Source: a virus
DNA: 64,000 bases
Virus record (IMG/VR): IMGVR_UViG_3300049259_000177
Coordinates: 50,595-114,594 of that record
Reading direction: 5' to 3' (one strand)
Shown here: positions 1-64,000 of the stretch, piece by piece
How the letters are laid out: every line of letters starts with the position of its first letter
How positions within the stretch are numbered: position 1 is the first letter of the stretch
Notes under the pieces: model-generated
What the model was told of the DNA's origin: nothing
The model's input: only the letters and a program-made list of their open reading frames with translations
The model's database searches: none
Program-made: the position numbers and the translations under genes

Positions 1-1202
1 GCCGGGAAGGTGACGTCCGGCCCCTCTTTCTTCGGCTGCGGCGCGCGTGTGTTCGACGTCGAGCCGTTGAGAATGCCGTCGATCTTGCGTTGCAGCCGCA
101 TCGAGATCTCGACGATGAGGTCGTTGAGTTCGATCGACGTGCTCTGTAATCCGTCCTGGCTGAACACGCGCGCGATGGTGCGCACGCGCTGCGGTGCCCA
201 GCCAGTGTCGTCGTCGGTGCGCCGCTGGTCGTAGCGGACGTAGTCGCCGAGGTAGTAGTCGACGGAGGGCGTCGGTGCGCCTTCGCCGCCAGGAATGTAG
301 ACGAGGGTGATCGCTTCACTCGTCGCCTGATAACTCGCCGCCTCGACTTCGCCTATAGCCTGCAAGGTGCCGAGGTCGGTGACGCCGCCACGACCGTCGT
401 ACGCTTCGCGGCGACGACCGGACCAGTTCGGCGTGGCTTCCTCGGCGAGCGCGCCTTCATCGCCGACGAGCAGCACCGTCGAGCGCTTGGTACGCCGCGA
501 CCGCACGCGCGGGCCCTGGGTGACGGACTGACCGAGCCGGAAGATGACGTCGGGGCGGTCGGTGCCGCCGGGCCCGGTGTCCGGTACGAACATCTGCAAC
601 GTCATGCCGTTCATGCGGAAGTCGGCCCAGGCGTTGTCCGCGAACCCTTGCAGCACCTTGAGGTAGTCGCTGCCCGTGTCGTAGGTGATCGTGTACTGCT
701 TCGGCCACGGCTGCCCGGCGGAGTCGTTGACGGCGTCGAAGTCGTAGGAGACGTCCTGCAACGCGCCGCGCGCCTTCGCCTTCGAGATCAGGTCGTGCAT
801 GATCTGACCGGGGGTGGCGTCGGCGAACCCTTGATGCGGGTCGAGGTTGATGACCGGACCGCCCGGGACGTGATCGGCCGGGAAGACGATCGGGTCTTCG
901 AGCAGCGCAAGGACGCCACGTCCGCCGAACGTCGTCGTCATCGTCGGCTTCGGCTGCTTCGCCGGATCGTCGCTGTCGTCTTCGAGCAGGTACCAGTCGG
1001 GCTGGATTACCCCGTCGACGACGGGGACGAGGACCGCTTCGTCGAGGTCGATCAGCGCCGAGCCGACGCCGAGCAGCGGGTACTCGGCAGACAGCGCACC
1101 GGTTCCGTTGAACTCTTCCTGGATGCTCGCGGAGGTGAACTCGGACAGGCGGCCGATGTAGGTGGTGCCGTCTATCTCGTAGATGTCGAAGTACACGCCC
1201 AT
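1..1202 (-). CDS. Tail-tip / minor tail protein, partial (C-terminus off left edge)
   Basis: Open from an ATG at 1202 to the window edge, giving about 400 visible residues; the C-terminus is outside. The start abuts the stop of the distal-tail gene with no gap, so the two are probably translationally coupled. The visible part begins MGVYFDIYEIDG and later contains DYYLGDYVRY and a helical ELNDLIVEISMRLQRKIDG segment near the cut. Its place directly after the distal tail protein is where siphoviruses encode a tail-hub or baseplate protein, and the sequence recalls the ReqiPepy6 Gp37-like family. That family link is from memory, not a search. No enzymatic motif is visible in the part present. 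Confidence 0.8.
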   Translation of the reverse strand, partial: MGVYFDIYEIDGTTYIGRLSEFTSASIQEEFNGTGALSAEYPLLGVGSALIDLDEAVLVPVVDGVIQPDWYLLEDDSDDPAKQPKPTMTTTFGGRGVLALLEDPIVFPADHVPGGPVINLDPHQGFADATPGQIMHDLISKAKARGALQDVSYDFDAVNDSAGQPWPKQYTITYDTGSDYLKVLQGFADNAWADFRMNGMTLQMFVPDTGPGGTDRPDVIFRLGQSVTQGPRVRSRRTKRSTVLLVGDEGALAEEATPNWSGRRREAYDGRGGVTDLGTLQAIGEVEAASYQATSEAITLVYIPGGEGAPTPSVDYYLGDYVRYDQRRTDDDTGWAPQRVRTIARVFSQDGLQSTSIELNDLIVEISMRLQRKIDGILNGSTSNTRAPQPKKEGPDVTFP

Positions 1203-2036
1203 CTACACGAGCCAAGCAGGAGTGCCGGTGACGGTCAGTTTCGTGGTGGCACCGCCGCCGGTGCCGCGCAGTTGAAGCGACGGGGTGTTGCCCGGCCGGG
1301 CGGGTGGCACGTTGTGATAGCGGGCGCCGCTGTAGCGCAGGTGCCCGAGGTTGGGCACGAAGCCGCCGAGCCCGGTTGCACCCCATCCGTCGCTGCCACC
1401 GCCGACGACGATCGACTCACCGGCCGGGATCGCTCCGTCATAGGTCCACCAGTCGCCGTCGCCATCGGTGGTGGCGATAACGAGAGGGTTGTTGATCGGG
1501 CCGTCGACCTGAGTGGTGAGACGTTCCTGCGGTGCGGTGACGGCAGCGAACGAGGTGAGCGCGAGCGCCTGCGGCAGACCGGGACCTGCGACGGTTGCGT
1601 CGGTGACGGGACCTGCGTCGTCCCACCACACGCCATCCGGCACCTGCACCTCGATGGCGGCGCGGATGCCAAGGTTGCCGATCGGCGTCGGCTCGATCGC
1701 GGCAATGACCTCGCCGTAGCAGTAGCGCGCGCCGCCTCCGGCGAGTGTGCGCCTGTAGCGCTGCAACCTATGTCCGGGCGTGACGGCGCGCAGAAAGAGG
1801 TCCCACCACTGCTCGACGAGAGAGCGCGTGTCATCGCCGAGCCAGATATTGAGGGTGAAGGTGCCCTGGTCGAACTGCTTGGGTGCCCACAGTTGGCCGG
1901 TGCGATTGGCGACCTGGCCGTTTTGCCCGCGCTTGGCCGGGCTGCGGTACAAGCCGCTGCGCATCTCGACGTCGCGCAACCAGCCGTCGGTCAACAGCCA
2001 GTCATCCACCCACCAGTCTTCACGTTGATCGGTCAT
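1203..2036 (-). CDS. Distal tail protein (Dit-like)
   Basis: 277 residues. Starts inside the ATGA that ends the tape-measure gene and ends at the start of the tail-tip gene. The beginning is tryptophan-rich (EDWWVDDWLLTDGW), followed by a beta-rich body with FTLNIWLGDD and VEQWWDLFLRAVTPG, typical of the tail protein encoded after the tape measure in actinobacterial siphophages. Such proteins form the ring joining the tube to the tail tip. Assignment rests on gene order, length and composition; no catalytic motif is present. Confidence 0.75.
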   Translation of the reverse strand: MTDQREDWWVDDWLLTDGWLRDVEMRSGLYRSPAKRGQNGQVANRTGQLWAPKQFDQGTFTLNIWLGDDTRSLVEQWWDLFLRAVTPGHRLQRYRRTLAGGGARYCYGEVIAAIEPTPIGNLGIRAAIEVQVPDGVWWDDAGPVTDATVAGPGLPQALALTSFAAVTAPQERLTTQVDGPINNPLVIATTDGDGDWWTYDGAIPAGESIVVGGGSDGWGATGLGGFVPNLGHLRYSGARYHNVPPARPGNTPSLQLRGTGGGATTKLTVTGTPAWLV

Positions 2037-5000
2037 GGGCCGAAGACCCCGATGTCCGCCATCGCTCGCAGCCGCCGGTTGATCGAGTCGCTCGCGGGCT
2101 CGGCGACCGGATTGTTGGTGACGATCGCCCCTTCCTCGAAGACCACGCCACGATCCTGCACGACTATCGGCCTCGGTTGTGTCTCACCACGCGCCGCACC
2201 GACGAGCGTGTCCAGTGAACTCGGTGCGGCCACCGCGAGTACATCGCCACCGAGTCCGTTGAGCCGGTCGATGAGGTCATCGCCGAGGAACGCGCGGGCT
2301 TTCTCTGTGAGGACGGCTTCTCCACCGAGTGCACGGATGACCCGCTCACCCCTACCCGGGATGACACCGCCGGTGTGGTAACCGACGTAGGAGCCGCCGG
2401 ACATCATCGCGGCGATGCCGGCGATGCCGGGGATGGCGCCGATGCCGCCGTAGCGGCTGACGCCATAGTTGAGACCGGCGAAGACGTTGGCGTACGGGTC
2501 GGTCGACACGCCGTAGGAGAACGGGCCGGTGCGCGCGTACTTGCCTGCGTACTTCGCGAACGTCGAGTCGATGACCTGCGCGAGCCCGACGGAGGGGTGC
2601 CCGGCCTGCCAGTTCGAGTCCCACTTGTTGACACTCTCCGGGTCGCCGGAGGACTCGCCGCTGATGAGCCGCAGCACGTACGGCGTCCACTTCGTCGACT
2701 GGCCGAGTTCGGTAAGTACCGAGTCGACCAACGACGACCAGCGCGTGACGTCGCCGGTGAGGCCTGACGTCGAAGGCGAGGGACCGGTCGGGTCGCCGGT
2801 GCCCTTGGCGGCAGCGTCTTTCTTGCCGAGCAGGTCGAGCACGCCGTCGATGAGTTGGTTCATCATGCCGCCGAGGGCCCCGGTGTATACCGGCGGCGCG
2901 TGCAAGTTCGCGTTGATGAGGTGCCGGACGGGGACGAATGCCGCCGTCAGCGCTTTCCTGAGCCCCCCAACGGCCAGGTTCTTCAAGGCGCCGACCGCGT
3001 CGCCGAACACGTCCTTGACGGCGCCGGTGACGCCGGTGACGCCGTGCCACACCGAGCCAGCGGCGCCCTTGATGTCGTGCCAGATGCCACCGATGCCGAA
3101 CGCCGGGGAACCGTCCGCCCCGACCGTCGGGCCCGGCGCGGGCGCGGCGGCGACGCGGGCGGAGAAGGTGGAGTTGATCGCGTGGATGGCGGGCGCTCCA
3201 CCGAGCCCGCGCACCGCTTCCGGCACGAGGATGCCCTCGCCGGGAGACACAAGTGCGCGGACGGTGTCGCGGCCGGGTGCGTAGCCGGGGATGACGCCGC
3301 CGTGCGCGAACTTGCCCTCGGGTAAGGGCGGCAGGTTGACGAGGTCGGCGACCTTGTTCCAGGCCCAGCGGATGCCGTTGTTGTAGACGGTGTTGACGAC
3401 GAACCGGACCGGCGCCTCGGCGACAGACTTGAGTCGCCCCCAAATCTGGCCGATCGCGCTGACCGTCGTACGGAAGGCGCCCTTGATGTCATTGAGCACA
3501 TTGGAGATCGCCGTCTTCGCCGCCCCGAACATGCTGTCGGCGGCGTTCTTGAGGCCGGTCCAGAACGTCGACCAGCCGGACGACAGTGTGTTCCAGGCGC
3601 CCGTGAACAGGCCCTTGATCCCGCCCCATATCGTGTCGATCACCGTCTTCACGGCGCCCCACAGGTCGCGCGCGACGGTCTTGAGGCCGGTCCAGAACGC
3701 CTGCCACCCGGCGGAGATGACCTTCCACTCGGTCAGGTACAGCGCCTTGATCCCGTCCCACACTGCCGCGATGGCGTCCCGCACGCCATGCCAGATCGCG
3801 AGACCGACGGTCTTGAGGCCGGTCCAGAACGCCTGCCACCCGGCGGAGATGACCTTGAAGGCGTCGGCGAAGACGGCCTTCGTCTGCTCCCAGTGCTTCG
3901 CGATGAACACGAACGCAAGACCGAGCGGGCCGGTGAGGATCGCGAACAGGTACGGCCAGTTGTCCTTGACCCAGTTCCAGACGAATTCCGCTGCTTCCTT
4001 CACTGCGTCGAAGGCACCGGTCACGATCTTGCGGAAGGTGTCGCTGCGCTGCCACAGCACGACAAAGGCGGCTCCGAGCGCGACGACGAGCCCGATGATG
4101 AGGACGATCGGGTTCGCGTCCATCGCCGCATTCAGGAGCCATTGCGCGGCGGCTACGGCCTTCGCGGCGGCAGCCTGGGCGAGTTCGGCGGCGGTAGCAG
4201 CGATCGTGCGTGCGCGGACGATGAGGAACTGCGCAGCCGTCTTCGCCAACGCACCGGCGGACAGGGCCATGTTCTTGAGGAACGTCCCGGTCCGCTTGCC
4301 CGCGTTGAGCAGCGCGTCGCCCGCCAACTTCGCTCCGCGCGCGAGTTTGCCGCCGAGCGTCGACGCCGCATTGCTGCCGGAGGTTTCGACGTCATCGAGG
4401 GCCTTTTTCTTCGCCTGGTCCTTCGGCAGTTCCTTGTCGATCTCTTTGGTGGACAAGCCGAGCGCGCCACGGAACTTGTCCCACAACTTCGACGCGCCCG
4501 GCACCTTCGACATGATGCCGCCGAGTTTCGAACCGAGTTTGCCGATGGCGCCGACGGTCAGCCCGATGCCGGTCGCTGCACCACCGATGGCGAGCAGGCC
4601 GAGCACGAACTGATGAATGCCGGGCACCTTCACGATCGCGTTGACCGCGCGCAGGATCAGGTCGAGGGAACGGGCGGCGGCGGTCAGCGCACCCGACCCG
4701 CCGCCGAGGTCGCCGAACAACTGGGCGACGGTCGTGAGCAGTTGCACGAAGGCCGGGCCGAACGAGGTGCTCATCGACTGCAACGCGGTGACGAGCGCGG
4801 GCACGAACTTGGTCGTCACTTGGTCGATCAACGTCGCGGTCGACTTGTCGGCGCCGATCTTGCCGATACCAGCGACAAGGCCGTCGAACAACCGGCCGAG
4901 CGCCTTCACGCCGGGGACCGCGTTATCGAAGTAGGTCTTGAGGGCGTTGCCCCCAGTCGTGCCGGGCTCGGTGATCGCCTTGAGTTTCTCGACGGACTTG

Positions 5001-7093
5001 TCGAGCGCGGTGAACAACTGGCGTCCTGCGGGTGCCGCCGCCTGGCCGATGTTGTGCAGTGCACCGAACAGGTCCTTGAACAGATCCCACAGCATCGAGC
5101 CCGCGTCATACGCGCGCTGGAAGAACCCGGTCAGTCCGGCGCCGGGGCCTTGCATCTCGCGCTGCACGTGCACGAGGTCGGAGAGGTTCTGTGCGCCGAT
5201 TGCGATGTTCTTCGCGAACTTCTCGACGAACGGGCCTGCGGCGACGGTCAGGTCGCGGATGATCCGCAGGATCGGGTCGAGCGCGCCACCGAGGCTTTGC
5301 AGCACGCGCACGTTCGAGTCGGTGATGGTTGCGAAGTCGCGCCGCCACGGACCAGAGGAGACCATCGTGAGCGCGCGATCGGCGACGCCGCCCATTACGC
5401 CACCGGTCTTCGATAGCAACGCGTCGAAGTTCGGCAGCAGGCGCATCGCAGCGGTGAGGCCGTCCTGCAACGGCGGCAGAAACGCCTCCTGCGCACTTGA
5501 GCGCAGGCTCTTGAGTTTCGGTTCGAGGGTGTTGGTGAGGAACTTCGCGAACGACTGACCGGCGGGGCCGAGGCCCTTGAGCGCCGCCGTCGCGGCGGCG
5601 GCGGTCGTCGACTGCTTCGCCTCGGCATCGGTCTGCGCCTTCACCGCCTGCGTCAGCGCATCCTGGGCTTCCTGGATGCGCTGGGCTGCGTCTCGGTTGG
5701 CGATCGCCTGCTCGCGCTGCGCGTCGGCGACGGCACGCTCGGCGTTGGCGATGTTCTCGGATCGTTGCAGCCGCTCGCGTTCGAGTTGACGTTCCTGATC
5801 GGCGACGGAGCGGTTCGCGTCCTGCACCTTGCGCTTTGCGTCGACGACGTTCTTCGCGCCGTTGACGCCCGCCTTCTCGGCATCAGCCGCCTCTTTCTTC
5901 AAGGCGGCGTTCTGCTCTTGGGCTTCCTTGTAGCGCTGGACCGCCTCGTCGTACTGCAACTGCGCCTCTTTGCGGTCCAGGTCGGTCGATGTCGCTGACC
6001 GGTTGACCGCGTCGAGGTTCTGCTGCGCCTGTTCCAGTGCCAACTCGGCGGAACGTTCGCTCAGGGCCGCGTCGGCGAGTTTGTCGGCGTACGCCTCAAG
6101 GTCGGCCTTCGCCTGCACCCGGGCCGCGTTGAGGTCCTCCTGTGCGTAGGTCGCGCTGCGTTGCGCGTCAGCCAGGGACCGCTCCGCGTCGGCGACCTGC
6201 TGGTTACCGGTACGGATCGCGTCGTCGCGGCTCTGCTCGGCTTGCTGAACCCGCTCCGCACCGGTGATCGTCGCCTGGTCGGCCTGCTCATGGGCGTCCC
6301 GCAGGGCTCGCTGCGCGGCGACGATGCGCTGCGCGGCTGCCTCCTGCGCGGCGGCGCTCGACGTCGCCGTACTGCCCGACTTGGCCTGCTCGGCGTTCAT
6401 TGCCTTGACGGCCTTGCCGATGCCGAGGAACGACGCGACGACCGGCGCGAGACCCTGCACGATCGCGCCGCCGATCGCGGGCAGGGTGGCGAGCAGGTTC
6501 ACCGCCGGTGCGGCGGCGGACACGAGCGAGATCAGCCCGGCGCCGAGTTGCGCGACGGCCGCGACGGCGACCTCGATCCCGGCGGCGATCGCCGGGAACT
6601 TCATCAGCGACAGGATCGCGGACGAGCCGGAGAGCAGTGCCGAGTAGTCGAAGTCGACGCTGATCTTCGAGCGGCGGTTGCGTGCCGCCCGGTCGATCTC
6701 CGCGTCGGCCTTCTCGGCGTCCGCGTCGACCTCAAGGGTCATCTTGCGGTCGCGTGCGATCCGGTCGATCTCGGCTTCGGCGGCGCTCGTGTCCGCGTCG
6801 ACGTCGACTGTGATGGTGCCCGCGCTGCGCTGCGCTTGCAGGACAGCGGCTTTGAGGTCGGCGACGAGGCGACCCTTGTCGATCGTGACCGGGATCGAGA
6901 GCGACGCGCGGGTCTCCTTGGCGGCCCGGTTGAGGTCGGCTTGCAGTCGCCGTGCGTCGATCTCCGCCTGCACTCGCGCGCGTACGCCGCGCACCTCGGC
7001 GTCGATCTTGCGTTGCAGGTCCCGGCCGAACCCGGTCGTGTCGCTGCCGACCTCGACGTAGAGCCCGCCAGCGCGGACGTCCTGCTCGGTCAT
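2033..7093 (-). CDS. Tape measure protein with C-terminal lytic transglycosylase-like domain
   Basis: 1686 residues, the longest tail gene, lying between the tail-assembly chaperones and the distal tail protein. Residues about 1-190 are an N-terminal segment with repeated short helices. About 230-500 is a long Ala/Gln/Glu/Arg coiled coil. Hydrophobic segments follow (for example around 140-230 and 1000-1050). Residues about 1065-1185 hold a tandem Trp-rich repeat of 44 residues (132 bp) with the shared core SAGWQAFWTGLKTV. Near residue 1480 there is an SLT-type signature (LISGESSGDP, then PSVGLAQVIDSTF), with the Glu of GESSG as the likely catalytic residue. The protein should set tail length and open the cell wall during DNA entry. 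Start and stop both lie in 4-base overlaps with the neighbours. Confidence 0.95.
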   Translation of the reverse strand: MTEQDVRAGGLYVEVGSDTTGFGRDLQRKIDAEVRGVRARVQAEIDARRLQADLNRAAKETRASLSIPVTIDKGRLVADLKAAVLQAQRSAGTITVDVDADTSAAEAEIDRIARDRKMTLEVDADAEKADAEIDRAARNRRSKISVDFDYSALLSGSSAILSLMKFPAIAAGIEVAVAAVAQLGAGLISLVSAAAPAVNLLATLPAIGGAIVQGLAPVVASFLGIGKAVKAMNAEQAKSGSTATSSAAAQEAAAQRIVAAQRALRDAHEQADQATITGAERVQQAEQSRDDAIRTGNQQVADAERSLADAQRSATYAQEDLNAARVQAKADLEAYADKLADAALSERSAELALEQAQQNLDAVNRSATSTDLDRKEAQLQYDEAVQRYKEAQEQNAALKKEAADAEKAGVNGAKNVVDAKRKVQDANRSVADQERQLERERLQRSENIANAERAVADAQREQAIANRDAAQRIQEAQDALTQAVKAQTDAEAKQSTTAAAATAALKGLGPAGQSFAKFLTNTLEPKLKSLRSSAQEAFLPPLQDGLTAAMRLLPNFDALLSKTGGVMGGVADRALTMVSSGPWRRDFATITDSNVRVLQSLGGALDPILRIIRDLTVAAGPFVEKFAKNIAIGAQNLSDLVHVQREMQGPGAGLTGFFQRAYDAGSMLWDLFKDLFGALHNIGQAAAPAGRQLFTALDKSVEKLKAITEPGTTGGNALKTYFDNAVPGVKALGRLFDGLVAGIGKIGADKSTATLIDQVTTKFVPALVTALQSMSTSFGPAFVQLLTTVAQLFGDLGGGSGALTAAARSLDLILRAVNAIVKVPGIHQFVLGLLAIGGAATGIGLTVGAIGKLGSKLGGIMSKVPGASKLWDKFRGALGLSTKEIDKELPKDQAKKKALDDVETSGSNAASTLGGKLARGAKLAGDALLNAGKRTGTFLKNMALSAGALAKTAAQFLIVRARTIAATAAELAQAAAAKAVAAAQWLLNAAMDANPIVLIIGLVVALGAAFVVLWQRSDTFRKIVTGAFDAVKEAAEFVWNWVKDNWPYLFAILTGPLGLAFVFIAKHWEQTKAVFADAFKVISAGWQAFWTGLKTVGLAIWHGVRDAIAAVWDGIKALYLTEWKVISAGWQAFWTGLKTVARDLWGAVKTVIDTIWGGIKGLFTGAWNTLSSGWSTFWTGLKNAADSMFGAAKTAISNVLNDIKGAFRTTVSAIGQIWGRLKSVAEAPVRFVVNTVYNNGIRWAWNKVADLVNLPPLPEGKFAHGGVIPGYAPGRDTVRALVSPGEGILVPEAVRGLGGAPAIHAINSTFSARVAAAPAPGPTVGADGSPAFGIGGIWHDIKGAAGSVWHGVTGVTGAVKDVFGDAVGALKNLAVGGLRKALTAAFVPVRHLINANLHAPPVYTGALGGMMNQLIDGVLDLLGKKDAAAKGTGDPTGPSPSTSGLTGDVTRWSSLVDSVLTELGQSTKWTPYVLRLISGESSGDPESVNKWDSNWQAGHPSVGLAQVIDSTFAKYAGKYARTGPFSYGVSTDPYANVFAGLNYGVSRYGGIGAIPGIAGIAAMMSGGSYVGYHTGGVIPGRGERVIRALGGEAVLTEKARAFLGDDLIDRLNGLGGDVLAVAAPSSLDTLVGAARGETQPRPIVVQDRGVVFEEGAIVTNNPVAEPASDSINRRLRAMADIGVFGP

Positions 7094-7949
7094 GCCACCA
7101 CCCGCACCGAGCGCTGGGTGGCCTTGAGGACGCTCACGACCCGCTTCACGCCACTACTGCCGTCACCGGTGAGGTGTGCGGGGCGCGGCACCTTGCGAGG
7201 CTTCTTACGCCGCATATCCGCCGCCAGCACCGACACCTCCTCGATCAGTTGCGCCAGCAGTTCCGTGTTCAGCGTCCAGCGGTCGAGGCTGCGGTCTTCG
7301 GGCTTGGTGCGGACCAAGGCATCCGCAGGCAGCCCTCGGACGTAGACGATCAGCCGTCGGACGCCGATGAAGCCTTCCTGGTCCGGGTCTTTCCAGACGC
7401 CCCGGAGGTCGACCCCGGGGTAGTGGTGAGCGAAGTCTGCTTCGAGGTCCCCTCCCCGCTCGTCGACGAGTCGGAGGACTGCAAGGCTTCCCCCAGGCCC
7501 ACCCCGTACTGGCGGAACACGCCCTTCGCGAATTCGGCAACGTCTTCTCGCGTCGGTCGCGCGGCGACGAACTTGTTGTAGCCCTCCGGGTACTCCTCGG
7601 AGTTGAGCAGCCGACGGCCCGACTCGACGATGGCGTCGATCAACTCCGACGGCAGCGTCGGGCGAGCCACGAGCAGGTCGATGAGCAGCGACGTCGCGGC
7701 CATCGCCTGGTCGCGGTCGCTGGCCTGCTGCATGTCCACGGCCTTACGGATGAGCAGTGCGATGTCGAGATCGAGCAACTTGACGGGCTCGAACACGTCG
7801 AGCGGCAACTCGACCGGCAGCGCCGCGATGGTCTCGCCGCCGAGGCGGATCGGAGTCGGCGCGCCTTTCGCTTCGCGGCGTGTGGCGCGGGCGCGGTCGA
7901 GGTCGATGACGTTCTCGTCGAACGGCGCCGGAGCGTTTGGTGCGGTCAT
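7090..7949 (-). CDS. Tail assembly chaperone, long (-1 frameshifted) product
   Basis: The upstream frame (start 7949) and the downstream frame (ending 7090) can be joined by a -1 slip at GGGGGAA (7488-7494), giving about 286 residues. Reading on in the shifted frame gives a sensible sequence with no stop (DFAHHYPGVDLRGVWKD, then FIGVRRLIVYVRGLPADAL), which resembles the C-terminal part of actinophage tail-assembly chaperones. The second frame has no convincing independent ribosome-binding site. The order chaperone, frameshift, tape measure matches the conserved G/GT arrangement of long-tailed phages. The final stop overlaps the tape-measure ATG. The frameshift is inferred, not measured. Confidence 0.85.
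7350..7949 (-). CDS. Tail assembly chaperone, short (unshifted) product
   Basis: 199 residues from an ATG at 7949 preceded by AAAGGA. The N-terminal 150 residues are a mainly helical domain (for example FEPVKLLDLDIALLIRKAVDM and SELIDAIVESGRRLL). The last 45 residues after the slip site are low-complexity Ser/Thr/Gly, as expected for the unshifted tail of this family. It is the abundant partner that coats the tape measure during tail assembly. A type L promoter lies at 7986-8020. Confidence 0.85.
   Translation of the reverse strand: MTAPNAPAPFDENVIDLDRARATRREAKGAPTPIRLGGETIAALPVELPLDVFEPVKLLDLDIALLIRKAVDMQQASDRDQAMAATSLLIDLLVARPTLPSELIDAIVESGRRLLNSEEYPEGYNKFVAARPTREDVAEFAKGVFRQYGVGLGEALQSSDSSTSGEGTSKQTSLTTTPGSTSGASGKTRTRKASSASDG
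7488..7494 (-). promoter_or_regulatory. Programmed -1 ribosomal frameshift slippery site
   Basis: The minus strand reads CTG GGG GAA in the chaperone frame, giving the heptamer GGGGGAA. This is a slippery sequence type used by actinophage tail-assembly chaperone genes. A one-base backward slip opens a 133-codon frame that ends exactly at the tape-measure start. No downstream stem or pseudoknot was modelled. Confidence 0.8.
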
Positions 7950-7985
7950 CTTGTGGCGTCCTTTCGTCTACCGGGGTCAGCACGG

Positions 7986-8020
7986 AGATTACGGATGGAC
8001 GGGGGTAGCGTCGCGTCGAG
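7986..8020 (-). promoter_or_regulatory. Type L promoter upstream of tail assembly chaperone
   Basis: Minus strand: CTCGACGCGACGCTA, with -35 GCGACG at 8009-8014, a 17-base spacer, and -10 TAATCT at 7986-7991. A leader of about 35 bases with AAAGGA precedes the ATG at 7949. Confidence 0.6.
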
Positions 8021-8289
8021 CGCGCTCCAAGTAGGGGCGTGATCCTGCCGCAAAGGTCTGACGCTCGTCGCGTCGAGCCCGTCGGGGGCGACGGCTGCGG
8101 ACCCCAGCCGCGCTGCACAGCCGCCGCCACCCAGTGGATGCGCCCCGAGGCCGCCACAGCCGGGGACGCTGCTCGACCGTAAGGGGCCGCACGACACAAC
8201 GTCGTGCTGGGCGCGCTGACCTCTAGTTCGAGGCGGCGGCGCCATAGCCCCGCACCCGGGACTTGCCGGTGAACGGATGACACGCTGTT

Positions 8290-8328
8290 GGCCCGCCAGA
8301 GCGGTCGATCAACCGCTCTAGACGGGCC
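8290..8328 (-). terminator. Hairpin downstream of the major tail protein gene
   Basis: Near-perfect inverted repeat with arms CCAGAGCGGT and ACCGCTCTAG, flanked by GGCCCG and CGGGCC, and a 6-base loop. It starts 39 bases beyond the tail-tube stop codon. There is no T-run, as is common for actinobacterial terminators; it could also act as an mRNA stabiliser. Confidence 0.65.
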
Positions 8329-8366
8329 AGCAGGTCAGCGCGTTGCGCCTCAGTCAGATTGCATCC

Positions 8367-8948
8367 TTATGCAGCGAGTGGGTCAAACGCAGGATCGTCC
8401 GTTACGTCATACCACGGGTCACCGACGTCGCTGCCCAAAATTGACAGCCGCAGCGGGAGGGTGGACTCCGCCGTCTTGTGCCACTGCTGGGTGACACCTT
8501 CGGACTGCATGCACTTCGGCACGATCCGGCGGTAGTGCTTGGTGCCGTCGGTGACCTCGATGATCGCGGCGACGTTGGTCCGGCCGCCGATGGCGGGTGG
8601 GCTGAACTTGTAGTACGGGGCGCCGCCGCCGCTGGGCGTCACCGAGGTGACCGTGCCGCCACCGTAGACGGACTTGAAGTTGTCTCCCGACCACTCCTGC
8701 AAGTCGACCTGCACCGTCGCGGCGTCGGTCGTCTGGAACCGGCGGGTCGGGTAATTCGACTGATGAGAGTTGACCTCCTGGAAGCCAGGGTTGGTCGCCC
8801 ATTCCAGCGAGTCCGGCGTGAACAGACCGACGTCCTTCCATGCCGGATCGAGAGTGGCGACGGGGCCGTCCGGTGCGATGGTGCCGACGGGGGCCAGGTA
8901 GACCCGCGCCATCTGCGCGACTGTGATGCGAGTGGCGTCACCGGCCAC
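8367..8948 (-). CDS. Major tail (tube) protein
   Basis: 193 residues, starting at a GTG with AGGAGG upstream. The sequence is beta-rich with few charges. It contains VAQMARVYLAPVGTIAPDG near the start, a central VQVDLQEWSGDNFKSVYGGG, and a C-terminal HKTAESTLPLRLSILGSDVG. Size, fold-like pattern and position between the tail terminator and the chaperone/tape-measure genes match siphovirus tube proteins, which polymerise as hexameric rings. It has its own type L promoter and a downstream hairpin, consistent with high, separate expression. Confidence 0.85.
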   Translation of the reverse strand: MAGDATRITVAQMARVYLAPVGTIAPDGPVATLDPAWKDVGLFTPDSLEWATNPGFQEVNSHQSNYPTRRFQTTDAATVQVDLQEWSGDNFKSVYGGGTVTSVTPSGGGAPYYKFSPPAIGGRTNVAAIIEVTDGTKHYRRIVPKCMQSEGVTQQWHKTAESTLPLRLSILGSDVGDPWYDVTDDPAFDPLAA

Positions 8949-8990
8949 GGTGTACCTCCTGCGGAGATCGACGACGGGTCATCTGTGGGG

Positions 8991-9025
8991 AGATTAGGTG
9001 GCGGCTGGCTTAGTGTCGCGTCGAG
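8991..9025 (-). promoter_or_regulatory. Type L promoter upstream of major tail protein
   Basis: -35 GCGACA at 9014-9019 inside CTCGACGCGACACTAAG, a 17-base spacer, and -10 TAATCT at 8991-8996. The promoter overlaps the 3' end of the preceding gene; the -10 contains its TAA stop. Confidence 0.65.
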
Positions 9026-9548
9026 CGAAAGCACTACGCCGGTCCGCCTTCGGCGCCGTCTCCATCGCGCGAACAGCACTCGCTCCCATCTGCTCGGTCG
9101 GCAGCGGGGGGTGCAGGAACACCTGCACGCTGGACAGGTAACGGGGCTGCCCGTTGGGCAGCGGCACCCATCCGAGCGAGCCGTCCGCGCCGATGTTCGT
9201 CACGACCGGCTCCCCTGGCATGCTCGGTGTCTCCGGCACCCCGGCGACCTCCTGCAACGCGACGAGCAGCAGGCGGCGCAGCGCGGCGGCGCCAGGACGG
9301 CCGTCGAGGTCGCCAACCGCCTCGACCTGCACGATCGGGGACATGAGCCAGCGCAGACCCCGCAGCGACCCGCCGGGGGGGTCGGAAACGATCAGTCGCG
9401 GGTAGGGGACGACGTTACGCAGCCCGATGTGATCGTCGACGTCGTCGTCGGCTGTGAATCCGAGTTCCGTTTTGACCTTGTCGCTACCGCGCAGTCTCGC
9501 GACGACCACTGCGACGGGGTCGGCCGCCGCGAGGTCGATGTCGGGCAT
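8994..9548 (-). CDS. Probable tail terminator / tail completion protein
   Basis: 184 residues. It lies immediately before the tail-tube gene and after the connector genes, where siphoviruses encode the tail terminator. It contains VVPYPRLIVSDPPGG and VQVEAVGDLDGRPG followed by a helix with AALRRLLLVALQEVAG, a pattern seen in tail-terminator-like proteins. The last residues (FARRDTKPAAT) are encoded by the type L promoter of the next gene, so coding and control share sequence here. No close family name is certain. Confidence 0.6.
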   Translation of the reverse strand: MPDIDLAAADPVAVVVARLRGSDKVKTELGFTADDDVDDHIGLRNVVPYPRLIVSDPPGGSLRGLRWLMSPIVQVEAVGDLDGRPGAAALRRLLLVALQEVAGVPETPSMPGEPVVTNIGADGSLGWVPLPNGQPRYLSSVQVFLHPPLPTEQMGASAVRAMETAPKADRRSAFARRDTKPAAT

Positions 9549-9550
9549 GC

Positions 9551-9877
9551 TCAGGCAGTCGGCTCCGGTACGGGCACGGCGTCACCGGCCATCTCGGAGA
9601 CGACCTTCTCGGCCGCTTCCCGGTCGATGCCGAGTGCACCGGCAACAGCGTCCGGGTCCTCCGGGTCGACCTGTGCGTAGCCCGCGTTGATGATCGCGCG
9701 CGCCACGTGCGGGTACACGTCGATCTCGTCGCCGACCGGATAGTCCTCGTCCCTGGCGTCGAGCCCGAGCCCGGCCTGGTACGTCGGGCCGATCGGGTGC
9801 GCCAACGTCAGTCGGACCTTGCCCTCCTGGGGCTCGGCAGCCGACCGGCGACGACTTGTTGTCTTCGTAGGTGCCAC
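9551..9877 (-). CDS. Small neck-region protein sharing a domain with the fibre-like protein
   Basis: 108 residues from a GTG preceded by AGGAGG. The core VGDEIDVYPHVARAIINAGY closely parallels VGDVIDVADEDARRLVNAGY at the N-terminus of the fibre-like protein at 10700-11866. This suggests a shared small domain that docks both proteins to the same partner. A C-terminal segment (DPDAVAGALGIDREAAEKVV) looks helical. Function unknown. Own type L promoter at 9910-9945. Confidence 0.7.
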   Translation of the reverse strand: MAPTKTTSRRRSAAEPQEGKVRLTLAHPIGPTYQAGLGLDARDEDYPVGDEIDVYPHVARAIINAGYAQVDPEDPDAVAGALGIDREAAEKVVSEMAGDAVPVPEPTA

Positions 9878-9909
9878 GGGTCCTCCTGATCACAGTGCGG
9901 TCGAGGGGC

Positions 9910-9945
9910 AGCGTAGGGCGGTCAGGGCACTAGCGTCACGTCGAC
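9910..9945 (-). promoter_or_regulatory. Type L promoter upstream of the 108-aa neck protein
   Basis: -35 GTGACG at 9934-9939, an 18-base spacer, and -10 TACGCT at 9910-9915. An AGGAGG site and GTG start follow about 30 bases on. Confidence 0.55.
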
Positions 9946-9950
9946 AGTGC

Positions 9951-10703
9951 TTACGCGGCGGCCGTCCCGGCAAACAGGTCAACGACATCACGGACGTTGA
10001 CCCCGTCGAAGACCGAGGAGTGGTCTCTGCCCGCGATGACACGCAGTGCCATGTGCGGGTCGTTGACCGCGTTCACGAATGCCTGCGACTGCGCCAGCGG
10101 CACGGTCGTGTCCGCGTCGCCGTGGTAGATGCGGACCGGCGGCAATCCCCGGTAGTTGGCAGGCTCGCCGATCGGGGCGTGACCGACGATCCCCGCCGCC
10201 CAACCAGCCGATCCGCCGTAGTCGGCCTCGATCTCGGGAGCATACGTCGCCTTGCCCACCGACGTGTCGTGGAAGTAGGCGAGATCGGTCGCGGGTGCGA
10301 ACACACATGCCGCCTTGACCAGTGTCGGGTTGCGCTTCACCCAGTTCAGCGCCGCCAAGCCGCCCATCGACCAGCCGAGCACGCACACCTTCGGGCTCGC
10401 GACGTGGATCGTGTTGAGCAGGTAGTTGTAGGCGGCCGTCAGATCGGTCATCTCTGCGTCGTCAGCCCACGGCGTCGGCCCGCCAGCGTCGATCGACAGC
10501 ACCGTGAATCCCGCGAGCGCCAGCGCCAGCGTGAATCCCCCGGACCCGCTACCCGCCGACTGGAACTGCAACGAGGTGCCGCCGTGGCCGTGGACGGCAA
10601 TCACGCCGACGCTGCTCCCGTCCCGCTTGGCGCGTTTCGGTTCGGTCAGCACACTCGACTCGCCCGCGCTGTACGCACCGACCGCGTAGGCCGCGACGGT
10701 CAT
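9951..10703 (-). CDS. Alpha/beta hydrolase (esterase/lipase-like) in the virion gene cluster
   Basis: 250 residues with the full serine-hydrolase signature: oxyanion loop HGHGG at about 38-42, nucleophile elbow GWSMGG with Ser112, Asp196 in YHGDADTTVP, and His228 in AGRDHSS. The fold resembles dienelactone-hydrolase or prolyl-oligopeptidase-like enzymes. There is no signal peptide. It starts within the ATGA ending the fibre-like gene, so it is translationally coupled to it. This suggests the enzyme is a virion component, or is made in step with one. A cell-envelope ester or lipid is a plausible substrate, but the sequence does not reveal it. Confidence 0.85.
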   Translation of the reverse strand: MTVAAYAVGAYSAGESSVLTEPKRAKRDGSSVGVIAVHGHGGTSLQFQSAGSGSGGFTLALALAGFTVLSIDAGGPTPWADDAEMTDLTAAYNYLLNTIHVASPKVCVLGWSMGGLAALNWVKRNPTLVKAACVFAPATDLAYFHDTSVGKATYAPEIEADYGGSAGWAAGIVGHAPIGEPANYRGLPPVRIYHGDADTTVPLAQSQAFVNAVNDPHMALRVIAGRDHSSVFDGVNVRDVVDLFAGTAAA

Positions 10704-11866
10704 CGCTCGACCGCCTCGATCATGCTCTCGACGCCCGGCACATCCCGACCGTAACAGCCCATCGCCAGACCAACCTTGTTGGTGAGCATCTGCGCTCTGA
10801 AGGTGTAGTTCTGGCCTTGCACCGGCTGGAACCGCCAGGTCAGGAAGAACGAGCCGTAGTATTGCTGGCCCGACGCGATCGCCGATGCGTTGGTCTTGGT
10901 GTCACGGCTGGTGATAGATGCGTCGGCGTTGACCTCGGCCAACACCGCCGAGAATCGGCTGACCGTACCTGCTACGACCGTACCGAGGCTGATCGCCAGC
11001 ACCACGCTCAACTGGATCTTGATGGGACGGACCCCACCGACGACACCGATCTGCAACCCGGGGATGTCGTGCGCGTTCCCATCCGCCGCATTCGCCTGCG
11101 ACAGCGAAGTAGCAAGGAACGCGTAGGCCAGTTCCCGTCCACCGGTGTTGTTAACCGCAGTCGTGTTCGCCGCGATTGCTGCCGCGTTCGCCTGCTCCGC
11201 CGCTGTTGCCCGTGCGACTTCGGCTGTCAAGTCCGTGATCAGCGCGCGCAGGTTGATGGCGGCGGTGTTGGCAGCCTCCGCCGCCTGTGCCCGGTTCGTC
11301 TCGGCGGTCAGGTCGGTGATCAGCGCGCGCAGGTTGATGGCGGCCTGCATCGCCGCCGCGCCGGACTCGTCGCCGCGCAGTTGGGCGTCGATCTCGGCGA
11401 GCGTGTCAAGCGCGACGTCCAGGGTTCCGCCGGTCAGCGCCGAAAGTTGCGCGTTGACGTACGCCCGGTCGCCGTGCACGTCCGGTGCACTGACGTGCGC
11501 GGCGAGCACGCTGTCCCCGTGAGCCCGGTCGCCGTGTGGGTCGGCAGCGGTCTCGTGCGCGGTGATACGCGGTCCTGCGACCGGGTCGGTCTCCGCCGTG
11601 ATGCCACCGCCCGGGCCACTACCGCCGAGTGTCGCGGGGTCGACGCCTTCGGCGAGCATTGTGTCGGCGTTCCAGGTCAGCACTTCGCGGTCTTGCAGCG
11701 TCGCGTAGTCGGCGAAGATGTTGCGCGGTCCGGTGACCAGCGGCGTGTCCGCGTCGGCGTACTGCGCGTAGCCAGCGTTGACCAGCCGCCGCGCGTCCTC
11801 ATCGGCGACGTCGATGACGTCGCCGACATGATGACCCTGCCACGGACTTGAGAACTTGACCCTCAC
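10700..11866 (-). CDS. Fibre-like structural protein (head or neck fibre candidate)
   Basis: 388 residues, GTG start after GGGAGG. N-terminal docking domain (about 1-60) shared with the 108-aa protein at 9551-9877. Then a His/Asp-rich stretch with two copies of the DPHGDRAHG/DVHGDRAYV type (about 110-140), as in phage fibre shafts. Next come two copies of AINLRALITDLTAE in an Ala-rich coiled coil (about 180-230), and a C-terminal beta-rich head domain (about 240-388). It sits among connector genes, not tail-tip genes, so a capsid- or neck-attached fibre is more likely than a tail fibre. It is coupled to the downstream hydrolase. Confidence 0.65.
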   Translation of the reverse strand: MRVKFSSPWQGHHVGDVIDVADEDARRLVNAGYAQYADADTPLVTGPRNIFADYATLQDREVLTWNADTMLAEGVDPATLGGSGPGGGITAETDPVAGPRITAHETAADPHGDRAHGDSVLAAHVSAPDVHGDRAYVNAQLSALTGGTLDVALDTLAEIDAQLRGDESGAAAMQAAINLRALITDLTAETNRAQAAEAANTAAINLRALITDLTAEVARATAAEQANAAAIAANTTAVNNTGGRELAYAFLATSLSQANAADGNAHDIPGLQIGVVGGVRPIKIQLSVVLAISLGTVVAGTVSRFSAVLAEVNADASITSRDTKTNASAIASGQQYYGSFFLTWRFQPVQGQNYTFRAQMLTNKVGLAMGCYGRDVPGVESMIEAVER

Positions 11867-12402
11867 TGGCTTACCTCCCGCTGACGTGTCTCGACGGCAA
11901 CAACTTCGAGCGCGTGGTGCATGAAGTGGGTGCCGACGTCCTCGTCGGTCCCGTACTCACTCTCGGCGGCGCGTGGGAACGTGCAGCGCACGCTGGCCTT
12001 CACCGACGTGCCCGCGACTGTCGTCGGGCTACGCTCAATGTGTCGGGCGAGTTCGTTGGGCAGCACGACGCTCTCACAGCGACAGTGAATCCGGTTTCCG
12101 ATCGGCAGGTCCGGGTCGCCGGGACGGCGGGCGAGGTCGAAGCCAGCACGGATGTCGTTGGCGTCGTTGCCGGTGTTGACCTTTGGGATCTTGTAGCGAA
12201 GATTCGACGGGACTTCCTGGCCGTCGGCGTAGACATGGCTGGGCCGCACCTTCTCGTCCCGGCGGGTGAGCCACGTCTTCGCGTCCGGGGCACCGCGCTT
12301 GGCTTCGGTCTCGACGCGGACCGTGAGATGGTCGACATAGGGCCGCACGATCTTGGCGGCGACGAGAGTGTCTAGTCCGGCGGTCATCTCGAAGCGACTC
12401 AT
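11863..12402 (-). CDS. Neck / minor capsid protein with a MuF-like C-terminal motif
   Basis: 179 residues from the ATG at 12402, which overlaps the stop of the previous gene (ATGA). The N-terminus (DTLVAAKIVRPYVDHLTVRV) resembles HK97 gp10-like neck proteins. The middle carries TRRDEKVRPSHVYADGQEVP and, 50 residues later, NRIHCRCESV. The same pair of motifs occurs in the MuF domain of the 2835-aa protein (RRDEKVRPSHAKADGQ and NCRC). The order of genes supports a role in closing or extending the connector. Confidence 0.65.
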   Translation of the reverse strand: MSRFEMTAGLDTLVAAKIVRPYVDHLTVRVETEAKRGAPDAKTWLTRRDEKVRPSHVYADGQEVPSNLRYKIPKVNTGNDANDIRAGFDLARRPGDPDLPIGNRIHCRCESVVLPNELARHIERSPTTVAGTSVKASVRCTFPRAAESEYGTDEDVGTHFMHHALEVVAVETRQREVSQ

Positions 12403-12779
12403 GGCGTCGTGCTCACCCCGACCCGGATCTGCCCTTGGATGCGCACGTAGTTGACGCTGGCGTCCTCGCTGTGCCGGATGTTGTCGGCAGTGCGGATGAA
12501 CCACTCGCGGCCAGTGGCGACGTCGACGGGGTTGCCGTCGTCGTCGAGTTGGTACTCGACGACGAGGTCCTTCGGCTTCATCGGCCACAACGCCGGATCG
12601 ACAGAGATGTTGTAGATGCTCTCGCCGCCTTGCAGGTTCGCGCCGCCGCCGGTGACCCGCCCTGGGTAGGCGGGCGTTGGGTCGGCCCAGCCGCCGGGCA
12701 CGAGGTCACCGTGACTGTCCGGCGTCAAGTCTTCCTGACGACGTAGCGCGAGCGCTGTGTTCGGCAGCAAAACGCTCAT
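12399..12779 (-). CDS. Head-tail connector (stopper-like) protein
   Basis: 126 residues. The ATG at 12779 sits in an ATGA overlap with the upstream connector gene, which fixes the start; the frame is open further upstream but without an initiation site. Contains a beta-rich body with VEYQLDDDGNPVDVATGREW. Small proteins of this size in this position act as stopper or completion proteins. Assigned by context. Confidence 0.65.
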   Translation of the reverse strand: MSVLLPNTALALRRQEDLTPDSHGDLVPGGWADPTPAYPGRVTGGGANLQGGESIYNISVDPALWPMKPKDLVVEYQLDDDGNPVDVATGREWFIRTADNIRHSEDASVNYVRIQGQIRVGVSTTP

Positions 12780-13426
12780 AGCCGAATGACCCTGCTGCGG
12801 CCGGGGCGGATGAACACTCGCCGCCCGGCGAGGCGCCACCGGTCGAGGCTCTTGAGCGTGGGGGCGCCGTTGGTCGCCTGTGGGCCTGCTTGTGCGCGGC
12901 TACTGGCGAGGCTCTCGACACCGCCTGGGGTCAGGTACTCGTAGGAGATCGACTGGCCCTCGACGGAGACGCTGCGCACCCGCTGCGCTTTCTTGCCCTG
13001 CATCGACTGCCACAGCCGCACCACGTCCCCACTGCGCAGCACCGTGTTCTCGATGTAACGCCGGACCGGCAGGTAGATCGGCTGGGTGGCGTCGATGCCC
13101 GCGATGTAGGTGATGGTGTAGCGCCCAGTGGGCTGGCCTGAGATCGGGTCGGCCTCCGGTTCGGCGGAGGTGATCGAGATGACCTTCGACTCGCGCAGGC
13201 GCCAACCATCGGGATAGGCGATACGGCCGGTCTCGATGAACGTCGTCGGCGTGATCGGGCGCCCCAAGTAGCCCTCGACCTCAGCCTGTGCGTCGTAGAT
13301 GGCGCCGGTGATGATTTCGGTGGAAGTGTCGTCAAGCGGCTGGCTAAGGCCGAGTCGGATGGCGATCTTCTCGACCGGGACGACGAGCGGGCACGGTTCC
13401 TCGAAGTCGGCAGCGGGCTGGGTCAT
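12776..13426 (-). CDS. Head-tail connector (adaptor, gp6-like)
   Basis: 216 residues from the ATG at 13426; a TTG four codons upstream is also in frame but less likely. The N-terminal half (VEKIAIRLGLSQPLDD, then AIYDAQAEVEGYLGRPITP) is the helical pattern of gp6-like adaptors that bind the portal from below. The C-terminal half is beta-rich and ends in a basic tail (FIRPGRSRVIRL). It is the first gene of a coupled chain running through 11863. Confidence 0.75.
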   Translation of the reverse strand: MTQPAADFEEPCPLVVPVEKIAIRLGLSQPLDDTSTEIITGAIYDAQAEVEGYLGRPITPTTFIETGRIAYPDGWRLRESKVISITSAEPEADPISGQPTGRYTITYIAGIDATQPIYLPVRRYIENTVLRSGDVVRLWQSMQGKKAQRVRSVSVEGQSISYEYLTPGGVESLASSRAQAGPQATNGAPTLKSLDRWRLAGRRVFIRPGRSRVIRL

Positions 13427-13486
13427 CGCTACCCCCAACCTCCTCCGTTGATGCTTCTGGTGCTTACACCCGGGCCACTACGACGA

Positions 13487-13531
13487 ACAGGCGGGCAGAC
13501 GAGGCATCGTGTGCGTCGTCGACCCGCCTGT
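13487..13531 (-). terminator. Hairpin after the 237-aa unknown gene
   Basis: Inverted repeat with 9-bp outer arms ACAGGCGGG and CCCGCCTGT and an inner GACGA/TCGTC pairing. It lies just downstream of the stop at 13542 and before the connector gene. No T-run. Confidence 0.6.
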
Positions 13532-13541
13532 CGCGTAGCGG

Positions 13542-14255
13542 TCAGTCCTTGCCGTCCGCGCCGTCGTCCGCCCCGCTGTCGCCCGCGCCGTCGTTCGCCC
13601 CGCTGCCGTCGGCGGCGAGGACAGGTGCCGCGTTGCCACCGGCGCCCATCCGCTCGCGCCCTGCCGCCTCGGTCAGCGGGCTCTGCGCCTCGGCCGTAGC
13701 GGCGTGCACGAATAGGTCGGCCTTGTCGCGCGGCACCCGCGCGTTCGCCGGGAACAGCAGTTGGGTCATCGGCGTGCGTGACCCCTGCTGGACGAACTTC
13801 TGGTAGACGCGGACCTTCGTCGTGGCGTACGTCGTGGTGCCGTCGCCGAAGTCGAAGACCTCTTCCGGATCGAGGTCGCTGCCTTCCTCGTCAACGAGTC
13901 CGAGCACGCCCGAACCCGGCAGCGAGCGCTGCCCCGCCGCCGCCGCCACTGGCGAGGTCGACAGGTGCCGCTGCACCGTAACGGGCGGGCGCTTGTCCGA
14001 GGTGGGCGCCGCGAGCGGACTCGCTGGGCTCGGCGCGCGCTTGGTGGCCGCGTCGGTGCGTGGTCCGGTCTCGACGTCGGGACCGTCCGGATGCGCGTAC
14101 CCGGCATCGACGGCGGACGTGCCCTCCGGGGCGTCCGACACGGCGCTCGGCTTGTCGGGCGTCTCGGTCGGCGTCTCGGTCTCGTCTTTCTTCGGCTCCT
14201 CGGCCGCCGCACGCGACGAGCCCTTCGCCTGAGTCTGCTTGCTGGCTGGCGGCAC
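13542..14255 (-). CDS. Head-region protein of unknown function, disordered ends
   Basis: 237 residues, GTG start after GGAGGG. Residues 1-110 are Pro/Ala/Glu/Thr-rich and probably disordered. About 115-200 is a compact segment (GLVDEEGSDLDPEEVFDFGD, then TKVRVYQKFVQQG and TQLLFPANARVP). The last 25 residues are a Gly/Ala/Asp-rich acidic tail. It lies in the head gene cluster with its own type L promoter (14297-14332) and a strong hairpin behind it, so it may be made in quantity. I do not recognise the family. Confidence 0.75.
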   Translation of the reverse strand: MPPASKQTQAKGSSRAAAEEPKKDETETPTETPDKPSAVSDAPEGTSAVDAGYAHPDGPDVETGPRTDAATKRAPSPASPLAAPTSDKRPPVTVQRHLSTSPVAAAAGQRSLPGSGVLGLVDEEGSDLDPEEVFDFGDGTTTYATTKVRVYQKFVQQGSRTPMTQLLFPANARVPRDKADLFVHAATAEAQSPLTEAAGRERMGAGGNAAPVLAADGSGANDGAGDSGADDGADGKD

Positions 14256-14296
14256 GGTGTCCCTCCATCGGATCGCGCACGAATGCGGTCACCGAG

Positions 14297-14332
14297 AGGT
14301 TAGAGAGCCGCCAGGCTTAGTGTCGCGTCGAG
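14297..14332 (-). promoter_or_regulatory. Type L promoter upstream of the 237-aa gene
   Basis: -35 GCGACA at 14321-14326 in CTCGACGCGACACTAAG, an 18-base spacer, and -10 TAACCT at 14297-14302. The TAA in the block is the stop codon of the preceding gene. Confidence 0.65.
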
Positions 14333-14796
14333 GAAACCGCGAGCATGTGCTGCGCGTGCCAGGCGAGGATCTCCGCCCGGCTGATCTGCCACGGATCGTT
14401 CATCGGCCACGCGGCGACGACCTCGAACTTGAAGGTCTGGTAGCAGCGCTCGACCTCGGGTCCGAAGCCAGCGTCGCAGTCGATGCACGAGCCGACGGCG
14501 TCCGGGTCGTCGCCGTCACGAGCGGGCCGGAAGCCGTCGCTGGCCTCGTCGGGGAACACCTTGCGGGTGCCCGTGCAGGTCGGGCAGATGGCCCGGTCGC
14601 CGAGTGCGTCGATGAGCAGGCAGCGGGCGAGTTCGCTCGGGCCGGAACCGGCGTAACCCCAGGAAAACCCGGTGGGGCTGTGCTTGACGTGATGGGCGAG
14701 CAGGCCAACCCGGGTCGGCTCGGTGGCCGAGCCGGACCGCACGATCTGCACACGCTCGTGCTCGCCGGGCTCGCCGCGATAGATGGGCTCGTCCAT
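14317..14796 (-). CDS. DUF6166-like protein
   Basis: 159 residues, ATG after AGGAGG. Carries HSPTGFSWGYAGSGPSELAR and, near the C-terminus, CYQTFKFEVVAAWPMNDPW, the two conserved blocks of the phage DUF6166 family. A CPTCTGTRKVF...CIDC four-cysteine zinc-ribbon-like insertion separates them. Function of the family is unknown. Its final codons and stop overlap the next type L promoter. Confidence 0.8.
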   Translation of the reverse strand: MDEPIYRGEPGEHERVQIVRSGSATEPTRVGLLAHHVKHSPTGFSWGYAGSGPSELARCLLIDALGDRAICPTCTGTRKVFPDEASDGFRPARDGDDPDAVGSCIDCDAGFGPEVERCYQTFKFEVVAAWPMNDPWQISRAEILAWHAQHMLAVSSTRH

Positions 14797-14932
14797 GACT
14801 CCTCCTGCTGCGCCCCAGTCGCTCGCCGAGGCTGCGGTACGACGCGCCGCCGGTTGTCCGCCAGATCAACGGGTGATTTGTGAGGCGGTGGAGCCCAGGT
14901 ATCCCGGGGCCCGGCGGTCACGTCGTCCGTAA

Positions 14933-14951
14933 CGCAGCGTACGACGCTGCG
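14933..14951 (-). terminator. Short hairpin downstream of the IPT-domain gene
   Basis: Perfect 8-bp inverted repeat CGCAGCGT and ACGCTGCG with a 3-base loop, 33 bases after the stop at 14984. The rest of the 187-base gap before 14796 shows no gene. Termination is inferred from position only. Confidence 0.45.
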
Positions 14952-14983
14952 CCGACACTGCGGCGCGTCATCGTGAAGTCGGG

Positions 14984-15493
14984 TCAGACGTAGGTGTAGC
15001 CACCCGCCAGCGGTGCGCTTGCGCCCGCGTCGGTCGTGACGACGACGGCAACGGCCCCTGCCGCGTGCGCCCCCGTGACGGCCGTGATCTCCGTGTCGGA
15101 GACGACCTTCACGTTGGTGCAGGCGACGCCGCCGATCGTCACACCGGTCGTGCCGCCGCCGGTGACCGGACCCTGGTCCGACTCCGTGTGGATGCCGGAC
15201 TGGAAGCCGGTGCCGGTGATCGTCACCTGCGTGCCACCGGCGGCCGGGCCCGTGTCGGGCGCGAGCGCGGTGACCGTCGGCGCGGCGTACGCAGCGTCGA
15301 CCTCGGACGTGCGAATCACCTGACCGGCGCGCCATTTGAGTTGCTGGCCGCGCTCCCCGGCGCCCCGGAAGGCGACGTCTTCGTAGACGTCCTGGCCGAC
15401 GGTGAGCGGCGGGTCGGGGTCGACTGCGGGCGCGAGCAGAGCGTCGACCTGTGCACGGGTCAGGACCGCGCCGGTCTCATCGCGAAGTGCCAT
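14984..15493 (-). CDS. IPT/TIG Ig-like domain protein (capsid decoration candidate)
   Basis: 169 residues from the ATG at 15493, preceded by AGGAGG; the frame is open upstream but lacks a ribosome-binding site there. The N-terminal 70 residues (starting ALRDETGAVLTRAQVDALL and containing QDVYEDVAF and GQQLKWRAGQ) are homologous to the whole 82-aa protein at 27305-27553. About 75-169 is an IPT/TIG-type immunoglobulin-like domain (PTVTALAPDTGPAAGGTQVT, then ITGTGF). Ig-like domains are common on capsid surfaces. Position just after the capsid gene supports a decoration or attachment role. Confidence 0.75.
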   Translation of the reverse strand: MALRDETGAVLTRAQVDALLAPAVDPDPPLTVGQDVYEDVAFRGAGERGQQLKWRAGQVIRTSEVDAAYAAPTVTALAPDTGPAAGGTQVTITGTGFQSGIHTESDQGPVTGGGTTGVTIGGVACTNVKVVSDTEITAVTGAHAAGAVAVVVTTDAGASAPLAGGYTYV

Positions 15494-15561
15494 CACTGTC
15501 CTCCTGTGGGTGGGACGCCAGCGTCGCACCGTAACGTGCCTAACGTCGACCTGAGGACGCA

Positions 15562-15594
15562 AGGACCCCGCCAGTTGTCGCCTGACGGGGTCCT
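15562..15594 (-). terminator. Hairpin between HNH endonuclease and IPT-domain genes
   Basis: Arms AGGACCCCG and CGGGGTCCT (9 bp) extended by a CAG/CTG pairing around a short loop. It follows the HNH gene and precedes the IPT-domain gene, so it would insulate the two. Confidence 0.6.
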
Positions 15595-15772
15595 GCGGTC
15601 GGTGCCCATGCCCGGCCGACGAGCGGCCGTGCGTCCGAGGTGGCCGGTCCCCGGGATACTGCGCTAGTCCCACTCACCGCGATCGTTCGGCGCCGACCAA
15701 CCGGGTGCGCTCTCCCGGTGGGCTATGCAGGAGTCACTCTACGGCCGCGAGAGTCACTCTTGGCGCGTCACG

Positions 15773-16315
15773 TCACACGCAGTTGCACAGCAGGTCCGGC
15801 CGGTACAGCCGGAGCATCTCCATGGCGAAGGCGACCTTGTCCTCGACGCGCTGCCCGTAGGGCTGGGCTCGGCTCCACAGTTCGAGGTTCTCCGCGCGGT
15901 TGTCGCTCCGGGCACCGTTGCGATGGTGCACGCTTTCCTCTGGCAGCAACGGGCGGCCGAGGGTCTCCTCCATCGCGAGCCGGTGCTGGGCGACGAGGCG
16001 GCCGTCTCGATAGACCCGCACGTAACCGTGAGAGCGAGAGCCGTCACCGTCTGGCCGCTTCGCTCGCAGTGGCCGCTCCCAGTCAGGGTCGCCGTCGACC
16101 TTGCGCTGGTAGTGGCGATTGCACAGGCCCAGGTGGGCGGCGGGCGGCTTGTCGCAGCAATCGAGCGAGCACACCGCGCCCGGCACGCGGGCTACTCGTC
16201 GCAGCGCCGTCAGTGGGCGGCCATTCGACTGCTGCCAGTAGTGCCCGCCGCATAGACCCCTTGCCTTGTGCGGCTGGTTGCAGTCGTCGACCTCGCAGGC
16301 CCTCGCGTCTGTCAC
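15773..16315 (-). CDS. HNH homing endonuclease, free-standing
   Basis: 180 residues. The N-terminal half has two Cys/His zinc-binding-like repeats (CEVDDC with LCGGHY, then CSLDCC with LCNRHY). The C-terminal half is an HNH core: HRLAMEETLGRPL, then VHHRNGARSDNRAENLELWS. It sits between the capsid gene and the IPT-domain gene and is walled off by hairpins on both sides, as expected for an inserted selfish gene with its own expression. No intron or intein boundaries are visible around it. Confidence 0.85.
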   Translation of the reverse strand: MTDARACEVDDCNQPHKARGLCGGHYWQQSNGRPLTALRRVARVPGAVCSLDCCDKPPAAHLGLCNRHYQRKVDGDPDWERPLRAKRPDGDGSRSHGYVRVYRDGRLVAQHRLAMEETLGRPLLPEESVHHRNGARSDNRAENLELWSRAQPYGQRVEDKVAFAMEMLRLYRPDLLCNCV

Positions 16316-16328
16316 TAGATCAACACGA

Positions 16329-16362
16329 CGAGAGCCCCCGACCCGAAGGTCGGGGGCTCTCG
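16329..16362 (-). terminator. Intrinsic terminator of the major capsid gene (UUCG tetraloop)
   Basis: Perfect 15-bp stem CGAGAGCCCCCGACC / GGTCGGGGGCTCTCG. On the transcript strand the loop is TTCG closed by C-G, an extra-stable tetraloop. It starts 16 bases after the capsid stop codon and is followed by a T-containing but not T-rich stretch. The strongest terminator in the window. Confidence 0.85.
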
Positions 16363-16377
16363 TTCAGGCCGGGAGAA

Positions 16378-17685
16378 CTACGCCGCGAGGAAGGAACCGT
16401 AGACGAACGATTCCGGGCGGGGGACCTCAAGGCCCACCCGCTCCTCACCACGAAGCGTGACAACATTTCGCTCAATGTTATCACGGTTTTCCGTGCTCAC
16501 GATTACGTTGACTTCCTCGCGGTCGTAGACCTTGGCGCCCTGGCCGAAGGCGCCGAGGAGGAAGCGGTCCTGCACGATCGCGGGGGTGTCGATGACCTGC
16601 ATCCGCCAGACCCGCTTCTCGCCACCGATGGCGACCGACGTGGCGACGATGTAGTTGCCGTTGAGGTCGGTCTCCAGTTCGATGTCTTCCCAGTCGAACG
16701 GGTGCAGCACGACGCCGGTCGGCACGAACCATGCGAGCATCGCCCGGGTGGCGGCGCGGCGGATGGCGGCGGACTTCTTGTCGGCGGCGACCTGGGCGTA
16801 GGTCTGGATGCCCGGGGTGTTGACGATGCCGGTCATGTTCTCGCCGACGCCGTCGCCGTAGAGGATCTGGTCGTCCTCGGACATCTTGACGCCGTCGATC
16901 ATGTCCCGGTCGAGCAGGCCGCGCAGCCGGGGCTCGTCGTCGAGAACGTTCTTGTGCACGTCCATCGTGTGCGCGATGGTGCTGATCGGGTAGGTGACCG
17001 TGGTCAGGGTCACGCTGGACTTCGGCTTGAGGCCGAAGACCGTCACGCCGCCGTCGACCTCGCGCTCCGGCACCGGCCGCGCAGCGTTGATGAAGCCGGT
17101 CTCGCGGATGCCGTAGAGCATCGCGGCGGTGGTCTGCTCGCTCGGGAACAGGTCACGGACGCGGCTCGGGCGAAGCACGCGCTCCTGCAAGTCGAGTTGC
17201 TGGGCGGTGCCGAACGCCTGGATCGTGACGGTGCCCGCCGACAGCGAGTACACGTCCTTGCGGTCGAGGCCGCCGTAGAGCGAGACGCCCGACGACTTGA
17301 ACTCCGCGTTGAGCGGCAGCCGGAAGTTCGCCTGCTTCATCTCCGCGTAGACGTCCGAGTCGAGGAAGCGCTGGCCGAGGCCCTTGAAGCCACCACCGAG
17401 TCGCTCGCGCTCGGCGTCGGCCGCGTCGCCGCCGCCGACCGGAGTGCCCGGCTCGCGGCCAAGGAAGTCGCGGATACCCGCCGACTTCTCCAAGGCGACG
17501 ATCGTGCCCTGGATCTTCTCGCCTTCGGTGACGAGGTCCTGGAACGCCTTGGCCTCATCGTTGCTGAGGACGAACTTGCCGTCCTCGGTCTTCCATGAGT
17601 TGCTCGCCGCGTCCTGGTCCTCGGCATTGCCCTGCAACGCCTTCGTCAGTTCCGCGATGCGGTCCTTCGTCTCCGTCATGCCCAT
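16378..17685 (-). CDS. Major capsid protein (HK97 fold)
   Basis: 435 residues from the ATG at 17685 (GGAGG nine bases upstream); a second ATG lies two codons later. Residues about 1-120 are helical and charged, like the scaffold (delta) segment of HK97-type capsid proteins. The rest is the shell domain, with ARPVPEREVDGGVTVFGLKP, SVTLTTVTYPISTIAHTMDV, and a C-terminal EEVNVIVSTENRDNIERNVV typical of the P-domain spine. The prohead protease upstream would remove the N-terminal segment. Flanked by a type L promoter and a very strong terminator, fitting a major structural protein. Confidence 0.9.
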   Translation of the reverse strand: MGMTETKDRIAELTKALQGNAEDQDAASNSWKTEDGKFVLSNDEAKAFQDLVTEGEKIQGTIVALEKSAGIRDFLGREPGTPVGGGDAADAERERLGGGFKGLGQRFLDSDVYAEMKQANFRLPLNAEFKSSGVSLYGGLDRKDVYSLSAGTVTIQAFGTAQQLDLQERVLRPSRVRDLFPSEQTTAAMLYGIRETGFINAARPVPEREVDGGVTVFGLKPKSSVTLTTVTYPISTIAHTMDVHKNVLDDEPRLRGLLDRDMIDGVKMSEDDQILYGDGVGENMTGIVNTPGIQTYAQVAADKKSAAIRRAATRAMLAWFVPTGVVLHPFDWEDIELETDLNGNYIVATSVAIGGEKRVWRMQVIDTPAIVQDRFLLGAFGQGAKVYDREEVNVIVSTENRDNIERNVVTLRGEERVGLEVPRPESFVYGSFLAA

Positions 17686-17783
17686 GTGATGCTGCCTCCG
17701 TCGTCGGCGCGCATGTGTGCGCGGTCGGTGTGCGGTGAAATTGCCCCGCCCGGTCAGCACCGGGACGAACGGACTACCAGCAG

Positions 17784-17818
17784 ACGTTAGGTCGACAGGC
17801 GCTTAGTGTCGCGCCGAG
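17784..17818 (-). promoter_or_regulatory. Type L promoter of the major capsid gene
   Basis: -35 GCGACA at 17807-17812, a 17-base spacer, and -10 TAACGT at 17784-17789. The leader of about 90 bases holds a small CCCGGT/ACCGGG hairpin near 17750-17765. Confidence 0.65.
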
Positions 17819-17861
17819 CGACGGCGATTCGTGACGAACCGAAGTTCGACTACTACGACCG

Positions 17862-20800
17862 TTACTCGCTAGCCCTTGACGCGAGGAACGACTTGGTCTC
17901 CGCCGCCCGGCCGCGCAACGCCTCGATGTCGATGGTCTCGCCGTCGCCTGCACCCTTCGTGACGACCGCGCTCGGCGCGTCCGTTGGGGGCGTCGTCAAC
18001 GCATCCGGGTTGGAGTCGCCCGAAGCGTCAATCGAGACACCGGCCGCCTTGAGTACCGCGACGAGATGCTCGACGGCCGCACGCAGCCGCTCCTCGTTCG
18101 CGCCGGACAGCACGCGACCAGCCTTAACCTCGGCTGCGAAGTCGTTGGCGATCTGCACCGACAGCGCAACCTGCTCGATGCTCTTGAGCGCGCCGAGCAC
18201 GAGGTACTGCGGGCCCGGTGACGTTTCGTCCTCGCCGTCGTCCGGTTCGTAGTCGTCGTTCTCGTCGCCGGTGCTGGTCGAGAGCACCTCGGCGGTCACC
18301 TCGATGACGACGGGCAGCGGTGGCCCGAGAGTGACCGAGCCGTCGCCGTTGACGTTGTAGGTCAACTCGTAGGTCTCGCTCTTGCCGTCGTTCGGTCCGC
18401 TGTACGCGCACCGGCGTGCGATGACGCGGTCGTCGTAGGTGCCGACAACCTCGACGTAGTTCCATTCGCGGCGCGGCGGCCCTGCGTCCTCGCCATCACC
18501 GGACGGGATCTCGTCGCCGCGCAGTTGGTCGTTGAGCGTCCGGCGTAGCGCGTCCTGAGTAGCCTCGAACGACCCGGCGAGGAATGGATACTGCTTCGCG
18601 TCGACCGCCATGTCCGCACCTACCGCCTTCGTCGAGGCGTACTCGCCGATCTCCGCCTCGGGCATCCATGTGTCGAGCACGTCACTCGACTGCGGATGCT
18701 CAATCGGCGCCGGTCCGGCCGCGCCGCGCTGGCGCAGTGCGGCGAACGCCTTGGCCTGCTCGCCGTCCATGTGCTTGCCTGCGATCTCGACGGCGCGGTC
18801 GTAGGCGCCGTCCTCGTTCCAGCGGATCAGCGCTGCGCCGCCGCCGCGTTCGTACCACTGCACGAGTTGCTTGGCGCGGCGCTGATCTTCGACAGGGAAT
18901 GCCTTGAACTCCTCGATCGCGTCAAGGTCGTCCTTGGTGACGTTCCACTCCTCCGGCAGCATGTCGACGGCGTCGATGGCGCGCGCGCGGCGGACGATCC
19001 AGCGCTTTACCTTCGGCTTCTCCTCGTCCTTCGCGCGCCCATACGCCTGGATCGCGTTCTTGAGGTCGTCGCGGTTGCCGATCGGATAGGGCTCGCGGTT
19101 GTCGCCAGCAGACACCGGCATCGTCGGCTTGCGGTGACGGCTAGCGGCGGACATCTTCGCGGCGATCAGACCGCCGGTGCCTTCGAGGTCGGGGATCTCG
19201 ATGGTTCCGGCTTCGGCCTCGGCGAGCAGGGCCTTACCGGCGTGCGACTCGGCCTTTTTCTTGTCCCACTCAGCAACGGCGGCACATGCGGCGGCCTGGG
19301 CTTCCTTGCTGACCTTGACCTTGCCGCCGAACGCGCGCCCGGTGGCGCACATCTTTTTGCACCAGTTGACGGCGGTGGCGACGGCGACCGACTCGGGGCG
19401 ACCCTTGTCGATGAGGTGGTGCGCGACCCGGCGCATGAGCATCGGCAGGCCGCCGACTTTCTTCACCCAGTTGTTGCCCTCGCCCAGCGGCGCGCGGGTG
19501 GACGCCGTGCCGGTCGGGTCGAACTTGGCCTCGGTGAGCACGATTGCGACCCAGTCATCGACGTCGGCCAGGATCGGCACGCGCCACTCGTGGCTATCGA
19601 GTGCCTTGACCTCGTCGTCGTCGGCCCACTCCTCGACGCCGACCTCACCGAACGCCTCGGCAAGTGCTTCGGGGGTGATCGAGGGCGCCATCTCGGCCAG
19701 TTCCTTGCGGACGATCTCCGCGACGCGCAGTCCGGCGACGGCATCCTCAACCTCGTCGAGATCGAGACCCTTGAGACCCTCCTCATGCAAGAACCGCTCG
19801 AACGCGGCTTCGACGTCTTCGTGCTCGTCGGCCATCGCGGCGAGCCGTGACTTGACGGCAAGCGTCCCAGATAGCGGCGCCGCGCCGAACAGCACCGGGC
19901 TGTACTCGAACAGTTCGAGTTCCTTGATGTGGCGGATGCCTTCCTTGTCGCGCACGCCCTTGCCGTCGGGCACGTGGTAACCGATCGACCACTCACACTC
20001 GCCGGTCTCGGAGAAGAACTTGACGTTCTCGTACGCGTCGCGGCCCTCGCGACTCTTGAGGTTGAACCGCATGCGCACGTAGAGCGCGCCCGCCGCCTTC
20101 GGCCACGGCTGGCCGTCCTTGGTCTGGTCCGGCAGCCGGGGGTCGCCCGGCATCCACTCTTCGACGGCCTCGGTGCGCGCTACCCAGCGCCCCCAGTCAT
20201 GAGAGTTGCCGGTGAAGTAGACCGACCCGTTGCGCCGGGCCAGCCACGTACCGGACGGAGTGGTCGGGCACCAGACGACGCCGTCGTGCGTCGTGAACAC
20301 GTCCTGTCGGGCGACACGCGGCGGCTTGCCCGTCCGCTTCGCCTCCGCGATTGCGGCCAGTGGCTCGCAGGTGTTCCGGCGCAGCATCGTGACCGTGTTG
20401 CACGGGTTGTCCGGGTAGTGGCGGTTGGTCGAGGTGCGACACGTGTTCGTCGGGATACCGGCAAGGGCGCACGCCATCTCGAAGGCGCGCAGGCCGTGCT
20501 CGCTGCGCTGCGCCCAGCGGGCCGTGCCGCTGGCCTCGACGTGGCCGTCCCCGTCCATGCAGGTGTCGATGAGCAGGTGGAGTTGTGCGGCGGTCAGGGA
20601 GCACAGGAACTCCGGCAACGGGGCATTGCCCTCGCCGAGCACGGCCGCCACGGCCTCCGTCGGTCCCTTGTTGAGCCGGAACTCCATGCCGCGACCGTTG
20701 TTGCAGCGGTGCTCGTGGAAGCCGCCGGGGAACGCGGCGGTCAGCGCGCGGCGGATCGAGGCGCACTTGAGCGGGTTGACCGCGATCGACTGCGCGATTG

Positions 20801-21467
20801 TCAGGCGCGGTGTCGATACCGCGTTGCTCTGCGGGCCGAGGTGTCCCTCGTTCCACGCCCAGGCGACGACCTCGACGAACGCGTCCGACCACTTCGCTTC
20901 AACCGGCGCTTCGGTATTGGCGAGGCTGCGGATGATCCCGTCGTCGGCGTCCAGTTCGCGGGTGGTCCGCCAGGTGATCGCGTAACCGCCATCCGCGCTT
21001 TTGACGCGACGGCGTACCGGCCAGCGGTGGTCGAGCGTGGTTAGCGAGGAGAACCCGCTCGTCTCGATCAGCCGGACCTCGCGCGGTTCGGCGTCGAACA
21101 CATTGACGGCCAGCACCGGCTCGAACCGGGCCGTGAGCGTCTCAGGGTTGAGGGCGTAGGCGCGATCGGCGGCGGTCACCTCGTCGTAGCGGAGCCATCC
21201 GCGCTCGGTGAGGATCTCGGTCGCCTCGTCGGCACAGAAGACGCCCTTGGGCTTGCGCTTCGCCAGCGTCGCCTTGTAGGCGCCTGGAATGATGATGTCG
21301 TTGACTTCGTCCTTGATGCCGGTGACCGACACGAGCGCCTCGACGACGCCCGTCGAGTCGTTAGCAGCAACGAGGTCGGTGGTTGTCGCGTGGCTGGACG
21401 CTTTCTTCTCAAGGCCGGGGGGCGTGGTCGCCTCAGGTGCGTCGAGCACGCTGGTCCCCTGTCCCAC
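17862..21467 (-). CDS. Prohead protease (HK97 type) with inserted intein and long scaffold-like extension
   Basis: 1201-residue precursor, GTG start after GGGAGG. Residues 1-77 and 422-530 form the protease: the extein joins KGVF to SHDWG, giving catalytic His423, and Ser494 lies in CEWSIGY. SPVLFGAAPLSG follows as in the family. Residues 78-421 are an intein (separate entry). Residues 540-1200 are an acidic, helical scaffold-like region with recognisable modules: NNWVKKVGGLPMLMRRVAHH with CKKMC near 700, PYPIGNRDDLKNAIQAYGRA near 830, and a beta-rich block near 1000-1110. Spliced length would be about 857 residues. It acts in capsid maturation, between the 466-aa unknown and the capsid gene. 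Confidence 0.85.
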   Translation of the reverse strand: MGQGTSVLDAPEATTPPGLEKKASSHATTTDLVAANDSTGVVEALVSVTGIKDEVNDIIIPGAYKATLAKRKPKGVFCADEATEILTERGWLRYDEVTAADRAYALNPETLTARFEPVLAVNVFDAEPREVRLIETSGFSSLTTLDHRWPVRRRVKSADGGYAITWRTTRELDADDGIIRSLANTEAPVEAKWSDAFVEVVAWAWNEGHLGPQSNAVSTPRLTIAQSIAVNPLKCASIRRALTAAFPGGFHEHRCNNGRGMEFRLNKGPTEAVAAVLGEGNAPLPEFLCSLTAAQLHLLIDTCMDGDGHVEASGTARWAQRSEHGLRAFEMACALAGIPTNTCRTSTNRHYPDNPCNTVTMLRRNTCEPLAAIAEAKRTGKPPRVARQDVFTTHDGVVWCPTTPSGTWLARRNGSVYFTGNSHDWGRWVARTEAVEEWMPGDPRLPDQTKDGQPWPKAAGALYVRMRFNLKSREGRDAYENVKFFSETGECEWSIGYHVPDGKGVRDKEGIRHIKELELFEYSPVLFGAAPLSGTLAVKSRLAAMADEHEDVEAAFERFLHEEGLKGLDLDEVEDAVAGLRVAEIVRKELAEMAPSITPEALAEAFGEVGVEEWADDDEVKALDSHEWRVPILADVDDWVAIVLTEAKFDPTGTASTRAPLGEGNNWVKKVGGLPMLMRRVAHHLIDKGRPESVAVATAVNWCKKMCATGRAFGGKVKVSKEAQAAACAAVAEWDKKKAESHAGKALLAEAEAGTIEIPDLEGTGGLIAAKMSAASRHRKPTMPVSAGDNREPYPIGNRDDLKNAIQAYGRAKDEEKPKVKRWIVRRARAIDAVDMLPEEWNVTKDDLDAIEEFKAFPVEDQRRAKQLVQWYERGGGAALIRWNEDGAYDRAVEIAGKHMDGEQAKAFAALRQRGAAGPAPIEHPQSSDVLDTWMPEAEIGEYASTKAVGADMAVDAKQYPFLAGSFEATQDALRRTLNDQLRGDEIPSGDGEDAGPPRREWNYVEVVGTYDDRVIARRCAYSGPNDGKSETYELTYNVNGDGSVTLGPPLPVVIEVTAEVLSTSTGDENDDYEPDDGEDETSPGPQYLVLGALKSIEQVALSVQIANDFAAEVKAGRVLSGANEERLRAAVEHLVAVLKAAGVSIDASGDSNPDALTTPPTDAPSAVVTKGAGDGETIDIEALRGRAAETKSFLASRASE
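20205..21236 (-). mobile_element. Class 1 intein inside the prohead protease
   Basis: Residues 78-421 of the precursor (344 aa). Block A starts at Cys78 (CADEATEILTERGWLRYDEV). Block B has TLDHRW. Blocks F/G end VWCPTTPSGTWLARRNGSVY, then FTGN, with Ser422 as the +1 nucleophile. The penultimate residue is Gly rather than the usual His. A LAGLIDADG-type endonuclease is suggested by VVAWAWNEGHLG and LLIDTCMDGDGHV. Insertion is one residue before the catalytic His of the host protease, so splicing should be required for capsid maturation. Confidence 0.85.
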
Positions 21468-21500
21468 GATGCCTCCCGAGTCGTCGACGGTCTCCCGCGC

Positions 21501-21536
21501 AGGCTAGAAGTGACAGGGGGTTAGTGTCGCGTTGTC
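21501..21536 (-). promoter_or_regulatory. Type L promoter of the prohead protease gene
   Basis: -35 GCGACA at 21525-21530, an 18-base spacer, and -10 TAGCCT at 21501-21506. It begins right at the stop of the preceding gene. Confidence 0.65.
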
Positions 21537-22935
21537 ACACCTTGGCGGCGCTGCGCAGACCGGCGATACGGGCCGCCACCTCGGCGGGGTCGAGGTAGAC
21601 CTTGGTCTCGTCGGGCCGCCCGTCACCACTGGGCGGTTCGACGGCGGTGATGCGCTTGGTCTCCGGGTGCCCGGCTGGCAGCAGGTCGTCGTCGCGGCTG
21701 TAGCCGTCCGGCCGGTCACCGGCGGCTGTGGACAGGAACGCCTTGACGCGGGCCACGCCCCACTGCTCAGCACTCAGGCTCGTCACCGTGTCGCCGGGCC
21801 ACGCCGACACGCCGCGCTCGAAGACGCTCTTGATCGAGTCGCCGTCCGGACGGGCGTGCTCCGGCCAACCTTCGGTGTCGGCGCGGGCCTCGTGGTCGGA
21901 TTGCAGGCCGACGAGCGCGGACACGTCGAGGTCTTTCTTGCTCGCCGGGCGGTTCGCCAGCGGTGCGATCGTGCTCGCCGAATTGGCCCGGGCCGCGATG
22001 CGCTTGCCCGTCGCCTTCCATGAGCCTCCCGACTCGGCGTAGACGACGACGCGGATGGCCGGGTTGTCGGCGCTGCCCTCGACATCGGAGTCGACGCCCG
22101 GCACCTTGCCGTTGGTGACGACGAGATCGACACGACCCTGCTGACTGCCGACCTTCACGTACGAGCCCCGGTGAATGCCGGGCGGCTTGCGCACCTTGGT
22201 GGCGCCGTCGAGCGGGTTGGCGGCCGGGGCGGTCGAGTCCGGCGGGATGACACTCGTCGGGTCCGACGCGTTCGCGGTGCGGTCCGGGTTCAGCGTCGGC
22301 GAGCCGATCGGGACCTCGACGAACGTCGAGTCCTGCACGAGCGTGACGACGCCGAACGACGCCGCCACGGGTGCGATGCGCTGGACCGGCAGGTCGGCAC
22401 CGGCCGATAGCGTGCCGAGCGGGATCTTCGGCAGGTAGAGGTCCGACGGGACCATCGGTGTTACCGGGTTGCCGTCAGTCGGGGCGGTGACCTCCGGCGC
22501 GGCCTGGCCGGAGTTGACGCCGTCCATGATCGCAGCGCGTAGGGGCTCGATGTCGGGAGACTCGACGAGTGCGTAGAACTCATCGGAGTCACCGTCGGCA
22601 GAGGTCCGACCGAGCCCGTTGATCTGGCCGGTGATCGGCTGTCCGTTGGCGGCGGCATCCTTGACGGCGGTGAGCACCGCGATGAGGAATGTCGCCGAGT
22701 CCAGCGTGTTCGGCTTCGCAAGGAAGGCGAGGGTCAGGAACAGCGGCACGCCGTTCTCGCTGTCCTGCTGCGGGAGCGCCTGCGTGGCGTCGTCGGGCAC
22801 CATGCAGACGATCGCGATGTCACCGACGCCTTCCGTGCCGCCGGACGCGGCATCTGCCGGTGCATTTGGGTCGGTGCCTGCGGGCGGTTGACTCGACGCG
22901 GGAGCCGGTGGCGCGGGTGGAACGGGCGTGGTCAC
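21535..22935 (-). CDS. Degenerate 2H-phosphoesterase-like protein with DUF tail, head region
   Basis: 466 residues if the GTG at 22935 is used; it has AGGAGG seven bases upstream. An in-frame ATG at 22977 abuts a hairpin and has no site. About 35-190 follows the 2H (LigT-like) pattern: IAIVCMVPDD, FLTLAFLAKPNTLD, FYALVESPDIEPLRAAI, YLPKIPLGTL. Both HxT catalytic motifs are altered (FLT and KIP), so it is probably inactive. Around residues 255-330 there is a beta-rich block (SYVKVGSQQGRVDLVVTNG, then KVPGVDSDVEG) seen in other actinophage head-region proteins. The C-terminus is helical. Role unknown; it lies just before the protease. Confidence 0.7.
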   Translation of the reverse strand: MTTPVPPAPPAPASSQPPAGTDPNAPADAASGGTEGVGDIAIVCMVPDDATQALPQQDSENGVPLFLTLAFLAKPNTLDSATFLIAVLTAVKDAAANGQPITGQINGLGRTSADGDSDEFYALVESPDIEPLRAAIMDGVNSGQAAPEVTAPTDGNPVTPMVPSDLYLPKIPLGTLSAGADLPVQRIAPVAASFGVVTLVQDSTFVEVPIGSPTLNPDRTANASDPTSVIPPDSTAPAANPLDGATKVRKPPGIHRGSYVKVGSQQGRVDLVVTNGKVPGVDSDVEGSADNPAIRVVVYAESGGSWKATGKRIAARANSASTIAPLANRPASKKDLDVSALVGLQSDHEARADTEGWPEHARPDGDSIKSVFERGVSAWPGDTVTSLSAEQWGVARVKAFLSTAAGDRPDGYSRDDDLLPAGHPETKRITAVEPPSGDGRPDETKVYLDPAEVAARIAGLRSAAKV

Positions 22936-22977
22936 GTCGGTGCCTCCTGGCGTCGTCCGGGCGGGTCCAGACGACAT

Positions 22978-23018
22978 GATGCCCGCCAGCGGCGCTTAGG
23001 TCGCGCCGGGCGGGCATC
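22978..23018 (-). terminator. Long hairpin after the 139-aa gene, overlapping a degenerate type L block
   Basis: Arms GATGCCCGCC and GGCGGGCATC (10 bp) with an inner GGCGC/GCGCC pairing. The loop contains a diverged copy of the type L -35 region (GCGCGACCTAAG). It separates the early-type cassette from the resumed head genes, so it probably terminates incoming transcription. Confidence 0.6.
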
Positions 23019-23029
23019 ACGGGAAGATC

Positions 23030-23449
23030 TCAGCCGTACAGACGGGCCTCCTCGCGCTCCAAGTGGGCCCGCTCGGCCTCGGTGAGCGCCATGTAGGCGC
23101 GACGCTCGGCGGCGTGGCCCTCGCACTGGTACGCCTCGCGATCGGTGGCGAGCAGCCCGCAGCGGCCGTCACTGAGCCCGTCTTCCGTGCGGATCTCGAT
23201 GAGATCGCCGCAGGTGACCGGGTAGGCGACGCCACCGGCGGCGTCATCGACTACATAGGCGGCCAGAACGCCCTCGACGAGACGTGTGCCGGGCAGTTCG
23301 AGTGCTGTGCGCATGTGGTCGCTACACACGCCTTGACGGTGGTCGCGGCCCGGAGCCTCGAACTCGCCGTACTCGTAGTCGGCCCACACGGTCGGCTGGC
23401 CGTAGGTGCGGACGAAGCCGCTGCGCTCTAGGGCGGTCATCTCGATCAT
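23030..23449 (-). CDS. Unknown 139-aa protein with type E promoter and hairpin leader
   Basis: 139 residues, ATG after CAGGAG. Contains TVWADYEYGEFEAPGRDHRQ, four cysteines spread through the middle (VCSDHM, VTCGDLIEI, GRCGLL, YQCEGH) and a Glu/Arg-rich helical tail. The Cys/His pattern could bind zinc. No family recognised. It is the last gene of the non-structural cassette and has its own type E promoter and leader hairpin, which marks it as early-type. Confidence 0.75.
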   Translation of the reverse strand: MIEMTALERSGFVRTYGQPTVWADYEYGEFEAPGRDHRQGVCSDHMRTALELPGTRLVEGVLAAYVVDDAAGGVAYPVTCGDLIEIRTEDGLSDGRCGLLATDREAYQCEGHAAERRAYMALTEAERAHLEREEARLYG

Positions 23450-23472
23450 GTCTGTTTCTCCTGTCGGTCTGG

Positions 23473-23529
23473 CCGGGTCGCTCTCCCGGCTCGCAAGCGA
23501 GCGTACACCCGCTTAGCGACGTGGCGCAA
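23473..23529 (-). promoter_or_regulatory. Type E promoter, operator and leader hairpin (139-aa gene)
   Basis: -35 TTGCGC at 23524-23529. Operator CGCTAAGCGGGTG at 23506-23518 within an 18-base spacer. -10 TACGCT at 23500-23505. Leader hairpin CCGGG-AGAGCGA-CCCGG at 23473-23489, then GACAGGAG and the ATG at 23449. The operator also supplies the TAA stop of the 45-aa gene. Confidence 0.7.
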
Positions 23530-23650
23530 CCGGATCGGGCGGTTGGCCTCCGCTCATTTCCCGATAGGACTGGATGGTGCGAAGGCCACGCTCGACCTCC
23601 TCGCGAGCCCGCCGACGCTTGCGAGCACGAAGCCAGCGACACGCCCTCAC
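23513..23650 (-). CDS. Very basic 45-aa protein
   Basis: Starts at a GTG whose GTGA overlaps the stop of the 217-aa gene; the stop is the TAA inside the operator CGCTAAGCGG. The N-terminal 25 residues are strongly basic (RWLRARKRRRAREEVERGLR). Tight coupling and a clean frame between two sites support it as a real gene despite its size. Possibly nucleic-acid binding. Confidence 0.55.
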   Translation of the reverse strand: MRACRWLRARKRRRAREEVERGLRTIQSYREMSGGQPPDPVAPRR

Positions 23651-24300
23651 GTAAGCGACTCCCACTCAACGATCTCGTAGCGGCCAAAGCCCTGCGACCG
23701 GGAGGCGCCGACGCCTTGCTGCTCGCCGGTCAGCCAGAGCATGCCCCACCTGTCGCGGGTGAGTTCCTCGGAGTCGGTGACGACGGTGAACGACACCTTG
23801 GCGTCGGTGACGTACTCCTCGTACTGGATGCCGGTGCCGCGCCAGGTGTGCACGAAGCGCTGGTTGATGCCAGACGCCTCGACGACACCGAGCGGGATCG
23901 TGTCTTCGACGACGAACACGTGCTCGGCGAAGTAGGACAGCGTGCCCTTACGACTCGGCCCCCAGCGGTCCTTAGGCCACCGGACGTTCGCGGCTTCCTT
24001 GATCGCGGCCTTCACCTGACGACCTTCGATGTAGAGCCCGTCGGCGTTGCGCTTGAACCCGTTGAGGTGCTTGAGACTGTCGACCTCGGCGATCGCTTCC
24101 TCGGCGGGGATGCCGCGCTCGGCCATCGTCGTCGCGACCATCTCGCGGATCAGGTCGTCCTTGTCGGCCATCTTCGTGCGTAGCCAACCCTCGGCGACCT
24201 TCGGGTCAGTTGGCACGCCACCGGCGAGCGTCGCGACGAGCAACGTCGCCCGGAAGCGATGCGGGTAAGCCTGCTCGCGCAGGTCATCGAACAGGGACAT
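23647..24300 (-). CDS. Unknown 217-aa protein with possible RAMP-like features
   Basis: ATG at 24300 with GGAG upstream. The frame stays open far upstream, but only through the low-complexity leader. N-terminal half helical (LIREMVATTMAERGIPAEEA). Middle ADGLYIEGRQVKAAIKEAAN, then FAEHVFVVEDTIPLGVV and QRFVHTWRGTG. C-terminus GEQQGVGASRSQGFGRYEI. The strand-helix IEGRQVKAAIKEA and the glycine-rich GVGASRSQGFGR loop recall the RAMP (Cas7/Csm3-like RRM) fold. This is a resemblance only; no search was possible. It lies in the cassette with a UvrD-type helicase and is preceded by an unusual C-rich leader. Confidence 0.75.
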   Translation of the reverse strand: MSLFDDLREQAYPHRFRATLLVATLAGGVPTDPKVAEGWLRTKMADKDDLIREMVATTMAERGIPAEEAIAEVDSLKHLNGFKRNADGLYIEGRQVKAAIKEAANVRWPKDRWGPSRKGTLSYFAEHVFVVEDTIPLGVVEASGINQRFVHTWRGTGIQYEEYVTDAKVSFTVVTDSEELTRDRWGMLWLTGEQQGVGASRSQGFGRYEIVEWESLT

Positions 24301-24634
24301 CGTGGCGGCTCCTGTGGCTAGTCGGATGGGATGGGGAGGGCGGCCGAGGCGTGGGTGGGGGAGTCGGGCCGAGGCGGGCTGGGGTCGGCGGGGCAGGGGT
24401 GGGTCGGGAAGTCGGGCTGGGGCTGGGGAGACACGGGAAGTCGGGCTGGGTGGGGTCGGGAAGACGTGCGGTGCAGCGGGCAGGCATGGGTGGTCGGAGC
24501 GGGAGAGGGACGGGCTGGCGAGGAACGGGTAGGCGCGGGCAGACCTGGGTGGTCGGACGCGGAGAGGGCCGAATAGGGCGGGGTCGGGAAGGCATGTCGG
24601 AGTGGGAAGGGCGGGGAAGCCTAGCCTTGGGAAG
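24301..24634 (-). repeat. 334-base C-rich, G-poor low-complexity leader
   Basis: On the transcript strand this gap is dominated by C and T with little G or A; the plus strand is correspondingly G-rich. Short imperfect repeats related to CTTCCCGACCC and CAGCCCGACTTCCC recur along it. No gene is credible here. The composition is that of a Rho-utilisation (rut) site in RNA; the plus strand has many GGG runs that could form quadruplexes. It forms the 5' region of the 217-aa gene. Confidence 0.7.
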
Positions 24635-25165
24635 TCAGGCGGCCTTGCCGACGATGCTGCGGTACATCGCGTCGTACTCCTCCTCGGTAAACACCTCCTC
24701 GGTGCGTCGGTCTCCGACGCGCTTGGCGACTGCCTTGTGGAACGCCTCGCGCATCTTCGCGACCGCTGCCGTCTCGTGATAGCGGCTGGCGACGTACATG
24801 TGGTCCGCACCGGTCATGTCGCCGACGCGGCGCCTCGTTCCGCCGTCGTCGATGGCGTAGACGACAGCGAAGTGGCTGAGCGCAGCGAGGTCACCACTGC
24901 CGACCGCGTCCGCGAAGGCACGTGGCTGCCGCCGGGCGAGAGCGGTCGAGCGGTCGTGGCGTAGCGCCAGCGAGAGATCCGACGTCAGGTAGCGGGCGGC
25001 ATTGTCGGTCAGCCACGCCGTCAGTACCTCCGGGTTGCTGGCGCGGAGATCTCGGATGGCCTAGTCAGCCACGACGGCAGGCACGAAGTCGCCATCCGGG
25101 CGGGCGGCGTCGATTGCTGCCTGGATCGCGGGTGGGAACATGCCGTCTCCGTTCGGGGCGTTCAT
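24635..25165 (-). pseudogene. Unknown gene interrupted by an in-frame amber codon
   Basis: From the ATG at 25165 the frame runs 34 codons (starting MNAPNGDGMFPPAIQAAIDA) to a TAG at 25061-25063. The same frame then continues for 142 codons of clearly protein-like sequence (LTAWLTDNAARYLTSDLSLA; later YHETAAVAKMREAFHKAVAK) to a TAA. The segment after the TAG has no start codon until an ATG at 24817, which would yield only 60 residues. Either the gene is broken, or the codon is suppressed or misread. TAG is used as a true stop elsewhere here. Function unknown. Confidence 0.7.
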
Positions 25166-25259
25166 GCGACGACACTAAGCGCGTGTGCGCCACGCCTAGC
25201 GCTTCACGTGCGGGCGTGTCGACCGGACAGGTGGTCGGGCACGCCCGCGCGTGATGGGC

Positions 25260-26171
25260 TCACACGGCTCGGAGGTTGCCCCGACGGCCCGTTGCCGGGC
25301 GTGAGGCGCTCTCCTGCCAGTCCTCGGCGAGCGGGCCGGGGTCCAGCACCTTGCGAGCACGAGTAACGGCGACGTAGCGCAGCCGCAGTTCTTCCGGTGA
25401 CGGTTCCTTGACCTCGCCGTCCTTGCCGGGCTTGGCCTCGAAGTCGTCGCCGATGCGGACGTTCTCCCACTCCCTGCCCTTCGCTTTGTGCGCGGTGGAG
25501 ACGATCAGCGTGGCCGACGCCTCGGTGACGGCGCCGTCGAGCACGCCGAGCAGAGTCGGGCAGGAGAACTCGTTGATGAGCCGGACGAGGACCGCGAGGT
25601 CACTGCCGTCCGGGTCGCTGTCGACGTACTCCTCGACCATCGACCACGAGGTGAACAGGCTCAACTCGGGGAACGTCGTCGAGCCGTTGTCGATCAACTC
25701 CTGCGCGCCACGGATGAAGGCGCTCATCTGCTTGCCGCCGCCGACGAGGTGCACCGACGTGCCGTCGCGCTGCGCGTCGAGCGCGACCTTGAGGGCGCCC
25801 GCGTTGGTCCGGCACAGCACCGCGTCCGGCTTGTCGAGCGCGGCGACGGTGGAGAGGATCTGCGTGGTGCCCTTGATTCGCAGCGGGGTGTCCAACTGCG
25901 ACAGGAAGCGGTTGGCCTCGGTGGCGATCGCCGGGCCGAAGCGGAACGACTGCGAGAGGTAGAGCACCTCGACGCCGGGCTCGCGGGAGAAGATCCCCAT
26001 CGCGTCGATCGCGCCGCGCCACTCGTAGATGGCCTGGGCGCGGTCGCCGACGAAGACGCGCTGGCAGTGGGTCTGGCGGGCGACAACGCTCGCGATGACC
26101 GGGTCGGCGTCCTGCGCCTCGTCGAACAGGATGAAGTCGACGTCGAGGCGCGGGTTGCTCAACTGCCACAT
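25260..26171 (-). CDS. UvrD-type helicase, C-terminal fragment (motifs II-VI)
   Basis: 303 residues. Contains motif II FILFDEAQDADPV, motif III VGDRAQAIYEWRGA, motif IV FRFGPAIATEANRF, a UvrD_C type STAHKAKGREWENV, and YVAVTRARKVLDPG. It is the direct continuation of the helicase started at 27162, but in another frame. The first Met (MWQLSNPRLD) is probably not a native start, since homologues have a few more residues linking it to the upstream half. Can be expressed only if re-initiation occurs. Confidence 0.75.
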   Translation of the reverse strand: MWQLSNPRLDVDFILFDEAQDADPVIASVVARQTHCQRVFVGDRAQAIYEWRGAIDAMGIFSREPGVEVLYLSQSFRFGPAIATEANRFLSQLDTPLRIKGTTQILSTVAALDKPDAVLCRTNAGALKVALDAQRDGTSVHLVGGGKQMSAFIRGAQELIDNGSTTFPELSLFTSWSMVEEYVDSDPDGSDLAVLVRLINEFSCPTLLGVLDGAVTEASATLIVSTAHKAKGREWENVRIGDDFEAKPGKDGEVKEPSPEELRLRYVAVTRARKVLDPGPLAEDWQESASRPATGRRGNLRAV

Positions 26172-27162
26172 CTCCCTGCGACTCGGCGCGGCGACGGATG
26201 CCGAGCGTGTTGCCCTGCGTGCGCGTACGCCAGGTGGTCCGTCCGATCCGGTAGTCGTCCCCCCGTCGGGCGAGGTACACGACGTGGTTGCCGTCGGTCA
26301 GGTCGGCGTCGAGGCGCACCACGCACCGGTGTTCGGCCGTGTATGCGCTCGTGCGCCCGCGAGAGGTCGTCGCCCGCACGAGATCGCCGTCGTAGTGGCG
26401 CTGGCCGACCGCTGTGACCTTGCGGCCCTGACGGCGGATGGAACCGAGCCTGCTCGCAGCCGGGGTCCACGACATCACGTAGTCGCCTTCGCGGAGCGTC
26501 TCGATGGGCACCTCCTCGAACGACGAGCCGAGGTGGCCGCCACGGCTCACCACGCGGCGTACGAGCGTCCCGGTGGGCTGGCAGTCGTGTTGGAAGCGCA
26601 GTTGACCGTCGGTGTCGTTCAGGTCGGCCCACGCCTTGCGGGCGAACGGGACAAGGTGGCGGGCGAGTTCGCGGTGGTTGGCGCCACGACGTTTGGTGAC
26701 CTCGCCTTCGAGGCCCTCGATGAATGGCATGTGCGTGACGTCGATCTCGCGGTCGGCGGAGGAGCAGAACCGGGCGACCATCTGCATCGTGTAACGGGCG
26801 AGCACGTCCTTGGTGACGGTCTTCTCGCCGACCCGGATGCCCTCGTTGATGCCGATGATCTTCGCGGCTTGCCAGGCAGGGACGCGGGCGTTGGAGCGCA
26901 GCCGATGGGCGTAGGTGCGGCCGACTGCCTTCATCGCGTAGGAGTGGGCCGTCCCGCAGACCATGTTCGAGGGGAAGGTCTGCTTCGCCTCACCGGCGAT
27001 CGCGGCGTTGTAGGCGATGTACATGCCTCGGCGGCTCGGGGTAGCGCTCGCCATCAGTTTCAGTGTCGAGGTCTTTCCGGTGCCTGCACCGGCCTCCACG
27101 ACGATGTTCTTGCGAGCGCGGAAGGCATCAACGATGGCCTGCTGCTCGGTGGTCGGGTTCAT
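25600..27162 (-). pseudogene. UvrD-type helicase, N-terminal fragment plus truncated intein
   Basis: ATG at 27162 after GGAG, following a type E promoter and leader hairpin. Residues 1-193 are the N-terminal helicase domain (Walker A EAGAGTGKTSTLK; GTAHSYAMKAVGR). At Cys194, after LRFQHD, an intein begins. It has lost its C-terminal blocks: near 26172 it runs straight into helicase sequence, out of frame. Translation would continue into about 190 meaningless residues to 25600. A deletion that removed the intein's second half and a few extein residues best explains this. The helicase family is common in actinophage genomes. Confidence 0.75.
26172..26583 (-). mobile_element. Remnant of an intein in the helicase gene (5' half only)
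   Basis: Starts with Cys (CQPTGTLVRRVV), then EEVPIETLREGDYVMSW (block A region) and SAYTAEHRCVVRL (block B). This is followed by RGDDYRIGRTTWR and TQGNTLGIRRRA, the start of the endonuclease or linker region of this intein type. No block F or G and no terminal Asn remain, so splicing is impossible in cis. The helicase insertion point is just before motif II. Confidence 0.8.
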
Positions 27163-27180
27163 TGCCCTGTCTCCTGTCCG

Positions 27181-27236
27181 GCGGGTCGCTCTCCCGCACA
27201 ACCAAGACCGTACACCCGCTTAGCGTGAGAGCGCAA
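27181..27236 (-). promoter_or_regulatory. Type E promoter, operator and leader hairpin (helicase)
   Basis: -35 TTGCGC at 27231-27236. Operator CGCTAAGCGGGTG at 27213-27225 in an 18-base spacer. -10 TACGGT at 27207-27212. Hairpin GCGGG-AGAGCGA-CCCGC at 27181-27197, then GACAGGAG before the ATG at 27162. Confidence 0.7.
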
Positions 27237-27304
27237 GCGGAACGGCTTGAATCCGCCAGGGCCGAGTTTTACTCGGGACGGAGGACAGTTTTATTGCGCT
27301 CGAC

Positions 27305-27553
27305 TCAGGCGAAGTCGATTGTGTCCAGCGTTGAGGTGGGCACTTCCTGACCGTTCGCGTACTTGAGCCGCCTACCGGTACCCGCACTGGCCTCGCCAGG
27401 CGCAAGCGAGGTGTCGGTCGACTTCGGATAGTCGAAGTCCTCGTAGACCGCCTCGGTGAACTTCACTGGCTGGTCGACCGGAACGGCCTCCGTGAGCGCA
27501 TCGAGCGCAGCCCGGTCGGCGATCTCAGTGCCGTCTTCTCGGTACAGCGCCAC
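27305..27553 (-). CDS. Small head-region protein, paralogue of the IPT-protein N-terminus
   Basis: 82 residues from the GTG at 27553 (AGGAG seven bases upstream). The order of blocks, ALYREDGTEIADRAALDALT, EAVYEDFDY and GRRLKYANGQEVPTST, parallels the first 70 residues of the protein at 14984-15493 (ALRDETGAVL, QDVYEDVAF, GQQLKWRAGQ). It lacks the Ig-like domain. Probably a virion accessory protein sharing the same docking module. Type L promoter at 27591-27622. Confidence 0.7.
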   Translation of the reverse strand: MALYREDGTEIADRAALDALTEAVPVDQPVKFTEAVYEDFDYPKSTDTSLAPGEASAGTGRRLKYANGQEVPTSTLDTIDFA

Positions 27554-27590
27554 GGCGCCGCTCCTTTCGGTCGGGGTGCTACGACCTAGC

Positions 27591-27622
27591 ATGCTACGGA
27601 GCGTCGGCCCTACGGTCGCGCC
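27591..27622 (-). promoter_or_regulatory. Type L promoter upstream of the 82-aa gene
   Basis: -35 GCGACC at 27614-27619, a 17-base spacer, and -10 TAGCAT at 27591-27596. The CTAAG part of the block is diverged here. Confidence 0.5.
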
Positions 27623-27623
27623 G

Positions 27624-27932
27624 TCAGTATTCGGCGCCGACGATCGACGGCGGAACCACCTCAGGCGCGTCCCCGTCGACGGCGGTGACCGTGGTGAGCC
27701 CGTGCAGTGCGGCGAGCACGCTCTCGCCGTCGGAGCAGTCGAGGTCGTAGAACGGGCCCGTCGGCGTGGCGGCCACCCGGGAGCCGTCATGCGCACGCAG
27801 CAAGGTGACCACCGGCACGGAGCCGTACACAGCACCGACGCTGCTCGGGTCGGTGTCGCTGCTGGCGAGGTCAGCCGGGTCGACGACAACGGTGTAGGGC
27901 ACGTCGTCGAGCACACCCTGGACACTGAACAC
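27624..27932 (-). CDS. Unknown 102-aa head-region protein
   Basis: GTG at 27932 with AGGAGG five bases upstream. Beta-rich and acidic: VQGVLDDVPYTVVVDPADLA, then GSVPVVTLLRAHDGSRVAAT. No family recognised. It follows the 70-aa gene, and its upstream region holds a 15-bp palindrome with three direct repeats (27952-27985) that may control it. Confidence 0.65.
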   Translation of the reverse strand: MFSVQGVLDDVPYTVVVDPADLASSDTDPSSVGAVYGSVPVVTLLRAHDGSRVAATPTGPFYDLDCSDGESVLAALHGLTTVTAVDGDAPEVVPPSIVGAEY

Positions 27933-27951
27933 GTCGACCTCCTGACCCGGG

Positions 27952-27985
27952 GTTACGCAGTTACGCCGTCGGTTACGCCGTAACC
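27952..27985 (-). promoter_or_regulatory. Palindrome with GTTACGC direct repeats
   Basis: Plus strand: GTTACGC at 27952, 27960 and 27972, the last inside the perfect 15-bp palindrome GGTTACGCCGTAACC (27971-27985). A TATGGT -10-like hexamer lies just upstream near 27990. This resembles an operator overlapping the transcription start of the 102-aa gene. Confidence 0.45.
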
Positions 27986-28012
27986 CGGACCATACCCGCA
28001 CTCGGCGGCGCA

Positions 28013-28225
28013 TCACGCCCCCCGGAGACGCCGCGCCTCTGCAAGCAGCGCGGGTGGAGCGGCGGAGCCGAACGGGAGGTCGAGGACGCGCGCAGCAGCG
28101 GTGGCCTGGTCTACGCCGAGTGCGCGGGCCAGGTCGTCGAGGGTGGCTACTGGGCCACCGCCGGGCAGTCGCACGTCCCAGGACAGTGTCTTGATCCAGT
28201 CCTCGTTGCCCGTGGATTGCGTCAT
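28013..28225 (-). CDS. Unknown 70-aa protein
   Basis: ATG at 28225 inside the ATGA that ends the giant MuF gene, so translationally coupled to it. Contains DWIKTLSWDVRLPGGG and a helical ATLDDLARALGVDQATAAAR segment that could be a helix-turn-helix. Because it is coupled to a toxin-like polyprotein, an accessory or protective role is conceivable, but nothing in the sequence shows it. Confidence 0.6.
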   Translation of the reverse strand: MTQSTGNEDWIKTLSWDVRLPGGGPVATLDDLARALGVDQATAAARVLDLPFGSAAPPALLAEARRLRGA

Positions 28226-31200
28226 GCCGCCACCCGCAAGCGGGGGGTGCGTTCGTCGCCCGACTGGTTCCACGCGCTGACCCGCCATTCACCCGGTCCG
28301 GCAAGCACGACGAACTCGCTCGCCGTCAGGTCACCCATGCCTGAGCGCGGCATCGACAGGATGCGCGTGGCGGGCACTGTTCCCGCCAGCACCACGCCGA
28401 CCCCCTCCGAGGTGTCTGCGAACTGCTGGGCGGCGCCACGATCCGCCGAGAACGACGACAACGGACGCATGTCGATGCTTGTCGTGGTCCCGTGTGTTGC
28501 CCACACCGGGGCGGGGGGAAAGTCTTCCTCGGGCACGTCGGCTGGGTCCGAGAAGTGCATCCCGCGATACAGGGTCACCTGTGTGATGCCCGCTGCCGCC
28601 AAGCGAGCCTGCGTCTCCTCGTACTGCGCGCGGAGGAAGGTGCGCAGAACCGCCTCACGCTCTGCCTTGATTGCGTCGACCCTGGTTCGCACATCGGCAC
28701 CTAGTGTCCACGGCGCCGCTCCCGGTAGGCCGAACTCGTCGACCGCAATCTCCTGCAACGCGAGGGCGTCCGCGTCGCTGTCGTTGGAGGTCATCGACCA
28801 GCGCTGGACCAGCCTCGACACGGCATCGCGCCGTAGGGCGGTGCGGACGGTTTCATCGCCCGGCTCGAACTCGCCTGCGGCGTCGGAAAAGAACTCGACT
28901 GTGCCGTCGTCAGCGGTCTCGCTGGACCAGCGCGAGCCGCTAAGGCTGGCGACCGTGTCCTGGCCCAGCAGGGACGCGTCCGGCACGGTCACCATCCGGG
29001 CGGCGATGGCCGCATACACCTCCGTCTTGGCCTGGGTGCGCGCTTGCTCGCCATCCGGGCTGAGGTTCAGGTCGGCCGGATGCGCCGCTGTTCCGAGACC
29101 GGACGATAGAAGTGCCTGCACCGAGGGATCGAGCGGTGCGCCCATACCGATGTAGTCGACCGGAACGGCGACTGCCGGTTCGACCGATCCCGGCGTTGCC
29201 CCCGGCCGGTTAGGGCCGGGGGCCGCTGCTAAAGGGGTTGCAGCACCGCCTCCGGTGACTGCGAACGAACCGCCGAGGTCGCTCGTGATGCGGACCTCGC
29301 CGTACTGGCCGGTGACGGTGCGCGCTCCGGCGACCCCCCGGCTCTTGCTTGGCGGGTTCGAGTCGCGGCCAAGGCTCGCGAGGGTGCCGAACATGAAGTT
29401 GCGCATGTCCTCGTCGAGATAATCGCTTCCGCCGAACAGCGATTCGATGCCAGTAGTGAACACCTCGTGCGCGTCGCCCCGGCCGTAGTCCTTGCCGGTG
29501 TAGTGGCTCTTGAACTTGTCCTTGCGGCCGACTTCCTTCGGGCCCGAGTAGATCCGCGATACGGTCTCGCGGCTGCGGGCCCCGACCGCCCCGGTGGAGG
29601 TCCGCGACCACAGGAACGCATCCTCGGCAGCGACGAGGCCGGGCACGACCCGCTCCATGTGGTGCCCGAGTTCGTGCACCGCGACCTTATTCTTCTCGTC
29701 CGGACTGCCGCCGGAAATGGCGATCTCACGCGTGGCGACGGCGTAATGGCCGCGCGCGGTACCACGTACCTTGAACGCGCCGAGAGACCGCGCTCGCTCG
29801 GCGGTCAACCAGTCGCTCGGGTACCACTGCTCGGCCCACCGCAGTGCTTTCACGCTCTGCGCACGCTCGCCGGTCGAGTAGGCCATGCCGCCGCCGGGCG
29901 GCGTGCCGACCGGCCGGATCTCGCGCAGCACGTCACGCGCCGCGTTGGCGCGTGCCTCACGGATGCGGACCTTAGCCTCCTCGCGCTGGCCGCGTGTCGT
30001 CATCCACATCTCGCGCTGAGCCTCACGGCGGCGGTTCAAGCCTTCGAGCGCGCCGCCGGGCTCCTCGGCGGCGACAAGCGCGTCGCGCATCTCGTTGCTG
30101 ATCGCGGTGAGCCGCTGATATTCGGCAACGTCGTCACGTGAATCGGCGCCGGTGCGCGAGGACTGGTCGATGAAGTGCCGCAACAGCGAGACGCGGTTGC
30201 GCAGGTTCCGTTCGTCCGGCGCACCGGAGATCTCGGATCCACGTCCCTCGTCCCAGGCACGGTCGAGGAACGGCTGGGCGACCTGCTTGCGGACATCGCG
30301 TGCGTCGCGGTCGAGTTGCGTCATCGACTTGTACGCCGCGTCGCTCTGCTGGTCGAGGCCCTCGATGTAGCGCTCCGGGTTTCCGCCCATATCCGGCAGT
30401 GCTTCGGCGAGACGGCGACCGTACTCCTCCTGCATCGCGGCGCCGACCTGGCGCAGTGCATGCAAGTGACGCATCGCCGTCTCGCCCGGGCCGTCATCGG
30501 CGGCGCGGTCGGCTACATGCTGGTTCTCGGTGATGATCTCCGGAGTCTTGCCCGCTTCGAGGTCGGCGAGGGTGAAGTCACCGAGGGTCGAGACCTGCAT
30601 CTCGCGCTGGCCGAACTTGTCCGGGTCGGACGGCAGCATCGCCTGCCATGCGGCGACGCGATCCTTCCAGTCCCCGCCGGGTTCCGGAAGTGCCTCGTCC
30701 GGCTTGTTCGCGTCGATGCGGTCACCACCACCTGCGAGATGATCCGCCGCCTCGTTCGTCAACTGCTGCGCGCGCCCGTCGATGATGTCCTGCGCGCGCG
30801 AGTCGGGCCCGGTCGCCATCCGGTCGAACAGTGCGCCGAGGCTCTCGGAGTACAGCGGCGAGTTCGTGCCCGCGACCGTCGTCTTCGAGCGCATCTCGGC
30901 AAGGGAGTCGGTGAGCGCGTTGCGGTACGCCTCGCGCACCATCGTGTCGGCGTTCTTGCGTAGCGACGCGGTGCGGCCCGCGTCCTGGCCGAAGGACTGC
31001 CCGGCGATGACGGCCGCCGCCCAGCGCGGCGACGGCTGGAAGTCGCCCTGCTGGACGAGCCGCGCGAGCGGGACGCCGTCCCACTTGTTCGCGAGAGTCG
31101 GCAGCGCGCCGCCGGACTTACCGAGATCGCTGTCGAGATGCGTCTTGAACTTCTCTAGTGCTTCCCGCCGGGCACTGAGTAGCGCATTGCGTACGCGCTG

Positions 31201-34200
31201 CTCGGCGGCCGCTCGCTCCTCGTCGGTTGGCACGTAGGTGAAGGTGCCGACATTCGCGCTCTTGAGTGCCGTCTTCGCGCGTGCAAGCGGCAGCATCGCC
31301 TCGGTGTAGTCGACCGTCGGCGGATTGCTCCGGATCTGCTCCATGACGCGGCCGACCATCTGGTGGTCGGCTTCGCCATCTAGCGGCTTCGCATCGGCGA
31401 GCGCGTTGCGGATCACGTCGTACTGGCGCGTCAACGCTTCGGAGACTATCGACTTGCTGCGGTCACCGAGCGAGTTGGCGATCGCGCGTCGCGTCGCGGA
31501 GTCGAGGTTGATGCTGCGTGGGGTCAGTTCGGAGTTCAGGTCATTGACGGCGTAGCCGTATCCGTTGACGGCAGTGCGGCGGTCACGGTGCTGTGCATCA
31601 AAGACGGCATCGAGAATCCAGCCACGGCCGTTGCCTTGCGCGAGGCTGATGTCGGTGAGCATCGCGGCACGCTGGTCGTTGAGCGCGCGGGCGATCGCCA
31701 TTGCCATGATGTTTGCGGAGCGGTGCGTCTCGCCGTCCTGGCGTTGCTGTTCCAACGCCTCAGCGGCACCGGGTTCGCGCGAGAGTAGTACCGGCTTGAC
31801 GTCGCCGTCGTAGACCGTGTGGGTGTACCACGCTCGCTGGCCGTCCTCTTGTAGACCGATCTCGGTGCCCGCGATGCTCTTGCCGGTGCCCTCGTCGAAG
31901 CCCTCCGTCGGTGAGACGTTGTGCACGGTGCCGACGAACTCCTGGCCGGTCGTCGAGTTGGTGATGCGGATGCGGTCGCCGACCTGGATCTCGTTGTGGT
32001 TGATCGCCTTCTCGCCCTGGCTCTTGTCGGGCTTCTCATCGACGATCGGCTTGGGGTCCGGCGGCTGCGGGTGAATCCATACCGACCGGCCGCCCACGTA
32101 GTTGTCGGCGCGTATACCGTCGGCGGTCTCGACGTGCACCTCGATGGCGCCCCTGATGGCACCGACATTGCGGCTGCGCCGGACACGCACCACCTTGCCT
32201 GTGACGTCAAGGCTAGACGGGTCGACACCGAGCGCCTTCGCGGTCGCCTCACTGCCCGGGATGGTGACGTACATGCCCGCGCTTATCTGCGAGATCGTGC
32301 CGAGTTGCGACTTCGAGTCATCGGCCGTCGGATCGCCCTCGACCGGGTCGGGCTGGACCGTGGGGTCCTCGGCCGGGCCTGCGTCGACGGCGAGGTTAGT
32401 GCCGCGCATCACCGACACGTTGTGCGCGCGCCCGGCCGCGTCCGTGACGGCGAAGTTGACGATACGTCCGCCCTGAGAGCGCGTGGTCTCGGTTACCTTG
32501 CCGTAGACGTCACCGAAGCGAGCCCACTGCCCGGCCTGCACATCGTGTGCGCGAGTGCCTTGCCCGCCGCCGTGCAGCAGGTGGTTGTCGAGCGCGTCGA
32601 AGGACAGTGCGGCGCGGTTGAGCGCACCGGCGCGACGCGTGCCGGACCGTTGCGCCTCGTCGCGCAACGCGGCAGCCATTGCCTGTGCCTCGTTGCGGTT
32701 GAGCGACTGGTAGTTCAGCAACTTGTGTGCCGCGTTCCGCACCTGCGGGTCGGCGTGCGTCTTGTGCAGTTCGTAGCCGTGGATCATTCGGCGCTGGTAG
32801 GTGCGCAGCGCGACGCGCCCGGTCGGCTGCGGCCCGGGCGGGGCGGGCGTGAACGGCTGTACCTCGATGGCAGTGCCGAATGGCATCGTCTCCTCTTCGG
32901 CCGCGCCCTGGCGGCGGTAGGTGAGGTTGACGATGTCGCCGTTCTCGCCGTACGGCTCGGCGTTGGCGATCGTGACCGGCGTCGGCTGGCCGAGCGGCAG
33001 CATGACGGTGTCGCCCGCCTGCAACTCCCCTACCGTTCCGGGCTGGCGCGGCCCGGGCGACGGCTGCGGGTTCGGTCGCCGGTCGATCTCCGCCGGGGTG
33101 ACCAGCATCGTTGGGTCGGCGTACAGCGAGTCCTTCGTGCCATCCGGGTGTGTGTAGTCGACGCGGATCATGTCGGGCTCGTCATCGTCGCGGCCGACCG
33201 CGTCGACGTGCGCAGCGACGTCGCCCTGCGGGCCGGGTAGCATGACGTGGTCCCCCGCCTTGAGGTCGCGAATCGCGACGTCAGCCGGGGGTGCCGACAT
33301 GACGGGTGCGTCGTCGCCAGGCTCGGAGACGACCGACAGGCCACTCGCGTCGAGGGTGTGCCAGTTGTCGCCGCCGTCAGGCGAGTAGTAGAGAGTTTGC
33401 AGGCTCAGCGTCGTGCCGTCCTGCAAGACCCCGTAGTCGTCGAAGATGTGCTGCGGCTCGACGTGGTTGTCCGGCGCGACCTCGTCGGCGACGAGGATGA
33501 GACCCGCCTGCGACCCAAGTTCGTCGAGTCGCGAGTCTTCCCCGAGTGAGTCTTCGTGCGCCAGGTTCTCGTCGGTGTAGGCGAACGAGTCGGCGGAGTC
33601 CTCGGGGTTGTGGGTGTCCGCATCGGCCCAGTAGCGCCCGGCCTGGCCGCCGAGGATGCCGTGAACGATCTCGTCGGCGGTGATGTCACCGTTGAGCATC
33701 CGGCGTGCGTACTCCGGCGGGACGTTGATGACCATGCCCCGGTTGAGGGTGCCCGGTGGGTAGCGGTCGGGCAGCACGTTCGTCGGCGTTCCTGGCACGT
33801 CAGTCTGTGGGGCCGGAGTGCTGGCCGGAACGGACTGCGGGCCACCGAAGCCGAACTCGTTGATGTCATTGCCGTCCCAGCGGATGTCACCGGCCCGCAC
33901 TCGCGTGCTGTAGACCGGCCAATCGTTCGCTGGGTTGTCGTCGTTGATGGCGTGCTGCTGGGCATAGGTCTGAGACAGTGTGACCCAGTCGCCCGGGTTG
34001 ATGTGCGTGACGCCCGGAGGCGCAGCGCGGTAGATGGTGACCAGCGCTTCCGGATTGCCGCGTGCGGCGCGAATCGCGGCCTCGGACTCGTCGTCGTAAC
34101 CCATCTCCGGGTCGCCGTACTTGTGGAAGTGCATGTTGTCGTAGAAGTCGGCACTCGTGACCATGCCTCCGCCGGAGTCGGTGGCGAGCAGGTTGTCCAG

Positions 34201-36729
34201 CGACGGCCCGTCGAGCGACGGCAGGTGGCTGCCCTGGTAGTCGGCGGCGTCCTGCGGCGAACCGGGGGCGACGGGCACGGCGCGCGTCGCGTCGCGCGCG
34301 TTCGCAACGAGGCGCTGCGTCACAGCATCATCCGGGTTCTGCTCGTCGAGCGAGTCGAGTGAGCCGGTGAGAGCGCCCTCGGCCTGAGCCTTGTCGTCCT
34401 CGTTGCCGTATGTCTGCGCGTCGGCGAAATCGCGCAGTGCGTCGGCAACCGCGACCCGGTAGGAGTCGTTCCCGTCACCCTCGAACTGCGCAGCAAGATC
34501 GTAGAGTCCGGCGGCGTCTTGCTCGGTCTGCGGCGGGGCGCCGCCGGGCGTTCCGCTATCGGTCGCCGGGACGACGCGAGTGTGGCGGGAGATAGCGCCC
34601 TGGTCGGTATTGACCGTGCCACCGCCGCCAGAGCCGCCGGTCGCACCGGTCGCACCGGTGATAGTGACGGTCTGGCCGTCTCGCGGGTGTCCGTCGTGCT
34701 GGATGGTGACACGCGCACCGACCGGATGGATACCCGCAATGGTCGGCGTGACCGCCTGGGGACCTCGTGCCACGTGCTCGGCCGCGAGCATGCGGGTGCG
34801 CTCATCCGGGGTCTTGTCGGGCTTGCGGGCGAGTCGCTGCGCCTCCGCCGTAGCCTCCCCGGGCGTCATGTCCGTGACGGCCTTGGGCTCGTGGCTATCC
34901 GTGACCCGTGGCCGGTCCTTCGCGGCCTTGAGAACGTCGATTGCCTGGCCGACTGTCGCGTCGTTCCACGCGCCCCGGTGGGCGTGCAGTTCGGCGGCGA
35001 GGTCCGGGTGGTTCGGCTTGACGACGTCGTCGACGAGGCCGGACAGATGGCCGGTCTGCTTCGACGTCGCCTGGCGGGTGCCAGCATGACGTGGGCCGTT
35101 GCGGATCGAGCGGTTGGCGTTGACGACGCGATGCGTCGCGTACTCGTGCGGATCATGGGTGATGCGTTGGTGCATGAGTGCGGCGCGCAGGTTCGCCTCG
35201 TTCGTGCCGATGAGGTCACGGCCCGCCTTGAGGACGGCGGCGCGGTTCGGGTGGTCGGCGGGTAACTGTCGATCGGTCATGGCGTGCGCGTCGTGCGCGG
35301 CGGCGAGCCGTCGCTCACGGACACCGACGTCGCTCGCAGCCCGGGCGATGTCGGCAGCGTGTTGGGCGTCGAGGGGCTGTGGAGCCTGTCCCACCGTCTG
35401 CCGCAGGTGCGCAATGTGGTCGGCGTGCGCCGCGCTCTCGGGCGGTGCGCCGACCGCGTGCGGGTGATGGCTGTCCGGCGCGGCTGGGTCGGTGTGTGAC
35501 GGCATCAGTGGGTGGTCGGGACGGCTTGCGACCCGCTTGCCAACCTTGCTGACGTCACCGTGCGGGGCGCCGCCGCCGCCTGCCTTCGTGACCGTGACGT
35601 CAGTGCGGCTGACCGTCTCGGTCTTGCCGTTGGCGTGCTCGATCTGCACGTGGTTGCGGTCGACGACGTTGAGGACCTTCGCGACGTCACCGGCCAGGGT
35701 GCGAACCTCGCCCCCTTTGGAGATGAACTTGCCGTGCCGGTCGCGGGGATGCTCGTCAGGCTTCCACTCGTACGACGCGGTGCCTACGCGCACCGTCGTG
35801 TAGCCGGTGTGCGTCAACTTCATCTCGATCGTCTTGCCTTCCCGCGACTGAGGCAGGAACTGGCCGGTGCGCTTCGAGCGCCAGTCCACTCGACAGCGGC
35901 AGTTGGCAGTTTCCCGGTACGGCGCACGCGGGTCTCCGGGGAAGCGCAGCAGGGCGCCGCCAACAGTGAACGGGGTACCGAGCGGCTGCTCCTGGCCGTC
36001 GGCTTTTGCGTGCGACGGCCGCACCTTCTCGTCGCGCCGCGAGCGCCAGCGGCGCAACACGTCGACCGACTGGTCGGCTTCCGCGATGTGGTCGGCGGCG
36101 GCCTGCCGGGCGCCTTCGACGGTCGCGGTAGCCGCCTGCACCGCGAGCCCCTTCGCCCACTCCTGCATCGCCGGATAGTGCGCGAGAACCGCCTCGCGGA
36201 TGGCGGGCATGTCGGCGCCGGACTGATCGAGAGAGTTGATGAGGTCGCCGAGCAACTGGATCTGCCGGGCGGCCGACTCGGCGATCAGCGCGAGAACCGT
36301 CTCGACGATCCCGGCGGTGATGAGCGCGAGCATCGAGGAGTCCGGCTCCTGGTCCTCGCCGGACAGCGCAACGTAGAGTGCGGCGGCGGCGGCGATCGCA
36401 GCCGGGGAGATCACCGGCTCGCTCGCCGACTGGGCGTCGTCAGGCGCGGCTTCCTCGTCGGTCGCCTTCGCGGCGTCCAGCGCCTTGGTGCCAACACGGG
36501 TGTCGTGCTCGTACTCGGGCACCCAGTGGCGGGTGCCCTTACGTTGCTGCGGGCTCTCGACGCGGGTTATGGTCCGGTCCACCCAGCGCGAGGCGAGATG
36601 GCTCAGCGCAGCAGCCAGTGCGGCTTCGAGGCGGTCGCGGTCCTTGTCGTCGGGAGTGTAGGTCTGCCAGGACTCGACGGCTTTGGTGCGGATGGGAACG
36701 ACGCGTAGTCCGATCGGTTGTGCGGTCAC
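28222..36729 (-). CDS. Giant MuF polyprotein with ADP-ribosyltransferase-like modules and HExxH protease
   Basis: 2835 residues, starting in an overlap with the portal stop. About 1-290 is a MuF head-morphogenesis domain (RRDEKVRPSHAKADGQ near 236, NCRC near 281). About 890-965 is ART-like (IYRAAPPG, GDWVTLSQTYAQQHA, NDINEFGF). About 990-1120 is a second ART-like block (NRGMVINVPP, GQAGRYWADAD, GLILVADEV). About 1150-1640 holds five SH3/KOW-like beta modules beginning AGDHVMLP, AGDTVMLP, AGQWARF, AGMYVTIP and VGDRIRIT. Long helical spacers follow. About 2340-2400 is a zincin with VHELGHHME. About 2715-2815 is an R-S-E type ART (LYRGMHFS, PLSSFSAD, TASEFVVLAG). MuF proteins are carried in the capsid, so the enzymes are probably injected effectors. 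Confidence 0.85.
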   Translation of the reverse strand: MTAQPIGLRVVPIRTKAVESWQTYTPDDKDRDRLEAALAAALSHLASRWVDRTITRVESPQQRKGTRHWVPEYEHDTRVGTKALDAAKATDEEAAPDDAQSASEPVISPAAIAAAAALYVALSGEDQEPDSSMLALITAGIVETVLALIAESAARQIQLLGDLINSLDQSGADMPAIREAVLAHYPAMQEWAKGLAVQAATATVEGARQAAADHIAEADQSVDVLRRWRSRRDEKVRPSHAKADGQEQPLGTPFTVGGALLRFPGDPRAPYRETANCRCRVDWRSKRTGQFLPQSREGKTIEMKLTHTGYTTVRVGTASYEWKPDEHPRDRHGKFISKGGEVRTLAGDVAKVLNVVDRNHVQIEHANGKTETVSRTDVTVTKAGGGGAPHGDVSKVGKRVASRPDHPLMPSHTDPAAPDSHHPHAVGAPPESAAHADHIAHLRQTVGQAPQPLDAQHAADIARAASDVGVRERRLAAAHDAHAMTDRQLPADHPNRAAVLKAGRDLIGTNEANLRAALMHQRITHDPHEYATHRVVNANRSIRNGPRHAGTRQATSKQTGHLSGLVDDVVKPNHPDLAAELHAHRGAWNDATVGQAIDVLKAAKDRPRVTDSHEPKAVTDMTPGEATAEAQRLARKPDKTPDERTRMLAAEHVARGPQAVTPTIAGIHPVGARVTIQHDGHPRDGQTVTITGATGATGGSGGGGTVNTDQGAISRHTRVVPATDSGTPGGAPPQTEQDAAGLYDLAAQFEGDGNDSYRVAVADALRDFADAQTYGNEDDKAQAEGALTGSLDSLDEQNPDDAVTQRLVANARDATRAVPVAPGSPQDAADYQGSHLPSLDGPSLDNLLATDSGGGMVTSADFYDNMHFHKYGDPEMGYDDESEAAIRAARGNPEALVTIYRAAPPGVTHINPGDWVTLSQTYAQQHAINDDNPANDWPVYSTRVRAGDIRWDGNDINEFGFGGPQSVPASTPAPQTDVPGTPTNVLPDRYPPGTLNRGMVINVPPEYARRMLNGDITADEIVHGILGGQAGRYWADADTHNPEDSADSFAYTDENLAHEDSLGEDSRLDELGSQAGLILVADEVAPDNHVEPQHIFDDYGVLQDGTTLSLQTLYYSPDGGDNWHTLDASGLSVVSEPGDDAPVMSAPPADVAIRDLKAGDHVMLPGPQGDVAAHVDAVGRDDDEPDMIRVDYTHPDGTKDSLYADPTMLVTPAEIDRRPNPQPSPGPRQPGTVGELQAGDTVMLPLGQPTPVTIANAEPYGENGDIVNLTYRRQGAAEEETMPFGTAIEVQPFTPAPPGPQPTGRVALRTYQRRMIHGYELHKTHADPQVRNAAHKLLNYQSLNRNEAQAMAAALRDEAQRSGTRRAGALNRAALSFDALDNHLLHGGGQGTRAHDVQAGQWARFGDVYGKVTETTRSQGGRIVNFAVTDAAGRAHNVSVMRGTNLAVDAGPAEDPTVQPDPVEGDPTADDSKSQLGTISQISAGMYVTIPGSEATAKALGVDPSSLDVTGKVVRVRRSRNVGAIRGAIEVHVETADGIRADNYVGGRSVWIHPQPPDPKPIVDEKPDKSQGEKAINHNEIQVGDRIRITNSTTGQEFVGTVHNVSPTEGFDEGTGKSIAGTEIGLQEDGQRAWYTHTVYDGDVKPVLLSREPGAAEALEQQRQDGETHRSANIMAMAIARALNDQRAAMLTDISLAQGNGRGWILDAVFDAQHRDRRTAVNGYGYAVNDLNSELTPRSINLDSATRRAIANSLGDRSKSIVSEALTRQYDVIRNALADAKPLDGEADHQMVGRVMEQIRSNPPTVDYTEAMLPLARAKTALKSANVGTFTYVPTDEERAAAEQRVRNALLSARREALEKFKTHLDSDLGKSGGALPTLANKWDGVPLARLVQQGDFQPSPRWAAAVIAGQSFGQDAGRTASLRKNADTMVREAYRNALTDSLAEMRSKTTVAGTNSPLYSESLGALFDRMATGPDSRAQDIIDGRAQQLTNEAADHLAGGGDRIDANKPDEALPEPGGDWKDRVAAWQAMLPSDPDKFGQREMQVSTLGDFTLADLEAGKTPEIITENQHVADRAADDGPGETAMRHLHALRQVGAAMQEEYGRRLAEALPDMGGNPERYIEGLDQQSDAAYKSMTQLDRDARDVRKQVAQPFLDRAWDEGRGSEISGAPDERNLRNRVSLLRHFIDQSSRTGADSRDDVAEYQRLTAISNEMRDALVAAEEPGGALEGLNRRREAQREMWMTTRGQREEAKVRIREARANAARDVLREIRPVGTPPGGGMAYSTGERAQSVKALRWAEQWYPSDWLTAERARSLGAFKVRGTARGHYAVATREIAISGGSPDEKNKVAVHELGHHMERVVPGLVAAEDAFLWSRTSTGAVGARSRETVSRIYSGPKEVGRKDKFKSHYTGKDYGRGDAHEVFTTGIESLFGGSDYLDEDMRNFMFGTLASLGRDSNPPSKSRGVAGARTVTGQYGEVRITSDLGGSFAVTGGGAATPLAAAPGPNRPGATPGSVEPAVAVPVDYIGMGAPLDPSVQALLSSGLGTAAHPADLNLSPDGEQARTQAKTEVYAAIAARMVTVPDASLLGQDTVASLSGSRWSSETADDGTVEFFSDAAGEFEPGDETVRTALRRDAVSRLVQRWSMTSNDSDADALALQEIAVDEFGLPGAAPWTLGADVRTRVDAIKAEREAVLRTFLRAQYEETQARLAAAGITQVTLYRGMHFSDPADVPEEDFPPAPVWATHGTTTSIDMRPLSSFSADRGAAQQFADTSEGVGVVLAGTVPATRILSMPRSGMGDLTASEFVVLAGPGEWRVSAWNQSGDERTPRLRVAA

Positions 36730-38246
36730 GCGCCGCCTCCGCGCAGGATCTTGAATCGGAAGCCGCCGACACGCGGCGGCGGGGTCGTGTCGCCGCCGCC
36801 GTCGGTGCCGGTCGCGGCCAAGGCGCCGCTTTCGTGCGCGGCTCGTACGACATCAACCGCTCCGCGACGGCCAGCCGGAGCGCCGGGACGCGGCGCCGGG
36901 GAAGGTGCGTCGCCTCCCGGCGCTGCGGCCGGGTCTTGGTGACCGGCGGGAACGGCGCCAGCCGGTTGTGTCGGTAGGTCTTTCTTGAGCGCCTCGACAT
37001 CTTCCTGCTTCGCGGCGATCGGTGTCGACCCGGCCGGGCGCCACAACGCCCGGGTCTCGGCGGTCTCCTCCATCTCGTCGGCGTGACCCGCTATCTTCGC
37101 GTAGGAGTAGATGGAGCGCAGTCCGGCCGCGACTTCGCCGCGAGCCTCTTCGCGACGTGACCGTTCGGGGATCTGCAACGCCTGGACTTCGCTCGTGTCC
37201 AGGAAGCCGACGAGGTCGTCGTCGCTGTCTTCGTCCCAGCCAGATACGACGATGCGGTTGTGTCGCGACACCGGACCGGTCCAGGCGTTGTACTCCTCCT
37301 GTTCTGCGTTGGCGAAGGTGCGCTCGCTGGCGTTGAACAGTGACTCGCCGAGCATGAAGCCCGCGAGGATCTCCAACTTCGCATTCTTCGATGTCGCGCC
37401 GTACTGCATGTCGCGCGGAGTTGCCGCCAAGTCGATGTACTTCAACTCACCCTGGATGACCGACAACTTCCCCGCTTCGACCGGGCCCCGACCGAACCGG
37501 GCCTCGATCCGGTCCATCTCCTCGTCTTCGATGTCACCGTTGACACCGAGGACGCCGCCGGGGCGTCCGTCGTTGCGCATGAACGACACGTTGTAGAGGC
37601 GGGAGAAGTAGTCGAGTTCGATCGACATGCCGATCGACTCAAGCGGGGTGACACCCGCGTACGGGTCGATCGGGTGTGGCTCACGGAACCACCGGACGTT
37701 CTCCGGCGGGATCTCGCGCGGCTTGCCGCCCGAGCGCGGCCACACAGCGAAGCACTTGACGAGGTCCTTGCCGCTGCCGGGGATCGGGCGGGTGCGTCCG
37801 GGTGGCAGCAGGTCGGCGCGGATGACGGCGCCGCTGCGCGCCTTGGTCACCTCGACGAACGCGCCGCGCTTGGACAGGAGGATCTGCGCGGACAGCCGCT
37901 TGCGGAACTGGTAGCCCGTCTCCAACGGATTCGCCCGCTTGTTGAGCACGTGGTAGAGCGGATGGTCCTCGACGACACCGGTCTTGTTGCGTAGCCTGAA
38001 GTCCAGCCGCGCCGAGTTGCCTGCGATCCACTCGACGGAGTTGAAGACCCACACGACGCGCTCGTAGCCTTCGGCCATCGCGCGCTCGATCGGCCACGGC
38101 CGCGACCGGCCCTGGTAGTCAATACCCGCAGCGGCCAGGGTGGCGTAATAGTCGCCGAGCACCACTTTGCGCTCACTGCGCGAGTCGACGAGCGCCGGGT
38201 GCGGCTTGGTCTCTCCGCTGCGGAGGCTGGGCAGGAACCGGGCCAC
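36726..38246 (-). CDS. Portal protein (HK97 family)
   Basis: 506 residues from a GTG with AGGAG nine bases upstream; the stop overlaps the MuF start. Features of the phage portal family: VVWVFNSVEWIAGNSARLDF near 65-85, PLYHVLNKRANPLETGYQF, VTPLESIGMSIELD (crown/stem), SFMRNDGRPGGVLGVNG, and ILAGFMLGESLFNASERTFA. The C-terminal 90 residues are Pro/Ala/Gly-rich and end in a basic patch. It forms the dodecameric DNA gate; order terminase, portal, MuF is standard. Confidence 0.95.
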   Translation of the reverse strand: MARFLPSLRSGETKPHPALVDSRSERKVVLGDYYATLAAAGIDYQGRSRPWPIERAMAEGYERVVWVFNSVEWIAGNSARLDFRLRNKTGVVEDHPLYHVLNKRANPLETGYQFRKRLSAQILLSKRGAFVEVTKARSGAVIRADLLPPGRTRPIPGSGKDLVKCFAVWPRSGGKPREIPPENVRWFREPHPIDPYAGVTPLESIGMSIELDYFSRLYNVSFMRNDGRPGGVLGVNGDIEDEEMDRIEARFGRGPVEAGKLSVIQGELKYIDLAATPRDMQYGATSKNAKLEILAGFMLGESLFNASERTFANAEQEEYNAWTGPVSRHNRIVVSGWDEDSDDDLVGFLDTSEVQALQIPERSRREEARGEVAAGLRSIYSYAKIAGHADEMEETAETRALWRPAGSTPIAAKQEDVEALKKDLPTQPAGAVPAGHQDPAAAPGGDAPSPAPRPGAPAGRRGAVDVVRAAHESGALAATGTDGGGDTTPPPRVGGFRFKILRGGGA

Positions 38247-38259
38247 TAGGCGGCGCTCC

Positions 38260-38463
38260 TCAGCGGTCGGTGCCGAGGTAGACGCCGAGCGCGGCGCCGA
38301 GCGCTGCGATCGCGCCGTACCCGGCGAGCGGCGCTGCGATGAACAGCACCGTCAGGACACCGCCGACACCTGCGACGATCAGCACGCTCGCGAGCAGGTC
38401 GCGGACCTGGCGCGCAGTCAGCAAGGGTGCGCGCGTCTCGCGCCGATCCGCAGAGGGGGCCAC
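38260..38463 (-). CDS. Small two-helix membrane protein, probably from a leaderless mRNA
   Basis: 67 residues: basic N-terminus, then two hydrophobic stretches (LASVLIVAGVGGVLTVLFIA and AGYGAIAALGAALGVYLG). There is no Shine-Dalgarno. The -10 TAGCCT of a type L promoter ends six bases before the GTG, so the mRNA probably begins at the start codon. Its place between terminase and portal is unusual; it could be a holin-like or membrane-anchoring protein. Confidence 0.65.
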   Translation of the reverse strand: MAPSADRRETRAPLLTARQVRDLLASVLIVAGVGGVLTVLFIAAPLAGYGAIAALGAALGVYLGTDR

Positions 38464-38469
38464 GCAGGC

Positions 38470-38505
38470 AGGCTAGGTGCTCGAAGGGGTTTGCGTCGCG
38501 TGCTA
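38470..38505 (-). promoter_or_regulatory. Type L promoter, leaderless (membrane protein, portal)
   Basis: -35 GCGACG at 38494-38499, an 18-base spacer, and -10 TAGCCT at 38470-38475, then six bases to GTG 38463. It would also serve the portal and MuF genes downstream. Confidence 0.6.
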
Positions 38506-38796
38506 GCCGGACGCCGCCCCGACGAGGGTCTCTTCCTCCTCCGCCTCGCCTCGTTTCTTGCGTTCCCCGACGGGCCCACCGTGGAGGCATTGAGTCTGGA
38601 CACACGGCTCGTCCACCACCTCCGGGTACGGGCGCCGACAGCGTTGACACATGACTTCGAGCACCTCCACCTTGGCGGTCTCGACCATGCGCACAGAGCC
38701 GCGCCGTTCAGCGTGTTTGGCTTGCCGGGCATCGAGAGGAAGATAGGCCGCGCCGACCCACAAGTGCGTCTCGTGGACGATCGGAGCCTCGGGCAC
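38503..38796 (-). CDS. Zinc-ribbon-like protein between terminase and portal
   Basis: 97 residues from the GTG at 38796 (AGAGGA upstream); the frame is open to 38892, so the start is uncertain. Contains HLWVGAAYLPLDARQAKHAE, then VMCQRCRRPYPEVVDEPCV and QCLHGGPVGERKKR, giving a four-cysteine zinc-binding pattern and a GGP-GERKKR tail that I recall from other actinophage genomes. Function unknown. Confidence 0.65.
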   Translation of the reverse strand: MPEAPIVHETHLWVGAAYLPLDARQAKHAERRGSVRMVETAKVEVLEVMCQRCRRPYPEVVDEPCVQTQCLHGGPVGERKKRGEAEEEETLVGAASG

Positions 38797-38952
38797 GCGG
38801 CGGGTCCTCTCTGGATGCTGCTCTGCACGACCCGAGGAAGGTGTGGCGCGCCCCGTGTCCCGTGTAGCGTTGCGCCGGGTTTGACCGGACACGTGTATCC
38901 GACAAACCGTGTCGTCCTCAAGTCCGGCATGTCGACCTGTGGTTCGACTGGC

Positions 38953-40701
38953 CTACACGATGAGCCGCGCTTTCTTCCGCTTCGGCTTGATGATCGGCTC
39001 GTACAGCGACAGCAGGAGAGCCTCTGCGCGGTCCGGCGAGGGCAATCCGCGCGTCCTCATCGACGACTTCGCCTCTATAACGGTCAGGCCACCGGAGTTG
39101 GTGCCCATCATGGGCGCCGACAACTGCGCCTGCGTGCGCCGGTCGATGCGCAGCCGCAGCATGCCGGGCTCACCTGGGCCGGTCGGCGTGAGCAGCGAAC
39201 GCCCAGCGAGCCACAGTTCGTCGCGCTTGCGAGCCGGGCGTAGTGTCTCGGCGTCTGGCTCGCGATGGGTGCTCTCACGGACGTCAACGCCGACGATCTT
39301 TGCCGTGTGCAGACCTTCGCTCCCCCACGCGGTGAGGGTGCCGACAACACCCCAGCCGAGGCCAATGACGTCGACCTTGACGTGGATGCGCGACGTCGTG
39401 CCGAGCGCTGCGGCGAGCGCCTCCGCTTCCTTGATCTCGCGCAGCACTTCTCCGGACACGTCGAGGTGGTTGGCATTTGCCGCGCCGGAGGCGATGTGCC
39501 GGATGGTGCACAGATTGCCGACGCTGCGCGACACGACGAACTCGTCGCCGCCGTCGGCAGCAACGTCGACACCGAGGCGTATCCATGCACCGCGCTTGAC
39601 GTGCCACTCCTCCTGTTCGGTGGACAGATCCAGGTCACACAGCCGCACATACTCGTCGAAGTCGTCGTCACCATCTTCAGGCTCCGGCGCTTCAATGCCG
39701 AGGTCGACCCACGTCGACGGGATCGCGCGACGCGGTCCGCCTTTCGGAAACTTTGCGTGCACCTTCGCTGTGACGTACGGCGCATCATCGCCGTGTTCGG
39801 CGATCGTCTCGTCCACCCACTCCTGATCGACAAGGTGTGCGGCGAGTGAGTGCTCTGGCACTTCCGGCGGGCACGAGCGGCAGCGCAGCACCGCTTCGCC
39901 GGACAACTGCGGACTGTCGTACGCGGAGATCGGAATGGTGCACACGTCGTCGGACAGGCACAGCCCCTCGAACCATGAGCCCTCGTCGTCGGTCGGCGGG
40001 TTACCGATCGCAAGCAGGCGTGTCTCCTCGCCGGTGAGTAGGCCGCGCATCGCGCCACCGATGACACGCCCGATACCACCGGCTTCGTCGATAACGATGA
40101 ACAACTTGGGTGCGTGGATACCTTGCACGGCGGACTCGTCGTGCGGCGGTGCGGAGAAACCGTAGGCGACGTCGACCATGACACCGTCGTTGTTGGGCGC
40201 CGCCCACTGCGTCTGATCGACCTGCCCGGGCAGCCCGGCGCGCTTGTGGATAGCGCGTATGTGCGGCCACAACTGGCGCCGTACCTGCCGGAACCGTGTC
40301 GCGGTCGTAACTGTCAACGATGTGCCGACGGGGAACACGGAGCCCCGCCACACAACCCCTCGTGCCGCGATATGGGTTTTCCCCGTACCGAAAGCAGAGG
40401 GTACGGCGACACGGCGGTTGTGTGGGATCGCGTTGAGCACGTCACGCTGCTTCGACCACGTCGTCTCTTGCAACACGTCTTCCACGAAGCCCGACGGGTC
40501 GTCTTGGTACAGGCAGTACGGCGTGCCGCCTTCCTTCGCGGCGACGGTGAGCACTTCAACGAGATCGCGCGGGGTTAGCCCGCGCAGGCCGCCGCGCCGA
40601 ATCTCCGGCGGTACTGCCATGAGATCGCTGAACAGTCGCTTCGCTTCGCGGCTACTGACCCGACTGGGTGTGCGCGCCGCCTCGGTGACAGCAGACGTCA
40701 C
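38953..40701 (-). CDS. Terminase large subunit
   Basis: 582 residues if begun at the GTG at 40701, which overlaps the stop of the 53-aa gene (GTGA). ATPase half: Walker A VPSAFGTGKTH near residue 105, WRGSVFPVGTSLTVTTATRF, and Walker B LFIVIDEAGG near 204. Nuclease half: IRLGVDVAADGGDEFVV near 377 and HVKVDVIGLGWGVVG. The protein pumps and cuts DNA at the portal. No small terminase was recognised nearby. The C-terminus is basic (KPKRKKARLIV). Confidence 0.9.
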   Translation of the reverse strand: MTSAVTEAARTPSRVSSREAKRLFSDLMAVPPEIRRGGLRGLTPRDLVEVLTVAAKEGGTPYCLYQDDPSGFVEDVLQETTWSKQRDVLNAIPHNRRVAVPSAFGTGKTHIAARGVVWRGSVFPVGTSLTVTTATRFRQVRRQLWPHIRAIHKRAGLPGQVDQTQWAAPNNDGVMVDVAYGFSAPPHDESAVQGIHAPKLFIVIDEAGGIGRVIGGAMRGLLTGEETRLLAIGNPPTDDEGSWFEGLCLSDDVCTIPISAYDSPQLSGEAVLRCRSCPPEVPEHSLAAHLVDQEWVDETIAEHGDDAPYVTAKVHAKFPKGGPRRAIPSTWVDLGIEAPEPEDGDDDFDEYVRLCDLDLSTEQEEWHVKRGAWIRLGVDVAADGGDEFVVSRSVGNLCTIRHIASGAANANHLDVSGEVLREIKEAEALAAALGTTSRIHVKVDVIGLGWGVVGTLTAWGSEGLHTAKIVGVDVRESTHREPDAETLRPARKRDELWLAGRSLLTPTGPGEPGMLRLRIDRRTQAQLSAPMMGTNSGGLTVIEAKSSMRTRGLPSPDRAEALLLSLYEPIIKPKRKKARLIV

Positions 40702-40859
40702 CGGGCACTGCATCCTTTCGTCACGTGAATGACCATGCCCGCCTTCGCATCGGTTCGATCGCAGACCTCTTCGCCGCTCGCCAGCACTGCGATCCGTACC
40801 CGCAGTCGCACCGGCTTGCCACATCCGGGGCATACGACACTAACGGCCGTCAGCCTCAC
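40698..40859 (-). CDS. 53-aa zinc-ribbon protein coupled to terminase
   Basis: GTG at 40859 overlaps the stop of the 75-aa gene; its own stop overlaps the terminase GTG, so three genes form a coupled chain. Contains VVCPGCGKPVRLRVRIAVLA and two further cysteines (EVCD, KGCSAR), a compact zinc-ribbon pattern. Its size and place beside the large terminase make a small-terminase or packaging-accessory role possible, but it is shorter than typical small terminases. Confidence 0.65.
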   Translation of the reverse strand: MRLTAVSVVCPGCGKPVRLRVRIAVLASGEEVCDRTDAKAGMVIHVTKGCSAR

Positions 40860-41083
40860 GGGAAGCACACCGAGCAGCCGGGGACCGCGTCGTCGGCTGC
40901 AACGAGCGCGCCCGCTGGGGCTCCGCAGGCAAGGCTGCCGTCGTCGAGGCGCCGGTGCGCCTGATCGTCGAGCAGGTGGGCGAGCCAGCGGGTGCGGGGA
41001 TGGATGAGGCGCAGATCCTCCCGGCGCGCGAGGCGGTCCGCCCGGCGCTGGCGGGCGATGTCGAGCGGGGCGACGGCCTCCAC
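40856..41083 (-). CDS. Unknown 75-aa protein, probably leaderless
   Basis: GTG at 41083, six bases after a -10-like GAACCT of a type L promoter. The N-terminal half is a basic helix (IARQRRADRLARREDLRLIH), and the C-terminus ends with cysteines (ACGAPAGALV, PGCSVCF). It is the first gene of the packaging operon. Basic helical start could suit DNA binding. Family not recognised. Confidence 0.6.
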   Translation of the reverse strand: MEAVAPLDIARQRRADRLARREDLRLIHPRTRWLAHLLDDQAHRRLDDGSLACGAPAGALVAADDAVPGCSVCFP

Positions 41084-41089
41084 GCGGCT

Positions 41090-41125
41090 AGGTTCGCCTC
41101 CGGCAGCCCTTAGTGTCGCGTCGAG
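41090..41125 (-). promoter_or_regulatory. Type L promoter of the packaging operon (leaderless type)
   Basis: -35 GCGACA at 41114-41119 in CTCGACGCGACACTAAG, an 18-base spacer, and -10-like GAACCT at 41090-41095, then six bases to GTG 41083. It begins just beyond the dnaB stop and marks the switch from replication to virion genes. Confidence 0.55.
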
Positions 41126-41128
41126 CCC

Positions 41129-43681
41129 TTAGTCGTCGTCCTTGCCCGCGCGGTGGTCGGACCAGCCCTCGGGCACCGGCGGCGGGACGTAGGAAGGTCG
41201 CTCGTGTTCACGAGCCATGTCGACGAAGCGGCTGTAGTGCCCTTGGAAGACGACCGGCACGGTACGGGTCGGGCCGTTGCGCTGCTTCGCGACGATCAGG
41301 TCGGCTTCGCCCGCGCGGGGTGACTCTTTGTCGTAGTAGTCCTCGCGGTGTAGCAGGATCACGACGTCCGCGTCCTGCTCCAAACTGCCCGACTCACGTA
41401 GGTCACTCAACATTGGCCGCTTATCGCCGCGCGTCTCCGGATTGCGATTCAACTGTGACAGCGCCACCACCGGCACGTTCAGTTCCTTCGCGAGCAACTT
41501 GAGCGAGCGGGTTATCTCGCTGACCTCCTGCTGGCGGTTCTCGCTGCGTCGGCCGAGGGTCGTGAGTTGCACGTAGTCGATGACGACGAGGCGCAGGTCG
41601 ATGCTCGCCTTGAGCCGTCGGCACTTGGTGCGCATCTCGATCGGCGTGGTCAGCGGGCTGTCGTCGATGTAGAGCGGAGACGACACGATCTCACCGAGCC
41701 TGCTCGCGAGCCGCGCCCAGTTCTCATCGCTCATCCGTCCGCCGCGAATGTTCTCCAACGGCACGCGGGCTTCCGCGCTGAACAACCGCATCACGATCTC
41801 GGTGCGGCCCATCTCCAACGAGAAGATGACCGACGCGCGCCCGTAGCGGATGGATGCCGAGCGCATGAAATCTAACGCAAGAGTTGAGTTGTGCGTGGGA
41901 ATCATGCTTCGACTCGCGAGGTAGAGACCGTCGACGGCGGCCACCTGCACGCACCGGACGGGCACGCTCTCTACTGGCCGCACGTCAGTAATCATCCGGT
42001 GGGACAGACGGACAGCGGGTCGTCGACTCTGATGCGCCCGCCGTTTGCGTTCCAATCGGAATACATCTTCACCGGCTGCGAAAGTCAGCGTATGCGCCAC
42101 GGACGACTCCGGCGTGCGCCCCGGCACTTGCTTGCGAAACCACCCACACCGATAGCCGAGGCTCACAATCAACTCGTACACATCGGCCGCTAAGCGCACG
42201 CTCGTGGAGGTGAATTGCACCTGCCCGGAGGGCATCACTGTTCCGTCGGTGTCGAGCAGCCCCGCGAGCAGGGCGCGTCGCTGCCGCTCGGAGCCACGCA
42301 GATAGGCGCGGGGCACATGCTTGTCGCCCAGAACTCCGAGAGCACGCAGGCGTCCCTGGACGGGCCGGTGAGTACACGGCGGCATCGGCTGTCCCTGGCG
42401 TCGGCATCGCGCCCATAACGTGTTGCACGGCTGGCAGTGCCCAGTTCGCGCATGGCCGCGTCCACACGTCGCTTCGGTCTTGGTCATCGCCACGGTCACG
42501 GCGTTCGGCTTAACGGCAGTGACGGCAGCCGGAATCCCGACGCGAGTGAACGCCTCTACGTAGTGAGGCGCGTCATCGCGATGGCAGGTGATCCGGCTGC
42601 CAGCGCTGTGCCCGTCGCCGAGCCACACGCCGAGCACGTACGGCGGCACTGGCACGTCAACGTCAGGCAGGTCTAGTGGTGCGGTTAGCCGCACGCTGTG
42701 GTTCCGGCGCCCGTCGGCGGTCGGACAGAGTACCGTCTCGGCGATCTGCCGAGTCGTGACAACGAGTGGAGCGGCTCCACGTCGCCGGACCGCGCGGGTC
42801 GCCGTCTCCCATTGATGTTCGGCGTCGGCTATGACCGTTGTGCCGTCGGAGAACACCACCTCATAGCAGGACCGACCAACCATCGTCTCGGTTGCGGCCA
42901 CCACCCGGGTTGGGCATCCATCGGCGCCGAGTAGCCAGTCCCCGACGGCCACCTCGCCCATCGTGGACCAGCCGGTGGGGGTGGGCAGCGGCGTGTCTAA
43001 TGCCAGGGCTTTGCCCAGACCTGGACGCCCAGCGACGATGACCAACTGGCCGGGATGCAGACCGTGGATCAACTCGTCGAGTTCGCTGAAACCGGTAGGA
43101 ACACCGATCGCACCGGCACCCTGTCCGCGTGCCTCGATCGCTTCGATCTCGTTCATCGACGACTCGATGACGTCTTCGAGCCGGACGATGTCCTGTGCAT
43201 GGCTGCGTTGCGCGATGCTGAACAGTTCGCCCTGCGCGGCGGTGAGCAAGGCGTCGGCGTCCATGCCGGTGAAGTCGGCATCCGCCTGGTGGCCCATCTG
43301 CACAATGCGGGTTCCGGCGGCGATCATGCGGCGAAGGACCGCTTTGTCGTGCACAATCTGCGCGTAGAACCTGCAATTTGCGGATGTCGGCACTGACGCG
43401 ATGAGGGTGTGCAGGTAGGTCGCGGTGCCGATCTTCACCGTGACTTTCCGCTGATCACATTCGGCGAGCACGCTGATCGCGTCGACCGGCTGGCCGTTGC
43501 CGTACATCTCGATCAGCACGCCGTAGAGCAGTTCGTGTGCGGGTCGATAGAAGTCGTTGGGGGTGAGCACGTCGACAGCGTCGGCGATCGCTTCCTGCGA
43601 CAGCATCATCGACCCGAGCACAGCCTGCTCAGCGTCGATCGCCTGCGGCGGCGTACGGCCGCCGCCGTCCTCCTGGCTCAC
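41129..43681 (-). CDS. dnaB: Replicative DNA helicase DnaB with intein
   Basis: 850-residue precursor, GTG start. Residues 1-224 hold the N-terminal DnaB domain (PPQAIDAEQAVLGSMMLSQE) and the first half of Walker A (GRPGLGK). Residues 225-598 are an intein. Residues 599-850 are the rest of the RecA-like motor: STLALDF completes Walker A, then SLEMGRTEIVMRL, Walker B LVVIDYVQL, and SQLNRNPETRGDKRP. Spliced length about 476 residues, normal for DnaB. Insertion in the P-loop means the helicase is inactive until splicing. The phage thus supplies its own fork helicase and clamp. Confidence 0.95.
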   Translation of the reverse strand: MSQEDGGGRTPPQAIDAEQAVLGSMMLSQEAIADAVDVLTPNDFYRPAHELLYGVLIEMYGNGQPVDAISVLAECDQRKVTVKIGTATYLHTLIASVPTSANCRFYAQIVHDKAVLRRMIAAGTRIVQMGHQADADFTGMDADALLTAAQGELFSIAQRSHAQDIVRLEDVIESSMNEIEAIEARGQGAGAIGVPTGFSELDELIHGLHPGQLVIVAGRPGLGKALALDTPLPTPTGWSTMGEVAVGDWLLGADGCPTRVVAATETMVGRSCYEVVFSDGTTVIADAEHQWETATRAVRRRGAAPLVVTTRQIAETVLCPTADGRRNHSVRLTAPLDLPDVDVPVPPYVLGVWLGDGHSAGSRITCHRDDAPHYVEAFTRVGIPAAVTAVKPNAVTVAMTKTEATCGRGHARTGHCQPCNTLWARCRRQGQPMPPCTHRPVQGRLRALGVLGDKHVPRAYLRGSERQRRALLAGLLDTDGTVMPSGQVQFTSTSVRLAADVYELIVSLGYRCGWFRKQVPGRTPESSVAHTLTFAAGEDVFRLERKRRAHQSRRPAVRLSHRMITDVRPVESVPVRCVQVAAVDGLYLASRSMIPTHNSTLALDFMRSASIRYGRASVIFSLEMGRTEIVMRLFSAEARVPLENIRGGRMSDENWARLASRLGEIVSSPLYIDDSPLTTPIEMRTKCRRLKASIDLRLVVIDYVQLTTLGRRSENRQQEVSEITRSLKLLAKELNVPVVALSQLNRNPETRGDKRPMLSDLRESGSLEQDADVVILLHREDYYDKESPRAGEADLIVAKQRNGPTRTVPVVFQGHYSRFVDMAREHERPSYVPPPVPEGWSDHRAGKDDD
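41888..43009 (-). mobile_element. Class 3 (WCT) intein in the DnaB P-loop
   Basis: Residues 225-598 (374 aa). It starts with Ala (ALALDTPLPTPTGW), not Cys or Ser, and ends PTHN before Ser599. The class 3 marker residues are present: Trp291 in EHQWET (block B), Cys577 in PVRCVQV (block F), Thr596 in PTHN (block G). LAGLIDADG-type motifs occur in VLGVWLGDGHSAG and LLAGLLDTDGTV. A CGRGHARTGHCQPC segment between them could bind zinc. The layout matches the DnaB intein type described from mycobacteriophage Bethlehem. Confidence 0.9.
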
Positions 43682-43746
43682 CGCTTCGCCCTTCGGTGAC
43701 TGATGTGGAGCCTCACGTTATCGGCGGACGCCGACAGGTTGGCGCG

Positions 43747-44175
43747 TCAGAGATCGGCATCCGTAGCGGCGACGACGAGGGCGAGAACGTTCTCCATGTC
43801 GGGCACGCCTTGTTCGAGCACGGCACGCGCGAGCACGGCATGGCTGACGGTCATGCTGTGCATATACCACTGCTCCGGCGTCGGGACGACCCGGACCTCG
43901 GGAACGTGTCCGATCGACGCACACACATCGGCGTAGGCGACCGAGTCATAGAACGGCTCGGTCCATTCGAGGCACTCATCGTGGTCGGCGTAGATGTCGA
44001 GCACGTCGGCAACGGCGGCGCCGTTGAGACCGCTGCCGGGAGGCGCGGTGAGCCCGAGGAAGCGCGCTTTGTCCTCCTCGGTCATCGCGGCTTCGACGGC
44101 AAGCGCGCTGCGAGTCATGGCGCGCTGGCGCCCGGCCTCGGCCTGCTCGATGGTCAGTTCGTCTTCGTTGGTCAT
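43747..44175 (-). CDS. Unknown 142-aa acidic protein
   Basis: ATG at 44175 in an ATGA overlap with the HTH-like gene, so co-translated with it. Helical and acidic start (NEDELTIEQAEAGRQRAMTR), then IYADHDECLEWTEPFYDSVA. The end (PEQWYMHSMTVSHAVLARAV) is amphipathic helical. No family recognised. Lies directly before dnaB. Confidence 0.7.
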   Translation of the reverse strand: MTNEDELTIEQAEAGRQRAMTRSALAVEAAMTEEDKARFLGLTAPPGSGLNGAAVADVLDIYADHDECLEWTEPFYDSVAYADVCASIGHVPEVRVVPTPEQWYMHSMTVSHAVLARAVLEQGVPDMENVLALVVAATDADL

Positions 44176-44630
44176 CGTCGTCCTTGTCTCAACTGCGCAA
44201 CGCGGGCGGTGGTAAGCCCGGTGCACTTGGCTACTTCGGAGTTGCGGTACGCACCGCCGCCGGGCTTGCGGTAGCGGCCGTTCAGCATGCCGGTGGCGGC
44301 TTCGTCGCGGACCTCACGGGCCTCGTTGGCGAGCGTCTCGTTGCGGGCGACGGTGGCCGCCGCGCGGCTCATGACCTGTTCGGCATTCGAGATCTTGCCG
44401 ATCCGGCCGACGCGCTCGGCGATGTCTACGAACGCGCTACGACTGACGCCGATCGCGCGGTAGACGTCGACTGGCCCCCAGTTGTAGTGGCGATGCAAGG
44501 ACATGGCGGCGGCGTCACGCTCCTGGCGTGCCTCGTCGGCCCGGGCTCGGGCCGCACGGATGATCTTCGCGGCCTGGGTCGCGCGCTTGCCTGGGTCCTT
44601 GATGGCGCGGACAGACTCGATCGTTGGCAT
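44172..44630 (-). CDS. Putative DNA-binding protein with two helix-turn-helix-like segments
   Basis: 152 residues, ATG with AGGGA upstream, about 50 bases after the leader hairpin. A basic coiled start (IIRAARARADEARQERDAAA) precedes a first HTH-like segment, WGPVDVYRAIGVSRSAFVDI. A linker of helices is followed by a second, YRNSEVAKCTGLTTARVAQL. The pairing of two recognition-type helices suits binding to a bipartite or palindromic site. Its promoter carries two operator blocks, so autoregulation is plausible. A candidate regulator of the type E sites, by inference only. Confidence 0.65.
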   Translation of the reverse strand: MPTIESVRAIKDPGKRATQAAKIIRAARARADEARQERDAAAMSLHRHYNWGPVDVYRAIGVSRSAFVDIAERVGRIGKISNAEQVMSRAAATVARNETLANEAREVRDEAATGMLNGRYRKPGGGAYRNSEVAKCTGLTTARVAQLRQGRR

Positions 44631-44681
44631 GGTCGGTCCCTGACGGTGCTGATGGGGAAGGTGATGACGGTCTCCTCTTGG

Positions 44682-44747
44682 CCGGGTCGCTCAACCGGAC
44701 GTTACGGACGGTACCCGCTTAGCGACTGTCATGCAACCCGCTTAGCG
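44682..44747 (-). promoter_or_regulatory. Type E promoter with two operators and leader hairpin (HTH gene)
   Basis: -35 TTGCAT at 44731-44736, a 17-base spacer, and -10 TACCGT at 44708-44713. Operator cores CGCTAAGCGGG at 44714-44724 and again at 44737-44747, just upstream of the -35. Hairpin CCGG-TTGAGCGAC-CCGG at 44682-44698, then AGAGGAG. The only site with two adjacent operators. Confidence 0.65.
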
Positions 44748-44748
44748 A

Positions 44749-45698
44749 TCACCACCTGGCCGGGGTGGCGGCGTAGGTCATCTGGCGGCCAACGCGACGG
44801 CCCTTGGCGATCTCGTCAAGACGCCGGGCGACCGCGAGGGCATAGGCACGAGGCTTGCGACCGGCAGGTCCGTAGTTCCCGGCGACCACGGCGGCGCGAA
44901 CGGTGGCGGCGGCTTTGGCGAGCCGCTTCTCGTCGAGCCACGGCGCCTTGTCGCCGATCTTCGCGGACGACAGCACCCGGGCGGCATCGAGCGCCCGGCG
45001 TCGATGGCGCGAGCCCACCGGGCCGAAGTACGGCTCGACCGGGCGGTGGTCGACGACGAGCCAGCGAATCGTCCGGGCCGCATCACGACGGGCGTGCTCG
45101 CCGGGCCCTGCCTGCGCGCGTGCACGGGCGCGGTCCCGGCGTTCGGAGGAGGAGAGGACCGGATGGCCACCAGCGGCCGGTAGGACGCGGCTGGGGGCCA
45201 CCTTGACCCTGTGTTCACGGTACGCGGCACGTAACCACCGGGCGGCCTGCGCGCCCATCCGGTAGCGGACGAGGAACAGGAAGACGGCAGCAAACTCGGG
45301 GCCGTGCGGCGCGCAGTACCGGCCACCGTCACAGGTCGCGGTGAGGTTATGTGCAACCTCGTGCAAGATCACCCGCTCGTTGCGGGCCCACGGCGGTAGT
45401 GCAATCCGGTCGCCATAGAACGAGCCGGTCGCATCGCCCCGGCTTTCCAGTGCACGGTGATGGTGCGCTGACCGAACCGACTCTGAAACCACGACTGGCG
45501 GACGAGGTCATCGACATACCGCTGGCAATCCTCGATGGAGCACGCCTTGCCGCCGTCGCTCTGGCGGATGATCCGAGCGTCGACGACGAGCGTCACGCAC
45601 GCTTTGGTGCTGTGGTTGACCGGCAGGGTGCGCTCGGCGTCGTAGAGCCGCTGCCGCTGCGTGTCGCGGGCCCGATCGTAGGTGGCGGTGAGCCTCAT
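44749..45698 (-). pseudogene. Zinc metallopeptidase gene split by a -1 frame change
   Basis: The first 87 codons run from the ATG at 45698 (ATGA overlap with the previous gene): LYDAERTLPVNHSTKACVTL, later QRYVDDLVRQSWFQ and FGQRTITVHWKAG. The family sequence then continues one frame back, with DRIALPPWARNERVILHEVA, HNL, and HGPEFAAVFLFLV. The shift is at the GGGG run 45437-45440; one extra G would restore a frame of about 316 residues. HEVAH with a downstream His in HGPEF is the zinc site. The C-terminal 150 residues are basic and helical. A sequencing error, a true mutation, or a programmed slip are all possible. Confidence 0.7.
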
Positions 45699-46018
45699 CG
45701 GGCCGCCGCCTTGCGGGCCCAGCGCACCTTGCGACCGATCGGACGATCCGGCACGAGCGCGGCGGCGACCGTGCGGTCGCAGTCCCGGTCGTGGGTGGCG
45801 GCTCTGCCTGCTTTGCTCGACGGCCGGACGTACGTCAGGTCGACGAGGTCGAAGTAGCGGACCTGGCCGGTGGCGGCGCGGCGGCACTCGATCTTCCATT
45901 CGCCGTCGCGGTCGTAGAACGACAGTACGTGCCAGACGCCGAGCCGGGTCCGGGCGGTGACCTTGACGGTGCTGGTTCCGGCGTGGAGGGCGAAGCCTCC
46001 GAGTCTTGGATGTTCCAC
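45695..46018 (-). CDS. Unknown 107-aa protein with type E leader
   Basis: GTG at 46018 with ACAGGAG six bases upstream, just after a leader hairpin; the frame is open further upstream through that hairpin, but only from a TTG. Beta-rich: VKVTARTRLGVWHVLSFYDR, then DGEWKIECRRAATGQVRYFD, and a basic C-terminus (RPIGRKVRWARKAAAR). Could bind nucleic acid. Family unknown. Confidence 0.7.
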   Translation of the reverse strand: MEHPRLGGFALHAGTSTVKVTARTRLGVWHVLSFYDRDGEWKIECRRAATGQVRYFDLVDLTYVRPSSKAGRAATHDRDCDRTVAAALVPDRPIGRKVRWARKAAAR

Positions 46019-46035
46019 TGCCTGCTCCTGTTTCG

Positions 46036-46095
46036 GGCCGTCGCTCGCGGCCGTCTGAGTCAAGTATAGCGGACGGGGTACACCCGCTTAGCGGG
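46036..46095 (-). promoter_or_regulatory. Type E operator, promoter and leader hairpin (107-aa gene)
   Basis: Operator at 46081-46095 is the most symmetric copy: its centre CCCGCTAAGCGGG is a perfect 13-bp palindrome. A canonical -10 TATACT lies at 46063-46068. The usual -35 is not visible, and the operator overlaps where it should be. Hairpin GGCCG-CGAGCGA-CGGCC at 46036-46052, then ACAGGAG. Confidence 0.6.
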
Positions 46096-46160
46096 TTCCG
46101 AGGCCCCGACCTGCACGTTCGTCTCGCGACACGCCGTGACTTGACACGTGTTTTGCGTGT

Positions 46161-46173
46161 ACCCGCTTAGCGG
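46161..46173 (-). promoter_or_regulatory. Additional type E operator copy
   Basis: CCGCTAAGCGGGT on the minus strand, right after the stop of the 84-aa gene and 80 bases upstream of the previous element. No matching -10 or hairpin, so it may be an operator only. Confidence 0.5.
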
Positions 46174-46421
46174 ACGGCGAGGGCCAGTTCGAGGGCCAGC
46201 GGCGACTCCGGCCGCAGCCCCGAGACTGGACCGACATAGGCACGGTGCGTCGAGTCCTTGACACACCCGTCGTGCACGAGGTCGACGACGGCGCCGATCG
46301 CTTCCAGTCGGACGTCACCGCCCCCGCACTTTGGGCACGTCGATGCGAGAGGGACGGTGACCGGGGTCAGCGTCGTCATTCTCTGTCGATCTCCCGGCGC
46401 AGTGTTGCTCGATAACTGCAT
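46167..46421 (-). CDS. Small zinc-binding protein, probably leaderless
   Basis: 84 residues from ATG 46421, which lies six bases after a type L -10; an internal ATG at 46379 has weak SD-like GGGAG and is the alternative start. Contains ASTCPKCGGGDVRLEAIGAV and DGCVKDSTHRAY, a CxxC zinc-knuckle pattern. Function unknown. Confidence 0.6.
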   Translation of the reverse strand: MQLSSNTAPGDRQRMTTLTPVTVPLASTCPKCGGGDVRLEAIGAVVDLVHDGCVKDSTHRAYVGPVSGLRPESPLALELALAVR

Positions 46422-46427
46422 GGCGGT

Positions 46428-46462
46428 ACGGAATCACCCAAACGGGTTAGCGTCGCGTCGAA
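46428..46462 (-). promoter_or_regulatory. Type L promoter, leaderless (84-aa gene)
   Basis: -35 GCGACG at 46451-46456 in TTCGACGCGACGCTAA, a 17-base spacer, and -10-like TTCCGT at 46428-46433, then six bases to ATG 46421. Confidence 0.5.
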
Positions 46463-46477
46463 GAGGACTAAGCGGGC

Positions 46478-46876
46478 CTACTCGCCTATCACATGCACCT
46501 CGGCATAGGCGATGTCGGTGCTCTCGGCGATCACCTCGACCTCGTCTTCGCTGATCGGCACGCCGAGCCGACGGTGCGCCCGAGGCTTGCCGCTGGCGCT
46601 GAACAACTTGACCGAGACACGCTCGCTGCCCAGCCCGTGCTTGATCGCGACGATCCCCGTCGGCTCCGGCGCAAGATTCTCGACCTTCGCGAACTTTTTG
46701 CGGAGCGGTAACAGGCCCTCGTTCGCCATCCGCTCGCGAACGACGTCGACGGCGCGCATGAACAGCGCCCAGCCCTTCGCCGGGTCACCGGCGGCACTGA
46801 CGACCGGCTGGATGATGAGACCTATCGCGCTGGCAACATGCTCGACGAGCGCGACCTCGTCTACTGGCTCAGGCAA
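46478..46876 (-). CDS. Unknown 132-aa protein
   Basis: Overlaps the previous gene by eight bases. Helical first half (HVASAIGLIIQPVVSAAGDP, then WALFMRAVDVVRERM), a basic middle (LPLRKKFAKV), and a beta-rich, acidic end (SEDEVEVIAESTDIAYAEVH). Downstream of the HerA-like ATPase in the same coupled run. No family recognised. Confidence 0.65.
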   Translation of the reverse strand: MPEPVDEVALVEHVASAIGLIIQPVVSAAGDPAKGWALFMRAVDVVRERMANEGLLPLRKKFAKVENLAPEPTGIVAIKHGLGSERVSVKLFSASGKPRAHRRLGVPISEDEVEVIAESTDIAYAEVHVIGE

Positions 46877-47144
46877 GAGTCACCTCCTCGACCGAGGCGG
46901 CGCCTGACTTCACCGAGAGCAGCCGGTGGCCGATCTCGACCAGCCTCGGGCCAGAAATACGGCTCATGTCGCCGTGAACGATCTTGATGCGCTGGCGGTG
47001 GACGCCGTCGAGGTGACGAGCCTGCGTAACGTGCATAGCGTCGGGGCCGCGCACCGGGAGCCCGTGCTCGCGACAGTAGTGCTCGTAGGAGTCGTTCCGC
47101 CCGCCGACGTAGATCATGAGCACCGGAACATTCACTGGTTCCAT
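46869..47144 (-). CDS. Unknown 91-aa protein
   Basis: Start overlaps the end of the ATPase gene by 13 bases. VPVLMIYVGGRNDSYEHYCR near the start looks like a beta-alpha unit; RIKIVHGDMSRISGPRLVEI follows. Could be a small Rossmann-like or nucleotide-binding protein, but no motif is decisive. Confidence 0.65.
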   Translation of the reverse strand: MEPVNVPVLMIYVGGRNDSYEHYCREHGLPVRGPDAMHVTQARHLDGVHRQRIKIVHGDMSRISGPRLVEIGHRLLSVKSGAASVEEVTLA

Positions 47145-49042
47145 GCTCGGCCGATCTCGTCGTTGGCGACGACTTTCGTCGTCGTGGTGGTCACGAGGTC
47201 GTAGCCGCGCAAGGCCGACATGCCGTTGCGGTAGGTCGACTTCGAGCGGTCCACGTCGGCGAGCCGGGCTACCTCGTCATGGTCGACCCACTCCGGCCAG
47301 TGGTCAAGGATCGCGGTGAGCATCCGCTTCGGCGTCTCGCTGAGCAGGCCCATCCAGTGATCGACGAGCGCGCGGCCGGTCGGCAGAGGCTCGTAGGTGT
47401 CCCCCAGCGCGTCCACGCCGTTCTGCGTGACCGTTGGCGACGTGGTCGAGCCTTCGATGTAGCCCTTGCCGCGCAGCGTCGACATGGCGTTGCGGAACGT
47501 GGAGCGCTTGCGGCTGACACCGGAGCGGGCAGCGATCACCCGGTCGGTCAACGGGATGCCCGCCTCGACCATGACAGTGAGGATGCGCCGGGGCGCGCCG
47601 CTCAGCGACGGGTCCGGTTCGGTGTCCGGGGACGGCGCGCTATGCGTAGCGCGTTGCACCTGTGGCACAGGTGCCGGTGTGGCACGCCGAGGTGCCTCCT
47701 GTGGCACACGATGTGCCACACCGGTTGCAGGTTGTGCAACCCGTGTGGCACGTTCTGCACCCTTCGAGGCTCGATGATGCACCTCACCGGACGGCACGAG
47801 CGCCTTCGTCACAAACTCCCGCTCGACGGCGATACGCTGCTCGACCTCGGCGAAGGCGGCGTCGAGGCGCTGCACGACGGCCACGGCGTCCTCGGAGAGC
47901 CCCACGGGCTCAGCGGGCCGCGCGGCTAGTTCGGCTTGTAGCGCGTCGATCTCGGCCTGTAGGGCGGCTTTCTGCTCGCGCAGCGCCGTCTCACGGATGC
48001 CTGCGGCGCCTACCTCGTCGGCGAGGCGGGCGCGCTCGACCTCGATGCGGCGCACCTCGGCGCGTAGCACCTTCGGGTTGCTCGCGTTGGCCTCCTCAAC
48101 GACCTCGGCCATCCTCGTCCGGTAGACGTCGAGGTCCACGGTCGCGCCGGTACCGACGACCCGACGGGCCCGCTCGCCGGGCTTGGGTGTGACGGAGGAG
48201 TCGAACGTCTCCCGGGCACGGATCTGCACGACGCCTTCGCGTTCAAGCCAGCCAGGAGAGACGAGCAGCGCGGTGCCGACAGCCAGTTTGCGGACCTGCT
48301 CGATCATCGCCCGCTGGTCGGCCTTCGGGACGTGCTCACCGAGCCAGTCGATGATTGCGTCGATCGAGTTGGGGCCGACGGTGCGGAAGGCGAGCATCAT
48401 GTCGGCGAGTTCGGCGACGGACTTGTTGAGCCGAGCGGAGCGCTGGGTGAACAGGCCGACGCCGATGCCGACGTTGCGGCCCTCCTCGACCAACTGCTCC
48501 CACGCGGCCACCGAGGCGGCTAGATCCGGGTTGCCGTGCGGAATCTGCTGGGGAATGTAGCGAGCGGCCTCGTCGAGTGCGACGAAGATCGGGTCGCGTC
48601 GCTGGCCGTCGACGAGGGAACCCTGTCGCATATAGAGGCGCCGGATGAACGCGGTGATGAAGCGGGTCCGCTCGCCGTGCGTCCACATCTTGCCGAGGTG
48701 GTCACGGGAGCAGTCGACGATGACATTGACGTGCTCGTCGGCGACGAGGTCGGCGACGATCTCGCCGCTGCCCGGCGTGATCGGCATGTCGCCGTGGGTG
48801 CCACCGAGGATTAGGCAGGGGACGCCGTCACCTCGTCCGTCGGCCGCGTGGCGTAGGCCCCAGTGCACGCCGATCGGGTCGATCGAGCACCACCGCAGCG
48901 CGGCCTTGCTCATCTCCTCAAGCACGACCGAGAGCAGGTTGGTCTTCCCCATCCCCTTTGAGCCATAGACGAGCAGCGTCGCGGTGACGGCGTCAAGCGT
49001 CAGGTCCAGGCCAGCACCGATGTGCAGGCGGCGGGTGGGCAC
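47132..49042 (-). CDS. HerA/FtsK-like ATPase with winged-helix repeats
   Basis: 636 residues. N-terminal RecA-like motor: Walker A YGSKGMGKTN at 26-35, Walker B IFVALDEAARYIP at 152-164, then GLFTQRSARLN as in HerA/FtsK motors. A coiled coil (about 330-400) leads to a Pro/Gln-rich linker (about 430-480) whose DNA holds a GTGGCAC repeat cluster. Two related winged-helix domains end the protein: ITDRV-type AARSGVSRKRSTFRNAMSTL and ARLADVDRSKSTYRNGMSAL, with about 90 residues between equivalent points. It acts on DNA, and is encoded right after a 943-aa unknown protein, its likely partner. Confidence 0.8.
   Translation of the reverse strand: MPTRRLHIGAGLDLTLDAVTATLLVYGSKGMGKTNLLSVVLEEMSKAALRWCSIDPIGVHWGLRHAADGRGDGVPCLILGGTHGDMPITPGSGEIVADLVADEHVNVIVDCSRDHLGKMWTHGERTRFITAFIRRLYMRQGSLVDGQRRDPIFVALDEAARYIPQQIPHGNPDLAASVAAWEQLVEEGRNVGIGVGLFTQRSARLNKSVAELADMMLAFRTVGPNSIDAIIDWLGEHVPKADQRAMIEQVRKLAVGTALLVSPGWLEREGVVQIRARETFDSSVTPKPGERARRVVGTGATVDLDVYRTRMAEVVEEANASNPKVLRAEVRRIEVERARLADEVGAAGIRETALREQKAALQAEIDALQAELAARPAEPVGLSEDAVAVVQRLDAAFAEVEQRIAVEREFVTKALVPSGEVHHRASKGAERATRVAQPATGVAHRVPQEAPRRATPAPVPQVQRATHSAPSPDTEPDPSLSGAPRRILTVMVEAGIPLTDRVIAARSGVSRKRSTFRNAMSTLRGKGYIEGSTTSPTVTQNGVDALGDTYEPLPTGRALVDHWMGLLSETPKRMLTAILDHWPEWVDHDEVARLADVDRSKSTYRNGMSALRGYDLVTTTTTKVVANDEIGRAWNQ
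47661..47751. repeat. Cluster of TGTGGCAC repeats in the ATPase linker
   Basis: Four direct copies of TGTGGCAC (47661, 47678, 47700, 47744) and one inverted copy (TGTGCCACA, 47712-47720) within 91 bases, plus related GTTGCA and GTTGTGCAAC words. They code for the Val-Ala/Arg-Ala linker of the ATPase. The density suggests a protein-binding site such as an iteron array, although simple codon repetition could also produce it. Confidence 0.5.
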
Positions 49043-49061
49043 GAGACGACGCTAGGCCAGG

Positions 49062-51893
49062 TCAGTCCTCATCTGGCGCTTCATCCTCGTCGGTGTCGTC
49101 GCGGAAGACACAGGCGGCGAGGCGGTCATCGTCGAGGTGCTCTCGCTTGCGTTCGACAACTGCGGCCAGTCGGCGGTCATCGTCGAGGCCCCGAGTAGAG
49201 ATCTCGATATAGGTCGGCAGCAGATCACCGACGGTGCGTCCCACGATTTCCTGACCGTCGTCGAGCAGGACATCGACGAACTTACTGATCGCCTGCTGCA
49301 TGTTGTGGGCCATACCGAGCCGCAGCGTTTTGAGGTGGCCCTCCCACAGTTCCGGGTCGGCGTAGTCCTCGACGAAGCGCCGGTACGCCTCTGCGCGCTC
49401 GGCGTCGTTCCATGCCTGGATGACACTCCCGGCCAGTTCACCGCGCCGCTGGCGCTTCACCTCAGCCGCATCGTGCGCCGCGCGCCACTCCTGCTGCGCC
49501 TTGGCAATCGCGTCCTCGGCGGAGTCGTCGCGGTAGATGATCGCCGAGCGCTCATTGTCCCAGCGGCTCGTCCACGTGTCGGTACCGCGCCACGGTGTCG
49601 ACCATGTGTGCTCGGACAGGTAGGGCTCGCCCTCGACGACGACAGAGCCACCCGGGCCGCGACGCCACGTCAGGGTCGCCTCGTAGGACACGAGCGAGGG
49701 CACCTCGGAGCGGTCGCCCCAGCCGTCGCGGTAGCGTAGTCTGTCGTTCGGCCACACGTGGACGGTGATCACCTTGCTCCGCTGCTTGTAGGTGACCCGT
49801 GTGATGACGCCATGCTTGGCCTTGCGGCCACGGCGTGGGCCGTCGGCGGGGATCGCGGGCATGTTGGCCTCGACCCGCTCGATGGCCTGCTGGGCGGCCT
49901 CGTACGCCTCCGGGTCGCTCAGGTGCTCAGCGGCCGTAGCGACGCGGTTCCAGCGCTTCCAGCGCTCGTCGGAGAACAGGATGCGCCAGCGGGCAGCGCG
50001 AGTACCGGAGACGAGCACCCAGCGACGCTCAGTCGTCTTGCCGCGTGGGCGGGTAACCCACTCCTGCGCGTAGACGTTGCGAGCGAACTCGCTCTCGTCG
50101 AGCAGCCGGTGCTCCGGTGCGAGGGCGATATAGGAGCCGTCGCGCTGGCGGCCGACGAGCATCACGCCGGGCAGCGCCTTGAGGCGGGCGACGATCTCGG
50201 GGTCGTCCGTGGCTGCGGCCTTGCGGCGCGAGCCGAACTCGTCCTCGATCATGCGCACTGCCTTGGCCTCGTGCTCTCCGTCGCCGACGAGTGGGCGGTG
50301 GTGCTTGTTCGTGAACTTCCACCACCGCACGAGGTCGTCGACTGCTTCGAGAGCCTCGGCTTCGTCGAGATCGTAGGCGCTCATGAGCCGCCCCGCGAGC
50401 ATCTGCCGGAACGGAGCCTCCGCCTCGGCTTCCTCCCGCTTGACGGCGATGGCCGCCTTGAGCAGCGGGAACATCGCGACGTAGTGCTTGCGCTCGGTGC
50501 GCGCTTGCAGGTAGTCGAGCATCTCGTCCTCGGTCACGAGGTCGAGCGGCAGGATGAAGTCGTCGGTTGCGTAGACGACGCAGGTAGCACGTCGCTTGGG
50601 CTCGTGACCGGCACTGCGCCAGTCGGAGTAGACGACATCGCCTTCGCGCTTGTAGCGGAACACGAGCCCGCCATCGCTGGCCCGCTCCTCGATCGTGTAG
50701 ATGCGCCGTGACTTCGGGTAGGCCGCGCCGCTCGGGGTGATGCGCTCGTGACCGTTGCTCCGCTCGTAGCGGTACTGTCGGAAGCCGTCGGTGTTGAACG
50801 CACCCATGACGCGCATGCCCGGCCGCAGTTCGGCGTTGTGCTCGCGCAGCCACTCCTCGAACGGCTGGCGGCCGGTCGTCAGCGCGAACTCCTCCTCATC
50901 GACGAGCCGCACGTGCCCGGCCTCGTATGACTCCTGCTTGAGCAGCGACACGGTGGGGCTCGGCAGCGGGTGAAACACGGTGGTCCGGTCGATGAGCCCT
51001 TGCAGGATGAGCGCGACCTTCATGTAGTGCCGCTCGCGCGCGCCCTGCGCCTCCTCGGCCCGCTGCCAGTCGTAGGAACCCGGCTCCACCGGCACGCGCT
51101 TGCGCTTGCCGGTGCCGAACTCGTACTCGTCCCGGTAGAACAGGCCGGTGAACTCGTCGCGCGCGGGCACGAGCCGGTAGCCGACGTTGAAATTGGTGTC
51201 CATGCGGAACACGCGCTCGCCGTTGCGGATGAGCCAGTACGAGTGCCGGTTGGCCTCGTTCATGCGCCGGGTAACCCACGGGTCGCCGTAGTCGCGGGCT
51301 CGGGTGCTCGGGACGATGACCACGACACCGCGTTGCTCGGGTAGCACTTGATTGAGGTTCGCCTCGGAGTCCATGAGCCACTCGTCGAACTCTTCGATCC
51401 GACTGGCGTCGATACCGCCACCTTCCGGGTCGATCGCGGTCTCCTCGTCCATCGCGAGCACCATCGAGCGACACACGATCGGCGTGCCCTCGGGTGCAGG
51501 CTCGCCGTCGCGCAAGGTGACGATCTCCTCGTCGCGGCCGAGGTAGAGGTTGACCGTCTCGATCGCCTCGGTGAGCCGGGCGACGAACTTCTCGACCGGC
51601 GCGAGCATGGCGCGGGCGGCACTCATCTGTGCGTCGAGTTCGGCACGCATCCGCTTGGTGGCGCTCTCCAACTCCTCCCGCTTGCGCATCACGAGAGCGC
51701 GGGTTTCGGCGAGTGACTGCTTCATGCTGGTTGCGTCGAGCGCGGAGCCACCGACGGGCATGAGCGCGTTGCCCGGCTGCTGGCGCTCCACGACCTCGGC
51801 GATCTCGGCGCTCAGTCGCTCGACGTCGGCCTTCGCCTCCTCGAAGCCGGAGCCGTCCGGCTCGTCGTCGTACTCGTCGTCGTAGTCGGTCAC
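49062..51893 (-). CDS. Unknown 943-aa protein paired with the HerA-like ATPase
   Basis: Begins with an acidic segment, then a coiled coil at about 20-120 (ETRALVMRKREELESATKRM). The central 500 residues are mixed and contain HSYWLIRNGERVFRMDTNFN, RRIYTIEERASDGGLVFRYK and a helical LARGxx-type MLAGRLMSAYDLDEAEALEA. The last 100 residues are acidic helical. The start overlaps the zinc-ribbon gene in ATGA. I recognise no enzyme motif. Conserved-looking aromatic patches suggest a large nucleic-acid or protein scaffold. Gene order (clamp, zinc ribbon, this protein, ATPase) points to DNA replication, recombination or host take-over. Confidence 0.75.
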   Translation of the reverse strand: MTDYDDEYDDEPDGSGFEEAKADVERLSAEIAEVVERQQPGNALMPVGGSALDATSMKQSLAETRALVMRKREELESATKRMRAELDAQMSAARAMLAPVEKFVARLTEAIETVNLYLGRDEEIVTLRDGEPAPEGTPIVCRSMVLAMDEETAIDPEGGGIDASRIEEFDEWLMDSEANLNQVLPEQRGVVVIVPSTRARDYGDPWVTRRMNEANRHSYWLIRNGERVFRMDTNFNVGYRLVPARDEFTGLFYRDEYEFGTGKRKRVPVEPGSYDWQRAEEAQGARERHYMKVALILQGLIDRTTVFHPLPSPTVSLLKQESYEAGHVRLVDEEEFALTTGRQPFEEWLREHNAELRPGMRVMGAFNTDGFRQYRYERSNGHERITPSGAAYPKSRRIYTIEERASDGGLVFRYKREGDVVYSDWRSAGHEPKRRATCVVYATDDFILPLDLVTEDEMLDYLQARTERKHYVAMFPLLKAAIAVKREEAEAEAPFRQMLAGRLMSAYDLDEAEALEAVDDLVRWWKFTNKHHRPLVGDGEHEAKAVRMIEDEFGSRRKAAATDDPEIVARLKALPGVMLVGRQRDGSYIALAPEHRLLDESEFARNVYAQEWVTRPRGKTTERRWVLVSGTRAARWRILFSDERWKRWNRVATAAEHLSDPEAYEAAQQAIERVEANMPAIPADGPRRGRKAKHGVITRVTYKQRSKVITVHVWPNDRLRYRDGWGDRSEVPSLVSYEATLTWRRGPGGSVVVEGEPYLSEHTWSTPWRGTDTWTSRWDNERSAIIYRDDSAEDAIAKAQQEWRAAHDAAEVKRQRRGELAGSVIQAWNDAERAEAYRRFVEDYADPELWEGHLKTLRLGMAHNMQQAISKFVDVLLDDGQEIVGRTVGDLLPTYIEISTRGLDDDRRLAAVVERKREHLDDDRLAACVFRDDTDEDEAPDED

Positions 51894-52159
51894 ACCGTCA
51901 CCTCATCGGGCATGGTCCGGCCGGACGCGTCGAGAATGTGGACCCAGCAGCCGGTGCCGAGGATGAGTTCGCCGTCGCGGATGGCGCCGGTCCAGCGAAC
52001 CCGGTGGCCGCACGTCGCGTGCGCGACACAGGCGGCGTGCTTCCCGTTCGGGGAGTCGGGGCAGTGGTCGTAGGTGCCGCCGTCGTCGCCGGAGAGGGTG
52101 TCGACGAGGCCGACGCCGGGCTCGCGGTTGAGCAGGGCTCCGCAGTGCGCGCAAGTCAT
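51890..52159 (-). CDS. Zinc-ribbon protein with type E leader
   Basis: 89 residues, ATG after GACAGGAG. Starts TCAHCGALLNREPG, with DHCPDSPNGKHAACVAHATC and HRVRWTGAI: a CxxC...C...CxxC-type zinc pattern. First gene of the operon leading to the 943-aa protein and the ATPase. Function unknown. Confidence 0.75.
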   Translation of the reverse strand: MTCAHCGALLNREPGVGLVDTLSGDDGGTYDHCPDSPNGKHAACVAHATCGHRVRWTGAIRDGELILGTGCWVHILDASGRTMPDEVTV

Positions 52160-52176
52160 GATCGTCTCCTGTCGTG

Positions 52177-52234
52177 CCGGGGTCGCTCTCCCCGGTCAGG
52201 AACGACCGTACACCCGCTTAGCGTCAGGTGGCAA
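52177..52234 (-). promoter_or_regulatory. Type E promoter, operator and leader hairpin (zinc-ribbon/ATPase operon)
   Basis: -35 TTGCCA at 52229-52234 (within the end of the clamp gene). Operator CGCTAAGCGGGTG at 52211-52223 in an 18-base spacer. -10 TACGGT at 52205-52210. Hairpin CCGGGG-AGAGCGA-CCCCGG at 52177-52195, then GACAGGAG. Confidence 0.7.
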
Positions 52235-53432
52235 GCCTGACGGGCATGACGAGATAGGAGAAGCCGGGATCGTCGGGGTTGGTGAGCAGCACGGGCTTGT
52301 GCTCACCGCCGAAGCGACAGGTGACCTTCTCGCCGCCGAGCGCGGCGAGCCCGGCGGTCACGTAACGGGCGTTGAAGGCGACGCGGAGCCGGTCACCTTC
52401 CCATTCGACCTCACGAACCTTGCGCCGCACACTCGCCTCACCGGTGTCGTCGGCGTGCACACCGCCTGCGACTTCGACGACACCCTCGCCTAGCCACTCG
52501 GCGGTGACCGGGGCGCTGCGGACGACGACGGCGGCCTGCCGGATCGCCTCGGCGAGTGACGCGCTCGGGATATTCGCGCGGGCGACCTGAGGGACGTCCA
52601 TGAGCGCGCGGTACCTCGGGAACTCACCGTCGTAGAGGCGGGCGTGGAACACGCGCGAGCCGCCGACAAAGGTCAGGACGTCGTCGCTGCCGCCCCGGCC
52701 GGACGGATCGCGGTTGAGATAGACCTCGACCTCCGGTTCCTTCGCGAGCGCCTTGCCCATCCGCTCCATCACCCTGCTCGGGATGTTGAGGGGGCCGAGC
52801 CGGGCCGGGAAGTGCCCGGGCACCTCGGCGACGGCCAGCCGGTAGCGGTCGGTCGACGCGGCAACGATCTTGTCGTCGACGGTCTCGACGTGCGTGCAGG
52901 TAAGGATCGGCAGGCTGTCGTCGCGTCCGGCCGCGATGGCGCCGCGCGCCAAGTAGGCGAGCCTCTCACCAGGCATGACGAACAACTGCTCGCCGATCTC
53001 CGGTGGCGCGGGCCACTCCTCGACCGGCAGTGTCGGTAGTTCCATGTCGAGGTCGTCCCCGGCCGACAGTCGCAGGCGGCTCTCGCTGTGCTTGCCGGAG
53101 GTGATCGTCAACCGCAAGTCGACGCCGCGCGGAATGACGTGCAGCATGTCGTTGAGCAACCGCGCGGGCACGAGGGCGTGACCGCTGCCACCGGCGGCGA
53201 GGATCGACTGCTGCGCCGAAGTCTCGTAGTCGAAGGTCGACGCAGTCAGCGAGCCGTTTCCCGCATTGAGTAGGACGCCTTGCAACACCGGGAGGGACAG
53301 CGCGGTAGAGCGCATGGCGCTCGCTGCCCATCGCAACGCAGCGGAGAGATCGTCACGAGCGACGGTGGCGGCAAGGTCGGGCGGAGTTTTCCTCCCCGCG
53401 TACGCGCGAGCCTCGGTGGCGGCAACACTCAC
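52224..53432 (-). CDS. dnaN: DNA polymerase III sliding clamp (beta)
   Basis: 402 residues, about the length of bacterial DnaN. Three clamp repeats are visible: LSAALRWAASAMRSTALSLP (first), VMPGERLAYLARGAIAAGRD with ASTDRYRLAVAEVP (second), and a third ending VLLTNPDDPGFSYLVMPVRL, the classic C-terminal strand that binds polymerase. A phage-encoded clamp implies its replisome loads its own processivity factor. The start overlaps the DUF3263 gene. Confidence 0.9.
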   Translation of the reverse strand: MSVAATEARAYAGRKTPPDLAATVARDDLSAALRWAASAMRSTALSLPVLQGVLLNAGNGSLTASTFDYETSAQQSILAAGGSGHALVPARLLNDMLHVIPRGVDLRLTITSGKHSESRLRLSAGDDLDMELPTLPVEEWPAPPEIGEQLFVMPGERLAYLARGAIAAGRDDSLPILTCTHVETVDDKIVAASTDRYRLAVAEVPGHFPARLGPLNIPSRVMERMGKALAKEPEVEVYLNRDPSGRGGSDDVLTFVGGSRVFHARLYDGEFPRYRALMDVPQVARANIPSASLAEAIRQAAVVVRSAPVTAEWLGEGVVEVAGGVHADDTGEASVRRKVREVEWEGDRLRVAFNARYVTAGLAALGGEKVTCRFGGEHKPVLLTNPDDPGFSYLVMPVRLAT

Positions 53433-54067
53433 GACGGGACTCCTGCGATGTGGTCGAGCACGACACCGGCGGCGCGTGCGTGGGACAGGACGTGGCCGAG
53501 GTCGCGGGCCGGACCCTCGACGGGAACGAAGTAGAGGGTGACGGCTTCGCCGACACCGGGGACGAGACGGTAGTAGCCGTCGGCCTCGACGCCGGTACGC
53601 ACCACGACGTGCACGGGTGCACCGCCCGGGCCGCTGCCGCCTTCCTTCGCGCGGAGCCCGGCCTTGATGAGCATCCCCGCGAGCATCTCGCAGCGCTCGT
53701 ACAGTGACGTCGCCACTTGCCGGTCCTCCTCTCGCGTCGGAGTTGGGCCATGCAGTTCCTCACGGAGCCGCTGGGCGACCGCAGTCTGCGCGTCGCGGAC
53801 CTTGCGCGCCTTGTCGCGACGGGCGCGCAAGGTGTGGACGAGATCCGGCTTATGCGCCTCCGCCTCGTCCATGTCGAGGAGCCGGTTGAGCACTTGGTAA
53901 TAGCGCGTCGTGGAGATCTCTGGAAACACCTCGCGGATCGCCGCCAACTTCGGTCCGCTGTTCGCGTGACCGCTACGCGGATGCGTGCGCGCCCACTCCT
54001 CCTCGAAAATGAGGACGGAGCGCTCGAAGTCGCCGAACTGCTCGCGCTGGGCCGCTATCTCGTCCAT
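53429..54067 (-). CDS. DUF3263-containing protein
   Basis: 212 residues from the ATG at 54067 with ACAGGAG upstream and a type E hairpin just before. The first 110 residues match DUF3263 of actinobacteria (FERSVLIFEEEWARTHPRSG, then KLAAIREVFPEISTTRYYQV, LNRLLDMDEAEAHKPDLV, and a basic helix). The family looks like a small DNA-binding or WhiB-associated protein. The C-terminal 90 residues (VHVVVRTGVEADGYYRLVPG, then VTLYFVPVEGPARDLGHVLS) are an unrecognised extension. The reading frame continues upstream to a GTG at 54274 (see next entry), so a longer product is possible. Confidence 0.75.
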   Translation of the reverse strand: MDEIAAQREQFGDFERSVLIFEEEWARTHPRSGHANSGPKLAAIREVFPEISTTRYYQVLNRLLDMDEAEAHKPDLVHTLRARRDKARKVRDAQTAVAQRLREELHGPTPTREEDRQVATSLYERCEMLAGMLIKAGLRAKEGGSGPGGAPVHVVVRTGVEADGYYRLVPGVGEAVTLYFVPVEGPARDLGHVLSHARAAGVVLDHIAGVPS

Positions 54068-54274
54068 GAGGCTCTCCTGTTCGCCGGGTCGCTCGACCGG
54101 CTCGCCGCCACCGTACACTGGCTTAGCGACGGTTTCCAGGCACTTGTGCAACTGCTTCCATGACATGACGTCACCGACGGTCGCAGTACGCTCTGCGCCA
54201 CAATCGACGCAGCGGCCCATGATCGCGCCGGACGGGTGACCCGTCGCCGTCACCTCGAACTGCCGGTCGTCCAC
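54068..54274 (-). other. In-frame zinc-ribbon extension upstream of the DUF3263 gene
   Basis: From a GTG at 54274 (GAGAGG upstream) the frame reads a protein-like segment with GRCVDCGAERTATVGDVMSW and HKCLE, and runs without a stop into the DUF3263 protein. The type E promoter and hairpin lie inside it. Either a 281-residue fusion and a 212-residue short form are both made, or an independent small gene has lost its stop. Confidence 0.5.
54083..54139 (-). promoter_or_regulatory. Type E promoter, diverged operator and leader hairpin (DUF3263 gene)
   Basis: -10 TACGGT at 54110-54115. Diverged operator CGCTAAGCCAGTG at 54116-54128. -35 weak (CTGGAA at 54134-54139). Hairpin GCCGG-TCGAGCGAC-CCGGC at 54083-54101, then ACAGGAG. 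It lies within an open coding frame. Confidence 0.6.
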
Positions 54275-54557
54275 TGACGACCACCTCTCGCTTGACGATC
54301 ATGCCTTTGGGAAGCCGCTCGAAGATGCCGACCTGCTGTGGCTCGGCGCCCAGTGTGATCCTCGCTGCCAGCACAACACACTCGTCGTCTTCGAACACGC
54401 GGTAGCCAACGTTGGTGACGACGAAACCGTGGTCCTCGGCGAACTCGGGTACGTCGTCCAAGTCGGTCCAGTGACCGATGCTTGTCGCATCAGTCCACGT
54501 GATCTTCTCAAGGTCGTACTCGGCGAGTAGTTCCTCGTGCTTGCCCACGTTCGGCAC
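54171..54557 (-). CDS. Unknown 128-aa protein, C-terminus doubtful
   Basis: GTG at 54557 after GAGGGG. Residues 1-95 look real: HEELLAEYDLEKITWTDATS, EDHGFVVTNVGYRVFEDDEC, VVLAARITLGAEPQQVG, FERLPKGMIVKREVV. The last 33 are Arg-rich (SPVRRDHGPLRRLWRRAYCD), as when reading a neighbour's frame, and overlap the extension at 54068-54274 for 104 bases. A lost stop or small indel near 54275 is likely. Confidence 0.6.
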   Translation of the reverse strand: MPNVGKHEELLAEYDLEKITWTDATSIGHWTDLDDVPEFAEDHGFVVTNVGYRVFEDDECVVLAARITLGAEPQQVGIFERLPKGMIVKREVVVSGRPAVRGDGDGSPVRRDHGPLRRLWRRAYCDRR

Positions 54558-54567
54558 TAGTCACGCC

Positions 54568-54581
54568 CCTCGACGTCGAGG
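54568..54581. promoter_or_regulatory. 14-bp perfect palindrome between two genes
   Basis: CCTCGACGTCGAGG fills the gap between the DUF1643 stop and the next start. It could be a repressor site; it shares the CTCGACG word with the type L block. Confidence 0.35.
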
Positions 54582-55166
54582 TCAGGCAGCACGTGGCGCC
54601 CACAAGGTCGGCACGTCGGCATCGCGGCAGTAGAGCGGATGCTTGGGTGACCCATCTGTGTTGACCTGCAACGAATATGTCATCCATCCACCGTCACCGA
54701 TCAGCGCGCCGACGTGACGCGCACGGTCGGCGACGAGAACCCGGCCGCGCTTGCTCGACGGCCCACAACCCCAGCCGACGATGACGTGCGGCCAAACGTG
54801 CTCCGGCATGCCGAGCAGGAAGTCGTCGTTGTACTTACCGACCGGGTCGGCGGCGGTGAGCAGATCCGTCGGCCAGCGCGACCGGAAGGCGAACAGGTTG
54901 ACGATGAGCGCACCGCCCATGCCGTCGGCCTTCGCTCGCTTGAGGCAACGAGCGACCGTTGGATCGACGATGAACGCGTCTGCCGCGCTGGGATTCAGCA
55001 TGCAGTACGCCCGCCACGCGCCGGGTCCCCAGCACCGACTGAGGGCGTAGCGATAGACACGATCAGCGTCGAAGATCGCGTATGCCTCACCGTGCTCGTC
55101 GGAGTGCGCGGTGTCGACGACACAGTCGTCCGGCAGTGACAGCCTGTCTATAAGGTCGGCGGTCAC
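54582..55166 (-). CDS. DUF1643 family protein
   Basis: 194 residues. Conserved DUF1643 blocks: YCMLNPSAADAFIVDPTVAR, NLFAFRSRWPTDLLTAADPV, then NDDFLL, HVIVGWGCG, and the ending GSPKHPLYCRDADVPTLW. The family occurs in phages and bacteria; its biochemical role is unknown, and a nucleotide- or DNA-related function has been suggested by context. ATGA overlap with the upstream gene. Confidence 0.85.
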   Translation of the reverse strand: MTADLIDRLSLPDDCVVDTAHSDEHGEAYAIFDADRVYRYALSRCWGPGAWRAYCMLNPSAADAFIVDPTVARCLKRAKADGMGGALIVNLFAFRSRWPTDLLTAADPVGKYNDDFLLGMPEHVWPHVIVGWGCGPSSKRGRVLVADRARHVGALIGDGGWMTYSLQVNTDGSPKHPLYCRDADVPTLWAPRAA

Positions 55167-55591
55167 GACAGGTGTGCCTTGTGCCGGTCCTGTCCACGCC
55201 GCTTAGGGACCTCGACGGTCGCGACGATCAACCCGGCGGTCGGCGTCGCTTCGAGAAACTCGATCAGCCCGTCGCGGGCCTTACGTGCCTCATCGGTATC
55301 GTCACCGGCTTTCGCGATCAACTCCCGGCAGGTCTCCATGTCGGTCGAGACCGGGATGGTTCGCCATACGACACCGGAGGCGCCAGGATGGTTCGCGGTC
55401 GCTGCGATCACTCGGTCGTGGGTGACCTGCCGGACTTCGGCGACGCTCTCCTCGTCGGCAAGGTCGGCGACAGCACCGAACTGCATGACGATATCGAAGT
55501 CGCTGCGGGGCCGCTCGCCGAGACGGCGGGCTCGCGCCTTCGCCTTCGCCTGCGCTCCCGGCTTGACCCGGCGGCCCCTGCTCTGCGGCAT
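55163..55591 (-). CDS. Unknown 142-aa protein
   Basis: ATG at 55591, with GGTGAGGAG directly upstream. Basic start (GRRVKPGAQAKAKARARRLG), then MQFGAVADLADEESVAEVRQ, TDMETCRELIAKAGDDTDEA and VATVEVPKRRGQDRHKAHL. Family not recognised; basic termini suggest nucleic-acid contact. Start overlaps the coding end of the Rpf-like gene. Confidence 0.65.
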   Translation of the reverse strand: MPQSRGRRVKPGAQAKAKARARRLGERPRSDFDIVMQFGAVADLADEESVAEVRQVTHDRVIAATANHPGASGVVWRTIPVSTDMETCRELIAKAGDDTDEARKARDGLIEFLEATPTAGLIVATVEVPKRRGQDRHKAHLS

Positions 55592-55595
55592 CTCC

Positions 55596-56174
55596 TCACC
55601 CGCCGTTCTCGCGGGTGAGACCGGCGACGCGCGAGCACACGGGCCACTGGCCGGGGCCGCTGGCGGCCAGTACGACCTGGGCGATCTCGACCTGCTCGGC
55701 CGGGGTTGCGAGGTAGGCGTAGGGCGCGTACTGGCCGCCGCCGTTGTTCGTCCAGGTCGTAGGGGCGAACTGCAAGCCGCCGTCGTATTCGGCGTCGATA
55801 CCCCAACGACCGCCAGACTCGCACGATGCGACCCGGTCCCATACTGCCGGGTAGCCGCCGGAAGACGCGAGCGCAACGACAGCGCGCTCACGGGCCTGCT
55901 GGGCGGCCCGCTTGCGGGCCTGCGCCAACGCCCGCCGGTGGGCCCGCTGGGCGGCCTCATGAGTCGCCTTGGTCAGCGCGCGCCGGTAGGCATCACGGGT
56001 GGCCCGCATCGGGTCGTCACGTAGCGCGTAGGAGGGCGCAGCGACCATCCTCGGCTTCGGTCGTAGGGGGGGCTTGGGCCCGGAGGCGATCGCGGCGCCG
56101 GAGGCGACGGCTATCGTCGCGACGGTCGCGAGAGCGAGAGGGCGCACGAGTCTCCTGTCACGGTTTGTCGGCAT
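55596..56174 (-). CDS. Secreted Rpf-like transglycosylase
   Basis: 192 residues from ATG 56174, six bases after a type L -10, so probably leaderless; an in-frame ATG at 56237 is the alternative. Basic N-terminus and a hydrophobic stretch (PLALATVATIAVASGAAIA) form a signal peptide of about 31 residues. A basic helical linker (about 55-100) leads to a resuscitation-promoting-factor domain: VWDRVASCESGGRWGID with likely catalytic Glu119, then GGLQFAPTTW and ATPAEQVEIAQVVL. Rpf enzymes cleave peptidoglycan of actinobacteria. Its secreted form suggests action on the host wall from outside, for lysis, release, or altering host growth. Confidence 0.85.
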   Translation of the reverse strand: MPTNRDRRLVRPLALATVATIAVASGAAIASGPKPPLRPKPRMVAAPSYALRDDPMRATRDAYRRALTKATHEAAQRAHRRALAQARKRAAQQARERAVVALASSGGYPAVWDRVASCESGGRWGIDAEYDGGLQFAPTTWTNNGGGQYAPYAYLATPAEQVEIAQVVLAASGPGQWPVCSRVAGLTRENGG

Positions 56175-56180
56175 CCGTCC

Positions 56181-56215
56181 AGCCTGCCGGACGGCGGGCT
56201 TAGTGTCGCGTGAGG
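56181..56215 (-). promoter_or_regulatory. Type L promoter, leaderless (Rpf-like gene)
   Basis: -35 GCGACA at 56204-56209 in CACGCGACACTAAG, a 17-base spacer, and -10-like CAGGCT at 56181-56186, then six bases to ATG 56174. The TAA in the block is not the stop of the overlapping gene, which ends at 56200. Confidence 0.5.
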
Positions 56216-56610
56216 TTGCGCCGGGCTGGCGCTTCACGCAGTCGCCGGATCGCGGCCTCGGTAAGCATCCAGACGCTCGCGTCGTTGCCGGAGCGGGTCT
56301 TACGGGTCAGCGGGACCGAGGCGATCATCACCGGTTCAAGCCAGCCGTCGGCCCGCAGCCGGTTCGTCGTCGCGGACACCGACTGGTGCATCCGGCCGAG
56401 GGTCTGTTCGAGTTCGTCGTCGGTCTGCGGCCGGACCCGTATCGCTTCGACGACCTCGGCGCGCAGCGTGCCGGACTTGGGCAGGTCTCGCAGCACGGCG
56501 CGGACACCCATCTCGGTGACGATGTTCGGGGTGATCGGAGCATCGGACCGGTGGCAACGGGGCAGCCGCCGTCTCTTCGTCGACGTGCCGATCATCGACG
56601 GTCGCGACAC
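56200..56610 (-). CDS. Winged-helix-type DNA-binding protein
   Basis: The convincing part begins near residue 27: ITPNIVTEMGVRAVLRDLPK, SGTLRAEVVEAIRVRPQTDD, ELEQTLGRMHQSVSATTNRL, RADGWLEPV, and TRKTRSGNDASVWMLTEAAI. This is a winged-helix layout with HQSVSATTNRLRADG as recognition helix and RKTRSG as wing, a type common in actinophages. The first 25 residues are Arg-rich and may not be native. It overlaps the gene at 56336-56680 for 275 bases, so the true start or an indel near 56545 is unresolved. Confidence 0.65.
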   Translation of the reverse strand: MSRPSMIGTSTKRRRLPRCHRSDAPITPNIVTEMGVRAVLRDLPKSGTLRAEVVEAIRVRPQTDDELEQTLGRMHQSVSATTNRLRADGWLEPVMIASVPLTRKTRSGNDASVWMLTEAAIRRLREAPARRNLTRH

Positions 56611-56680
56611 CGCAGATCTGACATTCAGGCGGGTCCTCGTCGTAGACGATCGGCTTCGCCTTGTGGTTGTAGACGGTCAT
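56336..56680 (-). CDS. Small zinc-binding protein, C-terminus doubtful
   Basis: ATG at 56680 in an ATGA overlap with the previous gene. Residues 1-50 look real (MTVYNHKAKPIVYDEDPPEC, QICGVATVDDRHVDEET, then PVRCSDHPEH: a CxxC...C-type zinc pattern). The remaining 64 residues are Arg/Ala-rich and appear to read through the winged-helix gene in the wrong frame. Probably the two were separated by a stop, or fused, before a small indel. Confidence 0.5.
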   Translation of the reverse strand: MTVYNHKAKPIVYDEDPPECQICGVATVDDRHVDEETAAAPLPPVRCSDHPEHRHRDGCPRRAARPAQVRHAARRGRRSDTGPAADRRRTRTDPRPDAPVGVRDDEPAAGRRLA

Positions 56681-57003
56681 CCCGGTTCCACCTCCGCTCC
56701 ACCTGAGGTGGGGTCCGCGAACGCGAACGCCCGGAGCACCTTGCCGTCCGGCATCGTGATCTCCCAGGGGCCACTGATGAGCCCGTAGGCCCGCCACTGG
56801 CAGCCGCGCCCGATCCACTCGCGCTCGCCGGACACGTCGAGCAGCGCAACACCGATGCACTCCTGCCCGGCACGAGTTCGCATCTGTGGCGGCCAGTCGC
56901 GGACCGCCGCCTCGTCGCCGCAGGACGGGCAGACGAAGGTGTAGCCGAGCGGGTCGGGACCGAACCGGCGGATCGCTTCGGCGAGCCACTCGGCGTGCGT
57001 CAT
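56677..57003 (-). CDS. Unknown 108-aa zinc-binding protein
   Basis: ATG at 57003. THAEWLAEAIRRFGPDPLGY, TFVCPSCGDEAAVRDWPPQM (CxxC), CIGVALLDVSGEREWIGRGC, and WRAYGLISGPWEITMPDGKV. The GRGCQWRAYGL block near residue 70 is a familiar actinophage signature whose function is not known. The upstream frame is open but lacks a start site. Confidence 0.75.
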   Translation of the reverse strand: MTHAEWLAEAIRRFGPDPLGYTFVCPSCGDEAAVRDWPPQMRTRAGQECIGVALLDVSGEREWIGRGCQWRAYGLISGPWEITMPDGKVLRAFAFADPTSGGAEVEPG

Positions 57004-57013
57004 GTTCCGCGAC

Positions 57014-57283
57014 TCAAGCAGAGGCACGTTCGCCCTCCTCGATGCAGCACGGGCCAAGGTAACGGCCATCACCGACAGCCTTGATCGGCGCGCCAGCCGG
57101 GAAGCCCTCCTGGCATCGGTCGCACACGCCGCCGTAACGCGAGGCGAACACGTAACGCTGACCAAACAGGCGAGCCCAGCGGGCGGACTCCTCGGCTTGT
57201 TCCGTGCGCTCTTTGGTCTCGACGCCGCGCAGGCGGTCGCAGTCCTCTTGCAGAAATCCGTGACAATCACAGCGCGTCGGCAC
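57014..57283 (-). CDS. Unknown 89-aa zinc-binding protein
   Basis: Overlaps the HNH gene end by 17 bases. TRCDCHGFLQEDCDRLRG near the start, then RYVFASRYGGVCDRCQEGFP and GRYLGPCCIEEGE; the VCDRC/PCC arrangement is a zinc-ribbon pattern. No known function. Confidence 0.65.
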   Translation of the reverse strand: MPTRCDCHGFLQEDCDRLRGVETKERTEQAEESARWARLFGQRYVFASRYGGVCDRCQEGFPAGAPIKAVGDGRYLGPCCIEEGERASA

Positions 57284-57749
57284 CGGCCACCTCCTTGTAG
57301 ACGAGGCCGCGCTGGATGCGCCAGACAGTGCCTCGATTCACGCCCCACTCGGCCGCGACGACCGACGACACCCTCGGGTCCGCCCTGATTGCGTTCGCTT
57401 GCTCTTGCGTCAGGTGCCGCAGGCTGTAGCCACGGTTGAGGCGCAGCGGGATCGCGCGCAAGTGTTCGACGTTGACGCACGGCCGATGCATGCACTCCGG
57501 TCCGCCCGGGCAGTCCGGCGACTCGCGATGGCACTTGTGGTCGACGTCATGGCCCGGTGGGATCGGGCCAACGAACTCAAGGTAGAACGCGACGTGAGCA
57601 GCGATCCGCTTGCCGTTGTAGCCGACGCAGCCATAACCCGCGCCGCCACCCTGTCGCCGCCGCGCCCCCGTCCATTCGTGACAGCCGTCCGGCCGCACGA
57701 CAACCCGGCTGAGCAGCCGCTCTCGGACGGGAATGTCCCGGGCTCTCAC
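57267..57749 (-). CDS. HNH endonuclease with C-terminal helix-turn-helix
   Basis: 160 residues. DGCHEWTGARRRQGGGAGYG, then HVAFYLEFVGPIPPGHDVDH, KCHRESPDCPGG, and VNVEHLRAIPLRLN give the beta-beta-alpha HNH core with zinc cysteines. The C-terminus LTQEQANAIRADPRVSSVVA, AEWGVNRGTVWRIQRG is an HTH that would bind the target. ATGA overlap with the 250-aa gene. Probably a free-standing homing endonuclease. Confidence 0.85.
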   Translation of the reverse strand: MRARDIPVRERLLSRVVVRPDGCHEWTGARRRQGGGAGYGCVGYNGKRIAAHVAFYLEFVGPIPPGHDVDHKCHRESPDCPGGPECMHRPCVNVEHLRAIPLRLNRGYSLRHLTQEQANAIRADPRVSSVVAAEWGVNRGTVWRIQRGLVYKEVAGADAL

Positions 57750-58498
57750 GGCATCCTCCCTCGAAGGGCGAGGTCTGCGTCGCGGGCGGCGCGGACCATC
57801 CGGTTGAGGTTGAGGCTGCCCATCATCGCCTGCACGTCCGACACGATCTCGGCGGCACTGGCGGTGAAGTCCGGGTGCAGGTCACGCAGCGAGGTCCTCG
57901 GCACGACGTGACGCTCGACGTCGGCAGCGGTGGCGCGCAGGCGCGCGGCGACCGCCTTGGCGGACTCGACGTAGCGCTCGACGAGCGCGGCCTGCACGTT
58001 CTCGGAGACCCCGGCGTCGCGCGGTTCGAGCGGTTCCGGGGTGGCCGCCGTGACCGCGCCGAGCATGTCCGGGCCGGAGGGGGTGAGGCCGAGGGCCTCC
58101 TCATGCTGGCGGTCGCGCTCGGACTCGGCCGCGTCCTGCCCGGCGACCGGTTCGCCGAGCGCACCTGCGAGCCACTCCTGCGCTTGCTGTTCCAGCACCT
58201 CGTAGTGCTCGCCGACGATCGACTTCACGTCGGCTTCGCTGGCGATCGCGGTGAGCGTCTCCTCGCCGAGCATGAGTGGCACCCAGTACCAGCCGTCGGA
58301 GAAGGACTCGTTGCGCTCCTGCCGGGCGAGGATCGACCAGCCGCCCTGGGTGACGTCGTAGACCCGGCCGTGACGTTCGAGCCGGATCAGCCCGTCGAGT
58401 TCCTCGACGCCGGTCTCGCCGACAACGAACGCCTTGTCCGCGCCTCGGTCCGGCGGCATGATCGGCCGCCAGCGCAGCATGCGGGTGGGGGTGGTCAT
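57746..58498 (-). CDS. Unknown 250-aa protein
   Basis: N-terminal half mixed (RLERHGRVYDVTQGGWSILA, DGWYWVPLMLGEETLTAIAS). From residue 130 on it is Glu/Ala-rich and helical (ALVERYVESAKAVAARLRAT), ending MMGSLNLNRMVRAARDADLA. Stop overlaps the HNH gene. Not recognised. Confidence 0.65.
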   Translation of the reverse strand: MTTPTRMLRWRPIMPPDRGADKAFVVGETGVEELDGLIRLERHGRVYDVTQGGWSILARQERNESFSDGWYWVPLMLGEETLTAIASEADVKSIVGEHYEVLEQQAQEWLAGALGEPVAGQDAAESERDRQHEEALGLTPSGPDMLGAVTAATPEPLEPRDAGVSENVQAALVERYVESAKAVAARLRATAADVERHVVPRTSLRDLHPDFTASAAEIVSDVQAMMGSLNLNRMVRAARDADLALRGRMP

Positions 58499-58761
58499 GA
58501 CGCGTCGATCTTCTGCGCGGCGTGCAGCCGGACGGACCCGTCGATCATCTGCGCGGCGAAGCGCGCCGCGAGGTCCGGGTCGGTGATTGTGAACACCAAC
58601 TCGAAGCCGTCGGAGAGCCGGACGGTGGCGGAGAGCACCGACTCACCGTCGGCGTTGCTCGTGAGCATCGTGTGGCACGACTGCACGGTCGGCAGGACCG
58701 GCACGGTCCGGTTGGACGTGCCGCAGGTGGTCGACGTGCGGGTCGTGTCGAGGGTGGTCAC
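58495..58761 (-). CDS. Unknown 88-aa protein
   Basis: Thr/Ser-rich start, then beta-rich VLSATVRLSDGFELVFTITD and a helical FAAQMIDGSVRLHAAQKI. ATGA overlaps on both sides place it in the 60.1-57.3 kb operon. Not recognised. Confidence 0.65.
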   Translation of the reverse strand: MTTLDTTRTSTTCGTSNRTVPVLPTVQSCHTMLTSNADGESVLSATVRLSDGFELVFTITDPDLAARFAAQMIDGSVRLHAAQKIDAS

Positions 58762-60059
58762 GAGGCGGCCTCTCGTTGCTTGTCGGTCTCGTGCGCGTCG
58801 AGCAGTTCCTTGAGGGTCAGTCGCGGCGTCCGGTCATAGGACGACCGCGTCTCCCCGTATGTCTTGCGCAGGTAGGCGAGGCGCGGGCCGGTGATGCCCG
58901 CCGCGACGCCGGTGAGCACGTCGTCGACGTTGCGGGCACCGCTGTAGCGCCAGTCGTTGACGTGGCTGGGCTTCACGCCTGCTTCGTGCAGGCGCAGGAT
59001 GTCGCCGAGCAGTTCTTCGCTCCACCGGTACGCGCCGGTCAGTGACGGCACGTAGTGGCTCTCGCGTCGGCTGCCCTGTGAGGTGGTGGTAACCGCACCC
59101 GACCAGCGGCCGAGATCCTGTGGGGTCAGGTCGTTCGCGGCGAGGATGCGGCACAACTCAGGAGTCAGGTAGATACGGTCGCCGCTGCGACGACCGCCGC
59201 CGAACCATATGCCCTGACCTGTCCACTGGTAGCGGCCGATCTTCCAATCCGCGTCGGCGTAGGACTTGAGGTCGGCGAGGGTGTGGCCCTTGCCGAGCGG
59301 TCCGTCCTTGATCGGGTCGCCGTCCTGCTTGCGGGAGGTGCCGAACTCTTCGGGGTCACTGCCGTACGGCACCCATTCAGCCGGAATCCCGGCGAGCCGG
59401 TCGACCCACTCGGTCATCGGGATGCCCTGGCGCTGCGCGACGATCGCTGCGCCCGGCGCCACACCGTCGGCGGCGAACCTCGCGGCCTCGGACAGCGTGC
59501 AGCCCGCGACGCGGTAGCCGCGCAGCGCCTCGATGTCGGTAACACCGGAGGACGCGAGGCTCTCCCACTCGGCCGGGGCCAGGTCGAAGCCGTACGCGAA
59601 CGGGGAGATCTTGTGTTGGATCGCACTCTCGACGACCTTGCGGGCGTACGACGGGCCGTGACTGGCGGCGAGGAACCGCGTCGTCACCTTGCGCGGCTTG
59701 ATGGTGCTCACCCAGTGGCTCTCGAAGTCCTTGCGAGCGCCGTCCCAGCGGCGGGCGACGGCCGCCCACTCGTCGACATTATCGCGGTCCTGCGCATAGA
59801 TAGGCGCGCCGACCAGCGGCAGGATCAGGAGGTCGCGCTCGACCAGCGGCGGCTCGACGCGCTTGTCGCCGTCGGTCAACTCGAAGATGCCGCCGAGTGC
59901 GTCGTCACCGGCGCGCTTGCGATAGATGACGTCGAGATCGGAGATCCCGGCGCACTCGTATGCGAGCAGCGCGCGGGCGCCTAGCGACCGTCTGCGCAAT
60001 TCGCGGCGCGCCTCGCACGCGAGCAGTTCGAGCGCAGTCATCTCGCGCAGGTCGGACAT
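58758..60059 (-). CDS. Unknown 433-aa protein
   Basis: The longest gene of the right end. Blocks: TALELLACEARRELRRRSLG, WAAVARRWDGARKDFESHWV, IKPRKVTTRFLAASHGPSYA, ARFAADGVAPGAAIVAQRQG, DADWKIGRYQWTGQGIWFGG, and a C-terminal HVNDWRYSGARNVDDVLTGV. The C-terminal 100 residues have a helix-turn-helix-like feel (LLGDILRLHEAGVKPSHVND). No catalytic signature seen. Starts at the stop of the 94-aa gene and shares its type E promoter. Confidence 0.65.
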   Translation of the reverse strand: MSDLREMTALELLACEARRELRRRSLGARALLAYECAGISDLDVIYRKRAGDDALGGIFELTDGDKRVEPPLVERDLLILPLVGAPIYAQDRDNVDEWAAVARRWDGARKDFESHWVSTIKPRKVTTRFLAASHGPSYARKVVESAIQHKISPFAYGFDLAPAEWESLASSGVTDIEALRGYRVAGCTLSEAARFAADGVAPGAAIVAQRQGIPMTEWVDRLAGIPAEWVPYGSDPEEFGTSRKQDGDPIKDGPLGKGHTLADLKSYADADWKIGRYQWTGQGIWFGGGRRSGDRIYLTPELCRILAANDLTPQDLGRWSGAVTTTSQGSRRESHYVPSLTGAYRWSEELLGDILRLHEAGVKPSHVNDWRYSGARNVDDVLTGVAAGITGPRLAYLRKTYGETRSSYDRTPRLTLKELLDAHETDKQREAAS

Positions 60060-60343
60060 TAGATCAGCCGCCCGCCGAGCAGCGGCCGGTTGGCGTAGCG
60101 CACGACCTCATCAATCGTGAAATCAGCGCGTCGGCCGTGGTAGTCGATGGCAACCGACGTGACACCCTGCGCGCGCAGTTTGCGCAGCCACGACAGGCTT
60201 ACCCGCTTACGGAAGGTGTAGCGCCGCCATCCGACCTCCGGCCGGAAGATCTGCCCGATCACCGGATGTTCAGCGGCGCCCGGCAACGTGCCGCAACCGA
60301 AGTACTCGGCAATACGCGCGGGAACCTGCGCTTGGTGGATCAT
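60059..60343 (-). CDS. Unknown 94-aa protein with type E leader
   Basis: ATG at 60343 after GACAGGAGG. HQAQVPARIAEYFGCGTLPG, HPVIGQIFRPEVGWRRYTFR, KRVSLSWLRKLRAQGVTSVA, and IDYHGRRADFTIDEVVRYAN. First gene of an operon to about 57.3 kb. Not recognised. Confidence 0.7.
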   Translation of the reverse strand: MIHQAQVPARIAEYFGCGTLPGAAEHPVIGQIFRPEVGWRRYTFRKRVSLSWLRKLRAQGVTSVAIDYHGRRADFTIDEVVRYANRPLLGGRLI

Positions 60344-60360
60344 CTCGGAGCCTCCTGTCG

Positions 60361-60419
60361 GCGCGGTCGCTCTCCGCGCGGTCCCAGCATCGTACACCCG
60401 CTTAGCGCAGGTGGGTCAA
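60361..60419 (-). promoter_or_regulatory. Type E promoter, operator and leader hairpin (94-aa gene operon)
   Basis: -35 TTGACC at 60414-60419. Operator CGCTAAGCGGGTG at 60395-60407 in a 19-base spacer. -10 TACGAT at 60389-60394. Hairpin CGCGG-AGAGCGA-CCGCG at 60362-60378, then GACAGGAG. Confidence 0.7.
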
Positions 60420-60428
60420 GCGGAACGG

Positions 60429-60644
60429 CTACTTGTGCTCTATCGTGCCGAATACGCGCTTGACGATCTCGCGGGCTGGCTCATCACCGGCGCTGGGCTC
60501 GTCGATCGGCAGTAGATCCTTCGCGTCAATATTTCCTGACGAGCCGCCGTCGAAGCGCACGTGATAGCGGCCGTCCCCGACGTCGGCGCAGACGCGCCCG
60601 GTCGCGCCGTTGCTCTTGCGCCGGACGCGGGTACCCCTGTTCAC
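60429..60644 (-). CDS. Small KOW/SH3-like protein
   Basis: 71 residues, GTG start overlapping the previous stop. NRGTRVRRKSNGATGRVCAD, then VGDGRYHVRFDGGSSGNIDA: a KOW-like beta-barrel pattern, basic on one face. Acidic C-terminal half. May bind RNA or DNA. Confidence 0.65.
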   Translation of the reverse strand: MNRGTRVRRKSNGATGRVCADVGDGRYHVRFDGGSSGNIDAKDLLPIDEPSAGDEPAREIVKRVFGTIEHK

Positions 60645-61054
60645 GCGTCCGGCCGGGGTGCCGTCCGTGGCGGCGCTGCCTTCTCCGCCTGCTTCTCCGC
60701 CTGCTTCAGCGCCCGTCTGTCAGCCGCGCTACGTTCCTTCACCGCCGCCTGGGCCCGCGCGGTCTCCGCCACTGCGTCACTGACGGCCTGCTCGTCGCGA
60801 GCGGCACTCCGGCGCTGTCGCTGCGGCTTCGCCGCCGTCTTGGCGGCGGCGGCGCGAGCCTTGTCGGCGTCAGCGACACGCTTGCGGTCGTCGGTGATCG
60901 CCGCGTCGACCCCAGCGTCGTCGTGGTAGGCGCCGAGCCCGGTGCCATCGCTGTCCCGGGTCACTCGGTAGGTGGTCTGGCCGCCGGTTGGCGGGGCCTG
61001 CTCGGTGACCGTGTAGCCGGTCCGGTCTGCCTCGGCCTCAGCCTTTGCCGCCAT
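60641..61054 (-). CDS. Unknown 137-aa Ala/Lys-rich protein
   Basis: A short beta-rich start (GYTVTEQAPPTGGQTTYRVT, YHDDAGVDAAITDDRKRVAD) is followed by a long Ala/Lys/Arg helix with AARDEQAVSDAVAETARAQA and ALKQAEKQAEKAA. Histone-like tail composition suggests DNA contact. Overlaps the upstream gene by 17 bases. Confidence 0.6.
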   Translation of the reverse strand: MAAKAEAEADRTGYTVTEQAPPTGGQTTYRVTRDSDGTGLGAYHDDAGVDAAITDDRKRVADADKARAAAAKTAAKPQRQRRSAARDEQAVSDAVAETARAQAAVKERSAADRRALKQAEKQAEKAAPPRTAPRPDA

Positions 61055-61544
61055 CGGGCGCCTCCTCGTCGTCTCGCAGTGATCGTGTCAGGTCATCGCC
61101 GCTACCGTCGCCCCGTTCCGCGTGCAAGCGCAGCGCGGCCTTGACGATGTCGCGCAGTGCGTCGCGGTTCTCGTGGCTGTCGAGCGCGCTAGACGGCTGG
61201 ATGCAGCCGATGCGCAATAGGGGGTCCGGCTCGACGGTGACCTCGCCGTAGCCCACGGAGAACGTCGGCCGCGCCGGGACCTGCTCGTCTGCGCCGTGCG
61301 GCGAGCCAAGGATCACGAGGTTCGTCAACGTCTTGCCTATCGGACTGTCCGACTCAATCTCGATCTCAAGGTGCACGCCGTCGTCGTCGACGCGCGCACC
61401 GACGATCTTGCCGACCTTCGGGTCGACGATCGGGCCGCCGGGGTATTCGCGGAAGGGCATCGCCTTGCCGATGAGATCCTTCGCGACGCCCGGCCCGTAG
61501 TGGTCGAACTTGCCCGGGTGTGGCAGCAGGCCGACGTACCTCAC
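61038..61544 (-). CDS. Unknown 168-aa protein
   Basis: RYVGLLPHPGKFDHYGPGVA, KAMPFREYPGGPIVDPKVGK, GVHLEIEIESDSPIGKTLTN, and an Asp/Glu-rich end. Beta-rich and acidic. Start overlaps the previous gene. Not recognised. Confidence 0.65.
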   Translation of the reverse strand: MRYVGLLPHPGKFDHYGPGVAKDLIGKAMPFREYPGGPIVDPKVGKIVGARVDDDGVHLEIEIESDSPIGKTLTNLVILGSPHGADEQVPARPTFSVGYGEVTVEPDPLLRIGCIQPSSALDSHENRDALRDIVKAALRLHAERGDGSGDDLTRSLRDDEEAPDGGKG

Positions 61545-61915
61545 CCACCCACCTCGAAAACCCCGGCTGGCGAGTGCGCACCGATAGCCATTACCACCCG
61601 GTACTCCGGCCAGTTCTTGTCGAAGTCCACTGTCGCCAGGTTGATGTCGCCGACAACCGCGCCGAAATGCTCAGCGATGTCGCGCGCCCGGGCGTGGTCA
61701 ATGACGATCGGCCCGACGACGTCGGCTTCGAGGGAGGCGGGCATCTCAGCGTCGAAGCCTCGAAGCAGGTGGTCGAACAGGCGGCTTTCGAGGTGGGCAC
61801 GCGCTGGCGCGTCGTCGAGTAGGTGGCACGACACCTGCATCTCCCAGTAGTAGCGCAAGCACCGGCCGCTGTCCGGCTCGCCGATCTCCTCGCGAATCGC
61901 AATCACACCGATCAC
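61541..61915 (-). CDS. Unknown 124-aa protein
   Basis: GTG at 61915 in a GTGA overlap with the NUDIX gene, which fixes the start. VIGVIAIREEIGEPDSGRCL, LRYYWEMQVSCHLLDDAPAR, DHLLRGFDAEMPASLEADVV, and VIDHARARDIAEHFGAVVGD. Mixed alpha/beta; not recognised. Confidence 0.65.
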   Translation of the reverse strand: MIGVIAIREEIGEPDSGRCLRYYWEMQVSCHLLDDAPARAHLESRLFDHLLRGFDAEMPASLEADVVGPIVIDHARARDIAEHFGAVVGDINLATVDFDKNWPEYRVVMAIGAHSPAGVFEVGG

Positions 61916-62637
61916 AGCGCTGGCACCTTCTCCGCCCAGTTTGGACACTGCTCGATGAACTGGGCGAACGCCTCGGTCAGCCGCAGGGTCGGCAGGGTGT
62001 CGAGGTGCACCCACTTGACGGCGTAGTGCTTCGTCGGCTCCATCACAGCCGCCTCGGCCTGCTGCTCGTTATCGACGTAACGACAGCCAAGCCACCACAT
62101 CGTGTAGTGCTTCGCGCGCTCGGCATTGAACCACTCGGTAACGCCGACGACAGGACCGACGCCGACGACGAGGCCGGTCTCCTCCTGCGTCTCACGCACA
62201 GCGGTGTAGCCGATCGGCTCGCTGTAGTTTTGCTTGCCGCCGGGTGCCCCCCAGCAGTCGTCCTCGATGCGGTGCACCATGAGCAGCAATGGGCCACGCA
62301 GTACGAGCGCAACAGCGGTGATGCCGTGCTCGCAACCGACCGGCGGCGAACCCGGCCTCGGCAACTCGTAGGACCGAACCGGCTCCTCGCTGCGATGACT
62401 GAGGACGTCGACGACGGCTCGCTTGGCGACCTTGCTCGCGCCTTCGAGCGAACGGGGAAGATCCTCAGCGTGCAGCAGGCTGATCGCGACGAACGACGGG
62501 TTCGCGTCGACGGCTTGGCGGATGCGGTCGAGAGCGTCGTCGAGATCGCTGCACTCGACGGTCGCCTCGTCGGAGTGACCGTCGGCGATACCGAGCAGGG
62601 CGTGCAGGGCGTACTGCGGCACCGCCTCCTCGTCCAT
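61912..62637 (-). CDS. NUDIX hydrolase with N-terminal extension
   Basis: 241 residues from ATG 62637. The first 100 residues are an unrecognised domain (IRQAVDANPSFVAISLLHAE). Then a NUDIX fold with the full box at 134-155 (GKQNYSEPIGYTAVRETQEE, TG), spacing G-x5-E-x7-RE-x2-EE-x-G. Such enzymes cleave nucleoside diphosphates linked to another group, for example oxidised nucleotides, NAD-like compounds or RNA caps. GCEHGITAVALVLRGPLLLM starts the fold. An NAD-linked substrate would fit the ADP-ribosyltransferase modules elsewhere, but that is speculation. Confidence 0.85.
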   Translation of the reverse strand: MDEEAVPQYALHALLGIADGHSDEATVECSDLDDALDRIRQAVDANPSFVAISLLHAEDLPRSLEGASKVAKRAVVDVLSHRSEEPVRSYELPRPGSPPVGCEHGITAVALVLRGPLLLMVHRIEDDCWGAPGGKQNYSEPIGYTAVRETQEETGLVVGVGPVVGVTEWFNAERAKHYTMWWLGCRYVDNEQQAEAAVMEPTKHYAVKWVHLDTLPTLRLTEAFAQFIEQCPNWAEKVPAL

Positions 62638-62828
62638 CACGCCTCCGGCGGTAGTGGGAAGCCGCCGCCGGAGATCTCGGTGACCTTGTCGGCAAGCCAG
62701 GCGAGGAACCGCCGGACTGGGCCGGGATGCGCGGCGCGATAGTCCTGCCAGCGGCCCTGATTGCAGGTGACGCAGGCACGGGCATGTTCGTCGTCGTCCA
62801 TCGAGCCGAAGCCGCAGGTCGTCCTCAC
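62637..62828 (-). CDS. Unknown 63-aa zinc-knuckle protein
   Basis: RTTCGFGSMDDDEHARACVT, CNQGRWQDYRAAHPGPVRRF, then LAWLADKVTEISGGG. Three cysteines near the start could bind a metal. Coupled to genes on both sides by short overlaps. Confidence 0.55.
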   Translation of the reverse strand: MRTTCGFGSMDDDEHARACVTCNQGRWQDYRAAHPGPVRRFLAWLADKVTEISGGGFPLPPEA

Positions 62829-63130
62829 AGCGTGTGCCCATAGTCCTTGCCACGCGGCGCGTTGTGCGCAACCCGGAACCAGTAGTCACGCTCGATGTCG
62901 CACTGGCGCAGGCGTGCGGAGAAGCGGCCCCGCCTCCACAGCGCGCGCCATGCTCGGTGACGGCGCTCGCGGTCGCGCTGGAACAGCGCCGGGAGCAGGT
63001 CCGGCCCGATGATCCGATGGCCCCACAGGTGACGCCACCACGCACGGATGCCAGCCCGATAGCACGGCTCATACGGGCCGGACAGGTCGCGGTCGGTGTC
63101 ACCGGCCTTCCACGTGTACTGCAACGTCAT
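62825..63130 (-). CDS. Unknown 101-aa basic, Trp-rich protein
   Basis: LQYTWKAGDTDRDLSGPYEP, RAGIRAWWRHLWGHRIIGPD, QRDRERRHRAWRALWRRGRF, and DIERDYWFRVAHNAPRGKDY. Strongly basic with seven Trp; possibly nucleic-acid or membrane associated. Not recognised. Confidence 0.6.
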   Translation of the reverse strand: MTLQYTWKAGDTDRDLSGPYEPCYRAGIRAWWRHLWGHRIIGPDLLPALFQRDRERRHRAWRALWRRGRFSARLRQCDIERDYWFRVAHNAPRGKDYGHTL

Positions 63131-63585
63131 GGCTTCTCTCCCGCTGCCAGCCGTCGGTCGATCTCAGCGGCGACGAGAGCACCGGCGATGATGAGCAGTC
63201 GAAGCGGGCTCCGGCCGGGCTTCCACCATGACTTGTCCCACGGGAACATCTGCGGCGGCTCCGGGTCGTTGGGGTCGTGGCCGGACGCGGCGCGATCCAA
63301 GAACGACCACGCCGCCCAGGCCAATTCGTTGCCCGCGTGCCGTGCGTCGTGCTCGGCGGTGAATCCTTCCTCGGCGGGCTGACGGTCGCGCTCGGCGGCA
63401 ATCAACGTGGAGCCATCGAGGCGGGGGATCTCCACCGGCAAGCCCTCGCGGCGGACCGCGACGATCTGTTGTTCGTCGAGACCGTGACCACACGGACGAG
63501 CCGTGAAGCGCCTGGTGATGGTCCGAGGGTCGACATAGCCATCGGCTCCGCGTAGGCGCACGCCGCAACGAGGACAGGCGGTCAT
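63127..63585 (-). CDS. Unknown 152-aa phage protein with zinc-ribbon start
   Basis: ATG at 63585. ACPRCGVRLRGADGYVDPRT and RPCGHGL at the start form a zinc-ribbon. Then IAAERDRQPAEEGFTAEHDA, AWAAWSFLDRAASG and PLRLLIIAGALVAAEIDRRL match a widespread phage protein pattern (ER-RQ...EGFT-EHD...AGAL-AEIDR) of unknown function. Confidence 0.7.
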   Translation of the reverse strand: MTACPRCGVRLRGADGYVDPRTITRRFTARPCGHGLDEQQIVAVRREGLPVEIPRLDGSTLIAAERDRQPAEEGFTAEHDARHAGNELAWAAWSFLDRAASGHDPNDPEPPQMFPWDKSWWKPGRSPLRLLIIAGALVAAEIDRRLAAGEKP

Positions 63586-63794
63586 GTGATGAGCGGCTGG
63601 CGGGCCGACCGGTTGCCCGGCCAGCCGCACGGCAGGGTCCTGTCGTCGCCAGGCTCGCGCCGGACGAGCAGCCCGTGCTCGGTGAGCAATTCGCGGTAGC
63701 GGGCGCGGCACTTCTCGCCGCGCTCGAACGACGGCAGATCCTTGGTCTCCCTGTACGCCTGCACCCACAGCGTGCCGGGGCTTGCTGTAGCCAT
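63582..63794 (-). CDS. Unknown 70-aa protein
   Basis: ATG at 63794. ASPGTLWVQAYRETKDLPSF, GEKCRARYRELLTEHGLLVR, GWPGNRSARQPLI. Helical and basic. ATGA-type overlap with the following gene supports the frame. No upstream site is strong. Confidence 0.55.
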   Translation of the reverse strand: MATASPGTLWVQAYRETKDLPSFERGEKCRARYRELLTEHGLLVRREPGDDRTLPCGWPGNRSARQPLIT

Positions 63795-63832
63795 GGCAGG
63801 AGCGTACGGCGGGCCAGTGACGGTCTGGCGCT

Positions 63833-63997
63833 TCACGGGGCGCCGGTCGGCCAGAACGTGCCGATGAGCACGCACATGACGACGAGCACAACGATGGGCA
63901 CCCGCAGCACGCCCCACGGGTAGCCCTGCCGCCGGGCGACGACGGTCGCGGACAGGAGCAGGGCCCCTGCCCCGATCAGCGCTAGCCAGATCCACAT
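63833..63997 (-). CDS. Small two-helix membrane protein at the right edge
   Basis: 54 residues from an ATG at 63997; an earlier start outside the window cannot be excluded. Two hydrophobic stretches (WIWLALIGAGALLLSATVVA and VLRVPIVVLVVMCVLIGTFW) are joined by a short basic loop (RRQGYPWG), a hairpin topology seen in holin-like and other small phage membrane proteins. Nothing further identifies it. Confidence 0.6.
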   Translation of the reverse strand: MWIWLALIGAGALLLSATVVARRQGYPWGVLRVPIVVLVVMCVLIGTFWPTGAP

Positions 63998-64000
63998 GCC

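Follow-up and report, generated by a model that had tools for sequence, protein, structure and literature searches.

The closest described counterpart of the locus reported here is the Viral Interference Programmable Repeat (VIPR) system, which a 2026 preprint describes as a phage RAMP protein with pentamer guide RNAs and a 1-nt skip (PMC13142463). In the preprint's account, a VIPR locus comprises the RAMP, a vrRNA made of YNNGG pentamers and an accessory gene (vap), while the targets lie in phages and the skips fall at wobble positions (PMC13142463). The vrRNAs of Escherichia phage SUSP1 and of P. fulva (type II) are given there as 9-16 repeats that run into a structured, invariant 3' tail, and seven types are distinguished whose architectures vary (PMC13142463). 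VIPR has also been put forward as an ancestor of CRISPR RAMP systems.

We analysed a 64,000-nt stretch (hereafter the window) of a 114.6-kb viral contig from IMG/VR, in which a block of a helicase and genes without known function (24635-25165, 23647-24300 and 23030-23449) separates the portal and MuF genes from the head protease gene. With a probability of roughly 0.9, the core of this block is a VIPR system that rides as cargo in the slot from portal/MuF to protease in a large phage, probably an actinobacterial one, because it combines a RAMP fold, a neighbouring array in a 5-nt code, an accessory gene family, recurrence in many phages and a guide matching an integrase. VIPR as a kind is already known from the 2026 preprint, and the window locus is a further instance of it. 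Against this reading stand the weak likeness to SUSP1 Vipr, the short units devoid of a long structured tail, the lack of a target for most guides, and a TAG in the accessory gene.

The gene at 23647-24300 (minus strand) is vipr-like, its predicted structure placing the 217-aa product among RAMP proteins with a Cas7/Csm3-type fold. When its AF2 model (pLDDT 78.8, pTM 0.74) was compared with the PDB by using Foldseek, all 50 matches listed were RAMP subunits of type VII or type III CRISPR effectors (probability 0.99-1.00; best E among the matches listed 4.9e-7). The protein has the RRM core and G-loop of a small phage RAMP, the C-terminal G-rich loop GVGASRSQGFGRYE being invariant in relatives, and its ORF is undamaged, with the conserved motifs present. 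A Pfam search gave no real match, PADLOC returned only weak Csm4/Cas6 tails, and the sole PHROG match was a weak one to phrog_4652 (E 0.056), a family matched by the SUSP1 Vipr gene at E 1.4e-96. Direct alignment of the two proteins by hhalign gave E 0.008 at a probability of 4.9%. Homologs were found at 105 loci, or 76 after removal of duplicates, with the window counted in.

The vap-like accessory gene (24635-25165, minus strand, about 176 aa) carries an in-frame TAG at 25061-25063. The gene caller returned just a 60-aa ORF downstream of the TAG (24635-24817), and the reading frame runs on past the TAG in line with the relatives. The family is conserved beside vipr: in 28 loci its members adjoin the array and vipr in the same position and on the same strand. 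The predicted fold of one relative is all-helical (pLDDT 89.6), and a PDB fold search with it gave no match. The vipr-like gene and the array recur in dozens of viral contigs, mostly together with this third gene. At least three unit heads stand beside the gene in 53 of the 59 vipr loci with ample flanks, and in most loci the array fills the gap between the two co-oriented genes. Since 20 of the first loci encoding the RAMP homolog came out of a scan of IMG/VR with the DNA motif alone, the linkage of gene and array is free of protein bias.

Pieces of a UvrD-like helicase extend across 25260-27162 on the minus strand (PHROG 1967, E 1.4e-53 and 4.1e-28). Its N-terminal part, with Walker A, occupies 26584-27162 (PHROG 1967 positions 152-346), and its C-terminal part, which gives the former E value and also matches Pfam UvrD, occupies 25260-26171. 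Inserted between them, after ...FQHD, is an intein remnant (26172-26583, minus strand) of which only the N-terminal part is left; nothing remains of its C-terminal half, of the splice junction or of the extein residues xYLK, and the reading frame is disrupted. Both helicase halves are present in all 80 relatives compared, separated by 13-55 nt in 79 and by 904 nt in one, and those read among the 79 continue uninterrupted through ...HD-xYLK-W.... Trans-splicing of a split intein was considered and rejected, as there is a single helicase C-extein and no intein C-part precedes it. By profile the gene is a member of the phage PHROG 1967 helicases, but the window copy is split by the truncated intein and a frameshift, and it is probably a separate cargo gene, no constant companion of the VIPR genes.

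A TAG interrupts the frame of the accessory gene and the intein remnant that of the helicase, so that parts of the block may be decaying. It is possible, if hardly our favoured view, that the whole VIPR locus is a decaying relic in which the RAMP gene and the array remain while the accessory gene and the helicase are dead; the TAG inside a frame that otherwise continues in line with relatives, and the truncated intein with no splice junction, fit such a history. The wholeness of the RAMP ORF with its conserved motifs and an array phase held at 37/40 argue otherwise, as does the preprint's description of vap as enhancing but dispensable (PMC13142463). Moreover, the contig is a metagenome assembly and could contain point errors or a collapsed intein.

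The predicted guide (vrRNA) array of the VIPR system lies at 24316-24638 and comprises about seven units with 5-nt periodicity and unit heads. On the vipr strand a unit reads CCGAC, n NNSYC pentamers and 3-4 nt, and on the complementary (plus) strand (GRSNN)n and GTCGG; a constant trinucleotide thus alternates with variable NN, as GRSNN, on one strand of an array flanking vipr. The units (24600-24557, 24556-24498, 24497-24445, 24444-24416, 24415-24368 and 24367-24326) are accompanied by a terminal head at 24325-24316 and a degenerate first unit at 24638-24601. Unit lengths vary from 33 to 59 nt in 5-nt steps, with 4-10 pentamers each, and the phase restarts at every unit head. C occupies each fifth position in 37 of 40 cases against a background of 0.56 (p 3.5e-7), and usage at the NN positions is near-even. 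In related loci the head spacing modulo 5 is 3 in 77 cases and 4 in 50, with 9-11 for each of the other values (p 1e-25). No known RNA was found with Rfam. The identity of the array accounts for a stretch that gene callers treat as low-complexity, adjoining a gene of no known role, and further loci can readily be sought with the simple motif CCGACNNCCC at 5n+3/4 spacing. A C-rich stretch in one helicase locus (L061) proved to be ordinary coding sequence.

By analogy with SUSP1, we infer that the G-rich strand, which runs antisense to vipr in the window phage, supplies the guide. The SUSP1 layout, read directly, has a RAMP-family gene flanked by (YNNGG)n tracts and then GGGTAGTTAG; the complementary strand of the window array has the same layout, with (GRSNN)n and then GGGTAGTCGG. 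The converse, in which transcription of the array follows the vipr strand and yields a C-rich guide RNA with the 5' head CCGACTACCC, is in our judgement a tentative second choice. The array and both genes are co-oriented, with the array in the gap in most loci, and an operon transcript would hold the C-rich strand. However, SUSP1 vrRNAs are of the GG type and carry their constant part on the 3' side of the repeats, an arrangement that only the G-rich strand of the window matches, and the arrays are oriented opposite relative to vipr in four loci (L104, L260, L267 and L269).

The longest guide unit, U2 (24498-24556, plus strand), has 10 NN pairs, and with a 1-nt skip it reads GAn ACn CTn GAn ACn TAn GCn CAn CTn TGn, that is, (D/E)TL(D/E)TYA(H/Q)L(W/C). 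This is the catalytic motif of tyrosine integrases, a prediction that was recorded ahead of the target search. The sole exact match of U2 in IMG/VR (20/20) is that motif in the integrase gene of a temperate phage (L298:10646-10674), where the skipped bases are codon wobble positions; TYAHL was observed once, against 0.005 in order-shuffled units. No integrase is recognisable in the 114.6-kb contig itself. For a guide of a relative, the match is a C5 methylase (16/16 in L238, 15/16 in L095 and L134), again with the skips at wobble, and the integrase and the methylase are both predicted 1-nt-skip targets in competing mobile elements. For most guides a target match was not found. All long units, searched against 3.5 Mb of sequence, gave no general excess of 1-nt-skip matches over order-shuffled controls, and a bulk 1.7-fold skip-1 excess was rejected as codon-phase composition, since order-shuffled controls give the same number. 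In 199 genomes of the actinomycete order to which Streptacidiphilus belongs the U2 guide had one match with two mismatches versus five for the shuffled pattern, thus no enrichment, and guide U3 gave no match in genomes of that order.

Because one guide decodes to a temperate-phage integrase, its sequence suggests that the VIPR block probably serves attack on competing phages. In the mechanism that we propose, the array would be transcribed and then cut into short guide RNAs, on each of which RAMP subunits would assemble, one pentamer per subunit. The NN pairs would base-pair with double-stranded DNA, one target base being skipped per step, and the complex would repress or block genes of competing temperate phages (the integrase here, a C5 DNA methyltransferase in the relative). 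As a natural VIPR copy with compact, readable arrays, the locus offers many natural guides for testing the 1-nt-skip code, and one of them already indicates a concrete prey gene, the phage integrase.

An earlier note on this DNA had placed a helicase, genes of unknown function and two type E promoter-hairpin units between the MuF-side head genes and the protease, and all of these were found. Missing from that note were the array with its 5-nt period, the gene for the RAMP, the TAG inside the accessory gene, and the intein remnant and frameshift of the helicase. The type E core GCTAAGCGGGTGTACG has two exact copies in the block, at 23502 and 27209, and eight matches with at most three mismatches in the 64-kb window, against 0.62 in shuffles. 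In each unit a -35-like TTG is accompanied by an extended -10-like TGTACGnT, by a hairpin whose loop GAGCGA is conserved, and by ACAGGAG-ATG; the hairpin covaries, with 90% of cells paired and 10 double changes (0/500 shuffles). One unit (27163-27241, minus strand) lies upstream of the helicase. The other (23450-23535, minus strand) provides the gene at 23030-23449 (minus strand) with its own type E start; family searches with the 139-aa product of this gene gave zero matches. A pattern scan of IMG/VR with the type E core and loop matched no other phage. At the block end, a strong hairpin with a late-type CTAAGC core (22978-23018, minus strand, -39 kcal/mol) contains CGACCTAAGCG, which resembles the CGACACTAAGC cores ahead of the gene for the major capsid protein and of further late genes, and its edge is the ATG of the following head-operon gene (21535-22977). 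The hairpin proposed to close the block is real, but it has no T-run and is a putative terminator only.

The expectation of accessory cargo with its own start signals amid late genes, in a place that is home to unknown functions, fits well: a VIPR locus is aboard, and in Gilgamesh and Gray, the nearest cultured phages by capsid protein, the portal-protease interval holds different cargo. Searches of cultured phages with the nucleotides of the region gave no match, and the portal query found no relative. It is unlikely that 27236-23030 is a single mobile early-expressed cassette, moved and expressed as a unit, as first proposed. The two type E units in the block with the late-type-core hairpin at its end, and the different slot cargo of other phages, agree with this proposal, and 72 nt of unit 27163-27241 recur unchanged in a type E unit on the opposite strand of the contig (G000 39328-39399), which shows that such units have been copied recently. 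However, boundary repeats and a mobility gene were not seen, the VIPR genes of relatives do not consistently have the helicase beside them, and type E units also occur elsewhere among structural genes. The claim that they are otherwise confined to the replication side, which rested on 64 kb out of the 114.6-kb contig, fails: in the other 50.6 kb, units at G000 39344(+) and 44418(-) lie between tail-fibre/tail genes, adjoining exonuclease- and RecT-like genes. Since the helicase does not regularly accompany the VIPR genes where these recur in other phages, the two are probably separate acquisitions sharing one slot.

It is most improbable that the C-rich stretch is a mere minisatellite or that it extends the gene downstream with proline-rich coding sequence: its low complexity and a 387-aa ORF that joins it in frame to the RAMP gene would fit, but the near-even NN usage and the exact integrase match stand against this, and the head spacing, quantised at 5n+3/4 across loci, together with the phase reset at each head, means that no reading frame is preserved.

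Among known systems, TIGR-Tas and CRISPR-Cas are further counterparts of the VIPR locus in the window. Tas proteins have a Nop-type guide-binding domain and use 36-nt dual-spacer guides. As described, TIGR-Tas resembles the window locus in that short guide units in tandem form a phage-associated array next to a single protein gene (PMC12045711); unlike the Tas protein of that description, the window protein is a RAMP by fold search, and its array is made of pentamers. With the Cas7 (Csm3-type) RAMPs of CRISPR-Cas types III and VII it shares the fold and the G-rich loop, from which assembly on a guide RNA may be expected. Unlike CRISPR-Cas, it has no classic repeats, its constant part is a 5-nt head only, and its guide information is broken up at 5-nt intervals; cas1/cas2, cas10 and a nuclease were not seen beside the vipr-like gene, nor was any cas family among its recurring neighbours. 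Compared with SUSP1 VIPR, the window units are short and arranged head-to-tail with a 3-4 nt phase reset, having 4-10 pentamers and a short GTCGG end instead of 9-16 repeats and an invariant structured 3' tail. The consensus is GRS and not GGY, the array occupies the interval from the accessory gene to vipr, usually in the inverse orientation to the latter, and the similarity of the two proteins is near the detection limit. We regard it as conceivable, though doubtful, that the locus belongs to an unreported actinophage VIPR type with compact head-to-tail arrays inverted relative to vipr, minimal GTCGG ends and 4-10-pentamer guides, directed mainly against competitors' integrases and methyltransferases. 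Like SUSP1 VIPR, it comprises a small phage RAMP, flanking pentamers of NN and a GG-type trinucleotide, an accessory gene, 1-nt-skip decoding and targets in competing mobile elements, and in both the constant segment after the repeats starts with GGGTAGT.

The block at 23030-27236 is an accessory slot, in line with the earlier note's suspicion; its most interesting content is a very probable VIPR system with a decodable, putatively anti-integrase guide. Genes were called on the whole 114,594-bp contig, of which the window is bases 50595-114594. On the minus strand the portal gene (36726-38246) is followed by one for a MuF protein of 2835 aa, then by the block, the intein-bearing head protease gene (17862-21467) and the gene for the major capsid protein (16378-17685). 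The protease intein is apparently complete, with C as its first residue and HNS as its last, and the DnaB-like reading frame at 41129-43681 also holds an insertion, which resembles a terminase-type intein. The head-operon gene at 21535-22977 weakly resembles an RNA-ligase family (phrog_14859, E 2.9e-4); in Gordonia phage Gray this slot is occupied by a gene annotated as RNA ligase. The host is likely an actinomycete, since Streptomyces phage Gilgamesh is the nearest cultured phage by capsid protein comparison (42%) and Actinomadura and Streptacidiphilus contigs carry vipr relatives.

The vipr gene (23647-24300, minus strand) has no database name. Two viral-contig relatives share this gene, its upstream neighbour and the C-rich stretch between them (24316-24638 in the window), which repeats CCGACNNCCC in the window, in both relatives and in Microcystis phage Mae-JY09. 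When CCGACNNCCC was the sole query in a DNA-motif scan of IMG/VR, many of the recovered loci carried the vipr gene. The array unit consists of CCGAC, then NNSYC pentamers, then 3-4 further bases, which explains the preferred spacings of the motif copies, namely 33/34, 38/39, 43/44, 48/49 and 53/54. The fifth position is C in 37 of 40 cases in the window array (p 3.5e-7), unit spacing modulo 5 is non-random over loci (p 1e-25), and the 16 NN pairs are used near-evenly. In the cultured-phage record of Mae-JY09 (L097, 7393-9195) the array follows this same RAMP gene, which apparently goes unreported in the annotation. For an AlphaFold model of the vipr protein, built from 18 relatives (pLDDT 78.8), the 50 matches listed are RAMP subunits from CRISPR complexes of types VII and III. 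The only PHROG match of the window protein, a weak one, is phrog_4652, which the SUSP1 locus protein defines.

The accessory gene (24635-25165, minus strand) belongs to a conserved family that adjoins array and vipr on the same strand in 28 loci, and its predicted all-helical fold had no match in PDB. In the window it contains an in-frame TAG at 25061-25063, the frame otherwise aligning with relatives. The helicase as assembled is broken: its N part stops at 26584 with ...FQHD, the next stretch (26583 to about 26172) is the N-part of an intein, and the C part restarts in a different frame without the residues xYLK. The two halves lie 13-55 nt apart in 79 of the 80 relatives having both (904 nt in the other), and the ...HD-xYLK-W... 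junction is uninterrupted in those relatives read out. The TAG and the broken helicase suggest some decay, or metagenome assembly errors.

Exact copies of the type E core GCTAAGCGGGTGTACG stand at 23502 and 27209, and the core count in the window far exceeds chance. About 13 type E units occur across the whole contig, each combining promoter-like hexamers, a ribosome-binding site and a hairpin with a conserved GAGCGA loop and covarying stem. The claim that elsewhere they occur only on the replication side fails, because two units lie amid tail genes (whole-contig positions 39344(+) and 44418(-)), adjoining exonuclease- and RecT-like genes. In the same coordinates, tail-fibre and tail genes enclose an island at 39404-43633 (locus L011) that holds exonuclease- and RecT-like genes together with type E units of its own, a second cargo slot within late genes. 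The unit before the helicase (window 27169-27240) is identical over 72 nt to whole-contig 39328-39399, far away on the opposite strand, a sign of recent regulatory-unit copying. Variant or doubled cores outside the block stand at 46077, 46156, 54112 and 44713-44736, two of them just 79 nt apart. The hairpin closing the block (22978-23018) contains the late-type CTAAGC core. A second start-associated motif, CGACACTAAGC, lies at 17801, 14315, 9008 and 56198, upstream of the capsid gene and others; it has CTAAGC in common with type E and may mark a late class.

The literature comparison came after the array and protein-fold analysis. VIPR comprises a phage RAMP, vrRNAs of YNNGG pentamers and accessory vap genes, and reads targets as NN pairs plus one skipped base, tending to codon wobble (PMC13142463). 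Decoded by this published rule, the longest window guide gives (D/E)TL(D/E)TYA(H/Q)L(W/C), in which a tyrosine-integrase motif was recognised and recorded before the target search. In IMG/VR this 20-base gapped pattern has a single exact occurrence, at ...SAQETLDTYAHLWPD..., within an integrase gene (Pfam E 1.4e-16), with the skipped bases at wobble positions; for a random 20-base pattern in a collection of this size we estimate well under one occurrence, the precise number of bases not being stated. No Pfam integrase match was found in the contig, thus self-targeting is not expected. Among the related loci, one guide of L235 decodes to an integrase-like DTTLDIYGH. One guide of L281 decodes to AADYGVPQ, a C5-methylase motif, and matches L238 at 16/16 and both L095 and L134 at 15/16. 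This L281 guide lies 1637 nt after the vipr start; its matches (L238 2312, L095 19649, L134 622) fall in C5 DNA methylase genes of other VIPR-bearing phages, in which AADYGVPQ is conserved. As evidence against targeting, guides in bulk matched no more often than with shuffled order in a small dataset, and an actinomycete genome sample gave no enrichment.

At the SUSP1 locus, read directly, (YNNGG)n tracts that end in GGGTAGTTAG flank the gene at 28474-29061. The complementary strand of the window array is (GRSNN)n-GGGTAGTCGG, and from its likeness to this layout we infer that the guide strand would be antisense to vipr. Arrays in four related loci (L104, L260, L267, L269) face the opposite way relative to vipr, so this orientation is not fixed. 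Long guides with a structured tail, a type II-like feature, are absent from the window locus and the protein homology of its vipr is weak, so that more than one VIPR type may apply. The locus shares most of the tested VIPR features, and the system would work like VIPR, its function, guide strand, timing and processing all being predictions.

What the first reader, a model, noticed from the sequence alone, without database searches (positions are those of the whole stretch)
25260..27162. UvrD-type helicase broken by a half-deleted intein
The gene has a normal N-terminal half, then intein blocks A and B, then no C-terminal intein. The C-terminal helicase half resumes in another frame just before motif II. 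This is an intein caught in decay, destroying its host gene, yet the promoter and leader are intact. Perhaps the halves are used as separate polypeptides.
Basis: partly seen in the sequence, partly recalled or inferred. Interest (0 to 1): 0.7.

Follow-up and report, generated by a model that had tools for sequence, protein, structure and literature searches.

The report
Phage helicase broken by intein deletion
A phage helicase gene carries only the front half of a self-splicing protein insert and its rear half is out of frame, so the gene looks broken by a single deletion; intact relatives of the insert hint at an unusual nuclease-like domain.

Summary
Confirmed: on the minus strand an SF1/UvrD-type helicase starts normally (27162-26584), runs into an intein N-half (26583 to about 26164, blocks A and B), and continues in another frame at 26171, 16 residues before motif II. 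Of 161 related helicases, 160 have no intein; one (L074) has a complete 297-aa intein at the same residue, 68-71% identical to the window's half. The window lacks the intein's C half, the splice junction, the +1 Cys and three more host codons. Intein and host homology overlap in GATGTGGCA, read in two frames, as expected of one microhomology deletion of about 0.48 kb. Both halves are otherwise undamaged and no other such break was detected in 64 kb: recent, single, probably real, but unverified without reads. 'Used as two polypeptides' is unsupported. The intein family (33 distinct intact copies) has a conserved middle domain modelled with GIY-YIG-like topology; sequence profiles do not confirm this. 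That is the more novel lead. The broken gene itself is an ordinary pseudogene.

The parts
27158..27262 (-). leader (promoter-like core, GGGAGAGCGACCCG element, AGGAG) before the helicase; one of about 14 copies in the record
   Evidence: 72 bp identical to another copy
26584..27162 (-). N-extein of the SF1/UvrD-type helicase, 193 aa (MNPTTEQQ...FQHD), motif I at 27090
   Evidence: (phrog_1967 DNA helicase)
26164..26583 (-). intein N-half: Cys1, block B TAEH, and the first part of the middle domain (VVYLARRGDDYRIG...R)
26164..26172 (-). junction word GATGTGGCA, read GAT GTG GCA in the intein frame and (G)ATG TGG CA in the host frame: presumed deletion point
   Evidence: mechanism inferred
25260..26171 (-). 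C-extein of the helicase in the +1 frame (MWQLSNPRL...), motifs II-VI intact

Best explanation
The phage carried a helicase gene with a complete in-frame intein inserted after HD in HD^CYLK, upstream of motif II. One deletion of about 0.48 kb removed the intein's C half, its His-Asn end, the +1 Cys and the next three host codons. It probably ran between a short word in the intein (GATGTGGCA, read D-V-A) and the same word in the helicase (read M-W-Q). Because the word is read in different frames, the deletion also shifted the frame. The precursor can no longer splice in cis or in trans, so in this phage copy the gene should make no active helicase. Shown: the halves, the missing parts, the frame switch, the intact relative. 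Inferred: the parent sequence, the microhomology mechanism, loss of function, and that the deletion is real rather than an assembly error.
For: 157 of 161 related loci join N- and C-extein through exactly 12 nt (xYLK), 3 differ by small lengths without an intein, 1 (L074) has 903 nt = 297-aa intein + 12 nt. The window's gap is 412 nt, not a multiple of 3. Intein N-half 68-71% identical to L074's at the same residue. Intein homology runs to 26164 (converted from record coordinates) while host homology starts at 26171: an 8-nt overlap, the mark of a microhomology join. In L074 the two equivalent places share GATGTGG. GC3 keeps a coding pattern in both halves, and this is the only stop-less one of 4 frame switches detected on the minus strand. 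The junction 61-mer shares at most 13 nt with the rest of the record, so a repeat-driven assembly collapse within the record is unlikely. 0 of 43 family inteins found elsewhere are truncated (the search patterns came from both ends of the intein).
Against: The parental intein sequence is unknown, so the repeat in it is a guess from the junction. A minority variant or chimera cannot be excluded. The frame-switch scan is coarse. The in-record search for an intein C half relied on one relative's sequence.
Confidence: 0.78

Rival explanations
1. Assembly or library artefact: the real phage has a complete intein and the contig joined two reads or variants wrongly.
For: Metagenome-type virus record; no independent copy found. 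Short shared words exist at both breakpoints in L074.
Against: The longest exact words shared by the two breakpoint regions in L074 are 7 nt, and the junction shares at most 13 nt with the rest of the record, short for an assembler overlap. No other stop-less frame switch was detected in the window, and very long ORFs (2835, 1686, 1201 aa) are intact.
Confidence: 0.15
2. The two halves are made separately and work together as a two-part helicase.
For: Motifs and GC3 intact in both halves; TTG at 26162 has GGAG nine bases upstream.
Against: The N product would carry 137 aa of intein plus about 203 aa of wrong-frame residues; the xYLK segment present in nearly all relatives is missing; 0 of 161 relatives are split this way.
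Confidence: 0.04
3. Split intein: the missing C half is encoded elsewhere and the protein is trans-spliced.
For: Phages do have split inteins in fractured genes (PMC7891396, passages read).
Against: No match to the L074 C half in the record, while the N half rings strongly; the C-extein here has no intein C half attached and has lost the +1 Cys.
Confidence: 0.01
4. Programmed ribosomal frameshift across the junction makes one long protein.
For: Both frames are open across the junction.
Against: It would need a +1 shift and would leave half an intein inside the helicase in place of xYLK; none of 161 relatives shows this.
Confidence: 0.02

Closest known systems
Intact intein-bearing helicase in L074 (IMGVR_UViG_2884693830_000001, 95,254 bp)
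   Same: Same insertion residue (HD^CYLK); intein 68-71% identical over the shared half
   Different: Complete 297-aa intein, one open frame; helicase parts only 43% and 46% identical and placed elsewhere in the tree; the record otherwise shares only weak protein matches with the window's
Bacillus phage SPO1 gp34.33, Vibrio phage RYC and Escherichia phage JohannJBalmer UvrD-type helicase inteins
   Same: Inteins of the same CQP...HN kind (SPO1, RYC; JohannJBalmer's is more distant) in phage UvrD-type helicases
   Different: Inserted at motif III (VGD..Q), not before motif II; intact
Arthrobacter sp. FB24 Arth_1007 (DnaB) intein pseudogene, PMC3196547 (abstract read)
   Same: Published example of a dead intein in a gene once annotated as of phage origin
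   Different: There the intein lacks catalytic residues and its exteins are not a helicase; here half the intein and part of a real helicase are deleted
Homing-cycle decay of inteins (Gogarten and Hilario, PMC1654191, abstract read)
   Same: Inteins lose function after fixation
   Different: Here the loss takes the host protein with it instead of leaving a splicing mini-intein

Membership tests
Functional (class 1) intein | N-terminal nucleophile and block A | tested here: met
   Cys1 CQPTGTLV at 26583; Cys1 is invariant in A4
Functional (class 1) intein | Block B TxxH | tested here: met
   TAEH at 26340
Functional (class 1) intein | Blocks F and G ending in His-Asn | tested here: not met
   Absent between 26164 and the C-extein
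Functional (class 1) intein | Cys, Ser or Thr at +1 of the C-extein, in frame | tested here: not met
   xYLK deleted and frame shifted; L074 has CYLK
Split intein | Intein C half attached to the C-extein, encoded apart | tested here: not met
   C-extein starts directly at MWQLS; no C-half match in the record, control for the N half positive
SF1/UvrD-type helicase | Helicase motifs I-VI present | tested here: met
   Motif strings read in the two frames (motif names recalled); Pfam PF00580/PF13361 and phrog_1967
SF1/UvrD-type helicase | All motifs in one reading frame | tested here: not met
   Frame changes between the N half (motif I) and motif II
GIY-YIG superfamily (middle domain of the intact intein family, not of the window copy) | beta-beta-alpha-beta-alpha core fold | tested here: inconclusive
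   AF2 model pLDDT 86.6 has E4-11 E14-21 H32-40 E44-51 H54-68. VIA-align rows 1-11 are GIY-YIG entries (UPF0213, Slx1, UvrC; for the first two families the link to GIY-YIG is recalled or from PMC1564403), Z 4.9 (rmsd 4.5, 82 aligned) down to 3.9, next row 2.8; plain Foldseek against PDB gave nothing at E<=0.001
GIY-YIG superfamily (middle domain) | Sequence profile match | tested here: inconclusive
   No GIY-YIG family among Pfam hits of 31 members; PF01541 does not ring at the intein in any of 25 records (positions compared by hand); hhalign to 8 phage GIY-YIG sequences probability 1%
GIY-YIG superfamily (middle domain) | Catalytic Tyr-Tyr-Arg-Glu set (recalled) | tested here: inconclusive
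   Y7, R16, G18, R36, E61 invariant in 30 of 30 rows, but the second Tyr would be Arg

The most novel reading that the evidence does not exclude
The intein half in this gene belongs to a phage intein family (33 distinct intact copies of 273-302 aa found here) whose homing endonuclease is a compact GIY-YIG-like domain set between Hint blocks B and F, a combination that a 2006 survey of the superfamily said had not been found. It spread horizontally among helicases at several sites and among other genes; the window shows what happens when such an element is cut through its nuclease domain.
Probability: 0.4. Interest if true: 0.55.

Novelty: new member of a known kind. Interest (0 to 1): 0.32.

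Why it matters
As a broken gene it is one more phage pseudogene, useful as a clear snapshot of an intein failing to leave cleanly: the deletion removed the splice site and killed the host gene. It also suggests that this helicase is dispensable for some phages, if the record reflects a viable virus. The larger interest is the intein family: a conserved nuclease-like middle domain in all 30 aligned intact copies, possibly GIY-YIG, which can be tested directly by expressing L074's intein.

Tried and rejected
Searches for an intein C half in the record: L074's C half, none; Pfam Intein_splicing, none, but that model also misses the known N half, so it says nothing. PF00580 finds only the two halves of this gene in the record, so no second UvrD-type helicase was seen. 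Close relatives of the intein by strict patterns: only L074; none in genome contigs; broader patterns gave 43 loci. PDB sequence searches with the middle domain gave nothing meaningful. Foldseek against PDB with the middle domain gave no significant hit; against predicted viral structures the 3 hits with E<=0.001 are full-size proteins (782-924 aa), presumably intein-bearing ones, and several weaker hits below are named GIY-YIG proteins, E 0.07 or worse. hhalign with GIY-YIG sequences failed. Papers: a statement that GIY-YIG was not known in inteins was read in PMC1564403 (passage, dated 2006); later searches listed no paper whose listing reports one, in this library only. Truncated inteins in phage genes: the searches listed none that fitted; listings only.

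Full report
What is there. The window is bases 50595-114594 of a 114,594-base IMG/VR virus record. The gene lies on the minus strand. From 27162 it encodes MNPTTEQQ...FQHD (193 aa), an SF1 helicase start with motif I; PHROG 1967, 'DNA helicase', matches both halves. At 26583 the frame runs into CQPTGTLVRRVV..., and at 26340 into TAEH. The host sequence resumes as MWQLSNPRLDVDFILFDEAQD in the +1 frame at 26171 and runs to a stop at 25260. GC at third codon positions marks the N frame up to about 26.3 kb and the +1 frame from about 26.19 kb on.

What is missing. I compared 161 related helicase loci (81 from IMG/VR, 80 from GTDB genomes, mostly actinobacteria such as Streptomyces and Micromonospora). 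In 157 the same two halves are joined by exactly 12 nt (most often HYLK); in 3 there are small length differences and no intein; in 1, L074, there are 903 nt, that is a 297-aa intein plus CYLK. The window's intein half aligns with L074's from residue 1 to 144, 71% identical, against 43% and 46% for the two helicase parts. So the window lacks the C half of the intein, the His-Asn end, the +1 Cys and three more host codons.

How it happened. The intein homology ends at 26164 and host homology begins at 26171. The overlap lies in GATGTGGCA, which reads Asp-Val-Ala in the intein frame, where L074 has Ala-Glu-Ala just before a conserved Trp, and Met-Trp-Gln in the host frame. In L074 the two equivalent places share GATGTGG. 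A deletion between two copies of such a word explains both the loss of about 0.48 kb and the frame shift. The parent sequence is not in hand, so this step is inferred.

Is it real? Reads were not available. Within the record the junction shares at most 13 nt with any other place; a coarse scan found four frame switches on the minus strand, three with stops and only this one without; giant ORFs are intact. I take a real deletion as likely and an artefact as the main rival.

Does anything still work? No intein C half was found in the record, and the +1 Cys is gone, so trans-splicing is very unlikely. The ATG at 26171 sits directly on its purine run; a TTG at 26162 has GGAG nine bases upstream, so weak expression of the C half cannot be ruled out. 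The N product would end in about 203 wrong-frame residues. PF00580 finds no other UvrD-type helicase in the record. The simplest reading is a recently killed gene still under its phage-wide leader.

The intein family. In a tree of 146 distinct helicases, L074 groups (SH-aLRT 99) with two intein-free helicases from Streptosporangiaceae genomes and not with the window; well-supported branches force two changes of intein state (quick method, window on a long branch). With higher identity in the intein than in the exteins, this points to horizontal spread. A wider search found 43 loci, 33 distinct, all complete, 273-302 aa, at three or more sites in helicases (HD^CYLK, DE^CQDAD, motif III) and in other genes; relatives in Streptococcus phage records lie in genes annotated as adenine-specific methyltransferases. 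The SPO1, RYC and JohannJBalmer helicase inteins sit at motif III, so the window's site differs from theirs.

The middle domain. Thirty of the 33 distinct intact copies were aligned (together with the window's half; for the domain alone). Between Hint blocks B and F all 30 keep Y7, R16, G18, R36, W46 and E61. AlphaFold models the whole intein with pLDDT 90.9; its splicing part matches hedgehog and intein structures at Z 15-19 in the rows shown. The middle part alone (pLDDT 86.6) has strands and helices in GIY-YIG order, and the 11 best entries among 351 chains re-aligned are GIY-YIG proteins (Z 4.9-3.9; unrelated rows from 2.8). These Z values are low, Foldseek itself gives no significant PDB hit, Pfam gives none and profile comparison fails. 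I therefore report likeness, not membership. A 2006 survey states that GIY-YIG enzymes had not been found in inteins (PMC1564403, passage); my later searches listed no report of one.

Verdict. The broken gene is ordinary; the intein family it exposes deserves a test.

Noticed in passing
L074:2552-2938 and A5 rows; window 26295-26164 holds its first part: Middle domain of this intein family has GIY-YIG-like predicted topology and invariant Tyr, Arg, Gly, Arg, Glu; fold support weak but specific, sequence support absent.
   Followed up: partly
window 41888-43009 (-), inside ORF 41129-43681: DnaB-like helicase carries a complete in-frame intein of about 374 aa at the P-loop (GLGK^A...THN^STLALD) with a LAGLIDADG_3 match; it starts with Ala, as class 3 inteins do (recalled).
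   Followed up: partly
window 27262, 23538, 44724, 46093, 52236, 54128, 60430 (-) and seven places in the rest of the record: A leader with core ACGCTAAGCGGGTGTACG, then GGGAGAGCGACCCG and AGGAG before a start codon, recurs about 14 times by my reading; possibly a phage-wide promoter and operator.
   Followed up: partly
window 28222-36729 (-): A 2835-aa ORF with head-morphogenesis/portal-like, ParB-C-like and other stretches; unusually long multi-domain protein.
   Followed up: no
window 24250-24620: Low-complexity Pro/Arg-coding repeats between genes or in a disordered tail.
   Followed up: no
L192, insertion DE^CQDAD: Another member of the intein family sits inside helicase motif II itself.
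   Followed up: no
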